A DNA stretch of 64,000 bases from Thalassia testudinum (lineage: Eukaryota > Streptophyta > Magnoliopsida > Alismatales > Hydrocharitaceae), in the NCBI GenBank assembly GCA_037157565.1, contig JAZHRO010000073.1:15568501-15632500 (forward strand), read 5' to 3'. Of this stretch, positions 1-64,000 are shown piece by piece; within the stretch, counting starts at the first letter, position 1; each line of letters starts with the position of its first letter. The translations under genes and the position numbers were made by a program. The notes under the pieces are model-generated. The model saw nothing but the letters and a program-made list of their open reading frames with translations, did no database searches and had not been told where the DNA came from.

Positions 1-82
1 CTCATGAACCTGCCCCCGTTGGAGAAACCGTTGCCCTGCTGGAGGGTAACTAATTCTTTGCCTCATTCTGAGTCCAGCTGGG

Positions 83-119
83 GACGTTAAATTCAGTGCT
101 TGTTGGGAGGCACCCCAAC
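83..119 (+). other. post-ORF conserved block of element C
   Basis: A short block reading GACGTTAAATTCAGTGCTTG followed by TTGGGAGGCACCCC. The same block sits just after the coding stop in A1 (12176), A2 (54907), B1 (27711) and B2 (48838). Its role is unknown; position and conservation suggest a 3' UTR element. Confidence 0.6.
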
Positions 120-281
120 AACACTCACTATCCACCATCACTTTTCACTTCACTATCACGATCACTTCACTTTTCACTTCACTACCCACCATCCACCCAC
201 CCTACCACCCTGCTGTATACCCTACACCTCAGCTCTCGTTAACCGATCTTTCGTCCTTTCTCTACCTTTCCCTGCATGCAT

Positions 282-316
282 ATGAGGACATAGCATCGTT
301 TGGCATGGGGGGGGGT
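282..316 (+). other. internal second polypurine tract (element C)
   Basis: ATGAGGACA followed 10 bases later by GGCATGGGGGGGGGTGGAC. It resembles the true PPT of the same element (GGCATGGGGG at 1396) but lies about 1.1 kb upstream. Equivalent tracts occur in A1, A2, B1 and B2. Confidence 0.6.
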
Positions 317-359
317 GGACAGGCATCCTTAGGATCTGGGTATTTTAGGGTATCATGCA

Positions 360-364
<5 letters not shown>

Positions 365-392
<28 letters not shown>
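365..392. repeat. (TA)n microsatellite
   Basis: Fourteen uninterrupted TA dinucleotides in the 3' UTR of element C. Confidence 0.97.
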
Positions 393-1369
393 ATGATGTT
401 TAGTAATGATTTGAAGACTGAAGCAAATATACAATAAGTGTTTATGGATATTCAACCACTGTTTTGAAGACTTTCCAGGCCACAGAAGCTTGATTCGCTC
501 AGGCTCGGCTTAATTCACTTGAGCATTGACAAAATAGATCGGAATCTCTGCTAACTAAGGATGTATTCTTGTACCTGAGACACCAGTACAGGATCCGTTG
601 GTTTGCTTCTACTTGAGAGCCTAAGTAATCTTGGTTCACACTACACACATCAGGAAAGACCAAGTGAACATAAGATCCAACCCTAGTGTTCATTAGGGAA
701 GGTGGAGTCCTTACCTGTGCGCGCAGGTAGACTCTTTATCCCAGGCTTTAGTCTTGTGTTTAGGAGAGACTCTTTCCAACAAAAAGGAACCCTCCCACCA
801 AAAAAAAAGTGTGCTCCCCCAAATAATATTGTAAGAGATATACTGACACGTGTTTCAAAAAAAAAAAAAGATGCAAATAAGTCAGTATATCTCACAAATG
901 TTTGTAAAGTCTTCGCCCTACAAGAAGTTCTTCAGGGCAGGTTACAAATACCTTGTTTTCTTTGAGCCACAAATGTCAGAAAATGGGAGTTGAGTTTCCA
1001 TCATCTTTTTAAGGGTCAATCTGAAGACATGAGCTGAAACTGGGACCAACCTGTACTTAAAAATTCATGAAACCCTGGGCTTGAGTCTTAATGTTCATCT
1101 AGTCAATCTTGATTCTTCACTAAGCACAAGCCATAACCTCTTGAGCTCTCGAGTATGGCAAAAACCTCCTGGGTCCTAGAAAACGTACCTAAGGTTTAAA
1201 TATCAAGAGTCCTGGTTAGTTGAGAGATGATCTATGTCATGTGAGACTTAAAGTACTAGTAGTCTTCTCTATAATTGGTTCTCAGAATATCCAACAATAA
1301 ACACACCTATGATGCCTCAGGAGAAAATCTTCAGCTCATAGATCATTTCTAAATACAATACAAAAAATG

Positions 1370-1406
1370 TTTTGCTAGGGACTAGCAAAAGATAGGCATG
1401 GGGGTA
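1370..1406 (+). other. stem-loop plus polypurine tract of element C
   Basis: TTTTGCTAG, loop GGA, CTAGCAAAA forms a perfect 9-bp stem. It is followed at once by GATAGGCATGGGGGTA and the LTR start TGATTGCACC. The polypurine tract primes plus-strand DNA synthesis. The same stem-loop precedes the PPT in A1, A2, B1 and B2. Confidence 0.85.
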
Positions 1407-2849
1407 TGATTGCACCACAAAAATACACCTGCAAGTGTGTCGTCTTGTGCTATTTCCTAGCATTACTAGTGCATATTAGGTAGACATTGTCGCATTGCAA
1501 AAATACACGCATGCTACATGGATGGCCTTGCATTTAATTGAGAGGGGAGGAGAGTAAATAAATGGCCTTGCATTTAACATTTTTTCCTCAAGTGCATCTT
1601 TGCAAAATTCACCATCTTTTTATTTTTCATTTCTACTTAACTTTGAATTCTTCCCGCGACTACATGGATGGATGGACCTTCCTCCTCGCACCATTCCCTG
1701 CTCAGGCCCTTCCCTGCGGCAGCCTGCCCTGCACAGCCATGCTGAGGCATGCATAGCCAGGGCATGGCTGTGCATGCCTTCTTCTTTAAAAGAGCTCAGC
1801 AGCCTTCTTCCAATGATAGCCTGGCCCTCCCCATGAAAAGAACCCACACAGCAGCTCCACTTCTTCTCCAGGCCGTCCCCTCCCCTCTCCCTCCATACGC
1901 AAGACCTCCTCCTCAAAGGAGCCACTCTGCAGGCAGGAGTCATCACTGTGGTGCACACCCACCATCGTGAAACCACCATCGCCCAGCTCATCAAAGAGCC
2001 GGTGGGTGTGGTGGCCTTCTTCCCTATTTCACTTTCCATGCCATTTCCGCCATTACACCAAGCTTCAAGCTGTGAAGCTCAACCGGCCACCGCACGCCCT
2101 GCAGCAGCCATCCAAGCCCCACAGCAGCAGCAGCAGGTCGCCCTCGCATCCCGCTTCTTCGCAGTGCACTCGCCTTACCGCCCGCAACCGACCACCACAC
2201 GCCCCTGCAGCGGTCGGACAAGCTTCACTGTGCTCGCGAGCCAACATCCGCAGGCCACCGCATGCCCTATCGCTCTCCTTCGCCCGTAACCCAGCCCTCT
2301 CCGCATGCTCTGTCGCGACATTCCGCCCGCAAGCCACCGACCGGTGCAACCCTTCCACCCGCGTGCCAACCGCAAGCTGCCTGCACTCACAGCACCTGTA
2401 GCACCCGGTCGCGCGGCTCGGCCATACACTGTAGCCACTGTTCACGCCAGTCTGCGAACACTGTGGCTATAGTGGGGTGACCGAAAAGCTTCTCACTTAT
2501 TCAGTCACCCGACGTGCCGCAACCGGCCAGTGTCCGCACCCGCGTCTCGCACCGAGTCTGCTCCAGCGCCCACTTGCCCATCTGCGTGCGATCCTCTGCC
2601 AGCACCCGCTCCCCTCGCTAGCGTACGCCTGGCAACTCCTGCTCCAGCCCTTTGCGTAGTGCGGGGCACTGCATTCCTTCCTCCATGCCCACTCCCTTGC
2701 ATGTGCGTGCTTCTCTGCGCACATACGCGTTTGCGCGCGAGCTTGAAGCATCAAATGATGCCCTGAGCGCACGAACGACTTAAACTCGCCTCCTTCACAC
2801 AGCAGGCGCTCTCTCTCCCACCCTCTCTCGCTTGCTCATAGCACACTCT
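1407..2849 (+). mobile_element. 3' LTR of element C (right end not defined)
   Basis: The LTR begins at TGATTGCACC directly after the PPT. It holds a TATA-like TTCTTTAAAAG near 1782 and then about 1 kb of GC-rich sequence, the usual order of U3, promoter and GC-rich leader in Athila LTRs here. I could not find the CA end. A stretch at 3950 with the LTR-tail motif CCTGAGTTCGACCCTGGGG could be its far end, with the microsatellite expanded inside the LTR. Long frames on both strands between 1620 and 2770 are compositional. Confidence 0.5.
1592..1795 (+). repeat. inverted repeat, left arm (LTR promoter-like)
   Basis: About 200 bases, starting GTGCATCTTTGCAAAATTCA and running to the TTCTTTAAA box, recur in reverse complement at 4037-4236 with scattered mismatches. 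The pair looks like the promoter parts of two related LTRs in opposite orientation, 2.2 kb apart. Confidence 0.8.
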
Positions 2850-3412
2850 CCCTCTCTCTCTGCAAACACACATACACACACACTCACACTCTCGCACACA
2901 CACACTCTCACTTATATAGTGTTATATACATATATATATGTATACATATATATATTGATATATATACATATATTTATATACATATATATATATATATATA
3001 CTTATATCTATATATATAGTAGTATCTATATAACTAAGTATTAGTATACATATATAAATATATCTATATGCTTATATATATATATATATACACATATATA
3101 CTTACATATATACATATATTTATATACATATATATATATACTTATCTATCTACATATATCTATACATACACATATTACTATATACATACACACATATATA
3201 TATACATCTATATAGTATCATATACATACATATACATATATATATAGATATACATATATCTATCTATACATATACCTATATATATCTATATCTACATATA
3301 TATATACACATATATATATATACATATATAACTACATATATATATACCTATATATTTATAACCATATATATATATACATATAGATATATTTACATATATA
3401 CATATATATTTT
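2850..3412. repeat. compound microsatellite (CT/CA then TA/ATAC)
   Basis: Starts with CT- and CA-rich runs (2850-2920), then ~490 bases made almost only of TATA, ATAC and ATCT steps. The frame across 2832-3044 translates this simple sequence and is not a gene. Confidence 0.95.
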
Positions 3413-4036
3413 TTCACATTACTTACCATACGTGGTATCATGGGAATATCTGCACCAGTTGCTGATATTCACCGATACACACATACAAAAAGCATGGTTA
3501 CACTCATCTTCCATCAATCCATCTTACACTCCACGCAGCACCTCATCCTGTTGGTTGCGTCTTTCTAGACAAAGATCGACTTGACACCGTGCTACACTCC
3601 ATCTCCGCCTCCACCCCCACCCCTTTATACATATATAGTATATACATATATATCTATACTATATTTACTTTATTTCTATTTCTCTTGCATACCAGTAAAA
3701 AGACAAAAAAATATATAAAAGAGAAAAGATAATCCTTGACTTGTAGGTACTCCGTCTTGCGAATAGCAAGACTCATTTTGGAACCCTGATTTGGCTCAAG
3801 GCCAAGAACCTAATTTTGAGGGTGTGCTTTGAGGACAAGAATTATCAGGAAAAAAAATATAAATAGAAAAACACCAAAAATACAATAAACGAATGGAAGA
3901 TATTCGTTGTAGGAAAGGAGTAGAAACTTGACTTGTAACCCCACTTCCCTGAGTTCGACCCTGGGGCTAAAAGTGACCAAGATAAAATCAAGTAGGCCAG
4001 GTAAAAAAAATATTTTGTAAAGAGATGGTTAGGCTC
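3413..4036. other. unassigned repeat-derived DNA
   Basis: No coding potential. One part near 3950 reads like the tail of an Athila LTR (CTGAGTTCGACC). A further short (TA) run lies at 3628-3665. The junction with the inverted repeat arm is near 4020. Confidence 0.5.
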
Positions 4037-4236
4037 GATTTAAAGAAGAGGAGAGCCTACACAACCATGCTCTGGCTGTGCATGGCTCATGCATCGCTCA
4101 TGGTAGGAAAAGGCTGGGCATGCGGCTGCAGGGCAAGGTGCGAAGAAGAAGAAGTCAAGCTTTGCAGCCACGAGGAAGAATTCAAAGATAAGTAGAAATA
4201 AAAAATAAAAAGATCGTGAATTTTGCAAAGATGCAC
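4037..4236 (-). repeat. inverted repeat, right arm (LTR promoter-like)
   Basis: Reverse complement of 1592-1795, keeping the TTCTTTAAA box on the minus strand. It appears cut off near 4020, where the sequence switches to plus-strand LTR-tail motifs. Confidence 0.8.
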
Positions 4237-5700
4237 ATTCAAAGTCAAGCCTTGAGAAGTACCTGGGCAGCTGACGAGTCAATTGTTCGCTTTAAAGTCG
4301 TTTGTAGTTTTATGTGGTGGAAAAATCGACCAATCAATATTTAAAAAGAAATAACCACTCGCAGAAGAGCGGGTCGTATCTATAGGGAGGCAATGATGTA
4401 TTTAAATTCGCACCGGTTAAAAACGTTTGTTCGTAGTTAGTTTAGACAAGAATCAAGCCAAAATTGCCTTCAGATTAAGGTTGAATCAAGAAATCATGCT
4501 GAAATAGCAATTCTTAATAACTAGAGGATATTTGTTGCAATGCAGATTCAATAAAATATCATTAAAAGATGACAATGGCAGAAAATGTAATTATTAATGG
4601 CATGGATACTGTAGCAAAACAGGGGATTTATTCCCCTTGGCCGTGCGCGAAGAAGAGTGGACGGTCGGATGCAGGAACCTCGGAGGAAGTTCTTTGGACC
4701 GAGGGCTTCGCAGCGGTGGTGGTGGCAAGTCGTGCGGTGGCTGGAGCCGACCGGACAGAGCTCCGGCGAAGGTGGCTGCCAACGGTGCTGCAGCTGCTGG
4801 AGGTGAAGTGAGCGTGTGCAGGCTCGGCTGGTGTCCTGGCGAGAAGGTGTGCGCATGGGACTGCACGCGCACGGAGGTGGCACTGCTGGCGTACGCGGCT
4901 ACTGCTACTGCAGGGTGCACACGAAGGTGGTGCGTGTTCTGCATTGTGCTAGAGGTGCACTGGAGGAGGGGTGCTCTGCTGCAGGCATGCGGGTGAGCGC
5001 TGCAGTCGATGTTGCACACTGGCGGGAGGCGTTGGCCTGCTACTGTTGGCGGAAGGTGGGGGTGCGCGCACACACTGGTGCGGCACTGCAGGTAGCGGCG
5101 GGGAGGCTGCAGGTGCAGGAAGGCTACAGGCGGAAGGCACGCAAGCGCGGGAAGGCTGCAGGCGGGTGCATGCACTGCTGGCGGTGGGCGCGGGTGCGCA
5201 CGAAGGCTGGAGGGCGTGCGGATGAGGGCTGGAGCTTCAGGTGTGCGGACGAAAGCAGGCGGTTGGCGGTGAAGTGGGCGAGTGTGGTTGTTGCTGGAGT
5301 GGGGAGGTCGAAGCTTCAGACATCCGGGAAACTTCTCGGACGTCTTAACTGACTGAGGGGTGATTGCAGTAGCAGCGACGGTGGTTGCTGGTGATGACGG
5401 CGAGGGAGGTGCACGGCGAGGTGCTCACGGTAATGCGGATGACCTCCGGATGGTGGTGTGGCCTGTCACACCACACGCCCACGGTGGTGGAGGGTCGTCG
5501 CCGCAGTTGAGGCCGACGGTGTGGAATGGAAGAGATGGACTCTGCATAGTGCGGGTTGGGGGTGAAGGCCTATTGAGCTCGGCTGCCTCCTCCTCTCTTT
5601 TGAAATCAGCTGCCCGACCAGATCCAACACATCCGCTCCTCCTTGATTGGGTTCTTCACTGCGGCAGCTAGAGGAAGAAATGCAGCCGTTGCATGTAGAA
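4237..5700 (-). mobile_element. putative minus-strand LTR fragment
   Basis: Read on the minus strand this is GC-rich (5690-4640), then AT-rich, then has CCTCCCTATAGATACGACCC near 4370, a motif typical near the end of plant LTRs. The open frames at 4594-5352 on both strands are biased, low-complexity sequence without a known domain. The family is not identified. It may belong with the right arm of the inverted pair. Confidence 0.35.
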
Positions 5701-5983
5701 AAAGAACAAAAATAATGGTAAAATATTATGGTTATTTATATACAAACCCTCAACTTTTATGTTAACCTAAATTAATGCATGCAATGTACCTAATTAGTTA
5801 ACTAATGCAATTCTAAGTTAATTCTAAATGCATTTAAATATTAATAAGATGCATGAATTATGTAATTAAATTAGGCATATGAATTAATCTATTTACATCC
5901 TAATTTATGCTAAATAAATGTTAGAATTAACCTAATGTCTAGGCACTTAAATACTTAAATATCCCACAAATATGGGCTAATTA
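5701..5983. other. AT-rich stretch, nothing recognised
   Basis: Very AT-rich, with repeated TTAATT/AATTAA words and no frame. It ends abruptly where element F begins, so 5983/5984 is a deletion or rearrangement junction. Confidence 0.6.
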
Positions 5984-6147
5984 GCAGCCAGAGAGGGAGA
6001 GTCCCGCAAAGACCCCTACATGGTAGAGCAACCCACGAGTTACAGGGTTTCCCCCACCCGACCTCTCTTGTCATTGAGATTCCAGGTAGACCAGAATGGG
6101 GACCTTGACCTCTTAAGTCTACCTTTTTTAATTAAGATCAAGGTGCT
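5984..6147 (-). mobile_element. element F (Athila-like), left internal fragment
   Basis: On the minus strand this matches the leader of A1 (9855-10000) and A2 (37203-37350), including the near-invariant block ending CTCCCTCTCTGGCTGC. It is the far end of what survives of F; gag-pol and the 3' LTR are missing. It continues at 21798 after the E insertion. Confidence 0.85.
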
Positions 6148-6152
6148 TAGGG
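6148..6152. repeat. target-site duplication of E (TAGGG), left
   Basis: TAGGG immediately before the LTR; matches TAGGG at 21793-21797. Confidence 0.9.
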
Positions 6153-6405
6153 TGTAGATTTTCCCTACCAGGAGGGGGTGACGTAATAAAATGCGAAAAT
6201 AAATATAAACAATATCACAGAATAAACAACCACACAAATACACAAAGATTTTTAGGTGGAAACCCAAACCGGGCGAAAACCACCACCTAACCCTCTCAAG
6301 TTAGGATTTTCCGATCAACCTAGTTGATCAAATCCACTAACCGAATCACTTTAAAACGAGGGTGATTCAACCTCAGTACAACCACGCTACAAGTACGAGG
6401 GTAGC
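6153..6405 (-). repeat. 3' LTR of E, distal piece
   Basis: Aligns with 20075-20325. It is interrupted by A1 and resumes at 16526. The last five bases, GTAGC, double as the A1 target duplication. Confidence 0.92.
6401..6405. repeat. target-site duplication of A1 (GTAGC), left
   Basis: GTAGC before the LTR, repeated at 16521-16525. The uninterrupted target reads GGGTAGCGTTCC at 20322-20333 in the other E LTR, which proves the insertion. Confidence 0.97.
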
Positions 6406-6422
6406 TGATGAGAACCTCATCA
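6406..6422 (+). other. LTR-terminal palindrome of A1
   Basis: TGATGAG, loop AAC, CTCATCA: a perfect 7-bp inverted repeat that starts at the first LTR base. Repeated at 13719. Related palindromes begin the LTRs of A2, B2 and F. Confidence 0.8.
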
Positions 6423-7330
6423 TGAGCCATAACTAGCTCATTTTGACCCAATACAAAGGATAAAAGCTCCTACATATCTCAAGGAAAGGCTTAACTCAGA
6501 GAATTCTGAGTTTGAGAAGAAAACCAGTCATAAGGGGTAAAAGTGCAATTTTACCAGTATAAACTGCATGCAGGGTAATTCAGGGACCAAACACAGGTCA
6601 AAACAACTTAATAAGAATAAAAGTGGGATGAAATGATCTAGCAAGGGCTACAGCACTTCCAAGGAACCAAATGATAATCTGTAACCCTAAAACAACCCAC
6701 TTCAATTCACAAGGTTCGAGGCAAAGTAAAAATAGAATAAACCCTCTAAAATTCATAGAAAAATAATCTCTAGGGTTTAGAACCTTCAATTTGGCCTTTA
6801 AAACCCATTTTGACCTACATTGAGAACCATGCCCAATTAATAACTTAATTTGGGTTTTTGCGCAAATTGACCGGTCAAAAAAGGTTTAATATGAAAATAA
6901 AATTCACCATCAGATTCCTTAGGTCCTAATTAGTCATGTATAAAAACTTGAGCCTAAGAAGAAACCTCCTTGACCGACTTCACACTTTGGTCCTCATATA
7001 TTTACTCTTTGGCCCTCAACTTTTGAACCCTCGCATTTTGGCCCCTAACTCTCCTTCGTTCTTTGCAATCAGGTCCCTCCTGCAAAACCCTGCCAGCACC
7101 ATGCTCCGGCGACCTTGCGCGGAGCATGGCGCCGCGCAGGGTGAGGTGGGGGACCTGGAAAGTAAACCGGGGGTGCCCTGCGTCGTCAGCCGTCGCAGGA
7201 GCACCCCCCTGGTCATTGTAGCTCACCATACCGGCCGTGCGAACGCACGGACGGTATGGGTTCATGTTCCGACCATTCTCCGGCGAGGGAGACACGTCGT
7301 CTCCCTCCGCCTTCCTCCCTGTTTCATCCC

Positions 7331-7338
7331 TATAAATA
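7331..7338 (+). promoter_or_regulatory. TATA box in the A1 5' LTR
   Basis: CTATAAATACCCCC 925 bases into the LTR, in a GC-rich setting. Transcription would start about 30 bases downstream. Confidence 0.75.
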
Positions 7339-8564
7339 CCCCCCGCTGCTCCACCGACCAGGGCAGCCTGGATCTGACGGAGAAAACCCCCAACTTTCCT
7401 CTCTTCTCACTCCGGCAGACGCCCACCAGCTCCGGCGGTTCTTCCTCCTCCTCCTCTTCGCTCTGCCGCAATACCAGCAGCAGAGACTTCTTCCCCTGCT
7501 CTTCCCGCGTCGCGCAATACCGGCGCGCGCTGCCTCTGCCCCGTCGTCACCGCCGTCCTCCCCCCACTGGGCATCGTCTTCTCCGGCGACAGTCGATACG
7601 ACTGTCGCCCTGTTCCTCCCCCTTCGTCCCTGCAAGTAAGCTAGAGTTACTCCCCTTCTCCTCATCTTTCTTTCCCCGCTTTCAATTTAGTCAATTAAGC
7701 CCTCTACCGACCCTGTTCACCCTCACCCTCTTCGCCTCCGACCACCCTCCGGCGAGCCGCTCCCATCACCTCAGCGACCCACACGGCTCGCCGACCACCG
7801 CAGAACCTCCGCCTCCTCACCCTGATCCTCTTCCGCCCCTCCACTTCCCACCAAACACCCTCTGCAGATCCACCGAACACACCCACTTCTTCGCTCACAG
7901 TTTGACCTAGGACGACCTGTTGGCTCCATCACGCCCCCTGCAGACCCCCTGACCACCTTCGCCGTGCCACGGCGAAGGTCCCCCGCCTGTCTGATTTGGC
8001 CGAGAGGCCGTTCTTCTGTGACCAGGTGACTCGCCCGCCGTCGCCATTACTGCGCAGGCAGAGCTGCTTCACCTGCAGGTGCAGGCACGCCTTCGCCCAG
8101 GTTTGACTCCCAGGTTGCGCAGGGACTCTCCGCGAAACGTCCCAGGTTCACAGATGGGGCGAAGGCCGCGCGGGAAGCCACGATCGCCCACTGCTCCATC
8201 CGCGACGCGCGCTCAATTGGGGTGGGACATTTAGTCCCACCTCGGAACTTCTCGGAGGCGCGCGGACGCATAAAGGCAAAAAGTGCCTTATGCTGTCTGC
8301 CTCCTGACCACGGGGTGAGGTCCCTCTCACCCGACCCGGCCTCGTCCGTGACCACACTCCGCGGACCTGGCCCGACCCGATTAGACCGACCTGCACTCCT
8401 CGCCCACCACCGCACGCCGGTGGGCCTGGACCCGGGCCTGACCCGAACCCGATTACCCGGTAGCTCTGGGAGAGCTGTCCCAAGAGTGGTTTCAGAGAGA
8501 AAGAGAGACGCGGGGGGGGGGAGGGTAGAGTAGGTTTTGCCTCTTGACGAAAAACTCTGAAGTG

Positions 8565-9010
8565 TGCAAGCCAAAGAAGAAGAAGAAGACCCGCGGAAGA
8601 AGTGCAGGCGAAGAAGAAGGAGCTGCACTGTAGCAACTGCTCGGTTAAGTCGTCGAAGCACCGGGTCAGACGACGGAAAGTCAGCAGCCAGAGCAACACA
8701 GAAGGCAGGCTGAAGAAGAAGGAAGAGCAACGGCCAAAGCAGAAGAAGAAGGAAGGAAGACTTAGTAGCTGAAGGCAGAAGCTCTGCAGCCATAAAAAAG
8801 AGAGGTCACCACGATTGCAGAAGAAGAAGAAGAGAGGTCAAGGCAGAAAACCAAAGAAGAAGAAGAACAAGGAGCTCTGAAGAAAGAAAAACATCACCAA
8901 CGCAGGAACAGCAGGAAGAAGAAGAAGAGCATCACCATTGCAGAAGAAGATTATCACCATAGCAGAAACCAAGGAAGAAGAAGAAGGAGATCTGAAGAAA
9001 GAGAAAGAAA
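8565..9010 (+). repeat. GAA-rich purine stretch in the A1 LTR
   Basis: Many (GAA)2-5 runs on the plus strand between the GC-rich part and the end of the LTR. Copy lengths differ between the two LTRs (slippage). Matching stretches exist in A2. Confidence 0.85.
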
Positions 9011-9214
9011 GAAGAACATCACAACAAATTCTTTCCCTCTCTCTTTATTTTGTAAAAGAAACATGTATATCTCTAGAATACGACTTGCTCCCTGAGTTCG
9101 ACCTCGGGAACTCTTTCATTTTCCGAGTAAAAAATTTATATTTGAAATGTTGGCAATAACCGGCCTTACTACAACGTTATAACAAAACCCGGTGAAACCG
9201 GACGTTTCTCATTT

Positions 9215-9232
9215 TGGCGTCGTTGCCGGGGA
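9215..9232 (+). other. primer-binding site of A1 (tRNA-Asp)
   Basis: TGGCGTCGTTGCCGGGGA, three bases after the LTR. It complements the 3' end of plant tRNA-Asp with one mismatch, as expected for Athila. Confidence 0.9.
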
Positions 9233-9349
9233 GCAACGGCTATTCTAGAGGTAAACATTCCTGTATTTTTTTTTTATTATTTCTGATAATCTCCTCTCTT
9301 TTGTGCAGCTACAGGAACTCAAGAAGACAAGCAACCACACCAAAGACAG

Positions 9350-10204
9350 GTAAATTTTTCCTCTCACTATTAACCCCTAAGCTCTAAAGAGGAAGAAAAG
9401 AAAAGAACAAGCAATATAGGGCTAACCTGTCTTCCATATTTAGTAACCATAAAAGTTGCATGTTTTCAACTCATTATTTCTGCACACTATTAAGGGTATT
9501 TAAGGGCTAACACATTCTTGCTTGAGCCCTAATTACCCAACAAAGAATTAACTGGACCAAGTAGAGCCAACCTAGGATCCAACACTAGGGATTTAGAGAC
9601 ACACTCCTTAAGCAAGAATTGAGAAAACCAAATGAAGTGTGCCCAAGCCCTTGTCTGAAAATACCTATTCAAAGAAAATCTAAAACAATTGGCTCTCTAA
9701 ACACTTGAACCCTAAAAGACAGGACCTAAAAGCTCTCAAAGAAAACAAGAGGTAAAGTTGACCCCTTGGGTCAACCAACCTTAAATTAGGTCACTCTTTG
9801 CACTTAAAAGACTAAAGTTCAAGTGAAAACCTTAAGCACCCTGATCTTAAAATTGGTAGACTTAAGAGGTCAAGATCCCCATTCTGGTCTACTTGGAACC
9901 GCAGTGACAAGAGAGGTCGGGTGGGGGAAACCCTGTAACCCGTGGGGACGCTCTACCGTGTAGGGGTCTTCGCGGGACTCTCCCTCTCTGGCTGCCCAGG
10001 TAATTCTCAGGTGGACGATCTTTCTGATCAAGGGGTCCATCTGCCCCGAACCTCCATAGTCACCCAACAATTTTTGGGTGTCTTGATTGGGTCCAGCACC
10101 TGCTTATCTCATCCAGCCCTTCAGTATTTTTCAGGAGGTCCTTGAAACCTCCTATAGAAATTCACTCTCCCCGAGGCTAAGCCTCGGCTCCTTTGTTTTT
10201 GCAG
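9350..10204 (+). other. candidate leader intron of A1
   Basis: Donor ACAG/GTAAAT at 9350 and acceptor TTTGTTTTTGCAG ending at 10204, 107 bases before the ORF start. Donor and acceptor recur at matching places in B2 (42074, 43110); A2, B1 and D keep one or the other. A further acceptor-like TCTTTTGTGCAG ends at 9308 and would leave a 41-base exon. Splicing is inferred, not shown. Confidence 0.5.
9855..10014 (+). other. near-invariant leader block, A1 copy
   Basis: From GGTAGACTTAAGAGGTCAAG to TAATTCTCAGGTGGA. Much better conserved with A2 (37203-37362) and F (5984-6126, minus strand) than the leader around it. It contains GGTCGGGTGGGGGAAACCCT and CTCTACCGTGTAGGGGTC. It probably acts in the unspliced RNA, for example in packaging; that is inference. 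Confidence 0.7.
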
Positions 10205-10311
10205 AAATCATTCACATAGCCCCTCTTTCCTCTGATTCTGAACAAAATCCCCTTCTTCCATCTTGATTCAAACTTTGATTCTATCTCTTGATTCCACCAC
10301 CTGATCCAATT

Positions 10312-12174
10312 ATGCAGCCTAATTACCTAGCAAGACTACCATTCAAGAAACCTGAATATTGGAGATCTATGAAAGATAAAATGATCGAGGATGCCATAAA
10401 ATTCTATGAAAAAGAAGAAAAAACCTCAACACCAATAGGAGATATTCAGGTTGATGTCCCAACAACCACATCCTTCATCATAAACTGTGCCCAAATTCTA
10501 TTGACTGGAATTTCAAAAGGATCAACTCGAGATATGCTCATGACAGGATACATTGAGATGGAAAAATTACACCAATCTGAATACCTTCAATGCTTGACAA
10601 ATCCTGTACTTTGGGAACAACACCAAGATGCCCTTATAAAACGGGTAGAAATGATGAAATCAGTAGAACAAATTATCAACCAGAAATACCCGTATATACC
10701 AGAAACAGAGGATGAACCATCTTGGAACAGTATTAAGGAACCATTCAGTTTCCCAGATCCCGGGATTGAGGCACAAAGTGGTTGTAAAATCCCAACCCAG
10801 ATAGAAGACAATGTTGCATTAGGTTGGGATATTGCAGGAGAACACAATGCTGAGCCAACCCTAGGCCATGAATCACCAAGCTTAGAACTCCAAGACTCCT
10901 GCAATGACAAGATTAGAATTGAACCTCTCGAGGGTATAAATTCCACCCCTTGTTTTGATAAGGTGACCCTCGAAGGTTATTCGGACTTAGGTTCTAATAA
11001 TTCTACCCACACCCTAAGCCTAGAACCTAGATCTGAAACTTATTGGGAAGATTATGAGGCCCTTTATGAGAAAGATCAAATTTTTACAGAATATGATTCC
11101 GAGCCTCTATTTAATGAATATCCCTCTCCAACATCCTCAGGAAATCTGATCGATTTTTCAGGAAACATGCCAATTTATGATACAGAAACTGAGGAGTTGG
11201 ATGAGCAAGGTTTTAATGGGCTCTATCCTACCAGCTTCGAGCTTGAACAGAACACCTTTTTGAGCCCAGAATTGACATATAGGCTAGAACCCAGTCAGGC
11301 TGCTGATTCCACATCTGATGATTTCTGCTGTGGTGGAATTCATGATCGTTTTCGCCAACTCTCCGACAATTTCAGATCTGACTATAATTGCGGAGAGATT
11401 CCCCTTCCTGAACACGCCAGGCCTATCTACGACCTCAGTTCACATGACTCTGACTCTGACTCTGACTCTGAGGTCCTGATTCCCGAGATCACCGATAACA
11501 CAGAATCATTCCTTTTCGATCCTCAGGAACCAAAAACAGAAAATGCCAAGAGTGATTGCAACCAAGAATCCAAATTTTTTCTCGAATCCGATTTCTTTCA
11601 TCCTACAAACACTCTTCCGGCATTTGATAGTTACCCAGAGGACTCTCTACAGAAAACCACCTATCATCTGTTTCTAGAAGAGCCCTCGTACACAATGGCC
11701 ACCTCAGCCGCACACACAGAACGGATCAAAACCTCTTCCCAACCTCAACCTGCAACCGGACTCAATTTCTATTCTGATTCACCTCTCACCGAGCCGATTG
11801 CATTTCCACATCGGGTTTCGAACATTGATCAGACTACATACCATGCTCTATCATTCTCTGATCACCCCTGTAGGGTTTCCGCGTCATTCATTGACTATTC
11901 TACAGGTCCCTACTCTGACCAGGCTGATTCGACTCAGCCAAACCCTGCGTTTACACTTCCACATCTATCTGAGCTTCATAGTTTATGGTGGGTTCCACAC
12001 CTTTTTATCCACATCTATCAACCCACCAGATTGATTGGGTTTGGGCTGCATCATCAGCCTGTTGATCTAAACAAGCACCTGGTTGGACCAACCAGGCTCT
12101 TAATCAAGGTGCTTGTCTTACAAAACTCTGCTGATTTGACCATCCCCTCTCCATCGCATTTCCCGCTTGGCTGA
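10312..12174 (+). CDS. uncharacterised acidic protein of non-autonomous element A1 (620 aa)
   Basis: An intact frame that begins where A2 begins gag and ends where A2 ends pol. The in-frame ATG at 10312 (MQPNYLARLPFKKPEYW) is preferred; the frame is open further up but has no earlier ATG before the inferred acceptor. The N-terminal ~140 residues look helical and charged (KMIEDAIKFYEKEE; IEMEKLHQSEY). The middle is long, acidic and rich in S, D, E, P and T, with a DSDSDSDSE run near residue 385. The C-terminal ~60 residues switch to basic and hydrophobic (RLIGFGLHHQPVDLNKHLVG). There is no zinc knuckle, protease DSG/DTG, RT or integrase motif. I recognise no family. It could be a diverged gag-like or accessory protein. 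The open frame over 1.8 kb and young LTRs suggest it is, or recently was, translated. Confidence 0.75.
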   Translation: MQPNYLARLPFKKPEYWRSMKDKMIEDAIKFYEKEEKTSTPIGDIQVDVPTTTSFIINCAQILLTGISKGSTRDMLMTGYIEMEKLHQSEYLQCLTNPVLWEQHQDALIKRVEMMKSVEQIINQKYPYIPETEDEPSWNSIKEPFSFPDPGIEAQSGCKIPTQIEDNVALGWDIAGEHNAEPTLGHESPSLELQDSCNDKIRIEPLEGINSTPCFDKVTLEGYSDLGSNNSTHTLSLEPRSETYWEDYEALYEKDQIFTEYDSEPLFNEYPSPTSSGNLIDFSGNMPIYDTETEELDEQGFNGLYPTSFELEQNTFLSPELTYRLEPSQAADSTSDDFCCGGIHDRFRQLSDNFRSDYNCGEIPLPEHARPIYDLSSHDSDSDSDSEVLIPEITDNTESFLFDPQEPKTENAKSDCNQESKFFLESDFFHPTNTLPAFDSYPEDSLQKTTYHLFLEEPSYTMATSAAHTERIKTSSQPQPATGLNFYSDSPLTEPIAFPHRVSNIDQTTYHALSFSDHPCRVSASFIDYSTGPYSDQADSTQPNPAFTLPHLSELHSLWWVPHLFIHIYQPTRLIGFGLHHQPVDLNKHLVGPTRLLIKVLVLQNSADLTIPSPSHFPLG

Positions 12175-12175
12175 A

Positions 12176-12210
12176 GGCATCAAATTTAGCGCTCAACGGG
12201 AGGCAGCCCG
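12176..12210 (+). other. post-ORF conserved block of A1
   Basis: GGCATCAAATTTAGCGCTCA then ACGGGAGGCAGCCC, one base after the stop. Same block and place as in A2 and C. Confidence 0.7.
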
Positions 12211-12402
12211 TCATTCTCTTTGAAAACCTGAAACTTCTTCTGACAGCTTTTTGCACTTGAAGTTCACACTGTAGGACAGGCGACCCCACCTCAGGTGCTT
12301 GCATCTGAGATTAAAAATCGTCCGCAACAGTCACCCCAACCCATTCACCCATCAAAACAGCTATCCTAATGTATGAACTTAGTTGAATAAAAACCCCTAG
12401 GT

Positions 12403-12440
12403 TACAATGAGGACATTGCAAATCTTAGGCATGGGGGGGT
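12403..12440 (+). other. internal second polypurine tract (A1)
   Basis: ACAATGAGGACATTGCA, then TAGGCATGGGGGGGT. The core TAGGCATGGGGG equals that of the real PPT 1.28 kb downstream. A second start point for plus-strand synthesis is a reasonable guess. Confidence 0.65.
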
Positions 12441-13137
12441 ATGAAAGTACAAAAACTTGTAAGAAAAGGTTTCAAACAAAAAATTCACATATGCCAAAAA
12501 CACCATAAAAATTAAAAAAAAAAAAAAAAAAAATTTCGAAAAAGAATAAGAGGAAAAGAGGAGAAGAAAATTTTTTGAAGGAGAAAAGAAACAAAATGAA
12601 AAAGGAGCACAAAATTATGAGAAAAAGTGATAGTCATTAGTAAGGAACTAAGGAATTAACCTAAGTTCTAGACCTCATTCAAGAAAATAACTGAAAAGTG
12701 CACAATGAGATTAGTAAGAATGCAAACCTTAGGCATTCTTGAATAGACTCTTAGTACCCATTAAGATCTGGACACTCCTCAAGAGGTTGAGGAAAATGAA
12801 AAGCTGAAGTATTAGGTCTAAGGCTTAGGGAGTATTCGGCCTCGTTAACTAATTTTTGGTTTACGGGACTCAGTAACCTAAGCACCCTAATCTCACACAC
12901 AGCCTGGTTCAGTAAGCGTAAAAATCAGAATCACGCAGAAGCGTCGCAAAAATCTGAAAAGAACACCTAGAATAGGAGCGGCCGATCAACACAAGTTGAT
13001 TTGGACGAGTTCCCAGCGCGGAGAGGCGGGAAATCCCCTCGAAGATGCGTAACAAAATATCATCTCCTCGGTGCTTGTCTCTTAGGATATTTACATATCC
13101 TACGGGGGGCATGTAAGCACTCTGCTGGTTCAGATTC

Positions 13138-13289
13138 CATGGATGGCATTATCTCGAAGTGTCAATTGCCAGGGTCTGGATTCGGCCACGGAATACCATG
13201 GATGGGATTATCTCGAAATCTCAATAGCCAGGGTTCCGGGGGTTGCCATGGGCGGTGCTATCTCGAAGCATCGATCGCCAGGAACCCTT
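13138..13289 (+). repeat. three-unit tandem repeat in the A1 3' UTR
   Basis: Units start at CCATGG 13138, 13196 and 13245. Each runs through TATCTCGAA to a GCCAGG near its end. Three units at nearly the same spacing occur in A2 (55942, 56002, 56051). Confidence 0.85.
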
Positions 13290-13680
13290 GAGGATTGATG
13301 ATGGGAGCAAGGAATCTGATACAGACCGTGTTGAAAAGCCAATCCTAGGCTAGAACTAAAAAGAAAAAGAGAGAGAAAACTCTCCAAACAGAAAAACTTT
13401 CTATCTCTCTCTTACAAAACGCACTGCGAACTGAGCCAGGGCTAAAATCATTTTAAGCACGGGTACTTTAACCACGAAGTCCAATAAACCTTAGGTTAGT
13501 TCTTGTGGGCCTTAAAAACCTTTGCTAAAAGACTGAGGCTAAGGCTAGACAGATTTGGATCTTGATTGGTACTAGAGTACCTTTTAGGCCTATGATCAGC
13601 ATTCTAACCTAATCTATGAAGGCACTTATCTAAAACTATTGAAAACTTCATGGTCTAGAACAAGGGTTGAAACCTTAAGT

Positions 13681-13718
13681 TTTTGCTAAGGGACTAGCAA
13701 AAGCTAGGCATGGGGGTA
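13681..13718 (+). other. stem-loop plus polypurine tract of A1
   Basis: TTTTGCTA, loop AGGGAC, TAGCAAAA, then GCTAGGCATGGGGGTA directly before the 3' LTR. Confidence 0.88.
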
Positions 13719-16520
13719 TGATGAGAACCTCATCATGAGCCATAACTAGCTCATTTTGACCCAATACAAAGGATAAAAGCTCCTACATATCTCAAGGAAA
13801 GGCTTAACTCAGAGAATTCTGAGTTTGAGAAGAAAACCAGTCATAAGGGGTAAAAGTGCAATTTTACCAGTATAAACTGCATGCAGGGTAATTCAGGGAC
13901 CAAACACAGGTCAAAACAGCTTAATAAGAATAAAAGTGGGATGAAATGATCTAGCAAGGGCTACAGCACTTCCAAGGAACCAAATGATAATCTGTAACCC
14001 TAAAACAACCCACTTCAATTCACAAGGTTCGAGGCAAAGTAAAAATAGAATAAACCCTCTAAAATTCATAGAAAAATAATCTCTAGGGTTTAGAACCTTC
14101 AATTTGGCCTTTAGAACCCATTTTGACCTACATTGAGAACCATGCCCAATTAATAACTTAATTTGGGTTTTTGCGCAAATTGATCGGTCAAAAAAGGTTT
14201 AATATGAAAATAAAATTCACCATCAGATTCCTTAGGTCCTAATTAGTCATGTATAAAAACTTGAGCCTAAGAAGAAACCTCCTTGACCGACTTCACACTT
14301 TGGTCCTCATATATTTACTCTTTGGCCCTCAACTTTTGAACCCTCGCATTTTGGCCCCTAACTCTCCTTCGTTCTTTGCAATCAGGTCCCTCCTGCAAAA
14401 CCCTGCCAGCACCATGCTCCGGCGACCTTGCGCGGAGCATGGCGCCGCGCAGGGTGAGGTGGGGGACCTGGAAAGTAAACCGGGGGTGCCCTGCGTCGTC
14501 AGCCGTCGCAGGAGCACCCCCCTGGTCATTGTAGCTCATCATACCGGCCGTGCGAACGCACGGACGGTATGGGTTCATGTTCCGACCATTCTCCGGCGAG
14601 GGAGACACGTCGTCTCCCTCCGCCTTCCTCCCTGTTTCATCCCTATAAATACCCCCCGCTGCTCCACCGACCAGGGCAGCCTGGATCTGACGGAGAAAAC
14701 CCCCAACTTTCCTCTCTTCTCACTCCGGTAGACGCCCACCAGCTCCGGCGGTTCTTCCTCCTCCTCCTCTTCGCTCTGCCGCAATACCAGCAGCAGAGAC
14801 TTCTTCCCTGCTCTTCCCGCGTCGCGCAATACCGGCGCGCGCTGCCTCTGCCCCGTCGTCACCGCCGTCCTCCCCCCACTGGGCATCGTCTTCTCCGGCG
14901 ACAGTCGATACGACTGTCGCCCTGTTCCTCCCCCTTCGTCCCTGCAAGTAAGCTAGAGTTACTCCCCTTCTCCTCATCTTTCTTTCCCCGCTTTCAATTT
15001 AGTCAATTAAGCCCTCTACCGACCCTGTTCACCCTCACCCTCTTCGCCTCCGACCACCCTCCGGCGAGCCGCTCCCATCACCTCAGCGACCCACACGGCT
15101 CGCCGACCACCACAGAACCTCCGCCTCCTCACCCTGATCCTCTTCCGCCCCTCCACTTCCCACCAAACACCCTCTGCAGATCCACCGAACACACCCACTT
15201 CTTCGCTCACAGTTTGACCTAGGACGACCTGTTGGCTCCATCACGCCCCCTGCAGACCCCCTGACCACCTTCGCCGTGCCACGGCGAAGGTCCCCCGCCT
15301 GTCTGATTTGGCCGAGAGGCCGTTCTTCTGTGACCAGGTGACTCGCCCGCCGTCGCCATTACTGCGCAGGCAGAGCTGCTTCACCTGCAGGTGCAGGCAC
15401 GCCTTCGCCCAGGTTTGACTCCCAGGTTGCGCAGGGACTCTCCGCGAAACGTCCCAGGTTCACAGATGGGGCGAAGGCCGCGCGGGAAGCCACGATCGCC
15501 CACTGCTCCATCCGCGACGCGCGCTCAATTGGGGTGGGACATTTAGTCCCACCTCGGAACTTCTCGGAGGCGCGCGGACGCATAAAGGCAAAAAGTGCCT
15601 TATGCTGTCTGCCTCCTGACCACGGGGTGAGGTCCCTCTCACCCGACCCGGCCTCGTCCGTGACCACGCTCCGCGGACCTGGCCCGACCCGATTAGACCG
15701 ACCTGCACTCCTCGCCCACCACCGCACGCCGGTGGGCCTGGACCCGGGCCTGACCCGAACCCGATTACCCGGTAGCTCTGGGAGAGCTGTCCCAAGAGTG
15801 GTTTCAGAGAGAAAGAGAGACGCGGGGGGGGGGAGGGTAGAGTAGGTTTTGCCTCTTGACGAAAAACTCTGAAGTGTGCAGGCCAAAGAAGAAGAAGAAG
15901 ACCCGCGGAAGAAGTGCAGGCGAAGAAGAAGGAGCTGCACTGTAGCAACTGCTCGGTTAAGTCGTCGAAGCACCGGGTCAGACGACGGAAAGTCAGCAGC
16001 CAGAGCAACACAGAAGGCAGGCTGAAGAAGAAGGAAGAGCAACGGCCAAAGCAGAAGAAGAAGGAAGGAAGACTTAGTAGCTGAAGGCAGAAGCTCTGCA
16101 GCCATAAAAAAGAGAGGTCACCACGATTGCAGAAGAAGAAGAAGAGAGGTCAAGGCAGAAAACCAAAGAAGAAGAAGAACAAGGAGCTCTGAAGAAAGAA
16201 AAACATCACCAACGCAGGAACAGCAGGAAGAAGAAGAAGAGCATCACCATTGCAGAAGAAGATTATCACCATAGCAGAAACCAAGGAAGAAGAAGGAGAT
16301 CTGAAGAAAGAGAAAGAAAGAAGAACATCACAACAAATTCTTTCCCTCTCTCTTTATTTTGTAAAAGAAACATGTATATCTCTAGAATACGACTTGCTCC
16401 CTGAGTTCGACCTCGGGAACTCTTTCATTTTCCGAGTAAAAAATTTATATTTGAAATGTTGGCAATAACCGGCCTTACTACAACGTTATAACAAAACCCG
16501 GTGAAACCGGACGTTTCTCA
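13719..16520 (+). repeat. 3' LTR of A1
   Basis: Nearly identical to 6406-9211. Differences seen include one base at 13918, one base missing in a C run near 14808 and one GAA unit fewer near 16290. TATA box at 14644-14651. Frames inside it duplicate those of the 5' LTR and are not counted as genes. Confidence 0.97.
14644..14651 (+). promoter_or_regulatory. TATA box in the A1 3' LTR
   Basis: TATAAATA at the position matching 7331. Here it would drive read-out into E. Confidence 0.7.
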
Positions 16521-16525
16521 GTAGC
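16521..16525. repeat. target-site duplication of A1 (GTAGC), right
   Basis: Exact copy of 6401-6405. Confidence 0.97.
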
Positions 16526-18013
16526 GTTCCTCAACCCCTTCTCTCCACGAGAAGGATTTTGTCCCACGAAGGAGACGGGAATTCGCAAAGCGAATACCCA
16601 ACTAAATAACAAAGATAAAATAAACAACAAGTCCTATAGAGCCAACAAAGTAATTATGAACCTAGCTTCTATAGGAATTAGGAAACTCCCCTTTTCAAGG
16701 AGTGCGTCGAGTTGATGACGCGGTGCGTGAGCCACGCGACGGCGCAACTTCGCTCTCGTGAACAACGGCGGGAGAGTGGGTGCGCAAAGCTTGATGCTCT
16801 CTAGAGAATGGAACTAGAGCTTGGAGAGCAAGGGCTTCTCTTGGACACAAAAGAGTGGAACTAAGTTGCTTAGGTGTGTCTCTTGTTTCTCTTAGTGTGT
16901 CTAGGTGTCTTTAGGTGTGTATTGGTGTGTAAAGGCTTCCTCTATTTATAGAGGCCTTAGGAAGGCTTTAGAAGGCTTAGGAAAGGTTCTATAGCCGTTG
17001 GGTGCAAAGCCCAAGAGAATTAGCCCGAAATCAGGAATAATCATTGCTCTGACAGGCTTATCAGACATCTAATTCTGGCATCAGATGTCTGGAAGTTCAC
17101 TTTAAGACGTCTGATTTCAAGGTCAGACGTCTGATTTTGGGCGGGTCTCTTCCTGACTTGGATCAGATCTAAACAGGATTTTTGTGCAAGTCCATCAGAC
17201 GACATGTAGGACGTCTGGTACTATGTCTGGACGTCTGGAAACCTACTTTTATTGTGGGAATGGATTTTCCAAACGTTGCAACAGCTAGAAAATCTCTGAG
17301 AAGAGATTTTGGGTCAGTCGAGGTAAAACGATCATTTATCAGACGTCTGGAAAGGCATAAGGACGTCTGATAAGGCTCTAACGGTTGTACTCTTGAGTGT
17401 TTGTTAAGCCAGCCAACGGTCCACTAATTGGACATCTGGCAAACCCATCAGACATCTCCTAAGACGTCTGGTTTAAGGTCTGGACATCTGATTTCATCAG
17501 ACAAAACTACCAATGTCCAGCCTAACAGTTACCAGACGTCTGAAACAACAGTCAGACGTCTTAAAATACTTTATTAGACGTCTGATTTGGGAATTAGACA
17601 TCTGGAAATGATGTTTGAGCCCTATATTGGTTTCTAAGTATTCTACAGAAAACCTAAGTATCCTAGGGTTGTGTAGGTGTTCGTAGGACTACTGTTAGGG
17701 TACTTTGAGGCTCTTTAACATAATATTCTAAGGAAAATAAAAAGAGAAAGAAAATAAAGACAAGAGATACAAGAAAGGATTAAAAAGAATCTATCCTATT
17801 CTTCTTGTCTTCTATCTTCAATCTGTCGCTCCACACGAACCTCCTCTATTTTCCGTCAAGCTCCTCCAATCCATCCTGGATGCGAGCTCGAACTCCGTTT
17901 AAGCACGTCTACATTTGCATTTGACTTGAAATCTAGGACTCAAATTGTAAATGTTAAATAACACGTGTTTTGTTATCATCAAAATAAATGATCGTGGTGC
18001 TCTAGCACCAACA
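16526..18013 (-). repeat. 3' LTR of E, main piece
   Basis: Aligns with 20326-21792. On the minus strand the LTR begins TGTTGGTGCTAGAGCACC at 18013. Minus-strand TATA (CTATAAATAG) at 16942-16951. Contains many GACGTC or decayed GACATC palindromes (17050-17620). Confidence 0.94.
16942..16951 (-). promoter_or_regulatory. TATA box, E 3' LTR
   Basis: CTATAAATAG on the minus strand; its twin is at 20722-20731 in the other LTR. Confidence 0.7.
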
Positions 18014-18245
18014 ATCTCCCCCTTTTTGACATTATCAAAAAGGTTTGATTGATTTTAGATTTCATATAACTCCCCCTTAAAACATGCTCTTCTATGAATT
18101 TATTTTAACAAAGGTGATATTCTCCCCCTTTTTGTAACAACAAGATAGCTATTATTTTTCTCCCCCTTACTAAAGGAAATTTAGCTAACTTGCATCTCCC
18201 CCTTAAAAATTGACAATTAGCTCATCATTTTTTAACTCCCCCTAT
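18014..18245 (-). other. multiple polypurine tracts of E
   Basis: The proper PPT (AAAAAGGGGGAGATT on the minus strand) touches the LTR at 18013. Five more GGGGGAG tracts follow within 230 bases, near 18069, 18123, 18160, 18197 and 18236. Such PPT arrays are a described trait of Sireviruses. Confidence 0.85.
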
Positions 18246-18283
18246 CTAAATGCTTATAAAAAGATAGGGTTAAGAATTTTACC

Positions 18284-20020
18284 TCACCTACCATGGCCAA
18301 TAAAATGGCTCGAATGGTGGTGGTGGAGCCACATCGGATGGGGCTCCCATCCGTAGCTTGGAGGCCCGGGCATCGGCGCCGGTCTCCAATCTGGCAGTCG
18401 ACGTGCGGTGGGTCCGTCGTTTGTTCGCCGTCTCGTCGGTCGTCTTGTTCTCCTCCTTGGTCTACTCCTTAGTTCTCCTAACTCGAGTTGACCACCCTTG
18501 AGTTTGTAGGTCCAGTCCTTTGTATTGTAGTTATCCCTGAATCCTACAAAACAAGATACCAAATTTTTCTTCGGTATCCAAGTAAGCTTGGATCCGGATC
18601 TGTTAGTGGGTCTCCTTGACGGAGATCCTATCTCAACCTTAGGGCTATAAAACTCGTCTACTTTGTTGATTAATTTGTTAGAATTTTCCCTAAGACATGC
18701 AATTTCTTTTTCTATAGTTTGCATCTTAGTCTTTAAATCATAGATTTCTAACTTTAGACTATCATTTTCCTCAATCAATTTATTATTTTCATTGATGAGG
18801 TTATGATTTTCTAATAATAGGTTATTATTTTTAAGACTAGCTTCTATATCCTTAAGTTTTATTTCTAACCTATCATTTTCATTTCTAAGAAAACTAAGAT
18901 TCTTTTTCATGCTTTTATTTTCTATCTTAAGTGCTTTACTAACTTCAAAAAGTTCATTAAAAGCTTCTTGTAAGTCGTAACTTACCTCGTTGTCTGAGTC
19001 GCTTCCCCTTTCGCTGTCGCTTCCTCCGGCCATGAAACCGAAGCAAGCGATTTCTTCTTCTATGGTCTTTTCTTCTTCTTCCTCCGAGCTGGAATCGTCC
19101 CAAGTGGCTTGGAACACCTTCTTCTTAGATCTCTTTTCCTTTTCCTTCTTCTTCTCCTTTTTGAGAAGAGGGCACTCCGGTCGCAGGTGCCCTTTCTCGT
19201 TGCAGTGGTAGCAACGTCTCGGGCATTCCTTCTTCTCCTTTTTCTCTTTCTTTAATTCCCTACAAAACTTGGAAAATTTTTTCAGTAAAATTCTAAAGTC
19301 TTCGTCGTCGGAACTTACCTCGCTATCCGACATGGCTCTGAAGGTGAGAGTCTTCTTTGGTTTTGGCTCTGATGTATCCTTCTTCTTCTGCTTCAACTTT
19401 GTCTCGTAGGCCATCAGATTACCTAGGAGATCTTCCATGTTGAGCTCCTCCATTTCGTTCGCCTCCTCGATGGCGGTGACTTTCTGTTCCCATTCTGGTC
19501 CAAGGGAACGAAGAAGCTTCCCTTGAAGCTCCCCCTTGATGAAAGTCTTCCCTAGAGCTTTCAAGTTATTTACAATGAGAGTGGACCTAGTGTTCATCTC
19601 ACTTAAAGATTCGTTAGATTTCATGGAAAAAGCCTCAAATTCTTGTGAAAGTAAATTGAGTTTAGAAGTTTTTACCTCAGAGGTACCTTCGTGAGTTACC
19701 TCAAGTGTGTGCCAGATCTCGTATGCGGTGGCGCATTGCGAGATTCTGTTGAACTCCTCCGAGCTGAGCACGCAGTAAAGGGCGTTCATGGTCTTTGCAT
19801 TTAAAGAGAGCTCACGGATTTGTTGCTGCAAGTAGCCTCCCGCGGGTTTTTCTGGGATCTCAAATGGAGTCTCGCATCTGGCCCAGACCGTGAAGTCGGT
19901 GGCTTGAAGCCATGTCTTCATCCGCAACTTCCAGTAGGGGTAGTTGCTCCCGTCGAAGAACGGCGGACGGGTTGTGGACTGCCCGTCGGAAATCCTGCTT
20001 GTGGAACAACTTCACTCCAT
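18284..20020 (-). CDS. gag: Gag polyprotein of E (copia/Sirevirus type)
   Basis: Structural Gag that would form cytoplasmic virus-like particles and bind RNA. The N-terminus has the copia Gag signature FFDGSNYPYWKLRMKTWL (near 19920-19970), then the helical Gag region, one CX2CX4HX4C zinc knuckle (CYHCNEKGHLRPEC, near 19170-19215), a long coiled coil (about 18650-18985) and an arginine-rich tail (RSRPRRRTRRPTRRR). About 575 codons are open. The only flaw found is TGA at codon 3 (20012-20014), just after ATG at 20018; the next in-frame ATG is inside the Gag signature. Translation would need readthrough or another start. No pol follows, so a full Sirevirus would have to supply enzymes. Confidence 0.85.
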
Positions 20021-20061
20021 GATCTTCTTGCCGGGTGTTACTCCGATCTCACAAGAACCTA

Positions 20062-20072
20062 CTCTGATACCA
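20062..20072 (-). other. primer-binding site of E (tRNA-iMet)
   Basis: TGGTATCAGAG on the minus strand, two bases inside the 5' LTR; standard for plant copia elements. Confidence 0.93.
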
Positions 20073-20721
20073 ATTGAAAGTTTTTCGGCCCAACCAGGAG
20101 GGGGTGACGTAATAATTGCAGAAATAAAATAAACAATCTCACAAAAAATCAATCGCACAAGTACACAATTATTTTTAGGTGGAAACCCAAACCGGGTGAA
20201 AACCACCACCTAACCCTCTCGAGTTAGGATTTTCCGATGAACCTAGTTGATCAAATACACTAACCGAATCACTTTAAAACGAGGGTGATTCAACCTCAGT
20301 ACAACCACGCTACAAGTACGAGGGTAGCGTTCCTCAACCCCTTCTCTCCATGAGAAGGATTTTGTCCCACAAAGGAGACGGGAATTCGCAAAGCGAATAC
20401 CCAACTAAATAACAAAGATAAAATAAACAAGTCCTATAGAGCCAACAAAGTAATTATGAACCTAGCTTCTATAGGAATTAGGAAACTCCCCTTTTCAAGG
20501 AGTGCGTCGAGTTGATGACGCGGTGCGTGTGCCACGCGACGGCGCAACTTCGCTCTCGTGAACAACGGCGGGAGAGCGGGTGCGCAAAGCTTGATGCTCT
20601 CTAGAGAATGGAACTTGAGCTTGGAGAGCAAGAGCTAGCTAGGACACAAGAGAGTGGAACTATGTTGCTTAAGTGTGTCTTGTGTTTCTCTTGATGTGTA
20701 TTGGTGTGTAAAGGCTCCCCT

Positions 20722-20731
20722 CTATTTATAG
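20722..20731 (-). promoter_or_regulatory. TATA box, E 5' LTR
   Basis: CTATAAATAG on the minus strand, upstream of the E gag. Confidence 0.75.
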
Positions 20732-20859
20732 AGGCCTTAGGAAGGCTTTAGAAGGCTTAGGAAAGGTTCTATAGCCGTTGGGTGCAAAGCCCAAGAGAAT
20801 TAGCCTGAAATCAGGAACAATCATTACTCTGACAAGCTTATCAGACATCTAATTCTGGC

Positions 20860-21390
20860 ATCAGACGTCTAGAAGTTCACTTTAAGACGTCTGATTTCAA
20901 GGTCAGACGTCTGATTTTGGGTGGGTCTCTTCCTGACTTGGATTAGATCTAAACAGGGTTTTTGTGCAAGTCCATCAGACGACATGTAGGACGTCTGGTA
21001 CTATGTCTGGACGTCTGGAAACCTACTTTTACTGTGGGAATGGATTTTCCAAACGTTGCAACGGCTAGAAAATCTCTGAGAAGAGATTTTGGGTCAGCCG
21101 AGGTAAAATGGTCATTTATCAGACGTCTGGAAAGGCCTAAGGACGTCTGATAAGGCTCTAACGGTCGTACTCTTGAGTGTTTGTTAAGCCAGCCAACGGT
21201 CCACTAATTGGACGTCTGGCAAACCCATCAGACGTCTCCTAAGACGTCTGGTCTAAGGTCTGGACGTCTGATTTCATCAGACAGAACTACCAATGTCCAG
21301 CTTAACAGTTACCAGACGTCTGAAACAACAGTCAGACGTCTTAAAATACTTTATCAGACGTCTGATTTGGGAATTAGACGTCTGGAAATG
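20860..21390. repeat. array of GACGTC palindromes in the E LTR
   Basis: About fifteen irregularly spaced copies of an AGACGTCT core, commonly flanked as CAGACGTCTG. They lie upstream of the E promoter in the transcriptional sense. GACGTC is a C-box-like core for bZIP proteins. Confidence 0.85.
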
Positions 21391-21792
21391 CTGTTTGAGC
21401 CCTATATTGGTTATCTAAGTATTCTACAGAAAACCTAAGTATCCTAGGGTTGTGCCGGTGTTCCTAGGACTACTGTTAAGGTACTTTGAGGCTCTTTAAC
21501 ATAATATTCTAAGGAAAATAAAAAGAGCAAGAAAATAAAGACGAGATACAAGAAAGGATTAAAAAGAATCTATCCTATTCTTCTTGTCTTCTATCTTCAA
21601 TCTGTCGCTCCACGCGAACCTCCTCTGTTTTCCGTCAAGCTCCTCCAATCTGTCCTGGATGCGAGCTCGAACTCCGTTTAAGCACATCTACATTTGCATT
21701 TGACCTGAAATCTAGGACTCAAATTGCAAATGTTAAATAACACGTGTTTTGTTATCATCAAAATAAATGATCGTGGTGCTCTAGCACCAACA

Positions 21793-21797
21793 TAGGG
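21793..21797. repeat. target-site duplication of E (TAGGG), right
   Basis: Exact copy of 6148-6152. Confidence 0.9.
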
Positions 21798-22439
21798 TTC
21801 CACTTGAACTTTAGGCCTTTTGAGTGTAAATAAAGTGACTTAATTTTAAGGTTGGTTGACCCAAAGGATCAACTTCACCTCTTGTTCCTTTGAGAGCTTT
21901 TAGGTCCTTTCTTTTAGGGTTCAAATGGATTAAGAGCCTGATTTGCTTAGGGTTTCTCTTGTATAGATCTTTTCAAATAAGGCTTAGGCACACCCCTTTT
22001 TGAAATTTTTGCTTCTTTGTTTAAGAGAAGATGTGTCTCTAAAAACCCTAGCTTTGCAATCCTTAGGTTGGCTCTAGTTGGTCCAATTTAGTTGCCTCAA
22101 AAATTGTTATCTAGGGCTCAATCAAGAAGGTTTCAGTCCTAGTTACCTTAATCGGATGTGCAACTCAAAATGTGTTGAAATGAAAATCAGGCAACTTTGA
22201 TTAATTACTAAGTATGGAAACAGGTAGCCCTAGATTGATTTTTTCTTTATTTTTTTCCTTTTCAGACTTTGAGGGGATTAAGAGAGAGGGCTAATGAAAG
22301 TTACCTGTTCCTTGGTGTGGTTGATGTGTGGCTGCTCTTCTTTTCTCTACTTTCCCTGAGACAAGCACAACAAAAGAGAGAAATCAAGTCAGTATTGAAT
22401 CAGAAGTTGTGATCAAAAGCTTCAAAAAATGCCTGTTGC
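21798..22439 (-). mobile_element. element F, leader region
   Basis: Minus-strand Athila leader between primer site and the E insertion. It aligns with the A1 and A2 leaders (for example the stretch at 22040-22090 against A1 9541-9590). No gag survives in F. Confidence 0.85.
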
Positions 22440-22457
22440 TCCTCGGCAACGGCGCCA
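22440..22457 (-). other. primer-binding site of F (tRNA-Asp)
   Basis: TGGCGCCGTTGCCGAGGA on the minus strand, one mismatch to the tRNA-Asp complement. Confidence 0.9.
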
Positions 22458-22460
22458 AAA

Positions 22461-25185
22461 TGTTTACACGGCTAGATCGGGTTTTAAAAGATGTCTCGTT
22501 GTAATATAGATGAAATCTCCGCAAAAACAAATAAGAATTTATAACTCGAAAATAAAAGTATCCAAGGTCGAATACAGAGAGCAATTGGGTATTCCAAAAC
22601 TTAAGAACACAACTTTCAATAAAAAGCAATAACTAATTGAACCAAAATTGAAGAGTAATGTTTTGGACAAATAATGCTAAAAAAGAATTGGACATCTGAT
22701 AAAATATCAGACATCTTAAAAATTCTGACTACAGTGCTTTGAATTGTTGTCCTTCTATGTCTTCTCTCTCTCTCTTCTTTTGCTTTGCTCTGCGGCTATG
22801 CTTCTTTTGGCTTCTTCTTCTTCTTTTCATCATTAGTCGCTCTTGCTTCTCTTCTTCTTCTGCCCTTGCTTTCTCTCTTCTTTCTCTTCCTACAACTAAG
22901 CCCCTACCTCTCTTCTTTTCTTCTTCAACTACCTTCTTCTTCCCTTGGTCTGCCACTCCTCTGCTACAGTGCATCTCTTTTCTTCTTCTCCTTTTTCCTT
23001 CCTTGCTGCGCCTCTTCATTCCTTAGCTCGTTCTTCATGCACAACACCACGCAACAAAACCTACCCCCTACCCTCCCCACGTCTCTCTCTCTCTCTCTTC
23101 GGTACGCTCTCCCAGAGCCGGGTAATCGGGTCGGGTGCACGCCCGGGTCCAGGCGCACCGGCGTGGGTGTGATGCGCGAGGAGTGCTAGGTTAGGTAATC
23201 AGGTCGGGTGCCAGGTTAGTGGGGGCAAGTCGCGGACGAGGAGTGGCGAGTGAGGGCGAGGGACCTCACCCCTGTATTCTTGAGGCAAACAACACAAATC
23301 ACAAAATCAATTTAAACTACATACCTCACTCCTACATTTTCGAGGTGGGACTAAAAGTCCCACCCCCTTCTGCTGGCACCTGCAGGAGGATACCTTCATG
23401 CAATTGATGCAGCTGCAGGTCTCACAGCGACTGCTCTCAGGCTGGATTCGCCTGCACACTCAACCCGCGCAGCCTGGGGTCTCGAAACCTGGAGTGTGTG
23501 GCCTGAAGCTCGGAAGCAAGAAAGCTTGTATGCTTGTTAATGGCGAACGAGGGCTCTACCCTGCACGACACAAGAACAGCCTTGTGACACTATCAGACAA
23601 TAGGAGAACCTTCACCGTATCATGACGAAGGTGAGATGGGGGTTGGCGTGGTTCAGAATGGCCTAGGCATGCATGCCTAGGTTGGACTATGACCGTGTGA
23701 GTGGGTTTATTCAGTGGAAGCGTGGAGAGTGTGTGGCGGGCAGTGAGTGGGTGGAAAGTGATCAATGGTCGATGGCAGAGGTGAAGAGGTTGGTGGCGAG
23801 ACATGTGGAGGTGCAGAGTGATGGATGCATCTCGCCGGAGGTCAGCCGGAGATGGGGAAGATGAGGGTAGACAATGGCAGTCGAGGGGTGCTTTGTGAAA
23901 TAGGAGGGAAAATAGATAGTAGGAGAAGAGGAACTTATCTAGGGTACTTGGAGAGAAGGGGAGGCAGAGGAGACGAACGGCGCGTATGTGCCATTGTCGG
24001 AGAAGACGGTCTGAGGTGGAGATAACGGCGACGAGGAGGTCAGAGAGGCGTGCGCTGGTGCGACGCAATGCGGAAGAACGAGGTGAAGCAAACCCTGCCA
24101 CTGGTCTGGTGGCAGAGCGATGACAGGAAGGAGGGAGAGTCTCCGGAGCTTCTGGACTACTTGTTCGGAGAGGGGAAAGAGGAATTCTGGGGGATTCTTC
24201 AGCCAAATCAAGCTTGGGGCATTCGCAGAGGACCGGGGATCCTTTTATAGTCGCTGGCCAAGCTTCTGGTGCTTGGAGGGCAAGCCATCTAGTGCAAACT
24301 CCTCGCCGGAGAAGGAAGGTGGTTGGGATACCCAAATCTCTCGAGCATTTGCACGATAGATTGGGCGCAAATTCGATCTGGAGATTGCATTCAATCGATG
24401 GAGAAATCCTTAGAGAATCTCCCTTCCAAATCTGGGAGATCTCTAAGGGTTCGAGGAGATATTAGCCTTGAATCCTCGCCATAGTGGGATTCCTCCGCTG
24501 TAATGGTGGAGGGACCTGGATGCAAGGGTGGCGAGGAAGCTAGGGGGCTCTGTGCAAGGGTTTTTCAAAAGTTAGGGGCTAGAATGTAATTGGGTGGATC
24601 ATTTCGCAAAGTAGGTCAAGATGACCTTCCCTTTTGCCCAAATTTTGGTATAAACCAAATTTGGACCTAAGGAATCCAATTGTGAAGTTGGATTTTAGGT
24701 TTAACCACGTTTGAATGGACATTTTGCATAAAAACCCAAATTAGGTTAAATACTGAGCTAGGACCCTAATCTAGGTCAAAATAGGTTTCAAAGGCCAAAT
24801 TGAAGGTTCTAAATCCTAAGGGATATTTTTCAATGAATTTTAGAGGGTTTAGTTGATTTTTATCCTGGCCAGAACCTTATTGAATTAAGCGGATCTGTTT
24901 TAAGGTTATAGAATGTCATTTAATTCTTGGATTGTACAATAACCCATTTTTGACTGAACCAACCCAGTCTTTATCTTATTCATACCATTTGACCTATGTT
25001 TTGCCTCTGAGAGATCTCGTTTTTGTACTGCAATGGTGAAATTGCAGTTTTTACCCTTTAGTTCATGTTTCCTTCTCAGAACAGCAAACCCTTGACTTAA
25101 GTCTTCCTTGAGGTTATGCTGGAGCTTTTGTTTACTTTCTCAGGTCAAAATGAGCTAGCTAGGGCTCATGATGAGGCTCTCATTA
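22461..25185 (-). repeat. 5' LTR of element F
   Basis: On the minus strand it runs from TAATGAGAGCCTCATCATGA (25185) to GTGTAAACA (22461), the same ends and build as the A1 and A2 LTRs. TATA (CTATAAAAGG, minus) at 24241-24250. The likely target duplication is GTACA at 25186, with its partner lost in the left-end truncation. Frames such as 23556-24335 (-) and 22785-23189 (+) are LTR sequence. Confidence 0.9.
24241..24250 (-). promoter_or_regulatory. TATA box, F LTR
   Basis: CTATAAAAGG on the minus strand, 0.94 kb into the LTR, matching the position in A1 and A2. Confidence 0.7.
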
Positions 25186-25940
25186 GTACACCTTAACTTA
25201 ACACACAAATAAGTGAGTAGAAAATTTGAATAGGTTAAACATTCTTGTGTGCCTTAACTAAGTGATGCAACAGGCCAATTGGTTGAGTTGTTTGAGCTGC
25301 ACCACTTAAGATAAAAGTGATTTATCAGTAGCTTGCCCTATAGGGTTGATTTTTAAGGCTGAACTAGGCACTCCACATTATTTCTAATTTTTAAAGGAAT
25401 ATATCTACACCCATGTTTTCAAAACTTGGAGTGTTCCATTGAACTTTGATTGAATATACCTAAAGATTAGACCCTAAAAGCTACTGAACAAGATTTGAAC
25501 TTTAAAATCAACCTCATCTTTAATAATCCTGCTTGAAAACCATTTATTGTGCACGCACACACATTGAAATTGTTCATTAAGGGCACAACCCATCTAAAGG
25601 GCCCATCACATTCCAAAAGCACAATCATCTCAGGCCTTAATTAAAATTAGGTAGACATTGGCCTTATGATTCATAGAGTCTATTTTAGGATATTCTCTTG
25701 AACACATTTCGAACTAGTGATGTCTGCTTGTTTCAAAAGGTGCTAAGTTGTGGGGCTCGATTGCCAAACAACTTAAGTGAGCAGGGGTTTAGCATAATTA
25801 GCGGCCCACAGGACATGCTCCCCCTGCTTCGCTAGTCCAACTTTATCACTTTTGAGAGTAAGGACAACATCAAATTTGTTGTGTGGTCAGAGTTCATTTC
25901 TGAAGCATAGGTCCTTAAGCTACACAATTTAAGGACATGT

Positions 25941-25959
25941 TTGATTGATTGTATTGTAG
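25941..25959 (+). other. candidate splice acceptor of the B1 leader
   Basis: TTGATTGATTGTATTGTAG/GG; B2 has TTGTTTTGTTGTAG/GG at the same place. The matching donor was lost with the 5' end. Confidence 0.45.
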
Positions 25960-27705
25960 GGCACCTTTCTCTCCTCTGTTTCCCTCCTACTTCACCATAT
26001 ATCCCTCCACATCCTACACACATTTCCAATCCTTCCCTCCTACCACCACTTATCCCCAAGATGATTACTATCCTGACCCGAATTATGACTATCCATCCAC
26101 TAGCTGGGATAACTTTGATTGGGGATATGATTGTGGACAGTATGATTATGGTTATTATCCTTTCCAGAGCTACATTGATTATGGATCACCACCCTCTTCT
26201 GAACAAACCAACTTGATCTACAATCAGGAAGGATATGATGATTATAACACCTACCCTCCCCAATATTATATTGAATATAGGTCATCACCCCTCTTTGAAC
26301 AACCCGAAATGACTTATTATCTGGGAGGGACCTAAGAACCTTAGTTTCTTGACTCCCCTAGATTTAACCCAAATCCACCCAACCCTGAACCGAACCATTC
26401 GGTTCAGGTGAACCAGGACCAAGATAGGGTGTTGGCCAATTTGAGGAACACCATACAATCTTTGGAAACCCAACCAACACCCCACAATGAAGAATTGGAG
26501 CCCTTGATTCAAATGATTGATAATCTAAATAGTTCGTTATTGGATTGGCTCGAACATATTGAGGATAAGGGCCTGGGTGAGTTTTTACTTGAGAAATTAT
26601 CAAGATTGAGGATAAAATTTGTGGTTGCCCTAGTCCAATCTTGGGACAATTCTCAGGATGAATCCCCTTCAGGAGAGCTAATGTTAGAACCCGCTCAGGC
26701 ACCAGTCGAGGGGGACAATTTTTATGAGACCAAGGATGACCAAGTTGGTCTAAAGTAACCCATTGAGGATGAACCGAGTTTCTCACCTGAGATCCTCGAG
26801 CCAGGGAGTGATGAAAAATATGTCTCTATAGACAAAGGAACAACACATGATTTTGAGACATATATAAATGAGGATCAAGAATTCTTTGATTCTGAGGGTG
26901 AAGAATCTTTAGGTGAAGTCTCACTTGAGCTTAAGGAAGATGATTTTAATGAGACAAACGGACCAAAGGAACTTGATCAATCATTCGATGGCCCTATACT
27001 TGAGGAATTTGATTTGGTTGGGGCTAACCTAGAGGATCCAAATCCTGATTTACTAGAAGATTCAATCAGTAGCCCCATTCCTCTACCACACCTCGAAGAA
27101 TATAATGATGATCTTAAAATCACCAAACCCAAGTCAATTCTGATTCAGCCATGATTTTTGGACTTGGGTAAATCACATGGGATACATAATATGCTAGAGG
27201 TCCCAAAAATCGAACACTTGATCTTGGAGGATAGGAATTTGGAAATTAAGATTTGGGAAGTTAACTGCGGGGAAGATAGAAAAATGGATCTAAGGGTTCC
27301 TATTTGCCACAGACTACCTACTTTCTATTAAGACCCTTACGATATTTTTGATTCTGAGGATTTTCAACCCAAGTATAGAATAATGGATTATCTTTTTGAG
27401 CTAAATTCCAAATGGACAAATACTCCTATTAGTTTAGAACTTTATTTTTCCTAGAATTTCAGACTTGGGTTGCATACCATAAAGCCAAAGGCTCGGCCCC
27501 ACAAGCGCAACAATCTCCGATTCTAGGTGATTTTCATCCAGAACTTTAGAACAACTCAACCTTGGGGCATGGGTCTGCATCACAATCTAGTCTACATCTG
27601 TGGACATCTCCTACTGATGGGTTTGAGGATCAATCTTTTAATTCTGATCCTGACCTGCACTTGTGTGAATTCTTAGTTTCTTCCTTATTTGTATATTATG
27701 CCTAG
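25960..27705 (+). pseudogene. decayed unknown ORF of B1, tyrosine-rich then acidic
   Basis: Occupies the place of gag-pol. One frame runs from 25960 to about 27520, broken by roughly seven single stop codons (the first at 26333 and the next three codons later) but little else. A shift near 27520 leads to the last ~60 codons, ending TAG at 27703. The first ~125 residues are very rich in Y, P, D and S (for example DDYYPDPNYDYPSTSWDNF). After that come a helical part (NSSLLDWLEHIEDKGLGEF) and a long acidic stretch. The helical-plus-acidic build resembles the A1 ORF, but I cannot prove homology by eye. No known domain. Confidence 0.65.
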
Positions 27706-27710
27706 ATAAA

Positions 27711-27735
27711 GGCAATAAACTTAGCACATGTGTAT
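27711..27735 (+). other. post-ORF conserved block of B1
   Basis: GGCAATAAACTTAGCACATG, six bases after the stop; weaker match to the A-type block. Confidence 0.45.
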
Positions 27736-27827
27736 ATTCCATTTCCACTGCAAAGCTAACTGAATCTATCATGAAATTTAGGTGATATTCTGTTTATTCC
27801 GCCCTTTTCATGTCGGTATTTTTACAA

Positions 27828-27862
27828 TGAGGACAATGTATCATTTAGTCATGGGAGGTGGA
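27828..27862 (+). other. internal second polypurine tract (B1)
   Basis: ACAATGAGGACAATG, then TAGTCATGGGAGGTGGAC, 1.26 kb before the true PPT. Confidence 0.6.
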
Positions 27863-28277
27863 CACTTAATCCTAAAATTATTTTGTTAGCTCTGTAGAAT
27901 TTCTTTGTTATTTTCTTTAAAAAAATTCAAAATTCAAAAAGACAAAACGAATAGAATTCAGAGAAGATGACTTAGGCATTAGGAGTTATTACCTTTAAGA
28001 AATAATACGATAGAACCTGAACACTTAGACTCTTTAGGTCTATGGGCTTAATTAGCCTAGGTGTCCACTAAAATGTGGACTTGGTCTCGAGTCCTTGCTA
28101 AGTTAAATTTATTTTAATTTGGTTAATACTTGGTTTGATAAGTATACGGCCTATCAACCTGCTCTTTGATTTAAGGGGACTGTAAGTCTAAAGCATCTAC
28201 ACACTATTTGCGCTGACTCACGTTTCGATAGTTTTTACGAAAATTAGGTAGCTAATGAACTTTCTAGGGTAGTATAG

Positions 28278-28535
28278 CTGGCAAGTTGTCGTGGGTAACA
28301 ACCCATTGGCTGATTGTCTATATCCTAACTACACAACCATACTCTTTCTATTGCCTTTAGGTAAATCTTAGATTATGGAAGCTACCTACTCAGAAAAAGA
28401 AATATATATATACTCAAAAAGAAAAGAAATAGAATTAGAAAAAGGAAAAAAATAAATAAGCCACACTTCATTGCACGAGTACTGTTGGCAAGTTGCAATG
28501 GATTTGACACCCTATTGGCGGTTGTCTAGAGCCCA
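28278..28535 (+). repeat. twin hairpin modules in the B1 3' UTR
   Basis: Two related ~50-base modules at 28278-28330 and 28495-28535, each with GGCAAGTTG near the start and GGTTGTCTAGA or similar near the end. The first contains TGGGT, AACA, ACCCA, a perfect small hairpin. B2 has the same pair at 49387 and 49574. Confidence 0.65.
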
Positions 28536-29084
28536 GCTCACAAAAATGCATAAATAATTCCCAAAACACTTAGGGAAGAAGCAGAGAAGTAGAATAAATC
28601 GGGGAGAAATATACTGGGTTCACCCTTGTGTTGACCCCATTAAAAATTTGAAAGTAGGGAGAAAGTTACCAATTAGAAAGATAAACCTTTAAGTAGAAAC
28701 TTTTAAGTCACCTAGGATCGTAGAAACTTGAAGTCCGTTTTAACTACCACTTAGTGAGACTATCACTTTTCACAAGATGCTTAGAACCTAAAGTTCTTTT
28801 CGAGTATTGGGTGAGTTGGCTAGCCGTAGAAAGCTACCCTGAAACTCTTAACTCAAAAAAAAAAAAATCCAAAAACAAATCAGAAAAGAAGAAAAAGAAG
28901 AAAAATGTATCTTCCCTTTTCAAAATAAGGTGGGGACTTGGATAGTCAGCATTTTGGTAGATACCCGAGCACTGTTGAGTTTTCGTAGTTTAGGACCTTA
29001 GTTGAATTGTTCTATTGTTAATAAACAACTTAGGCTTAAGTAATTGAATCCTAATTCTGTTCTTATACATAGCATATAGTTTAA

Positions 29085-29123
29085 TTTTGCTAGGGACTAG
29101 TAAAAGATAGGCATGGGGGTATG
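29085..29123 (+). other. stem-loop plus polypurine tract of B1
   Basis: TTTTGCTAG, loop GGA, CTAGTAAAA (one G-T pair), then GATAGGCATGGGGGTA. Confidence 0.85.
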
Positions 29124-29734
29124 ATGTATACACGTCCATTTAGGATAAAATGTCTATTTATGCAAGTTCCTAAGCTTAAAGATGCATTTCATATTATAAA
29201 TATTGCATAGCATGCATCATTCTGCATTTAGAATAGTGTGTATAAATGATAGATTAATTCACATCTTTTTGTGGCCAAGAGAGAAGGATATTTATTTTGG
29301 GGCCTCAGATTGATGATCCGACCACACAGATCTGATCAAGACGACAATCGGAGTTTAACTCCTCCAAAACCATCTTGATCGAAGTCCTGTAGTACCTTAT
29401 GCAGTCTGAGGAAGATCAATGACTAAGGGACTAGATGACGTAATTTGGAGCTTTAAATGACAAATCCAACTGCACAGAAGGATTTGGATCGACGATCGCA
29501 ACCCAATGGCTCAAAAATCGATCTGATCGGACATTCGTGGCATCCTCTACAAGCAATTGAAGATGAATGGCCCATATTCTGCCACATGGCACCAACAGAG
29601 CCATCTAGGCTGCCCAAGGGCCACAGCAGCCTCTTCCCATCAGCACTATCAGATCTGGGTCGTTAGATCTTCATGCAACGACCATAGGCATGACATGTCT
29701 CTTAAACAGTTGGGAGGTCTACTTGACATAAAGA

Positions 29735-29800
29735 CCTCCACAACTCATTGGTCTAAAGCACCATACACAAAGGGAGATCATGAGTTCAAGCCTAGGAAAC
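29735..29800 (+). promoter_or_regulatory. tRNA-like Pol III module in the B1 LTR
   Basis: A-box-like CAACTCATTGGTCTAAAGCA (29741) and B box GAGTTCAAGCC (29782), spaced about as in a tRNA gene. Same location in B2 LTRs. Probably the head of an old tRNA-derived SINE kept in the LTR. Confidence 0.55.
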
Positions 29801-30042
29801 TCCTCAAATCATCAATTTTATGCCAACGCAGCACGTAGCAGGCATCTGTACGAGCAGCAACAGCACGCACTCGAGGAAGCGCCTCTTGGCCGTCCAAAAC
29901 TGATCCAAGGGCAACGGATGCCCCACGTGTCAGTGCGAGGTGCAATCTGAGACATTAGATCATGATTGGATGACCCATGATCCATAGAGTGATGTTGCAT
30001 GAGTTGGGGGCTTCAAATACTTGTTTTTCCCTAGTTTTCACC

Positions 30043-30050
30043 TATATAAA
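30043..30050 (+). promoter_or_regulatory. TATA box, B1 LTR
   Basis: CCTATATAAAGTCCC, 0.92 kb into the LTR. Confidence 0.7.
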
Positions 30051-30697
30051 GTCCCTACATCCCCTCCTCATTCTTCATCTCTTCCTTTCTCTCCCTCACC
30101 ACCTCTAAGGCTCTAGAGAGAGCTTGTCCCAAGCTTGGGATGCTTCTCTAGTGTAGAAAAGAAATATTTTTGCCTACTTCTCACCCCCCTTCATAGAGCA
30201 TCCTGTGGTCGTCCTCTCACCACATTCAAGAAGTAGATCCTTGTCGTGATGCCGTCTTATCCTACCCTCCGTCCTCCGACTTCGTTCTTCATCGTCTAAC
30301 TTCCTACCACCTTCATCCAAGCGTCATCAAAGCGAGTCATCCCCCAAGCAGCTATCGAGGGGGATTCTTCTCAACCCATTCTATCTTTTACCTATTTCTA
30401 ATGTAGTTGTAATTTCTTCCTTGATTATCTGTAGTAAACTTTGGTTAGCTAAATATTGAAATTTTCTCTCTTATTTTGCAAGTAGATTAGTTGGATATTA
30501 TCGACCTGATCTCTTGCCTTATAAAATACCAAAAAAGTCACAAAAGATAAAAACACTTAAAACAAATAAATCGAAATGCGATTTTCAAAACCAAATGTTC
30601 ACCTCCCCATGTTCAACTCGGGGCTCACCTCGAGCTTCAGTTATAAATTTTATCTGGTAGCGGATTTCTACACACTATGACGACTGGTTTTCCAACA

Positions 30698-33600
30698 CAA
30701 ATCTTCTCCTGTATGAAATCTCGCTCACCAGATATATACATTATAACTCATCATAAATACTTATTTAAATAAATATGATAAATATATAAGTTAGTTATGT
30801 ACATTATAAGTATATATTTTATTATTTACATTTAAGTTAGCATTTAATTTATATTTACAAGTATAAATACTATATACAAGGTATTTTTGTGTATTTTTGG
30901 ACTTTTTCAAGTTTTTATGGTATTTTTATGTTTTATAGCAATAAGGGAAGTGAGAGAGAAGATGAGATGAGAGAAGAGAGGACTCTTTATATTTTTAATA
31001 TTGAGTTCCTTTATTCAGTATTAGAGTAGACTAAACCATCTACTAGTATGTTCTACCTTCTATAGGGTTCATAATACTCTCAAACTTTGCATACACTTAT
31101 AAATATATCTAATCCTTCTCAAGGCACATTTATTTTATTTATTTAATTTTTTTATATTTTTCTTTGCATTTACAATCTCACACAAATATGGCTTGAAAGG
31201 GTTTTTAAATGCATAACCTAAGCCTTCAAGTTCAGTTTGGAGGGCTAAAACTATAGTTTAAGCATTTAATAACACTCAGCACATCACATGAAAGATTATT
31301 GAGCCCAAACACATGATTTTAACTCCAAATTTCTTTAAAAACTAAGATTGGATAGTTAGAATAGTTTCCTACAGCTAATAGTGAATTTAAACTAATGTAC
31401 ATGCTGCTCAAATCTGATTTAGGTCAATTACTTGTACAAGAATGCTTATTAAATGATGTTCTAATAGTACATGACACCATCAGCTCATTCAAACCCTCAA
31501 ATCAACTCAGAATTCCCTTGGAACTCTTCAGGCCTGCTACTGTTATTACAGCAGTTCTACTGCTACTACAATAGATCAAATGCTCTGATTAAATGTTCTT
31601 ATCAGAGCTCCATGATGACATCCTTGTATCTAGAAATCAAATCTAAGGGCTATAAATCTCAACAAACCATCTCAGCCAAAATCCCCTTTGAAATCAATGA
31701 TAAAAATGCTACTCTATCCAACATCAAATTTTAGATTGAAAATGTTTTGAATAAAAAATCAACGTCACCCTATTTGGGGTTTTGTTTTGGGATTTGCCCA
31801 AGTGATTTGATTACCAAGAGCTCGTAAACACTATCAATCAGTGTTTAGGGCCTAAGGCAATCCTGTAGAAACCAAATGGGTCATGGTTAAGGACTCTTCT
31901 CAGTGAATCAGAGATTCCTAGGCCTAAACTACCCAAAATAGAGCTTAAATTGGGCATATGCTCATCTGAATATAAAAATCCAACAAACCACAATAGATTC
32001 ATCTCATTACACCCAATTAGATGATTAAAAACTCAATTCGCTCGATTAAATTCGTTTCAAACCAATTTGACTCCAAATCTTGAGATTAGGCATAAAATCC
32101 AAATCCAAATGAATCGAGCAAATTGATGCAATTAAATCCAAATAGGGGGTTTTTGTGAACATGTGAAGTCAATGGAGAGACCCCCAGGTGAATTTGAGAG
32201 CTATTTAGATCTAGAAGTTGGAAAATCTCATATCTAAATTGCTTGGGTGGAGGGAGTGGAGTGTGAATTAAAATAATAAGGGAAGAAGGTGAAAATGGTC
32301 ATGAGATGTAGAGCAGGCTATATGAATATGTGATTGAAAGAAAATTTGCCTCTCTGATCTGAATTGATCAAAGAGGTGAAAATTGGATGTGATCTAAATC
32401 TACTCTAATCTAGCTCTAATCTAAATAATTCAAGCAGTAAACTACGATCTACACTATCTAATTGAGCTAAGAAAGCATTAAATCTAAGCTACGAAAGCAA
32501 TTAATCCCTAGACTAATTGGAAGAAAGGGACCTACGAGTCTCTTCCAAGGGGATGGAGAGGAGGAAGAGAGGAAGGGATCTCTGATGGATTGAGAGATCA
32601 CAAGAGAAGCTCAAGGATGTCCTCAGGTGTTATGGTATCCTTAGCGACATGGAAGAATTAGAGAGGAAGAGCTTCATAGCTATGGACGACGTCACTGAGT
32701 GAATTGGGGAAGAATGGAACTGGAGTGGATGAACGACCAGCTCAAGGAAGTATGAGGGAAGCTGATACGTGCGTTGGTAGATATAGAGGCCTTTAAATAG
32801 GTGATTAAGTGAATGTGGTCACTGGAATTTGAAGATATTCAAATTGTAAGCAGACGGTGGAATGAAGGTGAAGAGAGCGCGGGAATGTTTATAATGAAAT
32901 TCCACCATTAGATGGGATCAAGGAGAGGTGATGGAGCTGCGTGTTGAGGTGCGTTATCAATGGTCAAAGATCGATCATTGGATCAATAGGGAATGCAATC
33001 AATGGTGGCTATAGCTTGTGTTCTTCACGAGCTATAGTGACTCGAGAAGAGGTGCCGCAGGTCTATTAGCATTTTTATACCATTACCTTATATTGAAATA
33101 GTGAGAATTTTGCAAAGTAAACCCATTAGTTATCATAATCATTACAGAGCGGTCCTTGAAGTCCAACAAATCGATCCCTATGGCTTTTATGTGTAAGGAA
33201 ATGTGATGTACTAAGGACCTAATTGTAAACTTATGAATGCAAAGTACTAATGGTGTCCAAATCCCATGATATTTTTATTAAAGCTTAATTGAACATATCA
33301 GAACATGATTTAACTCTTGATTTGTACTTTGGAGCTCAAATATGTGTTCAATTGTCATCTGGATCATCAAATTGTATTTTCTAAATAGAAATTCTCAAAC
33401 GTGACCAAATTATGTGTTTTTAACACAAATTGAGTGCTTTAGGTCATTTCCATTAATTCTCACACTTAGCCTATTTATTATGTTAATTAGATAGTGTTTA
33501 CCTAGATTCTAGCTTAACTTTGTCATTTTAGTTATGATGAGCCACACCTTATCACTAGCACGTGGCAGGAGCATGGGTGCTGGTTCAGCACGTTCAGACT

Positions 33601-33801
33601 GATCCAGCGGCAGTTTAGGCATGATTTGGGGGGTTCCAAGGCCAATCCAAGGCCCCTTTTCACCTATAAAAGAGTCCCATGACCCTCGATTACAAACCAT
33701 CACTTCCACAAGCATTCTACCACCTTCCTAAGGTTCTAAGCTAATCCTTGGAGCCATCAAGCCATTGACGGAGCCTCCTCCACCACCATGGCTACCTTGA
33801 C
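30698..33801. other. unclassified repeat-like DNA between B1 and A2
   Basis: No coding frame with a domain. On the minus strand, 32960-31740 reads like the promoter, leader and tail of an LTR: CTATTTAAAGG (32801-32810), then CT-rich leader, then a run of TAGATTAGAGCTAGATTAGA-type sequence. On the plus strand a separate promoter-like CACCTATAAAAGAGTCCC lies at 33661. I could not find PBS, PPT or ends, so no element is called. Confidence 0.4.
33665..33672 (+). promoter_or_regulatory. TATA-like box upstream of A2
   Basis: TATAAAAG in a setting like LTR promoters here (CACC before, GAGTCCC after). The host of A2 may be an LTR of another element. Weak. Confidence 0.35.
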
Positions 33802-33806
33802 ATGCC
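33802..33806. repeat. target-site duplication of A2 (ATGCC), left
   Basis: ATGCC here against ACGCC at 59201-59205; the difference is a CpG transition. Confidence 0.75.
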
Positions 33807-34752
33807 TAATGGGAACACCATCATGAGCCATAACTAGCTCATTTTTGCCCAATTGAGTTAATAAATGCTCCTACATAACCACCAGAGAATCATAACTCAC
33901 TGTATAACCATTCTGAGAGAAAAATAAGAAACTAGGATTAAAACTGTAATTTTACCAGCTTACCATGAATGCAGTACAACCACAGGTTTTATCAAGGGAT
34001 GAATAAAGGCCAAATGGTCTTAATAAGATAATAAGTTGGTTAGATTAGACAGAAAAGGGTTTGCGTGTGTTCTGAGAATTAAATGACTTTTGAAACCCTA
34101 AAAACAGACCCACTTAAATAAACAAGATTTTGGTTAGCATAAAATTCACTTAAGCCCTCTACAAATCATATAAAAATATTCTCTAGGGTTAAGTACCTTT
34201 AATTTAGCCATCAGAACCAATCTTGACCTAAAATGGAGTCTCAGACAGATATTTGCCCTAATTTGGGTTTTTGCATAAATTACCAGTCAAACATAGCCAA
34301 AACAAAAATCCAACTTCACCATTGGATTCCTTAGGTCTAAATTAGGTTTGTACCAAAATTTGGACCCAAGATGCACCTGTCTTGACCTAGTTTGCAAAAA
34401 GGTCCTATCTTATTACATTTATACCCCCAACTTTAAAAAACCCTTGCATTCAGCTCCCTAACTTCTTCATTATCTTCATAATTAGGTCCCTTCGCCATTA
34501 TCGTGGAAAAACCTACTCCAACAACCTTTGATAGGAGATTTCTCCTTGATTGCTTGGAGAATCTCTTCCAAAATTGGAAGGGAGATTCTTTGAGAAATCC
34601 TCTCCAGTTTGAACCCGTCAAGATGCTCTGAATATTTCCCAATCTCTCATGGGAATGCATGAGAGATTTGAGTCTCTTGAAACTCCCAAATCCGGTGACC
34701 TTCCAAGCTCACGAAGCTTGCTTCCCAAGCTCTAACTGCCCCCTAGAGCCCT

Positions 34753-34760
34753 TTATAAGG
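34753..34760 (+). promoter_or_regulatory. TATA box, A2 5' LTR
   Basis: TTATAAGG after CCCTAGAGCCCT; conserved at 57473 in the 3' LTR. Confidence 0.65.
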
Positions 34761-36000
34761 ACCCTCAGAGCTCCCTGAATTCCTAACGCTCGAAATTGGT
34801 CGTGAAATCCCCACGATTCTTCTCTCCCTCTCATGACTGAAGGCTCCTCGACGTTCGGTGATCCCCTCTGCCCTTCCTCATCGTCCGACCACAATACCAA
34901 TGGTGGATTCCTCTTCCCCACCTACGTCCGCATCTCGCCATACCAGCAGACGCCCTTTCCTCCTTCGTCCTCGCCGTTCCTTCCTCATCGGAGCCGCCTT
35001 CGTCTCCAAAGTCGGCCACACCACATCCGACGCCATCGCTGCCCCAATTCGTCCATCAACCTCCTAGCTAAGTCCCTTATCCCCTCTACTTTATTTCTGC
35101 ACTTACCCCACTTCAAATCGACCACTGACGCTTCTCTGCAACTTCATCTTTTCCATCTCCGGCCACCCCCTCCGGCGAGACCATCCCACCTCCACAACCC
35201 ACCAAAACCCTCGCCGACCATCGCAAAACCTTCGCCACACCTCACTAATCATTTCCCCTCTCTTTATTCACTTCTCCATCCACTCATGCGCACCCCCAAA
35301 CACACCCACTCGCACGCAGATAGTTTGACCTAGTCGTGCACTCACAGCCACTATCACTCCACGCCACCACCCCCATCACGTTCGTTGTGCTCCGACGGTA
35401 CTCCCTAAATGTTCTAACGTGGCCGAGAGGCCATTTTACTGATTTCAGGTGTACGCCCTGTCTGCCATTGATGGGCAAGCTTCGAGCTTGCTTGAAGGTC
35501 GCTCCAGGTCTTGCTACGCCTAGGTTGAAGCCCCAGGTTGTGCAGAAGTGCCTCGTGCACAAGTCCAGGCCCTTAATTGAAGATGCAAGCCTCATGAGTT
35601 GAGGAAATTGCGAAGGAGATCCCTGCTGCAAACGTACGAAGGAGGGGGGCATGGATAGTCCCACATTGGAGAATGTTGAAGCCGCGCACCCGCAAAAACT
35701 AGTTTTGTGACAGCAGTTGTTTGCCTCAGTGCATGGGGTAAGGTCCCTCTCACCCGCTCACCTGACCTTGTCCGCGACACCTAACCACAAACTTGGTCGA
35801 CTCGATAACCCACCTAACTTGCACTCCTCGCTCACCACCACACACCGGTGAGCTTGGACTCAGGTACGCGCCTAACCCGATAACCCGGATACCCTGTGGC
35901 TCTGGGAGAGCAGATCTTAAGAGAGAAAAAGAGAGGAGAGTTGTGCGAGTAGGGGGAGGGTTTTGCTACAGAGACCTTCGGCTGACACTTAGTCGGATTC

Positions 36001-36230
36001 TGAAGAGGAAAGCCAGAGAAGGACAAAGAGGAGAAAAAGAGGAAGATTGCAAAGCTAAAGGCAAAAGAAGAAAAGAGGAAGTGAAGGCCTGAGCTGAAGA
36101 GAAGAAGAAGAAGAAGAAGAAGAAGAAGAGAAGGACATAGCTGAAGCAGAGAAAGGAAGAATCAGAGAAAGTAGAGAAAGAGAAGAAGAAGAAGAAAAGA
36201 AGAATCAGAGAAGAAAAGAAGACAATCAGA
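36001..36230 (+). repeat. GAA-rich purine stretch, A2 5' LTR
   Basis: Includes an (AGA)n run of about ten units near 36100-36130 that is shorter in the 3' LTR. Confidence 0.85.
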
Positions 36231-36523
36231 CGACAGAACCTACCTCTCATTTCATACATATACATTGAGTTCCTTAGTTGATATTGTAGGAGTATTTGAT
36301 GATCTAAATCACCATTTTACTCCCATCTTTTTGCATATTGATACTGATATTATTGCAAATTCTTTTAGTTTGAATTGTGATCTTGATTTCTAAATACCAC
36401 TTTGCTTCTTGTGTTCGACCTCAAAATCTTTTCAAGTAACAAAAATTGTATTTGTTTTCAAAGCGATTTCGACTATATTACAATGCTTCATTTTTAAACT
36501 CGATCTTGCCGCAATAAACATTT

Positions 36524-36541
36524 TGGCGCCATTGCAGGGGA
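36524..36541 (+). other. primer-binding site of A2 (tRNA-Asp)
   Basis: TGGCGCCATTGCAGGGGA, two mismatches to the tRNA-Asp complement. Confidence 0.88.
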
Positions 36542-36678
36542 GCAACGGGAAATTTAGAACTCTTGATTGTAATTCCTAATTCAGATTATAACTTGCTATA
36601 TCTCTTTTGCTGTGGTTATTTCAGGGAGAAGATACATTCAAGGAAGATCAGCTGCACAACAAAACACACTAGGGGTAG

Positions 36679-37565
36679 GTAAATGCTAACCACTCTCTCT
36701 TAAGCCCCTCATCCTAAAATGGTTAAAAAGGATAAAATCAATTAGGGGACTTACTTTCCATTCTTAGATAATTCATCAAGTTGCCTGATTTGATTTCAAC
36801 AACAAAACCTGATTTGTGCACCCACTTAAGGTAACTAGGGCTATCACATTCTTGTTTGAGCCTTAGATACCACATTTGGCAAAGTAAATTGGACCAAAAC
36901 AAGAGCCAAGTAAGGATTCCAAGTTATGGTTTTAGAGACACACTTACATAATCAAGAACTGATCTTTCCCAAACATTGTGTGCCTAAGCCTTGATTGAAC
37001 TGATCTATTCAAGCAAACCCTAAAAATTAGGCTCTTAATCTCACTTAAATCTTAAAAGAGGGACCTAAACATCTCAAAGGACAAATAGGTGAAGTTGACC
37101 CACCTTGGTGGGTCAACCAATCTTTAAATTAGGTCACTTTGGTATTCAATACATCCTAAAAGTTCAAGTGAAATCCTAAGCACCCTTGCCCTTAATAAAA
37201 TCGGTAGACTTAAGAGGTCAAGTCCCCATTCTGGTCTACCTGGAACACCAGTGACAAGAGAGGTCGGGTGGGGGAAACCCTGTAACCTGTGGGGGTGCTC
37301 TACCGTGTAGGGGTCATTGCGAGACTCTCCCTCTCTGGCTGCCCAGGTAATTCTCAGGTGGATGGTTTTTTCACTAAGAGGTATCATCCACCCTGAACCT
37401 CTATAGTCATCCAAAATTTTTGGGTGTCTTGATTGGGTCCACCACACTCTATTCTCGTCCAGTCCATCAGTTCATGTTTGGTAGGAGGTCCTTAAGACCA
37501 TCCTTGAGGCCTCCTTTCGTTATTCACTCCCACAAGGCCAGGCCTCGACTTCCGTGTTTGTGCAA
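36679..37565 (+). other. candidate leader intron of A2 (acceptor decayed)
   Basis: Donor TAG/GTAAAT at 36679 matches A1. At the acceptor place A2 has GTGTTTGTGCAAC, where the final AG is now AA. Another acceptor-like TTATTTCAG ends at 36624. Confidence 0.4.
37203..37362 (+). other. near-invariant leader block, A2 copy
   Basis: Matches A1 9855-10014 almost base for base, including GACAAGAGAGGTCGGGTGGG and GACTCTCCCTCTCTGGCTGC, although the rest of A2 is well diverged. Confidence 0.7.
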
Positions 37566-37628
37566 CAACCCTATCACATACACATCTCTTCTGATTCATC
37601 TGAACCTAATTCTCCTTCATCCATCATC

Positions 37629-39833
37629 ATGGCACAACCTGTAGAAGAAGAGAACAACCTTGAGAATCAACTTCAGTGCCTTAATGATTTATTCCAAGCC
37701 TTCATGAATCCACCGCAGCGTCCTATGATGCGAGATCATTACAATCCCGTTGCGTTGGCGATCGAACCTCGAGTCCAAATCCCGGCTAGAGGTCTTGATA
37801 TTGAACTCAAGCCCAACATGATTCATGCTATTCCAAAATTTCATGGGCACAATTCTGAGGATCCTTTCCAACACATTAAATAGCTCAAACATCTGGCCCA
37901 GACCTCTGGGTTAGATGTTCAAAATCGGGATATTCTTCTCATGAAAATGTTCTCTTTCTCTCTCATGGACAAAGTAGCTCACTGGTATCAGATTCAAACG
38001 CGTCCAATCAACACATGGGTTGAACTACAATCCGAGTTTCTGAAAAAGTTCTTCCTAGTTGGTCGGACGAATGCTTTACAACACCGGATCATGCACTTCA
38101 CACAAAAGCCTGGAGAACCACTTCACGAAGCATGGGATCATTTCCTGGATCTCATGCGAAAGTGCCCCCATCACGGAGTTCCTAAATGGGAACAAGTCCA
38201 ATCTTTTTACCAAGGACTCCGTGAAGATATCTGATTATTCGTCAATGTAACTTGCAGAGGAAATATCATGGGTCAAGACGAAGACAATGTGTGGGAGATT
38301 CTTGATAATATGTGCGATAACTCTATCAATAATGACTCCATGGGCATATTCGACCGGACGAATGAACGCACATTGATGAATCCAAGGGGAGCACATGAGA
38401 TGCAGGGCCTATCCTCTTCTGTCAACTTGGAATTGATGGCCAGTCGTTTGGATAAGGTCTTGATTATTGAGAAGAAGGTGGATGAGCTCACTCAACATCT
38501 GCAGCGAGCCACCTCTACGTAAAACCCATTCGCACAATCACCCTCTGGGAGGGAAGTTGTGCATAACATCTACCACTGATTTTCTTAGGGGATGGACCCG
38601 TATCCACCCCTGTCTGACTCTAGGGCCGAATGAAACTCCGAACCTATCTATTCTAGTTAAGGGAACTCTGAACCCTCGTATTCTAACTTTTCTGAGGTCC
38701 CTCAGACCTACGAGAACCTCAACGCCATCCAGAACGACCTATTCTCTAATACCTATAACCCTGGATGGCAAAATCATCCTAATTTCATGTGAGCGGGAAA
38801 CAATCAGAATCAGAGACCACCATATTAGGCCCATCCACAAACTTCTCGTCCATGTCATCCACCTCAACCTCGGCCCAAACCCACCTATCAATCTGGGCCA
38901 ACTCAAGGAGATCAAATGACTCTTATAATTTAGACTCTGACTGACATTCAAAAGACGAATGCGGCTATGCAAAAATTGCACAAAGACGAGATCACAAAGG
39001 TTCACAATCAACTCACCCAGATGGCAAATTCCCACCATCCTGGTACACTCCCTTCGCAACCTCTGCCTAATCCGAATAACGTGCCGAACTAGAGGCACGT
39101 TGTGAACCCAAATCTGGGCCAAGCCCACATGGTTTATCAGGCCCCTTTCCCTCCATCACCTGATGAGATGGAAGCTTCGACATTATACTTGGGATTTCAG
39201 CAGCAGCCACCTATTTTACCTACACCAAACCAGAACCAAGCAGGACTGAATTCAGTTACAACCCGTAGTGGCAAAGCAACACAGAACCAACCTTACCCAA
39301 GCCACTTTCAGCCTAGTAGTAACACAAACCCAAGGATAGTCATCCAGAATACCCCTGTCCCAAATCAAGAACCTGGACCTATTCCAGAGGAACCATCTAA
39401 GGTTCCATTTCCCGAGGCCTTGACCAAGGGAAAGAGGACAACCAAACCCTTGGCACCTGAAGAGAACCTGGTCAAGCTCTTTGAACAGGTCCATATAAAC
39501 ATCCCCTTGATGGATGTGATTCACCATGTACTGGCCTACTCACGATTTTTGAAAGACGTGTGTACACCTAAGCATAAGCCGCGAGCCAAAAGTGGGAGCC
39601 CAATCATATTGTCGGAGCAAGCCAGCTCTGTCATTTTGAGCAAACTCCCACCTAAGGCAAAAGACCCAGGTACTCCCCTGATTTCCTGTACAATTGGTGA
39701 TAACCAATTTGATAGAGCTTTATTGGATCTAATAGCCTCCATAAACCTAATACCTACATCCCTACTTGACCATCTTGAGGAGTCTGAGCTCAAACCAACA
39801 GAGGTGACATTGTAGTTGGCAGATCGATCTATT
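37629..39833 (+). pseudogene. gag-pro: gag and aspartic protease of A2 (Athila)
   Basis: ATG at 37629 (MAQPVEEENNLENQ). The Gag core lies at 37830-38230 with the typical WVELQSEFLKKFF and LHEAWDHFLDLMRKCP. A Q/N/P-rich linker follows, then the protease near 39480-39815. All of it is in one frame, as expected for Athila gag-pol, but with stops at 37881, 38232, 38520 and several in 38550-39090. The protease motif reads ALLDLIASINLIP: the glycine of the usual DLGAS is changed to isoleucine. A one-base insertion near 39833 shifts the frame. Confidence 0.88.
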
Positions 39834-40202
39834 TAAGTCACCTAAAGGAATTCTTGAGGATGTCATTGTTAGGGTTCGGGATTTCTATTTCCCAGTGGAT
39901 TTCATAGTCTTGGATATGAATGCTCCAGAAAATTCGAGAAACACACCAATCATACTAGAGAGACCCTTTCTAGCCACTGCTAGGGCCAACATTAATTGTG
40001 AGGAGGACCAAATTGAACTAAAATTTGGGAACCAGATACTAAAGATCGACATCTTTAAGGTCCAACAAAGGATTAATTATGGAGTTACAGAACAAATATG
40101 TGATATCGAGGTTGTGGTTGACGATCAGTATATCGAGGAAAACCTAACTACTTCTAATCAACCACAAGAGGATCAAAACTCACAATTAGAGGAGTTCGAA
40201 CT
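39834..40202 (+). pseudogene. A2 polyprotein between protease and RT
   Basis: Continues after the frameshift as a 110-codon frame (NTPIILERPFLATARANINC), the usual protease-to-RT linker. It is cut by B2 at 40203; GAACT here is duplicated at 51899. Confidence 0.8.
40198..40202. repeat. target-site duplication of B2 (GAACT), left
   Basis: GAACT, repeated at 51899-51903. Confidence 0.9.
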
Positions 40203-40814
40203 CGATGTGCATACATCTGATTAACCTAAAATGTCTATTAATGCATGTTCTTAGTATCACATTAGCATCATACAATGTAAATAGTGCATAACATGCATAA
40301 TCATGCACTTAGATTAAGTTGTATAAATTGTATAGTAATTGTCTCCTTTTTATGGTCAGGGATAGGGCGACTTTTCACCAGGGCATCGGATCGAAGATAC
40401 AACCATACGAATCTGATCAGGGCGACGATTAGAGTTCAATGACTCCAAGATCACCCTAATCGGATATCCGTAGCACCAGATAGAGACCGAGGAACCCTAA
40501 AGATCATGGGCCAAGATGGTGTAAATATGCACCTTAGATGACAAATTCGACCGCACAGATGGATTTGGATCGATGATTGCAGCCTAATGCCGTGAAAATC
40601 GATCCAATCCGATACCTGTGACACCATCTACATCACTCAGAAGATGGACGGCCAAGATGGCGTCATGTGGCACCAACTCAGCCGCCCAAATCGGCCCAGC
40701 CTATCTGGGAGATCGCCGCGCCCTCTCTCTCTCCTCTCCGTGCAATGGATCTTGGCCATTGGATCACCATCCAATGGCCACAGACGCTCACGCCTTAAAG
40801 CATCCATGTGACAA

Positions 40815-40890
40815 ACTCACCGCTGTAGCGTAGTGGTCGAGTGCCCAAACGTGAGGAAGAGGCATGGGTTCAAACCCCTGCAAGCCTCAA
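40815..40890 (+). promoter_or_regulatory. tRNA-like Pol III module, B2 5' LTR
   Basis: A box TAGCGTAGTGG (40826-40836) and B box GGTTCAAACCC (40867-40877), 30 bases apart as in a tRNA gene. No cloverleaf with acceptor stem is evident, so this is a tRNA-derived relic, not a tRNA gene. Confidence 0.65.
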
Positions 40891-41256
40891 TCAAGCGTAG
40901 ATGCAAGGAATGACTCAAATTGGGCTGTCGGATCAAGAATGAGTGGCGGCGAGAGCAGAGACGTGGCTTGCTCATAGGTCGTCATGTGAGAACACGCGAT
41001 TGGACGCACCAAGCCTGCGATCGTAAGCGATGAAGTGCTGGCGGTTAGCGACTTTTAAGCTGTCCGATCTTACGAATGGATGGCCAAATATCGACGAATG
41101 TTTGCAGCTGAGCGTGGCACAGGAGAGCAGCAGACGGCAAGCGCAGGTGCACGTCGCCCACGATCTGGGCTTTAGTGACACTTAATTCCGTCACCAAAGG
41201 CCCCTCATTTAATATTTTGAATTTGTAATGATCAAAATGCCCCCACTCCTTGCAAC

Positions 41257-41264
41257 TATAAAAG
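41257..41264 (+). promoter_or_regulatory. TATA box, B2 5' LTR
   Basis: CTATAAAAGGAGACC, 1.05 kb into the LTR and about 420 bases after the tRNA-like module. Confidence 0.75.
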
Positions 41265-41911
41265 GAGACCTCCTCCATACGAATTTCTCATACCTTTTCT
41301 TCTCTCCCTCTCCAATGCTCAAGAGAAGCTTATCCCACACCTGAGATGCTCCTCAAGAGATAAAATCAATTTTTCACCCCCATTCCGGATGCAGATCTCG
41401 CAACGACGACGACGACATGCTGCCTCGTTCCCGTTCCTCCTGCCTCGACCACCTTCTTCTCGCTCCATTCCTCATCTTCTAGGCATCATATCGTCTGGCT
41501 CGTCCTCCAAGGGATCATCAAGGAGGATAACTTCTCTCTCCCATTCCTTTTTCCTGCTTTCTAGAGTAGAATTTTCCTACTTTCTAGTAATAGTTTTCCT
41601 GCTTTCTAGTGTAATTTCTCGCTTTCTTAGTTTTACAAACATTTTGCAATATCATGTGGATGTTTTCTCTCTCTCTCTTTCTCTTATTATCTATAGTATT
41701 TCATTTCATTGTAATTTCTCTGCTTTTTAATAAAAACACAAAAAGAATATAATTACGAATTTTGATCTACGTAACCTCCCTCAATTTGACCCGGGATTTC
41801 TATTGTGGTATAAATTTTATTTGTTGAACCCAAGTTCTTCACTATTCAAACTACAACGATAGCCTTTCAAAACCAAATCCGATAGCATAGTCTTCCACCG
41901 TTTCAACATTT

Positions 41912-41929
41912 TGGCACTGTTGTCGGGGA
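41912..41929 (+). other. primer-binding site of B2 (tRNA-Asp)
   Basis: TGGCACTGTTGTCGGGGA, three transition mismatches to the tRNA-Asp complement. Confidence 0.85.
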
Positions 41930-42073
41930 GGCAACGATTTTTCGATCTTCTTTCGCATTTCACATACTTTACTGTCTTCTAACTTGCTTTCTCTTGTGTC
42001 TATTGTTTTGTAGAAACCTCCATCAGGGAATCATCAAGCGGTAGATCGGAGTAAAGTGTAGTTGAAGATGACT

Positions 42074-43110
42074 GTAAGTGCTCCCCATTCTTCCCCCTCC
42101 ATAGATTTCATTTGTCACATTAAATTCAAATTCCGATTAACCTAAGTGTTTGCATAAATCCTAGGATTAGTTTGGTTGTTTGAATTTCCACTCACACTCA
42201 CATTTCACCCTCGCTTATATAAAAAAATAAAAAGATAATTTTGTGTGGTAATTTTTAACATACACACAACATACACCCACATTCAAGGCACTTAACCTAC
42301 TTGATTTTCTTCTACTCAACTGGATTCTGATCTGTGGAACCAGTACACACAAATCAACACATAAAAGAGTAGAAATCATTCTAGGTTAACCATTTCTGTG
42401 TGCCTAACCTAGTGGTGTAGTTGTGGCCAATTGTTTGAGTTGTTTGGGCTGCACCACTCAACCTAAAATCAACTCACCAAGTAGCTTGCTCTTAGGGTTT
42501 TCAATCTAGGTTCATACCAGGCGCTCCACTCTATTTTTGATTTTAAAGGAAAGCAATCTTCACCTATGCTTGAAAACCTAGTTTGCCTCAAACTTGATTG
42601 AAATCAACCTAAGTCTAAACCCTAAAAGCTACTTAAGCAAGATTTGAACAATAAAATCTATGCATCACAAATAATCTTGCTTGAAAACCTTGGTTGTGCA
42701 TGCACTTACACATACTCAATCAATCATTAAGGGCACAACCCATTTTAAGGGCCTATCACATTCCATAAGCACTATAATCCCATGCCTCAATAAAATCGAG
42801 TAGATGTTGGCCTTAAGGACTGATTTGCTCTTCGAGGCCTAGTCTGAGATTGTTTACGATTAACCTACTTGTACTGATTAATCTGATGTCTAGCTAAGGG
42901 AGTAGCGTCAAACGACCACGGCTGGGGGGTACACTAGGAACTGGAGGCACAAGTCGAAGGAAGAACCTTCTCCCTAATCCGTCCTTCTAACTGGTTGGAT
43001 TGAGCAGACATAAGTAGAGTAAATCATCTATAATCTTAAGGCAGGTTCTGTGAGTCTGTAGATCCTTAGGCTACCCCACTTAAGGATGGGCTTGTTTTGT
43101 TTTGTTGTAG
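42074..43110 (+). other. candidate leader intron of B2
   Basis: Donor GACT/GTAAGT at 42074 and acceptor TTGTTTTGTTGTAG ending 43110, 128 bases before the gag ATG. D has the same donor and B1 the same acceptor. Confidence 0.5.
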
Positions 43111-43238
43111 GGTCCTTATCCCCAATCCTTCCGACCTTTTCCTAGTTTATGCTAGGAAGAAGGTCATTGAATCCCTGATTGGAAGGACCACTAGAGTATT
43201 CTAGGGGGCGTAGATTGGATTTTGGCCAAATTGATCTC

Positions 43239-44890
43239 ATGGCCGATCAACAACCTCCTCTACCCCAGGATCCACAGGAGGAATTTCGAAGGTAGTTGGA
43301 ACAAATGCAGAGAATGAAAGAATGGTTCCAGAGAATGCAGGGCGCTCAGCCCTTGAAGGATTTTTATGATCCTTCAAATTATGGGGAACGTCCCGGCATC
43401 CAGATTTTGGCTAGAGACGTAGAAATCAAGCCCTAGGTGTTAAGCCTGATAAAACATTACCATGGGCTTGGCTCTAAAGACCCGTTTCAGCACTTGGAGG
43501 ACTTGACTACTTTGGTCCAGACCACCAAGGCACGAAACGTGAATGAGGAGCAAATGATCATGAGGCTGTTCCCGCACTCTCTTGATAAAGCCGCTCATTG
43601 GTACAAGACTATAGGAAGACCAATTGCAACTTGGAATGAGTTGAAATCGGCCTTTCTAAAGAATTTTCCCTGTCTGACATACCAATGCTTTGAGACAGGC
43701 AATCACTACCTTTACCCAACAATTTGGGGAGCAGTTCATGTTGCCTGGGAGCGATTCCAGGACTTATTGCGGAGGTGTACACACTACGAGGTGCCGAAAT
43801 GGCAACTCCTGCAGATCTTCTACCACGGGTTGATTGAGCAACTCAGAAATCATGTGGATGCTTCTTGCGGAAGCAATTTCCTCAACAAAGAAGTAGATAG
43901 CACACACGATTTGTTTAAGGAAATGAGTGAGAATTCAATCAATCATGCCTCCATAGATACTTTTAGCTGGTCCCAGCAGCCTAGATCAAATGTTAATGAA
44001 GTCCACGACTCTCATTCATTTGATATTGAATTGATTTCTAATAAACTTGATAAGGTGGACTTGGTTGCTAAGAGAATGGAAGAGTGGATGGCTGGAATTT
44101 CAATGAACAACTCTCGATCCACTCAATCCCAGAATTTGGGATTCCATTCGTCGCAAGCTCCTTCTGGACAAGAGATCATGAATCAACTTGATGCGGCTCA
44201 ACCTATGAGTCAGCATTATTTGGAACCCCACGGGTTCCAAACTAGGGCCTCTGATCCCAGTTTCTCTGATCCTTCCCTTTCTTTCTCTCCATCCTCACCC
44301 TATGAGGATCTTTGTGCTGTACAGGAGAATGTTAGATCCAACCCCTACTCTAATGCTTATAATCCAGGTTGGAGAAACCACCCTAACTTCTCCTGGAAAA
44401 ACTTGGGGCAGCAAACCCAATGCCAACCCAGCAACTATGCTCTGCAATGACCAATGGGTCAGAGTCATGTTTATACTCAGTTGCCCCTGAATCAGGTCAA
44501 TCAGCTAGCTTGGAATGCCCATCAACCTGTAGGACAGGCTAATTTGAACCGACAAATGATAGAGATGCAAGGATCCATGCTCCAGCTCATGCAGCAAATG
44601 AAAACCTCACTGGAAAACTTGTAAATCAGGCTCATAGCTAACTCTCGTCAACCTGGATCTCTACCATACCAACCCATACCCAACCCACGAAATATCCTAA
44701 ATACGGGCAATCAAGGCCATGGGTATGGAAATCAGAGGGACCCACACGCACATGCTCAAGTGGTTGAGCAGGGTCCTTCTTCTTCTTCTTCTGCACATCA
44801 ACAATTCTTGGCTAATGAAGCCCCTCCAATCTTTCCTAACCCTCCTAAGACCCAAACTTGTATGCATCCGCAAATTCTGTGACCTTGAGA
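43239..44890 (+). pseudogene. gag: gag of B2 (Athila)
   Basis: ATG at 43239 (MADQQPPLPQDPQEEF) with stops at 43293 and 43434, then 337 open codons covering the Gag core (LDKAAHWYKTIGRPIATW; AWERFQDLLRRCTHYEVPKW) and a polar Q/N/S-rich tail. Another stop at 44448, then further linker codons. No zinc knuckle, as usual for Athila. The frame is lost near 44880. Confidence 0.88.
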
Positions 44891-45079
44891 AGTGGTAAAC
44901 AAACTCAGGACCCACAACCACACTGTTCTGATTTACCGAATCCTGAAGAGCCTGAAGAGAGAAGGGAGAATTCTGGAGAAGAAATCAAGGCTTAGGAACC
45001 TGATTCCAAAGATCCGACTCATGTTCCTTTTCTTGAAGCCTTGATCATATAAAAGAAGTCTATTGATAGTAATGAGAAG

Positions 45080-45628
45080 CTTCTGAATATTTTCAAGAAT
45101 GTCAAGATCAATATCCCGCTCCTCGACGCTATCAAGCATATACTGGCTTACGCGAGATTTTTAAAAGATTTATGTACAAAAAAGCATAAGTCGAGAGAAT
45201 ATGTTTCGAGGAAGGTGGTACTCTCCAAGAAGGCTAATTCTATTATCCTGCACCACCTCCCTCAGAAAAAAAGTGATCCAGGTGCTCCGTTGATTTCATG
45301 TTTCATCGGAGATTACACTTTTGATAGAGCACTTCTGGATCTGGGTGCATCCATCAACCTAATTTTGACTTCTCTTTACGAGAAGTTTGGATTAGGTGAA
45401 CTTCAGCTGACTTCAGTAACACTGCAGTTAGCAGACCGTTTGATCACAAATCTGTGAGGCATTATTGAAGATGTTATTGTTAAGGTTAAGGATTTCTATT
45501 TTTCTGTAGATTTCCTTGTCCTTGTTAAGGTTAAGGATGTATCCGAAAATCTGAGGAACACGCCCATCATTCTGGGGCGTCCGTTCCTGGCTACTATTAA
45601 GGCCAACATTAACTGTGAAAGCGATAGC
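45080..45628 (+). pseudogene. aspartic protease of B2
   Basis: The frame at 45215-45457 carries ALLDLGASINLI with the DLGAS active site intact, preceded by the conserved APLISCFIGDYTFDRA. A stop after ADRLITNL (45455) and one in the upstream linker break it. Confidence 0.85.
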
Positions 45629-46900
45629 ATGGAAATCGCCTTTGGGGATCAACAAATGAAATTGGATATTTTTAAGGTGATTAATAAATTTGAGGATTAT
45701 GGATTTATCGAGGAACTTGAGAATGATAATGTGAATATTGAAACTTGTATGATGGTTTTTGCAATTGAAAGTTCCTCTGATGATGAATTGGACCTGCAAC
45801 CCTCTATGGCAGACCCGCCATCTTCTGAAGAGGTTATTGATTTTGTTCACTCTCAACCTCTTCCTCTTGATGAGCCATCAGCATCTTCCTTACCTTTAGT
45901 CATCAACCTGCCCCAGCTTGAACTGAAACCATTGCCTGAGAATCTGAAATATCAATTTTTAGGACCACACAAGACGCTCCGTATGATTATCAATGCTAAA
46001 TTAATAAAGGAGCAGGAGATTAAACTGATTAAGGTCCTGAAGGAACACAAGGAGGCAATTGGTTGGACCATTCATGACCTTAGGGGGATCGAGCCATCTT
46101 ACTGCAATCATAGAATATTTTTGGAAGATGGATCCCACCCTTCTCGCCAGATGCAGAGGACATTAAATCCAAATATGTGAGAAGTGGTCAAGAAGGAGAT
46201 TATTAATTGGCTCGATGCAGGAATCATTTACCTGATCTCTAATATTCCCTGGGTAAGTCCCGTGCAGATTATTCCTAAGAAAGTAGGGATTACCATTGTG
46301 ACTAATGAGAGAGGAGAATCCATCGCAACTCGTTCAGGTTCCTCTTGGAGGGTTTGTATCGATTACAGGAAGCTGAACACGGCCACGAAAAAGGATCATC
46401 TCCCTCTGCCTTTCATTGATCAAATCTTGGAAAGATTAGCCAGGCAGAAGTACTTCTATTTTCTTGATGGCTACTCAGGATACAACCACATTCCTATCCA
46501 TCCCGAGGATCAAGAAAAAACTGTTTTCACTTGTCCCTACAGAACCTTTGGTTTCCGTAGGATGCCATTCGATTTATGCAATGCACCTACGACTTGTCAA
46601 AGGTGTATGTTAGCCATATTCTCTGACGTGGTGGGAGAGTTTATGGAAGTCTTCATGGACAATTTCTCTATTTTTGGACAATCGTTTGACTCTTGTCTAG
46701 CTAATCTAGAAATGATTCTTAAATGATGCATCAAAACAAGATTGGTCCTTAGTTGGGAAAAGAGTCATTTCATGACACAAGAAGGCATCCTCTTGGGTCA
46801 TGTAATCTCTGAACGAGGAATTGAAGTGGATAAAACTAAGGTTGATGCTATCGCCAAACTTCCTCCTCCCACATCTGTTAAACAAATTCGGTCATTTCTT
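45629..46900 (+). pseudogene. reverse transcriptase of B2
   Basis: In frame with the protease. The RT core includes KEIINWLDAGIIYLIS, WRVCIDYRKLNTATKKDHLP, FYFLDGYSGYNHIPIHPEDQ and FGFRRMPFDLCNAPTTCQR. Motif C reads VFMDNFSIFG: the second aspartate of the usual FMDD is asparagine, which should abolish polymerase activity. Stops at 46178 and 46724. Confidence 0.93.
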
Positions 46901-47600
46901 GGTCATGTGGGATTCTACAGAAGATTCATCAAGGACTTTTCGAAGGTTGCTCATCCTCTAAGCAATCTTCTCACCAAAGAAATGCCGTTTGATTTCAACG
47001 AATCATGTTGTAAGGCATTTTATTTTCTTAAAACGGCAGTCACTTGTGCTCCGGTGTTACAACCACCGATTTGGACAGCCCCTTTTGAGATCATGATCGA
47101 CACTTCTGATTACGCAGTCGGGGCTGTTTTGGGTTAGAAAATTGACAGGAAGCCCTCTGTCATCTACTACGCTAATAAAACTCTGGATGAAGCCTAGAGG
47201 AATTACACTGTTGTTGAGAACTAATTACTAGATGTAGTATTTGCTTTGGAAAAATTCAGGGCTATTCTCTTAGGGTCTCATGTCATTATTTATACCAACC
47301 ACTCGGCCTTGAGACATCTCTTAGCCAAAAAGGATGCCAAACCCTGGCTTATTTGTTGGATTCTTTTGCTTCAAGAATTGGATTGAAATCAAGGATAAAT
47401 CTAGGGTACAGAATGTGGTGGCGGATCATTTGTCGAGACTTCCAAGTAATTCTTCTCGTCCAGACATCCCGATTGCTGATACTTTCCCGTACGAAACCAT
47501 CCTTACAGTTTCAGGTGTCCAAACCCCATGGTTTGCTGACATTGTTAACTATTTGGCCGTTGGTCAAATCCCCTAGGATTGGATCAAGCAACAATGGGAT
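46901..47600 (+). pseudogene. RNase H of B2
   Basis: TSDYAVGAVLG, then after a stop KIDRKPSVIYYANKTLDEA and [18 protein letters not shown], the Ty3-type RNase H. Stops at 47137, 47195 and 47221 and a frameshift near 47334. Confidence 0.85.
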
Positions 47601-48811
47601 AGACTGAAATCTGAGGCCAAATATTACTTTTGGGAGGACCCTAAACTGTACCGCATCGGCTCTGATCAGATTATTCACCGATGTGTTCTGGAGAATGAAT
47701 TCAATAGTATACTCGAGTTTTGCCATGCATCTGCGTGTGGTGGACATTTCTCCAGGAAAAAGATGGCTGTAAAAATTTTGCAATCTGGATTCTATTGGCT
47801 GTCTTTATTCAAGGATGCCCAGGATTTCTCAAGGTTGTGTTCCCAATGTCAGGCACTCGGGAGCATAACTAAGAGAGATATGATGCCCCTAAACCCAATT
47901 CTTCCTGTCGAAATCTTCGATGTTTGGGGCATCGATTTCACGGGGCCCTTCCTTCATTTGGACATCAGTACATTCTCGTCACTGTTGATTTTGTGTCCAA
48001 ATGGATTGAGGTGATTCCCACCTGAACCAATGACCACAAGGTGTTCATCAATTTTGTCAAGAAGAACATCTTCAGTAGGTTCGAGATTCTGAGGGCCATC
48101 ATCAATGATGGTGGTGCTCATTTCACTAATGCCTAGTTCCGTAATTTGCTAGCTAAATATGGGGTTAATCATCGAATCTTCACACCTTACCATCCCCAGA
48201 CTAATGGACAGGCCGAGATCTCCAATCAGGAGGTCAAGAATATTCTGCAGAAAACAATTAGGCCTGATTGTAAAGACTGGACTCAAAAGCTTGAGGATGC
48301 TCTTTGGGCCTACTGTACGGCGTATAAAATGCCCATCGGCATGTCTCCGTTTCATCTGGTGTATGGAAAGGCATGCCATTTACCCGTAGAGATTGAACAT
48401 AGGGCATTCTGGGCAATCAAGTAGTGCAATTTAGATTTGAGTTTAGCTGGGAAGACCAGGAAACTCCAACTATTCAAGTTGGAGGAGCTTAGAAGTGATG
48501 CATATGAGAATGTCAAGATCTACAAGGCTCAGAACAAAGCTCTACATGATCAATTGATTTCTCACAAGAGCCTTGAGCCGAACCAGAAGGTCAGGTTATT
48601 CGATTCTCGATTTAAGCTCTTTCCCGGCAAACTTAGGTCAAAATGGAACAGCCCATTCATTATCGACCAGATTTTTCCAAACAAAGCCATTTAGATCTCT
48701 GACCGGAAGATGGGTAATTCATTTAAAGTCAATGGTCAACATCTGAAGCCTGTTATTGACCGTACTCTTCCAGAACCCGTCTCAAACATGGTTGCTCTAG
48801 CCATGTTGTGA
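47601..48811 (+). pseudogene. integrase of B2
   Basis: HHCC zinc domain (CGGHFSRKKMAVKILQSGFY, then CSQCQALG) at 47735-47860. The catalytic Asp in DVWGIDFTGPF (47920-47953), the second in IINDGGAHF and the Glu in [12 protein letters not shown] (48200) are all present. Frameshifts near 47990 and 48010, stops at 48025, 48136 and 48422. The C-terminal part (VRLFDSRFKLFPGKLRSKW) follows at 48590. No chromodomain. Confidence 0.9.
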
Positions 48812-48942
48812 CTTCTTTGGCTGGACTTTGCCTAGCTGACGACATTAAACTCAGCAATTGTACATATGACTCAGAGCTGACCCGAGCTTCATACTCAAGT
48901 GATATCTTTCGTACTCTATCCTTCCTTTCATGTCTCTTTTTC

Positions 48943-48980
48943 TCAATGTGGATATTGCATCAGCTAGGCATGGGGGGTGG
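48943..48980 (+). other. internal second polypurine tract (B2)
   Basis: ATGTGGATATTGCATCAGC then TAGGCATGGGGGGTGG, 1.22 kb before the true PPT. Confidence 0.65.
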
Positions 48981-49386
48981 ATTCATTTTTAATCATTTTG
49001 TCAGCTCTGTGAAATTCTTATAAATTATATTTCTCTTCTTATTTATACATTAAAATAAATTGAATTAGGAAGGAATACTTAGACATTAGGACTTTTCAAT
49101 CTTTGGAAATATTACATTAGGATCTGAACACAAAGGCCTTTCAGGTCTTCGGGCTTAATCAGCCCGTGTATCGACTAAAATGTGGATTTGTTTTTCGAGT
49201 CCTCACCATCTTAATTCTATTATAATTTGATTAAATAAGTTTGGGTGATAAGTACATGACTTATCAACCCACCCTCTATTTTAGGGAACTTTAAGTCTAA
49301 AGCATCTACACACTATCTTTTCATTGACTTGTTGATTGGCGATTTTAACGGAAATTGGGTAGCTAATGAACCTTCTAGGGTGATAT

Positions 49387-49621
49387 GGCTGACAAGTTGT
49401 CATGGGTAATAGCCCATAAGTAGGTTGTTCAGATCCCAGTCACTGGACCATTCTCTTTTTGCTGCCTTTAAGTAAATCTTAGACTAGGGAAGCCACCAAC
49501 TCAAAAAGAAAAAGAAAAGGAGAAAAGAAAAAGAAAACAAAAGAAATAAACCATACTTCGCCACACGAGTATGGCTGGCAAGTTGTCGGTGGTAACAGCT
49601 CATCGACCAGTTGTCCAGAAC
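49387..49621 (+). repeat. twin hairpin modules in the B2 3' UTR
   Basis: Modules at 49387-49440 and 49574-49621, each with CAAGTTGTC. The first has ATGGG, TAATAG, CCCAT as a small hairpin. Same pair as in B1. Confidence 0.65.
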
Positions 49622-50157
49622 CCAACTCAAGAAATGCACTGAAAATTCCCAAAACACTTAGGAAGAAGCGGAGAAGTAGAATAAACCAAGGAGATATACA
49701 TTAGATTCACCCTTGTGTTGACCCCATAAAAATAAAAGTAGGGAGAAAGCTACCAGTCGTAAAGATACACCTTTAGGTAGAACTCTCCTTTTATGGTCAC
49801 CTAGAGGCGTAGAAACATGAAGTCCATTCTAATTGCCGACCAATGAGTCCATCACATTCACAATAAGATGCTTAGAATTTAGGGTTCTCATCAAATTTTG
49901 GGTGGGTTGAATGGCCGTAGAAAGCCACTCCTTAACCCTAAAACTCAAAAAATCCAAAAAAATTAGAAAAGAAGAAAAAGAGAAAAAGAAATTTTTCTTT
50001 GAATAAGGCGAGGGCTTGAGGCGATCTACATTTTGGCAGATACCTGGGCGCTGTTGTGTCATTGAAAGTTCAGATCCTGAGTAAAAGAATTTCTTAATGT
50101 TGAAAATAACTTATGCCCAAGTAATCCAACCTAATTCTTTTATAAATAGCATGTAGT

Positions 50158-50193
50158 TTTTGCTAGGGACTAGCAAAAGATAGGCATGGGGTG
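50158..50193 (+). other. stem-loop plus polypurine tract of B2
   Basis: TTTTGCTAG, loop GGA, CTAGCAAAA, then GATAGGCATGGGGTG and the LTR start TGATGTGCAT. Confidence 0.88.
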
Positions 50194-50804
50194 TGATGTG
50201 CATACATCTGATTAGCCTAAAATGTCTATTAATGCATGTTCTTAGTGTCACATTAGCATCATACATTGTAAATAGTGCATAACATGCATAATCATGCACT
50301 TAGATTAAGTTGTATAAATTGTACAGTAATTGTCTCCTTTTTATGGTCAGGGACAGGGCGACTTTTTATCGGGGCCTCGGATCAAAGATCCAACCGTACG
50401 GATCTAATCAGGGCAACGATTGGAGTTCAATGACTCCAAGATTGCCTTAATCAGATATCCGTAGCACCAGATAGAGACAGAGGAACCCTAAAGATCATGG
50501 GCCAAGATGGTGTAAATCCTCACCTCAGACAACAAATCCAACCACACGGATGGATTCAGATCGACGATCGCAGCCTAACGACGTGAAAATCGATCCAATC
50601 CAATACCCGTGGCACCATCTACATCACTCAGAAGATGGACGGCCAAGATGGCGCCATGTGGCACCATCTCAGCCGCCCAAACCGGCCTAGCCAATCTGGG
50701 AGACCGCTGCACCCTCTCTCCCTCCTCACCGCGTGATGGATCTTGGCTGTTGGATCACCATCCAACAGCCATGGACGCTCATGCCTTAAAGCATCCACGT
50801 GATA

Positions 50805-50880
50805 AACTCACCACTGTAGCGCAGCGGTTGAGGGCTCAAACACGAAGAAGAGGCATGAGTTCGAGCCCCCGCAAGCCTCA
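50805..50880 (+). promoter_or_regulatory. tRNA-like Pol III module, B2 3' LTR
   Basis: A box TAGCGCAGCGG (50817) and B box GAGTTCGAGCCC (50857), the latter close to the tRNA consensus. Confidence 0.65.
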
Positions 50881-51247
50881 ATCTAGCGCAGATGCAAGGA
50901 GCAGCTCAAATTGGGGCGTCGGATCAAGGATGAGTGGCGGCGAGAGTAGAGACGTGGCGTGCTCAGAGGTCGTGATGCGTGAACGCGCGATTGGATGCAC
51001 CTGGCATGCGTTTGCAAGCGATGAAGTACTAGCAGTTAGCGACTTTTAAGTTGTCCGATATTACGATCGAACGACCAAAGAATGACGAATGTGGGCAGCT
51101 GAGTGTGGTGCGGAAGTGGAGTAGACGGCAGGTGCGGGTGCGCGTCGCCCATGATCTGGCCTTTAGTGATGCTTAATTTCGTCACTAAAGGCCCCTCATT
51201 TTATATTTTGAATTTGTAATGACCAAAATGCCCCCACTCCTTGCAAT

Positions 51248-51255
51248 TATAAAAG
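51248..51255 (+). promoter_or_regulatory. TATA box, B2 3' LTR
   Basis: TATAAAAGGAGACC, matching 41257. Confidence 0.7.
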
Positions 51256-51898
51256 GAGACCACCTCCATACGAATTTCTCATCCCTTCCTTCTCTTATCT
51301 CCCTCTCCAAAGCTCAAGAGAAGCTTGTCCCACACCCGGGATGCTCCTCAAGAGATAAAATCAATTTTTTGCCCCCATTCTGGAAGAGAATCCTGCCACA
51401 ACGACAACGTGCTGCCTCATTCCCATCTGTCCTGCCTCGACCTCCTTCTTCCCGCATCGTTCCTCGTCTTCTAGGCATCATCTCATCTAGCTCGTCCTCC
51501 AAGCGATCGTCGAGGAGGATAACTTCTCTCTCCCATTCCTTTTTCCTGTTTCTAGAGTAGAATTTTCCTGCTTTCAATTGTAATAGTTTTCCTGCTTTCT
51601 AGTGTAATTTCTTGCTTTCTTAGTTGTGCAAACATTTTGCAATATCAAGTGGATGTTTTCTCTCTCCCTCTCTCTTTCTTATTTCTATAGTATTTCATTT
51701 CATTGTATTACTATGCTTTTTAATAAAAACACAAAAAGAATATAATTGCGAATTTTGATCGACATAGCCTCTATGAGTTCGACCCAGGATTTCTATTCCA
51801 GTATAAATTTTATTTGTTGAACCCGAGTTCTTCACTATTCAAACTACGACAGATTTTCGAAACCAAATCTGATAGCATAGTCTTCTACTGTTTCAACA

Positions 51899-51903
51899 GA
51901 ACT
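51899..51903. repeat. target-site duplication of B2 (GAACT), right
   Basis: Exact copy of 40198-40202. Confidence 0.9.
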
Positions 51904-52920
51904 CAACCTAGACACACCCATAACTCCTTCCCTTGCTCTTGATACCCACCTTCAACCACCCGCTACTGCTGATAACCCTGTTTTAGAACTAAAGCCTCTT
52001 CCCAATCATCTAATGTACGTCTTTTTGGGTTCCAATCAGACGTTTCGTGTGATTATCAACTCCAGACTCATACCTGCTTAGGAATCCCATCTGATTTCTG
52101 TTCTTCAGCAACATCGAAGAGCCATTGGATGGACTCTCGATGATTTGACTAGTATCAGCCCCTCTTACTGCACACATCGCATCTATACTGAAGAGGGCAC
52201 ATGACCTTCCCATGAAATGCGGAGACATCTGAATCCTAATCTGCAGGAGGTCATGAAAAAGGAGATCATTAAGTGGTTAGATGCTGGGATCATCTGCTCG
52301 ATCTCCGACAGTCGGTGGGTGAGTCCAATCCAGGTTGTGCCTAAGAAGGCAAGACTAACCGTGATCACGACTGAGACCGGAGAAATCATATTGACCCGTG
52401 TAGGAAATTCGTGGAGAGTCTGCATTGATTACAGAAGACTCAATACCTCCACAAAGAAGGATCATTTCCCACTACCATTTATTGATCAGATCCTCGAAAA
52501 ACTAGAGGGAAACAGATTCTTCTGCTTTCTGGACGGGTACTCCGACTATAACCAGGTAGCAATCCATCCTGAGGACCAAGAGAAGACCACTTTGACCTGC
52601 CCCTTCAAGACGTATGCATTCTGAAGGATGCCTTTCGGTCTCTACAATGCACTTGCTACTTTTCAGTGGTGCATGCCTGCCATATTCTCAGATATGGTAG
52701 GTGATTATCTGGAAGTCTTCATGGATGACTTCTCAGCCTTTGGCGAATCATTTGATGATTACCTCCTGCACTTGGTCCAGACCCTCAGGCAGTGCATTGA
52801 CGTGAATCTAGTTCTTTCTTAGAAAAAGAGCCACTTCATGGTGCCTAAAGGAATTGTCCTGGGACATCTCATCTCTGAAAAAGGCATCTAGGTTGATTGA
52901 GCTAAGGTAAATCTGATTTC
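51904..52920 (+). pseudogene. reverse transcriptase of A2
   Basis: Resumes A2 pol after B2. Linker (NPVLELKPLPNHLMYVFLG), then RT: KEIIKWLDAGIICSIS, WRVCIDYRRLNTSTKKDHFP, FCFLDGYSDYNQVAIHPEDQ, and motif C VFMDDFSAFG with both aspartates kept. Stops at 52079, 52202, 52622 and 52820 break it. Confidence 0.92.
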
Positions 52921-53600
52921 CAAATTCCCTATGCCTAGCTTGGTTAAAGACATCCAATCTTTTTTGGGGCACGTCAATTTTTATTCTTGATTTATTCTAG
53001 ATTTCTCAAAATCCTGTGCCCCCTAACTAATCTACTATCTAAGGATGTCCCTTTTGAAATATCCAAGGAGTGCACTCAAGCATTTGAGATCCTACGTGAT
53101 CGAGTTACCCAAGCTCCAATCCTATAGTCCCTTGATTGGTCTCAACCCTCTGAGATCATGTGCGATGCATCTGATTATGCTGTAGGAGCAGTACTTGGGC
53201 AGAAAATTGACAAGAAACCCGTGGTCATCTACTACACTAGCAAGACACTTGACGAGGCTCAACGTAACTACATAGTTACTAAGAAAGAGCTGCTAGCCGT
53301 AGTATTTGCTTTGGAAAAGTTCAGATCGTATCTGCTGGGTTCCCGTGTTATCATTTGCTCTAATCACACTGCTGTGAGGCACCTCCTTACGAAGAAGAAC
53401 GCGAAACCTTGACTAATCTGCTGGATCTTACTATTGTAAGAGTTTGACCTCGAGATTCGCGACAAAGCAGGAAAACAGAACGTGGTAGTTAATCACTTGT
53501 CCCGCCTTCCTTCTGACATTATCAACCCTTCCGGACCCATTACGGAACATTTTCTTGATGAGCACCTCCTGACTATCAGTACGGGGCTTCCATGCTTTGC
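52921..53600 (+). pseudogene. RNase H of A2
   Basis: An 84-codon open part at 53158-53412 (CDASDYAVGAVLGQKID; KTLDEAQRNYIVTKKELLAV) is the core of the Ty3-type RNase H. Flanks contain stops near 52988, 53125 and 53410. Confidence 0.88.
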
Positions 53601-54880
53601 TAATCTAATCTAGTAAACTACCTGCATCACATCAAATTCCGTCCGATTGGCCAAAGGCCAAGAAAGACAAATTACTTTTCGATGCCAAGTACTACTTTTG
53701 GGAAGACTCGTATCTCTTCCGCATTGGTTCTGATCAAATCATCCGACGATGTGTCCCGGAAGCAGAAATTCAGGGCATTTTGTCATTCTGCCATGACCAG
53801 GCATGCGGTGGACACTTCTCTGGTCATAAAACTGCAGCAAAAGTCCTCCAGTGTGGCTTCTATTGGCCCACGATTTTCAAAGATGCATACAATCACTGTA
53901 AGGCATGCACTCATTGCTAAACCATAGGCAACATGAGCCACCATGATATGATTCCCTTACAACCAATCCTCGTATGCGAAATCTTCGATGTTTGGGGGAT
54001 TGCTTTTATGGGACCCTTTCCTATTTAGGATGTCTTCGAGTACATTCTACTCGTTGTTGACTACGTGTCCAAATGGACCGAAGCCATTCTGACCCGGACC
54101 AATGCTCATAAGGTGGTTACTAAATTCATTCATCAGAACATCCTTTCTTGGTCTGGGATTCCATGTGCTATAATCTCTGATGGCAGGACCCATTTCACTA
54201 ATGCTCAGTTAAGATCACTGATGACCAAATATGGGGTGTCACACCGAATCTCTACTCCATTTCACCCCCAAACCAATGGTCTAGCTGAGCTATCGAATCG
54301 GGAGATCAAGAAAATCCTCCAGGTCACTGTTCGACCTGACAGGAAAGACTGGTCATCCCGACTTCCGGAAGCTTTGTGGGCTTATAGGACCGCCCACAAA
54401 ACCCAATTAGGCATGTCTCCCTTTAGATTGGTGTATGGGAAGGCATGTCACCTCCCCATCGAATTCGAGCACAACGCCTATTGGGTAGTACGGAACTGCA
54501 ATCTTGATCTTTCTAAGGCAGGAACCCACAGAAAGCTTCAAATGAGCGAGATCAATGAATTACGCCACGACACGTATGAGAACTCGCGAATTTACAAAGA
54601 GTGGGTTAAGGCCTTTCACGACAAGAACATATCCAAAAAGATCTTTTTCTTTAGTTAGAAAGTCCTACTCTTTGATGCCAAACTCAAACTATTCCCAGGA
54701 AAACTCAGATCAAAATGAATCGTACCTTACCTTGTCTGACGAATCTTTGGAAATGGAGCTATCGAAATCAGTCGACTCAACCACGATTCAGAACCTTTTG
54801 TCATGAACAGTCAGAGACTCAAACCGTTCATTGAACTTACCGATACAAACTTGGTTGAGACATCTTTTACTCTACATTCT
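53601..54880 (+). pseudogene. integrase of A2
   Basis: HHCC domain around 53785-53920 (CGGHFSGHKTAAKVLQCGFY, CKACTHC) ends in a stop. The core at 54065-54658 is open (SKWTEAILTRTNAHKVV; IISDGRTHFTN; NGLAELSNREIKKIL). The site of the first catalytic Asp reads [11 protein letters not shown], with alanine where B2 has GIDF, so the DDE triad is broken. The C-terminal domain beyond 54658 is frameshifted. Confidence 0.9.
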
Positions 54881-54906
54881 CCCTGAGCTCATTGCGCCTG
54901 GCCGAT

Positions 54907-54945
54907 GGCATAAAACATAGCGCTTAACAGGAGGCAACCCATCAT
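54907..54945 (+). other. post-ORF conserved block of A2
   Basis: GGCATAAAACATAGCGCTTA then ACAGGAGGCAACCC; the A1 copy is at 12176. Confidence 0.7.
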
Positions 54946-55146
54946 TTTGAAAAACCCGAAACCTTTCTTGACACATTCCTATACTGAACTAATATTACAC
55001 TTTAGGGTTCATCCATTAGAACAGCCGACTCCACCTCTAGTACCTGTAGCCGAGGTTGAAATCGTCTGCAACAGTCATCTCGACCCATTCACCCACCCAA
55101 CACCTGTTCTAATGAATGATCTAAGCTAAACTCGAACTCACCTAAT

Positions 55147-55184
55147 TTACAATAAGGACATTGCAAATCGTAGGCATGGGGTGG
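55147..55184 (+). other. internal second polypurine tract (A2)
   Basis: ACAATAAGGACATTGCA, then TAGGCATGGGGTGGT, 1.35 kb before the true PPT. Confidence 0.65.
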
Positions 55185-55941
55185 TATTAAAGTGCAAAAC
55201 TCTGCGAAAATCACTTCACAAGAAAGGATTTCATCAAAAAAAATCACATACCCCAAAAATACCAAAAAAAATAAAAAATTCTTGAAAAGAACAAAAATAT
55301 GAGAGGAGAGGAAATTTTGATGACATATCAAATTTTGAGGAGAAAAAGGGGAAGAGTTAAAAATGTCAAAAAAGGAGCACAAGTTGAAAAGAAAAGAAAA
55401 AGAGGTAGTCATTATTAAGAAATTGAGGAATTGACTTAGTTCTAGACCATACCAAAAGAGAAAGAAAAGACAAAAAGTGCTAATGAAACAAAGAAGAGAT
55501 TAGTAGGAATGCTGATTTTAGGCCTTTGGGCTATAAACCTAGGCTTAGAAATTCAAGTACCCGCTACGATCTGGATAGTCCCCAACAGGTTGGGGAAAAT
55601 GAGAAGCTTAAGTATTAGGTCTAAGGCTTAGGGAGTATTCGGCCTCGTTAACTGACCTCTGGTGTGTGAGACTCGGTAACCTAAGCACCCCAATCCACAC
55701 ACAGTCTAGTTCAGTGTGCTTAAGTATCAAAATCACGCAAATGCATTTAAATTATTCTGAAAAAGTCACCTAGATTAGGAGCAGTTGATCAACACAAGTT
55801 GATTTGGATGAGTTCCCGGTGTAGAGAGGTAGGAAATTCCCCTTGAAGATGCGCAATAACATATCGTCTCCTCAGTGCTTGTCTCCTAGGATATCTACAT
55901 ATCTTACCAGGGGCATGTTAGCACCCTATGCTGGTTCAAAT

Positions 55942-56093
55942 GCCATGGGCGGCATTATCTCGAAATGTCGATTGCCAGAGTCTAAATTTAGCTACAGAAC
56001 TCCATGGACGAGATTATCTCGAAATCTCGAAAGCCAGGGTTCTGGGGGCTGCCATGGGCGATGTTATCTAGAAGCATCGATTGCCAGGGACCC
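55942..56093 (+). repeat. three-unit tandem repeat in the A2 3' UTR
   Basis: CCATGG at 55942, 56002 and 56051, each followed by TTATCTCGAA or TTATCTAGAA and a GCCAG. Confidence 0.85.
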
Positions 56094-56494
56094 TACGAGG
56101 ATTGATGATGGGGACTAGGAATCTGATACAGAACGTGTTGTAAAGCCAATCCGAAGCTAGAAATGAAAAGAAAATAGAGAGAAAACTCTCCAAAAAAAAA
56201 GAAAAATTCCTCTATCTCTCTCTACCAAAAACGCACTGCAAACTGAATCGAGGGTAAAACATGCTACAAGCACGGGTGCTTTAACCACGGAGTTCAACAA
56301 ACCTTAGGATAGTTCTTGTGGGCCTTAGAAACCTTCCCGACAGACAGAGGCTAGAACTAGTCAGGTTTGAATATTGGTTAGTACTTAAGTACCTCTAGGC
56401 CTACTATTGGCATTCTGACCTAATCTACAAAAGAAAGCACACATCAAAGATTTTAAAGATTTTATGGTCTAGAATCAAAGTTAATACCTTGAAA

Positions 56495-56532
56495 TTTTGT
56501 TAAGGGACTAGCAAAAACTAGGCATGGGGGTA
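56495..56532 (+). other. stem-loop plus polypurine tract of A2
   Basis: TTTTGTTA, loop AGGGAC, TAGCAAAA (one G-T pair), then ACTAGGCATGGGGGTA. Confidence 0.87.
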
Positions 56533-59200
56533 TGATGGGAACACCATCATGAACCATAACTAGCTCATTTTGACCCAATTGACTCAATAAATGCTCCTAC
56601 ATAACCACCAGAGAATCATAACTCACTGTATAACCATTCTGAGAGAAAAATAAGCAACTAGAGTTAAAACTACAATTTTACTAGCTTATCATGAATGCAG
56701 TACAACCATGGGTTTTCTAAAGGGCTGAATAAAGGCCAAATGGTCTAATAAGATAATAAGTGTGTTAAATCAGATAGAAAATGGTTTGCGTGTGTTCTGA
56801 GAATTAAATGACTTTTGAAACCTTAAAAACAAACTCAATTAACCAAGGTTCTGGTTAGGATAAAATTCACTTAAACCCTCTAAAAATCATAGAAAAATAT
56901 TATCTAGGGTTTAGTACCTTCAATTTAGCCATCAGAACCCATCTTGACCTAAAATGGAATCTCAGATAGATATTTGCCCTAATTTAGATTTTTGCATAAA
57001 TTACCCAATCAATTTGATCAAAACCAAAATCCAACTTCACCATTGGATTCCTTAGGTCCAAATTAGGTTTGTACCAAAACTTGGACCCAAGATGAACTTG
57101 TCTTGACCTAGTTTGCAAAATGGTCCTATCTTATTACATTTATACCCCCAACTTTCAAAAATCCTTACTTTCAGCCCCCTAACTTATTCGTCATCTTCAC
57201 AGTTAGGTCCCTCTGCCATTATCGCGGAGAAAACCTATTCCGGCAACCTTTGACAGGAGATTTCTCCTTGATTGCTTGGAGAATCTCTTCCAAAATTGGA
57301 AGGGAGATTCTTTGAGAAATCCTCTCCAATTTGAACCTGTCAAGATGCTCTGAATATTTCCTAATCTCTCATGTGAACGCATGAAAGATTTAGGTCGCTT
57401 GAAACTACAAATCCGGCAACTTTCCAAGCTTGGGAAGCTTGCTTCCTAAGCTTTAACCGCCCCCTAGAGCCCTTTATAAGAACCCTCAGAGCTCCCTGAA
57501 TTCCTGATGCTCGAAATTGGTCATGAAATCCCCACAATTCTTCTCTCCCTCTCACAATCGAAGGCCCCTCGACGTCTAACGATTCCCTCTGCCCTTCCTC
57601 ATCATCCGATTACAATACCAATGGTGGATTCCTCTTCCCCACCTCCATCCGCATCTCGCCGTACCAATAGACGGCCTTTCCTCCTTCGTCCTCGCCGTTC
57701 CTACCTCATTGAAGCCGCCTTCTTCTCCAAAGTCGGCCACACCACATCCAACGCCATCACTGCCCCAATTCGTCCATCAACCTCCTAGCTAAGTCCCTTG
57801 TCCCCTCTACTGTATTTCCGCACTTACCTCACTGCAAATCAACCACCGATGCTTCTCCGTAACCCCATCTCTTCCATCTCCGACCACCTCATCTGGAGAG
57901 ACCATCCTACCTCCACAGCCCACACCAACGCAAAACCTTCGCCACACCTCATTAATCATTTTCCCTCTCTTTATTCACTTCTCCATCCACTCATATGCAC
58001 CCCGAAACACACCCACTCACATGCACACAGCCTGACCTAGCCATGCACTCACAGCCACTATCGCTCCACGCCACCACCCCCATCATGTTCACTGTGCTCC
58101 AGCGGTACTCCCTCAACGTTCTGACATGACCGAGAGGCCATTTTACTAATTTCAGGTGTATGCTCTATCCTCCATTGACGAGCAAGCTTCGAGCCTGCTT
58201 GAAGGTCACTCTAGGCCTTGCTACGCCTAGGTTGAAGCCCCAAGTTGTGCGGAAGTGCCTCGAGCACAAGTCCAGGCCCTCAATTGAAGATGCAAGCCTC
58301 GCTAGTTGAGGCAATTGCGAAGGAGATCCCTGCTGCAGAAGTGCGAAGGAGGGGGGCGTGGATAGTCCCACATCAAAGAATGTTGAAGCCGTGCGCCCGC
58401 ATAAATTGATTTTGTGACAGCAGTTGTTAGCCTCAGTGCATGGGGTAAGGTCCCTCTCACCCGCTCACCCGACCTCATCCGCGACACCTACTCATGGACT
58501 TGGTTGACCTGATAACCTGCCTGACCTACACTCCTCACTCACCACCACACGCTGGTGAACCTAGACTCAGGTACATGCTTGACCCGATAACCTGGATACC
58601 CTGTGGCTCTGGGAGAGCGAATCCTAAGAGAGAAAAAGAGAGGAGAGTTGCGCAGTTAGGGGGAGGGTTTTGCTACAGGGACCTTCGACTGACACTTAGT
58701 CAGATTCTAAAGAGGAAAGACAGAGAAGGAGGAAGAGAAGAAGAGAAAGATTGCAGAGCTAAAGGCAAAAGAAGAAAAGAAGTGAGGGCCTGAGCTGAAG
58801 AGAAGAAGAAGAGAAGGACATAGCTGAAGCAGAGAAAGGAAGAATCAGACAAAGCGGAGAAATAGAAGAAGAAGAAAGGAAGAATCAGAGAAGAAAAGAA
58901 GACAATTAGACGACAGAACCTAGCTCTCATTTCATACATATACATTGAGTTCTTTAGTTGATATTATAGGAGTATTTGGTGATCTAAATCACCATTTTAC
59001 TCCCATCTTTTTGCACATTGATACTGATATTATTGCAAATTCTTTTAGTTTGAATTGTGATCTTGGTTTCTAAATACCACATTTCTTCCTGTGTTTGACC
59101 TCGGAATCTTTTTGAGTAATAAAAATTGTATTTGTTTTCAAAGTAATTTTGACTATATTACAATGCTTCATTTTTAAACTCGATCTCACCACAATAAACA
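56533..59200 (+). repeat. 3' LTR of A2
   Basis: TGATGGGAACACCATCATGA to CACAATAAACA. Copy of 33807-36520 with clear divergence. TATA at 57473-57480, GAA-rich 58720-58905. Confidence 0.94.
57473..57480 (+). promoter_or_regulatory. TATA box, A2 3' LTR
   Basis: TTTATAAG, matching 34753. Confidence 0.6.
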
Positions 59201-59205
59201 ACGCC
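59201..59205. repeat. target-site duplication of A2 (ACGCC), right
   Basis: One CpG transition from ATGCC at 33802. Confidence 0.75.
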
Positions 59206-61047
59206 TCCTTTGAGCAATAATTTCTATTTCTCCTTAGTTTATGTTCCTTTCTATTAGGGTTACTAATGAAACTAAACAATTCGAATTCAACTCAAATTTG
59301 TTCAATGAAATATTTGATAAAAGTTCATTCGAAAAAAGATGAGCTAAGCATGAACGTTAAAACTACATTCGATAGCTTATCTAACCAAATATGAACGTAG
59401 TGTATGTTTGTTCGATAAAAGTTTGAGTTCAAAAACATATGCATACAAAATATGTGTAGGATATAATTATGCATGTTATGTAGATATAAAAAACCCATTT
59501 GATTTTAAAAAAAATAACCCTCTCCTTCCAGCTTCAAAAGCCAAAAATGAAAAACAAAAAAGGAAACTGAACCCATGCCCGCTCCCCCTACTCTCGAAGA
59601 CCTCAGGTCCTCCCCTCCCCCCACTCACGAGTCCTTGTCCCACTCTTCCCAAACCTAAAAGTACCCTAAGCCCTAACCTCGTTGGCTATCGCTGCAAGTC
59701 CACTGTAGTGCAGCTTGCACTTGTCATCTTCCTCCATCGGTGCCAGCGGCTCCATCCTCGCCAACATCATCCTTGAGGTAAGCTCCTCCCTTCTCCAGTC
59801 CTATTGCCCTGGTCCTCCGATCCTCCAGTCCTCCCCTGACTAGCCTCTGCCTACCTCCCCTCTACCCTCTGCCTACTCCCCTAAACCTGCCCTCCGACCA
59901 TCCTCTGGTCCCCCACTCCACCCCCTAGCTCCTCCACCCTCTGCCTACTCCCCTAAGTCTTCTCTTCTTTCTTTTTGTCGAAAGTGTTTCTTTCATTTGG
60001 ATTTTCATTTTTTTTTTTTGTTACTACCATGTTTTGATAACAAATAATGGAAAAAGGTCAGATCTTTCTACTTAATCGATTTGGAGAGAGAGAATGAAGA
60101 GTGAAATGTAGAGAGAGCTGGTGGGAAAGTAAGATCTTGGGCTTATGAACTAAAATGGGTAATCGATGGATTTGAATATGGGGGAATTTTGTTGTTTCAC
60201 ATTTTAGATGCGCTTTTATTTTTTTCTTTTTTAAAAGTCTCATATTCTTTCTTTCCCTCCTTCTCCTTATTATTCCTTTGGTTTTGTGGAAAATGTCTCT
60301 CATTTAGGCTTTAAGGCTACTTTCAGTATCCTCATTCATTTTGAAACTCTATTAATGACTCCTCATCCTTGATAATTTGTTAGACTACTACCATGGAGAA
60401 GGGAGGAAGTATGGTCTTATCTATCGAAAGTCTTGTACAAACTACAAATAAGAGCTCTAGGAGTCCCAAGATGACAGTTATAACCACTTCTTCAATAATA
60501 TACCATTGAATGTACATGCATGATAGATAACCAAATAAGGTTCTCTCATAAACAAAAAGCTCTTTCTCGTAAGGGTTCATCCTAAATGGAGGGGAGGAAT
60601 GCTGAAGAAATGGAGGCAAATGACGCAAGTAAAAAGTTTATAGTTAAAGGTACTATTTTTTTTTCACCAAATAACATATTTATAAGTGCATTGACAAGTT
60701 AAATGTTTGGAAATTAGTTTGATAGCTCCTCTCCACTCATTAAACATGCAATTGTGTTCCCAGAGCACCCTTTCTCATTACAACTATTTCACTTGCGTGA
60801 AACTCAACCATTTTCACTAAGATTTTCTCCTGAAATTTACATTTTCTTTTGTTCAACAACAAATAGAGTTAACATTATATGTACCATTATTAATAAGCAT
60901 TCACAAGCCTCATGGTTTGTTTAAGCCCATGTACCTATTCTTCATAGTTGATTGTTCACAAGTAGATCATCTGAAGTGGCCCTCTTTGTCAAGCAAGTCT
61001 TGTGGCATTGACCACCACTGTTAAGTTGTCAACTTAACCACTCATAG
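59206..61047. other. AT-rich unassigned DNA
   Basis: Contains TTCGA/GTTCGATAAAA-rich sequence (59270-59440) and a CT/CC-rich 420-base island (59575-59990) with a donor-like GAG/GTAAGC at 59776. The island could be a gene fragment or a first exon. Its longest frame (59408-59776) has no domain. No LTR or PBS seen. Confidence 0.4.
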
Positions 61048-62646
61048 TGATGCATGCAAGGGACAAAATAAGATATTTAGTTGTTTGGATACAATTCATC
61101 CAAGGAAAATCCTCCTCTTTTTTGTATCAATGTAAGTTCTTACATCACTACAACTTGTGTTTGAGTATTCTTGGTCACAAGAGATGTTTTTCCTACAATT
61201 TTAAATTATGGATTTCCAAAGTAAGAAAAATTAAGTCTTAAACTCTAGGTTATGCGTCAGGTTCTCAACAAGCAGTTGTACAACTTATTATAGGATATTA
61301 CTGTTTAGTTCATTTTTCTCTAAATTTAAATTGCATAATCAGGTAATTGTTCTTATGGCAACTTAGGATTTACCTTTGAAAAGTTTTGAATGGAGAATAT
61401 TGGGTAATGTCTTCAGCTATTAATCAGAAGTAGGAGCAAAAGCCATAATTTAATGACTTGTAGTTTGTTCATGTAAATGTCATTGAAACTAATTTTATCA
61501 TAACCATCTCTATGCATGTTTTATGACACTAAAAAGTTTCCACGTGGTTACCATAGTACTATTTGCTTAAGCCAGTGGTAGGTTCGAGGCAAGACACATG
61601 GGCTATCTATCCTCAACCTGTAGAAGTTTTGAATGGAGAATATTAGAATGTCTTAACAACTTCCACTGGCAATGAACTTGTGTTATATTTGTGAAATGAT
61701 TAGAAATTCATAAATCATTAGACTAAAGTAGGAAAGCTTCTTTCAATAGCTTAGAATTTAGAAGGTCCTAAAATTAGGCTGGAACAAATTGGAGTGAAGA
61801 TTCAACTCATGAAATTGGGAGTTTAATCCTTATTCATTGTAGTCAATTTTAGATTCTATCTGGCTTTCTTTCAAGTTATCTATAATTTCCATACACATCA
61901 AGGTAAATTTTATGTCCCCTTTTCTTATTTAAATTTAGGTGAAGCAAAGTAAATGTGTTTCTAAAATTCTGAGATGAGGAATGTGAACCCAACTTAATCC
62001 CAACATGTATTTCCGAACACAATTGAACAAACTATTACCAAACATTTAAGTTAAAATATTAATCAAACGAACTATTATTGAACGAACGGTTAGCAAACTT
62101 ACTGTTATTGAACATATTATCGAACATGTTGATTCAAACAATGCAAACGAACTAGTAACAAGCCAAACTCGAACATGGGTAATCAAACACTCAACGAACT
62201 CAAACCAAACTCGAACATCGAATATTTTATCGAACTCGAACATAACTATGTTCGAGTATGTTCATTTTAATTAGCACTCCTACTTGATATAGTCAAGTAT
62301 TCTTCTAGATCTTATGTTTATGCTTGTAAGACGATTTTGAGTATTCATAGAGATAATCTTCGCTATCATCTTGGTGTTACTTTCATGTATGCCATTCTAT
62401 ATTTCTACTCGCTAATGTTGCGATGCATAGTTATCTACCCTATTCTACCTTGGACTTTTTACTCTACTCTCTCTCTCTCTTCATGCAAGCAAAGAGATGT
62501 AATAATTTTATTTAGCAACAAAAGTATTCGATTTCTACCTCCCTATGTTCGACACTTGGACTCAACATCTAACCTTCTTATTAAAATTGATGCCGTAATT
62601 GTGTGCTACAACAAATGAATTAACCTAAGCACATTTTACGATGTCA
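61048..62646 (+). mobile_element. 5' LTR of element D (left end tentative)
   Basis: The right end (TACGATGTCA, 62646) is set by the primer site that follows. The tail has CCTCCCTATGTTCGACACTT near 62540, like the other LTR tails. The left end at TGATGCATGC (61048) is only a guess from the TGATG start and a B-like length. The interior holds a long TTCGAACA-rich stretch and a 21-base repeat (61380, 61625). Confidence 0.5.
62005..62270. repeat. GAAC/TTCGA-rich degenerate repeat
   Basis: Dense short words such as CGAACTCGAACAT and AACGAAC. The same words in opposite sense fill 59270-59440. Either old simple-repeat expansion or the ends of an unrecognised element. Confidence 0.55.
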
Positions 62647-62651
62647 GTTTT

Positions 62652-62669
62652 TGGCACCATTTCCAGGGA
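62652..62669 (+). other. primer-binding site of D (tRNA-Asp, decayed)
   Basis: TGGCACCATTTCCAGGGA; four mismatches to the tRNA-Asp complement, mostly transitions. Confidence 0.7.
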
Positions 62670-62687
62670 GGCAATGAATCTTTTCCT

Positions 62688-62842
62688 CTATCGACTTGGA
62701 GTGCACTCTTGTCTCTTGCATGCTGGGTTCTTGTGATTGCAGTAGTGGTACTCACAAGATCTAACCCTCTTTTCTCTTTATCGCTTGATTTGGTTGCAAG
62801 AATCTAGCATGCAAGAGACAGGTGTGCAGTCCAAGTCGATAG
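62688..62842 (+). repeat. long hairpin in the leader of D
   Basis: Arms 62688-62733 and 62797-62842 (46 bases each) are inverted copies, sharing CTATCGACTTGGA and GTCTCTTGCATGCT exactly, with a few mismatches elsewhere. The loop is 63 bases. It lies 18 bases after the primer site and ends just before the splice-donor candidate. Confidence 0.85.
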
Positions 62843-64000
62843 ATCAGGAGTAAAGTGTGGTGAAGACTCTAGTAAGTATCACCTCATCTCAAGTAGTTCC
62901 ATCTTTCTTTTATAAAAAAAAAACAAGATGTCATCTAGGGTATTGCATGAATTTTAGGTTAGTTTGTTTGCTTGCTTTCAAATAAATCTAAAAAAATAAT
63001 AATAAAAATCTAAAAAAAATGGCATAGTAGATTGTTACTTGACCCACATCATGAGCTAACCACCCAAATAAAAGAAATACACTCTAAAATTCTTATAAGA
63101 TCTTTCTGAGTGCTCTTCCTTTTGAGTGGTGTTTGCGAAGCCACCCGTGTTTTGTACTGGGCCACACCACTCACCTAAAGTAAAATCAATTCAACTGGTA
63201 GACTTGCATGAACTCTATGGGTGAATACATTAGCGTTGTTTATTTCTAAGGACACATCACTCTTAAGAAAAGAAGTCAATTATCACCCGTTGTGTGAAAA
63301 ACTTTGTGTGCTCACTACAAACATTATTTGAATTATTAAGAAATCTCAACCCTAAAAGTCATTAAAGCAAGGATGAATCATTAAAAGACACTGCATCCTA
63401 AATAACCTTGCTTGAAAATCATGTTTTATTAAATGCACACACAAGCACAAAGTGGACTAATTAAGAGGCACGAACCCCCAACAACACCTCATCACATTCC
63501 TTGAGCATCAGAACTATCCTAGCCCTAATGTAAAAAGCATTAGACATTGGTTCTAAGATTTAATTAAGTAGTCTCAAGATACAAACTCAGACCATAGAAC
63601 CAATCGATGAAGTATTTTTTCTAGAAACAACTAAGTCAGGAGGCCTGATTGTCAAATGACATGAGTGGAGTAGGGGTTTAGCATAATTAGTGACCCTCAA
63701 GACATGCTCCCCCTTCTCTGCCTAGCCCAACTTATTCGGCTTTTGGATTTAACACAACACCAATTTATGCTATGGTGAGAGTTGTACCTTGAGTCTTAGG
63801 TCATCTACGACAATACCATAAGGCATAGCCTTGTTTGTTTGGTTGTGCACACACAATTCTTTCATATGTTTCCTTCACATCTTACCCGATTCATCTCTAG
63901 TGTATGCTAGGAAGGCGCTCACTTCATCCTGAATTAGTTGCACTAGAGAGAAACCCAAGAAGGAGACTGAGTAATTCTAAGGCTAAGATAGAGGAAGTGG

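What the first reader, a model, noticed from the sequence alone, without database searches (positions are those of the whole stretch)
10312..12174. A1 replaces all of gag-pol with one intact unknown ORF
Seen: a 621-codon frame (with stop) with no Gag, protease, RT or integrase motif sits exactly between the gag-start position and the post-pol block shared with A2. Known: non-autonomous LTR elements usually lose coding capacity (LARD, TRIM) or keep gag (TR-GAG). Inference: a conserved, translated, non-gag protein in a recently mobile element would be a different class, with a protein that may help the element recruit another element's particles or act as a regulator.
Basis: partly seen in the sequence, partly recalled or inferred. 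Interest (0 to 1): 0.88.

Follow-up and report, generated by a model that had tools for sequence, protein, structure and literature searches.

The report
Retrotransposon family carrying one unknown gene
A very common plant retrotransposon that cannot move by itself has swapped its normal genes for one gene of unknown function, and most sampled recent copies keep that gene readable, so elements filed as 'non-coding' may still make a protein.

Summary
A1 (6406-16520) is a young LTR element: 2.8-kb LTRs with 8 substitutions, a 5-bp target duplication. Between the gag-start position and a post-pol block shared with Athila-type elements it carries one 620-aa frame without a recognisable domain. It is no one-off: a probe from the frame's start matches 10,469 places in the 4.26-Gb genome (control 0). 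In a sample not picked on the frame 16 of 20 copies are open; in more divergent subfamilies 6 of 20. Variants in 4 or more of 47 copies include no stop (about 9 expected), and shared indels keep frame in 8 of 9 cases (2 of 11 next door). The leader has 2 ATGs where 10.3 are expected. So the frame was kept open and is probably read from gag's old start region. Amino-acid constraint is weak (omega 0.7-0.8; local gag 0.36-0.50). PBS and LTR ends match gag-encoding Athila-type families, the likely helpers. Wheat RLG_Sabrina NA variants, with gag-pro replaced by unrelated small genes, are a published precedent: this is a new variant of a known kind, not a new class. What the protein does is unresolved.

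The parts
6401..6405 (.). target-site duplication, left (GTAGC)
   Evidence: the same repeat without A1 reads ...GGGTAGCGTTCC... within 20310-20345
6406..9211 (+). 5' LTR of A1, 2806 bp, TG...CA
9215..9232 (+). primer binding site, one mismatch from TGGCGCCGTTGCCGGGGA (tRNA-Asp type; the 18-mer is recalled); exact in A1-family copies L002 and L004
9212..10311 (+). leader, strongly depleted of ATG (2 against 10.3 expected); 9476-10262 is 76% identical to the A2 leader
10312..12174 (+). 620-aa ORF in place of gag-pol; acidic (pI 4.5, net charge -60); helices predicted at about residues 14-125 with low confidence, little predicted structure beyond
12071..12116 (+). hairpin inside the 3' end of the ORF (CAAGCACCTGGTTGG...GGTGCTTG)
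   Evidence: the region hardly varies, so there is no covariation evidence
12175..13709 (+). non-coding post-pol block, 73% identical to A2
13710..13718 (+). polypurine tract ATGGGGGTA, same as in A2
13719..16520 (+). 3' LTR of A1, 2802 bp
16521..16525 (.). target-site duplication, right (GTAGC)
20089..20600 (+). paralogous repeat without the insertion (empty-site control)
36812..37625 (+). A2 leader (autonomous-type element), homologous to A1 up to the gag start
54895..57213 (+). A2 post-pol block and start of LTR, homologous to A1
21794..22323 (-). A3 leader; relatives of A3 in the genome run into an Athila-type gag

Best explanation
A1 belongs to a high-copy non-autonomous family of Athila-type Ty3/gypsy retrotransposons. 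It keeps LTRs, tRNA primer site, leader, post-pol block and polypurine tract and is copied in trans by autonomous relatives of the A2/A3 type. All of gag-pol has been replaced, from gag's start to the end of pol, by one unrelated frame of about 1.86 kb. Shown: structure, recency of A1, copy number, open frame in most sampled near copies, in-frame indels, no common stops, ATG-poor leader. Inferred: the frame is translated by scanning from gag's old start region, and RNAs with an open frame keep being copied in preference. Most likely mechanism (inferred, moderate): the family makes an acidic, largely disordered protein with a short helical N-terminal part that acts as an accessory to the helper's particles or life cycle. 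Its sequence is loosely constrained, so either a small part of it or its mere translation matters.
For: 10,469 genome matches to the ORF's N-terminal motif, control 0. Open from start codon to the normal end in 16 of 20 copies ranked on adjacent non-coding DNA, two of the 16 being tandem neighbours. Distinct ORF indels among 27 copies: 6 of 7 in frame against 5 of 22 next door; shared indels: ORF 8 of 9 in frame among 47 copies, post-pol 2 of 11 among 27. Variants in 4 or more of 47 copies: 142 N, 66 S, 0 stops, about 9 expected, P about 1e-4. Leader ATGs 2 against 10.3, 0 of 400 shuffles as low, post-pol not depleted (24 against 21.0); seven near-identical copies (L002-L008) also have 2. PBS and LTR start shared with A2/A3. 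Those families encode gag. Recombination among lineages: four-gamete pairs 8 of 76 when near, 90 of 309 when far.
Against: Amino-acid constraint is weak: omega 0.78 (37 copies, p = 0.03), 0.79 (47 copies, p = 0.03) and 0.82, p = 0.10, for commoner variants. Rarer variants in the 47 copies give 0.70, lower than shared ones, although singletons among 27 copies gave 1.12. Shared substitutions are no more conservative than neutral ones. Residues 381-560 look neutral. In the divergent subfamilies only 6 of 20 sampled copies are open from the start codon; 10 of 15 distinct stop positions fall in the first 140 codons, which does not fit a specially guarded N-terminus. Five stops recur in 2-3 copies each (codons 46, 73, 101, 447, 542), in pairs that do not form one group, so possibly repeated C-to-T. 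One 1-nt insertion near the stop is shared by 5 copies. No transcript or peptide was available. Models have pLDDT 33.5 and 46.1. The specific autonomous partner was not identified.
Confidence: 0.7

Rival explanations
1. Only openness of the frame is selected: translation across the former gag-pol slot protects the RNA (for example from nonsense-mediated decay of a transcript with a very long 3' untranslated part) or keeps it competent for packaging, and the protein itself is incidental.
For: Frame keeping with weak amino-acid constraint; no preference for conservative substitutions among shared variants; the frame fills the slot to the end of pol.
Against: Residues 1-140 show somewhat lower omega (0.54-0.62, p = 0.06-0.08); wholly non-coding LARD and TRIM classes exist without any frame (PMC6022998 passages).
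Confidence: 0.27
2. The protein is a nuclear regulator: its acidic, aromatic-rich disordered middle acts as a transcription activation or anti-silencing domain for the element's own LTR.
For: 39 of 582 windows of 39 aa, 37 of them starting at residues 231-290, have net charge -9 or lower with 7 or more W/F/Y/L (the thresholds are recalled from activation-domain work); pI 4.5, net charge -60; charge-changing substitutions are rarer than neutral among singletons (p = 0.01) and marginally among shared variants (p = 0.08).
Against: No DNA-binding domain found; no background set of proteins was scored; changes of W/F/Y/L are not rarer than neutral.
Confidence: 0.2
3. The ORF is dead weight: one open master spawned most copies so recently that decay has not shown.
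For: A1 itself is about 0.11 My old at 1.3e-8 per site; omega is near 0.8; 14 of 20 sampled divergent copies are broken.
Against: Copies open from the start codon exist at dS 0.085-0.104 from A1 (L066, L068, L069); common variants lack stops; in-frame indel bias; the post-pol block has accumulated 17 frameshift-sized indels against 1 in the ORF among the same 27 copies.
Confidence: 0.12
4. It is a very divergent gag or env-like protein of the Athila lineage that sequence methods miss.
For: It sits in gag's slot; low-confidence helices at residues 14-125; related non-autonomous elements often keep gag (PMC2410132, PMC5738225).
Against: 0 of 11 members match PF03732 or PF03078 at E <= 1 while local gags match PF03732 in 4 of 6; profile comparison with gag gave probability 0.2%, though both profiles are shallow; no zinc knuckle seen by eye.
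Confidence: 0.12

Closest known systems
RLG_Sabrina NA2-NA8 of wheat (Athila clade, PMC9744471)
   Same: Non-autonomous, high copy, PBS of tRNA-Asp type, gag-pro region replaced by unrelated sequence encoding proteins, several without homologues.
   Different: There the proteins are called short and were set aside in the sections read; here one 620-aa frame replaces all of gag-pol, in an element of 10.1 kb with 2.8-kb LTRs, and frame keeping was tested. Sequence homology to Sabrina could not be tested.
Non-autonomous Athila families of Arabidopsis (PMC2410132)
   Same: Whole families without pol that keep open frames and depend on other Athila families.
   Different: Those frames are gag and env with omega about 0.2-0.4; here no gag or env match was found and omega is about 0.7-0.8.
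RLG_Quinta with RLG_Cereba (PMC11302176)
   Same: Non-autonomous partner that keeps PBS and LTR ends of its helper and encodes a part of unknown function (DUF1).
   Different: Quinta keeps gag and is centromere-specific; that its lineage is not Athila is recalled.
LARD / TRIM / TR-GAG / BARE-2 classes (PMC6022998)
   Same: LTR elements lacking parts of gag-pol; by the rule quoted there A1, without a known domain, would be called LARD.
   Different: LARD is defined by having no coding domain, TR-GAG keeps gag; that BARE-2 keeps pol is recalled.
Additional ORFs in plant LTR elements (PMC7264820)
   Same: Unknown proteins carried in most copies of a family.
   Different: Those lie beside gag-pol, most often between pol and the 3' LTR.

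Membership tests
Athila-type Ty3/gypsy, non-autonomous member | PBS and LTR start shared with autonomous relatives | tested here: met
   PBS exact in A1-family L002 and L004 and in A3-type L026, 0-3 mismatches in 16 of 16 partner-type loci, not found in L046 whose locus lacks that region; first 46 LTR bases of A1 agree with A2 at 42 and with A3 at 40
Athila-type Ty3/gypsy, non-autonomous member | PPT shared with autonomous relatives | tested here: inconclusive
   GGCATGGGGGTA identical in A2 itself and L035, but the expression used matched only 2 of 8 A2-type loci; 3 of 3 A1-type loci matched
Athila-type Ty3/gypsy, non-autonomous member | leader and 3' block homologous to elements encoding a Ty3/gypsy gag | tested here: met
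Athila-type Ty3/gypsy, non-autonomous member | RT phylogeny within the Athila clade | not tested
   A1 has no RT; the Athila label for A2/A3 rests on recalled features of their gag and RT
LARD | no coding capacity | tested here: not met
   620-aa frame kept open
TR-GAG | gag domain present | tested here: not met
   control
RLG_Sabrina_NA-like elements | gag region replaced by an unrelated coding segment in a high-copy non-autonomous Athila-clade family | tested here: met
   set against the description
RLG_Sabrina_NA-like elements | sequence homology to a Sabrina variant | not testable with these tools
   no plant TE library on hand
Transduced host gene (Bs1-like) | present in one or few copies | tested here: not met
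   10,469 matches
Transduced host gene (Bs1-like) | match to a host gene | tested here: inconclusive
   only the 71 best genome matches are scored; the protein collection hardly covers plants: gag control gave 1 hit, ORF 0

The most novel reading that the evidence does not exclude
A previously undescribed TE-encoded accessory protein family, expressed from gag's start region, makes a gag-less and pol-less element competitive over helper elements; selection acts on keeping the frame translated rather than on a fixed protein sequence.
Probability: 0.3. Interest if true: 0.75.

Novelty: new variant of a known kind. Interest (0 to 1): 0.52.

Why it matters
Domain-based annotation would file this family, with more than ten thousand matches to its ORF's start, as a non-coding LARD. 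If a maintained frame with no recognisable domain hides there, part of the 'non-coding' LTR fraction of plant genomes may make proteins that nobody has looked for. The wheat study that found similar replacement genes set them aside as too diverse; this family, with many near-identical and some divergent copies, makes the question of what such genes do directly testable.

Tried and rejected
One-off gene capture: rejected by copy number. Degenerate gag-pol read in another frame: no DNA similarity to A2's slot or to 24 partner-type loci, no protein similarity to A2's slot. Homologue searches in the large protein collection were empty, but the control (gag of a partner-type family) found only one protein, so this says little about plants. 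Structure prediction gave low confidence (pLDDT 33.5 for the whole, 46.1 for residues 1-140), so no fold search was run. Net-charge conservation looked striking at first, but two lineages drifting from one ancestor are expected to differ by zero on average, so it was dropped as evidence. PF03078 (Athila ORF-1): nothing in this genome or in the control genomes, so uninformative. Rfam: nothing above the curated cut-offs. The 22 post-pol indels used as a control include 14 in an A-rich stretch (12470-12640); of the 8 outside it 2 are multiples of three. One search treated L064 as intact; a recount shows a stop at its second codon, and L074 has one at its seventh, so stop-free runs of 615 aa or more (8 of 20) overstate open copies, which are 6 of 20; because of this I lowered the best explanation from 0.72 to 0.70 and raised 'dead weight' from 0.10 to 0.12. 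The A2 'leader' is 36780-37629, its start chosen by a chance motif; A2's PBS is at 36524. Rows dropped before counts: L058 (tandem neighbour of L055) from variant and indel counts; L073 and L077 (326 and 200 bp aligned) from the four-gamete test only. The 20 copies L041-L060 are rows 4-23 of the 40; rows 1-3 are A1 and its two nearest copies, rows 24-40 were not fetched. L061-L080 were hand-picked from the first 100 listed matches, leaving out the A1-type motif, so they are conditional on an intact 32-base motif. Paper searches.

Full report
What is there. A1 is a complete LTR element at 6406-16520. The two LTRs (2806 and 2802 bp) differ by 8 substitutions and 2 short gaps, the target duplication is GTAGC, and a paralogous repeat at 20089-20600 shows the site without the insertion. 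At 1.3e-8 substitutions per site (per year; the rate used for wheat elements in PMC9744471, passage seen) the insertion is about 0.11 My old. Between the LTRs lie a 1.1-kb leader, the 620-aa frame 10312-12174, and a 1.5-kb post-pol block. No other frame in the internal region exceeds 129 aa, and 300 base shuffles of it never gave more than 207 aa.

How it fits the neighbours. The leader (from 9476) is 76% identical to that of A2 up to 10262, which in A2 is about 5 bases before the gag start codon and in A1 is 49 bases before the ORF's ATG. Identity resumes (73%) at 12164, 8 bases before the ORF's stop codon, and continues through the post-pol block into the LTR. Nothing between the two breaks resembles A2's gag-pol slot, or at DNA level any of the 24 partner-type loci L017-L040. 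Relatives of A2 and A3 elsewhere in the genome run from the homologous leader into a gag, often with stops, recognised by PF03732 in 4 of 6 members tested. So gag-pol was replaced as a block; the leader and 3' block stayed.

Primer site, polypurine tract and LTR ends. The PBS TGGCGCCGTTGCCGGGGA (recalled as tRNA-Asp type; PMC9744471 reports a tRNA-Asp PBS for wheat Athila-clade elements, section 13 read) is exact in A1-family copies L002 and L004 and in A3-type L026, one base off in the window copy, and within 3 mismatches in 16 of 16 partner-type loci. The PPT GGCATGGGGGTA is identical in A1-type loci (3 of 3) and in A2 and L035; the expression used did not match the other 6 of 8 A2-type loci. 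The first 46 LTR bases of A1 agree with A2 at 42 and with A3 at 40. PBS and LTR ends are two of the five criteria that the wheat authors use for a helper pair; ages, sub-family structure and promoters were not tested here.

Copy number. A degenerate 32-base probe for RSMKDKMIEDA, with up to two mismatches, matches 10,469 places and its reversed control none. Protein searches score only the best 71 of more than 46,000 first-look candidates; with the A1 query 67 of 71 have no stop, with the more distant L046 query 64 of 71. Those are biased towards good copies, so a sample ranked on the adjacent non-coding block was used: of rows 4-23 of the 40, 16 of 20 are open over the full length, two of the 16 being tandem neighbours. 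A second sample of 20 from more divergent subfamilies (86-95% DNA identity; hand-picked from the motif list, 2 of them truncated) has 6 open from the start codon. Older copies are thus mostly broken, as expected for insertions that decay once they land.

Is the frame kept open while the family spreads? Among 27 copies the ORF has 7 distinct indels, 6 of them multiples of three; the post-pol block of the same copies has 22, 5 of them multiples of three (Fisher p = 0.006). Among 47 copies 8 of 9 shared ORF indels keep frame, private ones 6 of 12; in the post-pol block of 27 copies shared ones do so in 2 of 11. The ORF exception is a 1-base insertion in the last codons, shared by 5 copies. Variants found in 4 or more copies include 142 non-synonymous, 66 synonymous and no stop, where about 9 stops are expected (P about 1e-4). 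Five stops recur in 2-3 copies each, in pairs that do not form one group. Most of the post-pol control indels (14 of 22) lie in an A-rich stretch, which weakens that control; the one-third chance expectation alone gives p = 0.001 for 8 of 9.

Is the protein sequence conserved? Only weakly. A1 against ten divergent copies gives omega 0.62-0.83. Shared variants give 0.78 for 37 copies (p = 0.03), 0.79 for 47 (p = 0.03) and 0.82 for the commoner ones (p = 0.10). Rarer variants in the 47 give 0.70, singletons among 27 copies 1.12, so the neutral baseline itself is uncertain. The same measure on gag of two partner-type families gives 0.36 (8 copies) and 0.50 (7 copies), which differs from the ORF at p = 0.045 when pooled. 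Shared substitutions are no more conservative than neutral expectation; charge changes are rarer among singletons (p = 0.01) and marginally among shared variants (p = 0.08). Residues 1-140 have a lower omega (0.54-0.62, p about 0.07), residues 381-560 show no constraint; yet 10 of 15 distinct stop positions lie in the first 140 codons.

Is it likely to be translated? The leader has 2 ATGs where dinucleotide shuffles give 10.3 (0 of 400 as low), the post-pol block 24 against 21.0; seven near-identical copies (L002-L008) also have 2, and A2 36780-37629 has 3 against 11.6. This is what a scanning ribosome needs to reach 10312, and it was presumably inherited from the gag leader. No expression data were available.

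What the protein looks like. pI 4.5, net charge -60, a helical prediction for about residues 14-125, and an acidic, aromatic-rich middle without predicted structure. Model confidence is too low for a fold search. Scans of Pfam, PDB sequences and Rfam gave nothing above chance. A hairpin at 12071-12116 lies in the 3' end of the ORF; the 22 pairs of that fold are formed in 806 of 814 cells of 37 copies, but the region barely varies, so this is not covariation evidence.

Recombination. Pairs of transversion sites (45 copies) show all four combinations in 8 of 76 cases within 100 columns and in 90 of 309 beyond 800 (p = 0.0006): lineages exchange segments, as expected if RNAs of different copies are packaged together.

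Compared with what is known. PMC9744471 (sections 12 and 13 and passages read) describes wheat RLG_Sabrina variants NA2-NA8 in which gag-pro is replaced by unrelated segments encoding short proteins, four without homologues and two with folds like viral capsid-formation proteins. PMC2410132 (parts 1-2 of 6 read) shows non-autonomous Athila families with gag and env under purifying selection. PMC5738225, PMC11302176, PMC3129301, PMC11963269 and PMC6022998 were read as passages; PMC7264820 as parts 1-2 of 3. A1 is therefore a new variant of a known kind: a larger gene, replacing all of gag-pol, and here tested for frame keeping. No description of this particular protein was seen in searches, which cover open-licence papers by word only.

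Verdict. The family carries a frame in gag's slot in thousands of places, and that frame stayed open in the lineages that spread; the protein sequence is only loosely constrained and its role is open. I lean towards an accessory protein made from that frame, with selection for mere translation as the strongest rival.

Noticed in passing
G000: C4:66879969, 66887292, 66894614, 66901937; C70:60916625, 60923836, 60931069; C6:133951680, 133958992; C15:79889245, 79896531: A1-family copies occur in head-to-tail arrays with a period of 7.1-7.4 kb (one LTR plus internal region), as expected from unequal recombination between LTRs.
   Followed up: no
12071-12116: A strong hairpin lies in the 3' end of the ORF, in a stretch with few shared variants; it may be an RNA signal rather than a protein feature.
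   Followed up: partly
9212-10311 and 36780-37629: The A1 leader and the tested part of the A2 leader are strongly depleted of ATG, a sign of scanning-based translation.
   Followed up: partly
5984-6153 and 21794-25186 (minus strand): A third element, A3, appears to be split by insertions: its two leader pieces are contiguous in A1 coordinates but lie on both sides of A1 and a copia-like stretch.
   Followed up: partly
16626-21792: A copia-like element with 93-98% identical repeats and a gag-like frame with a zinc-knuckle-like motif on the minus strand (18284-20011); A1 appears to lie in sequence paralogous to 20089-20600 beside it.
   Followed up: no
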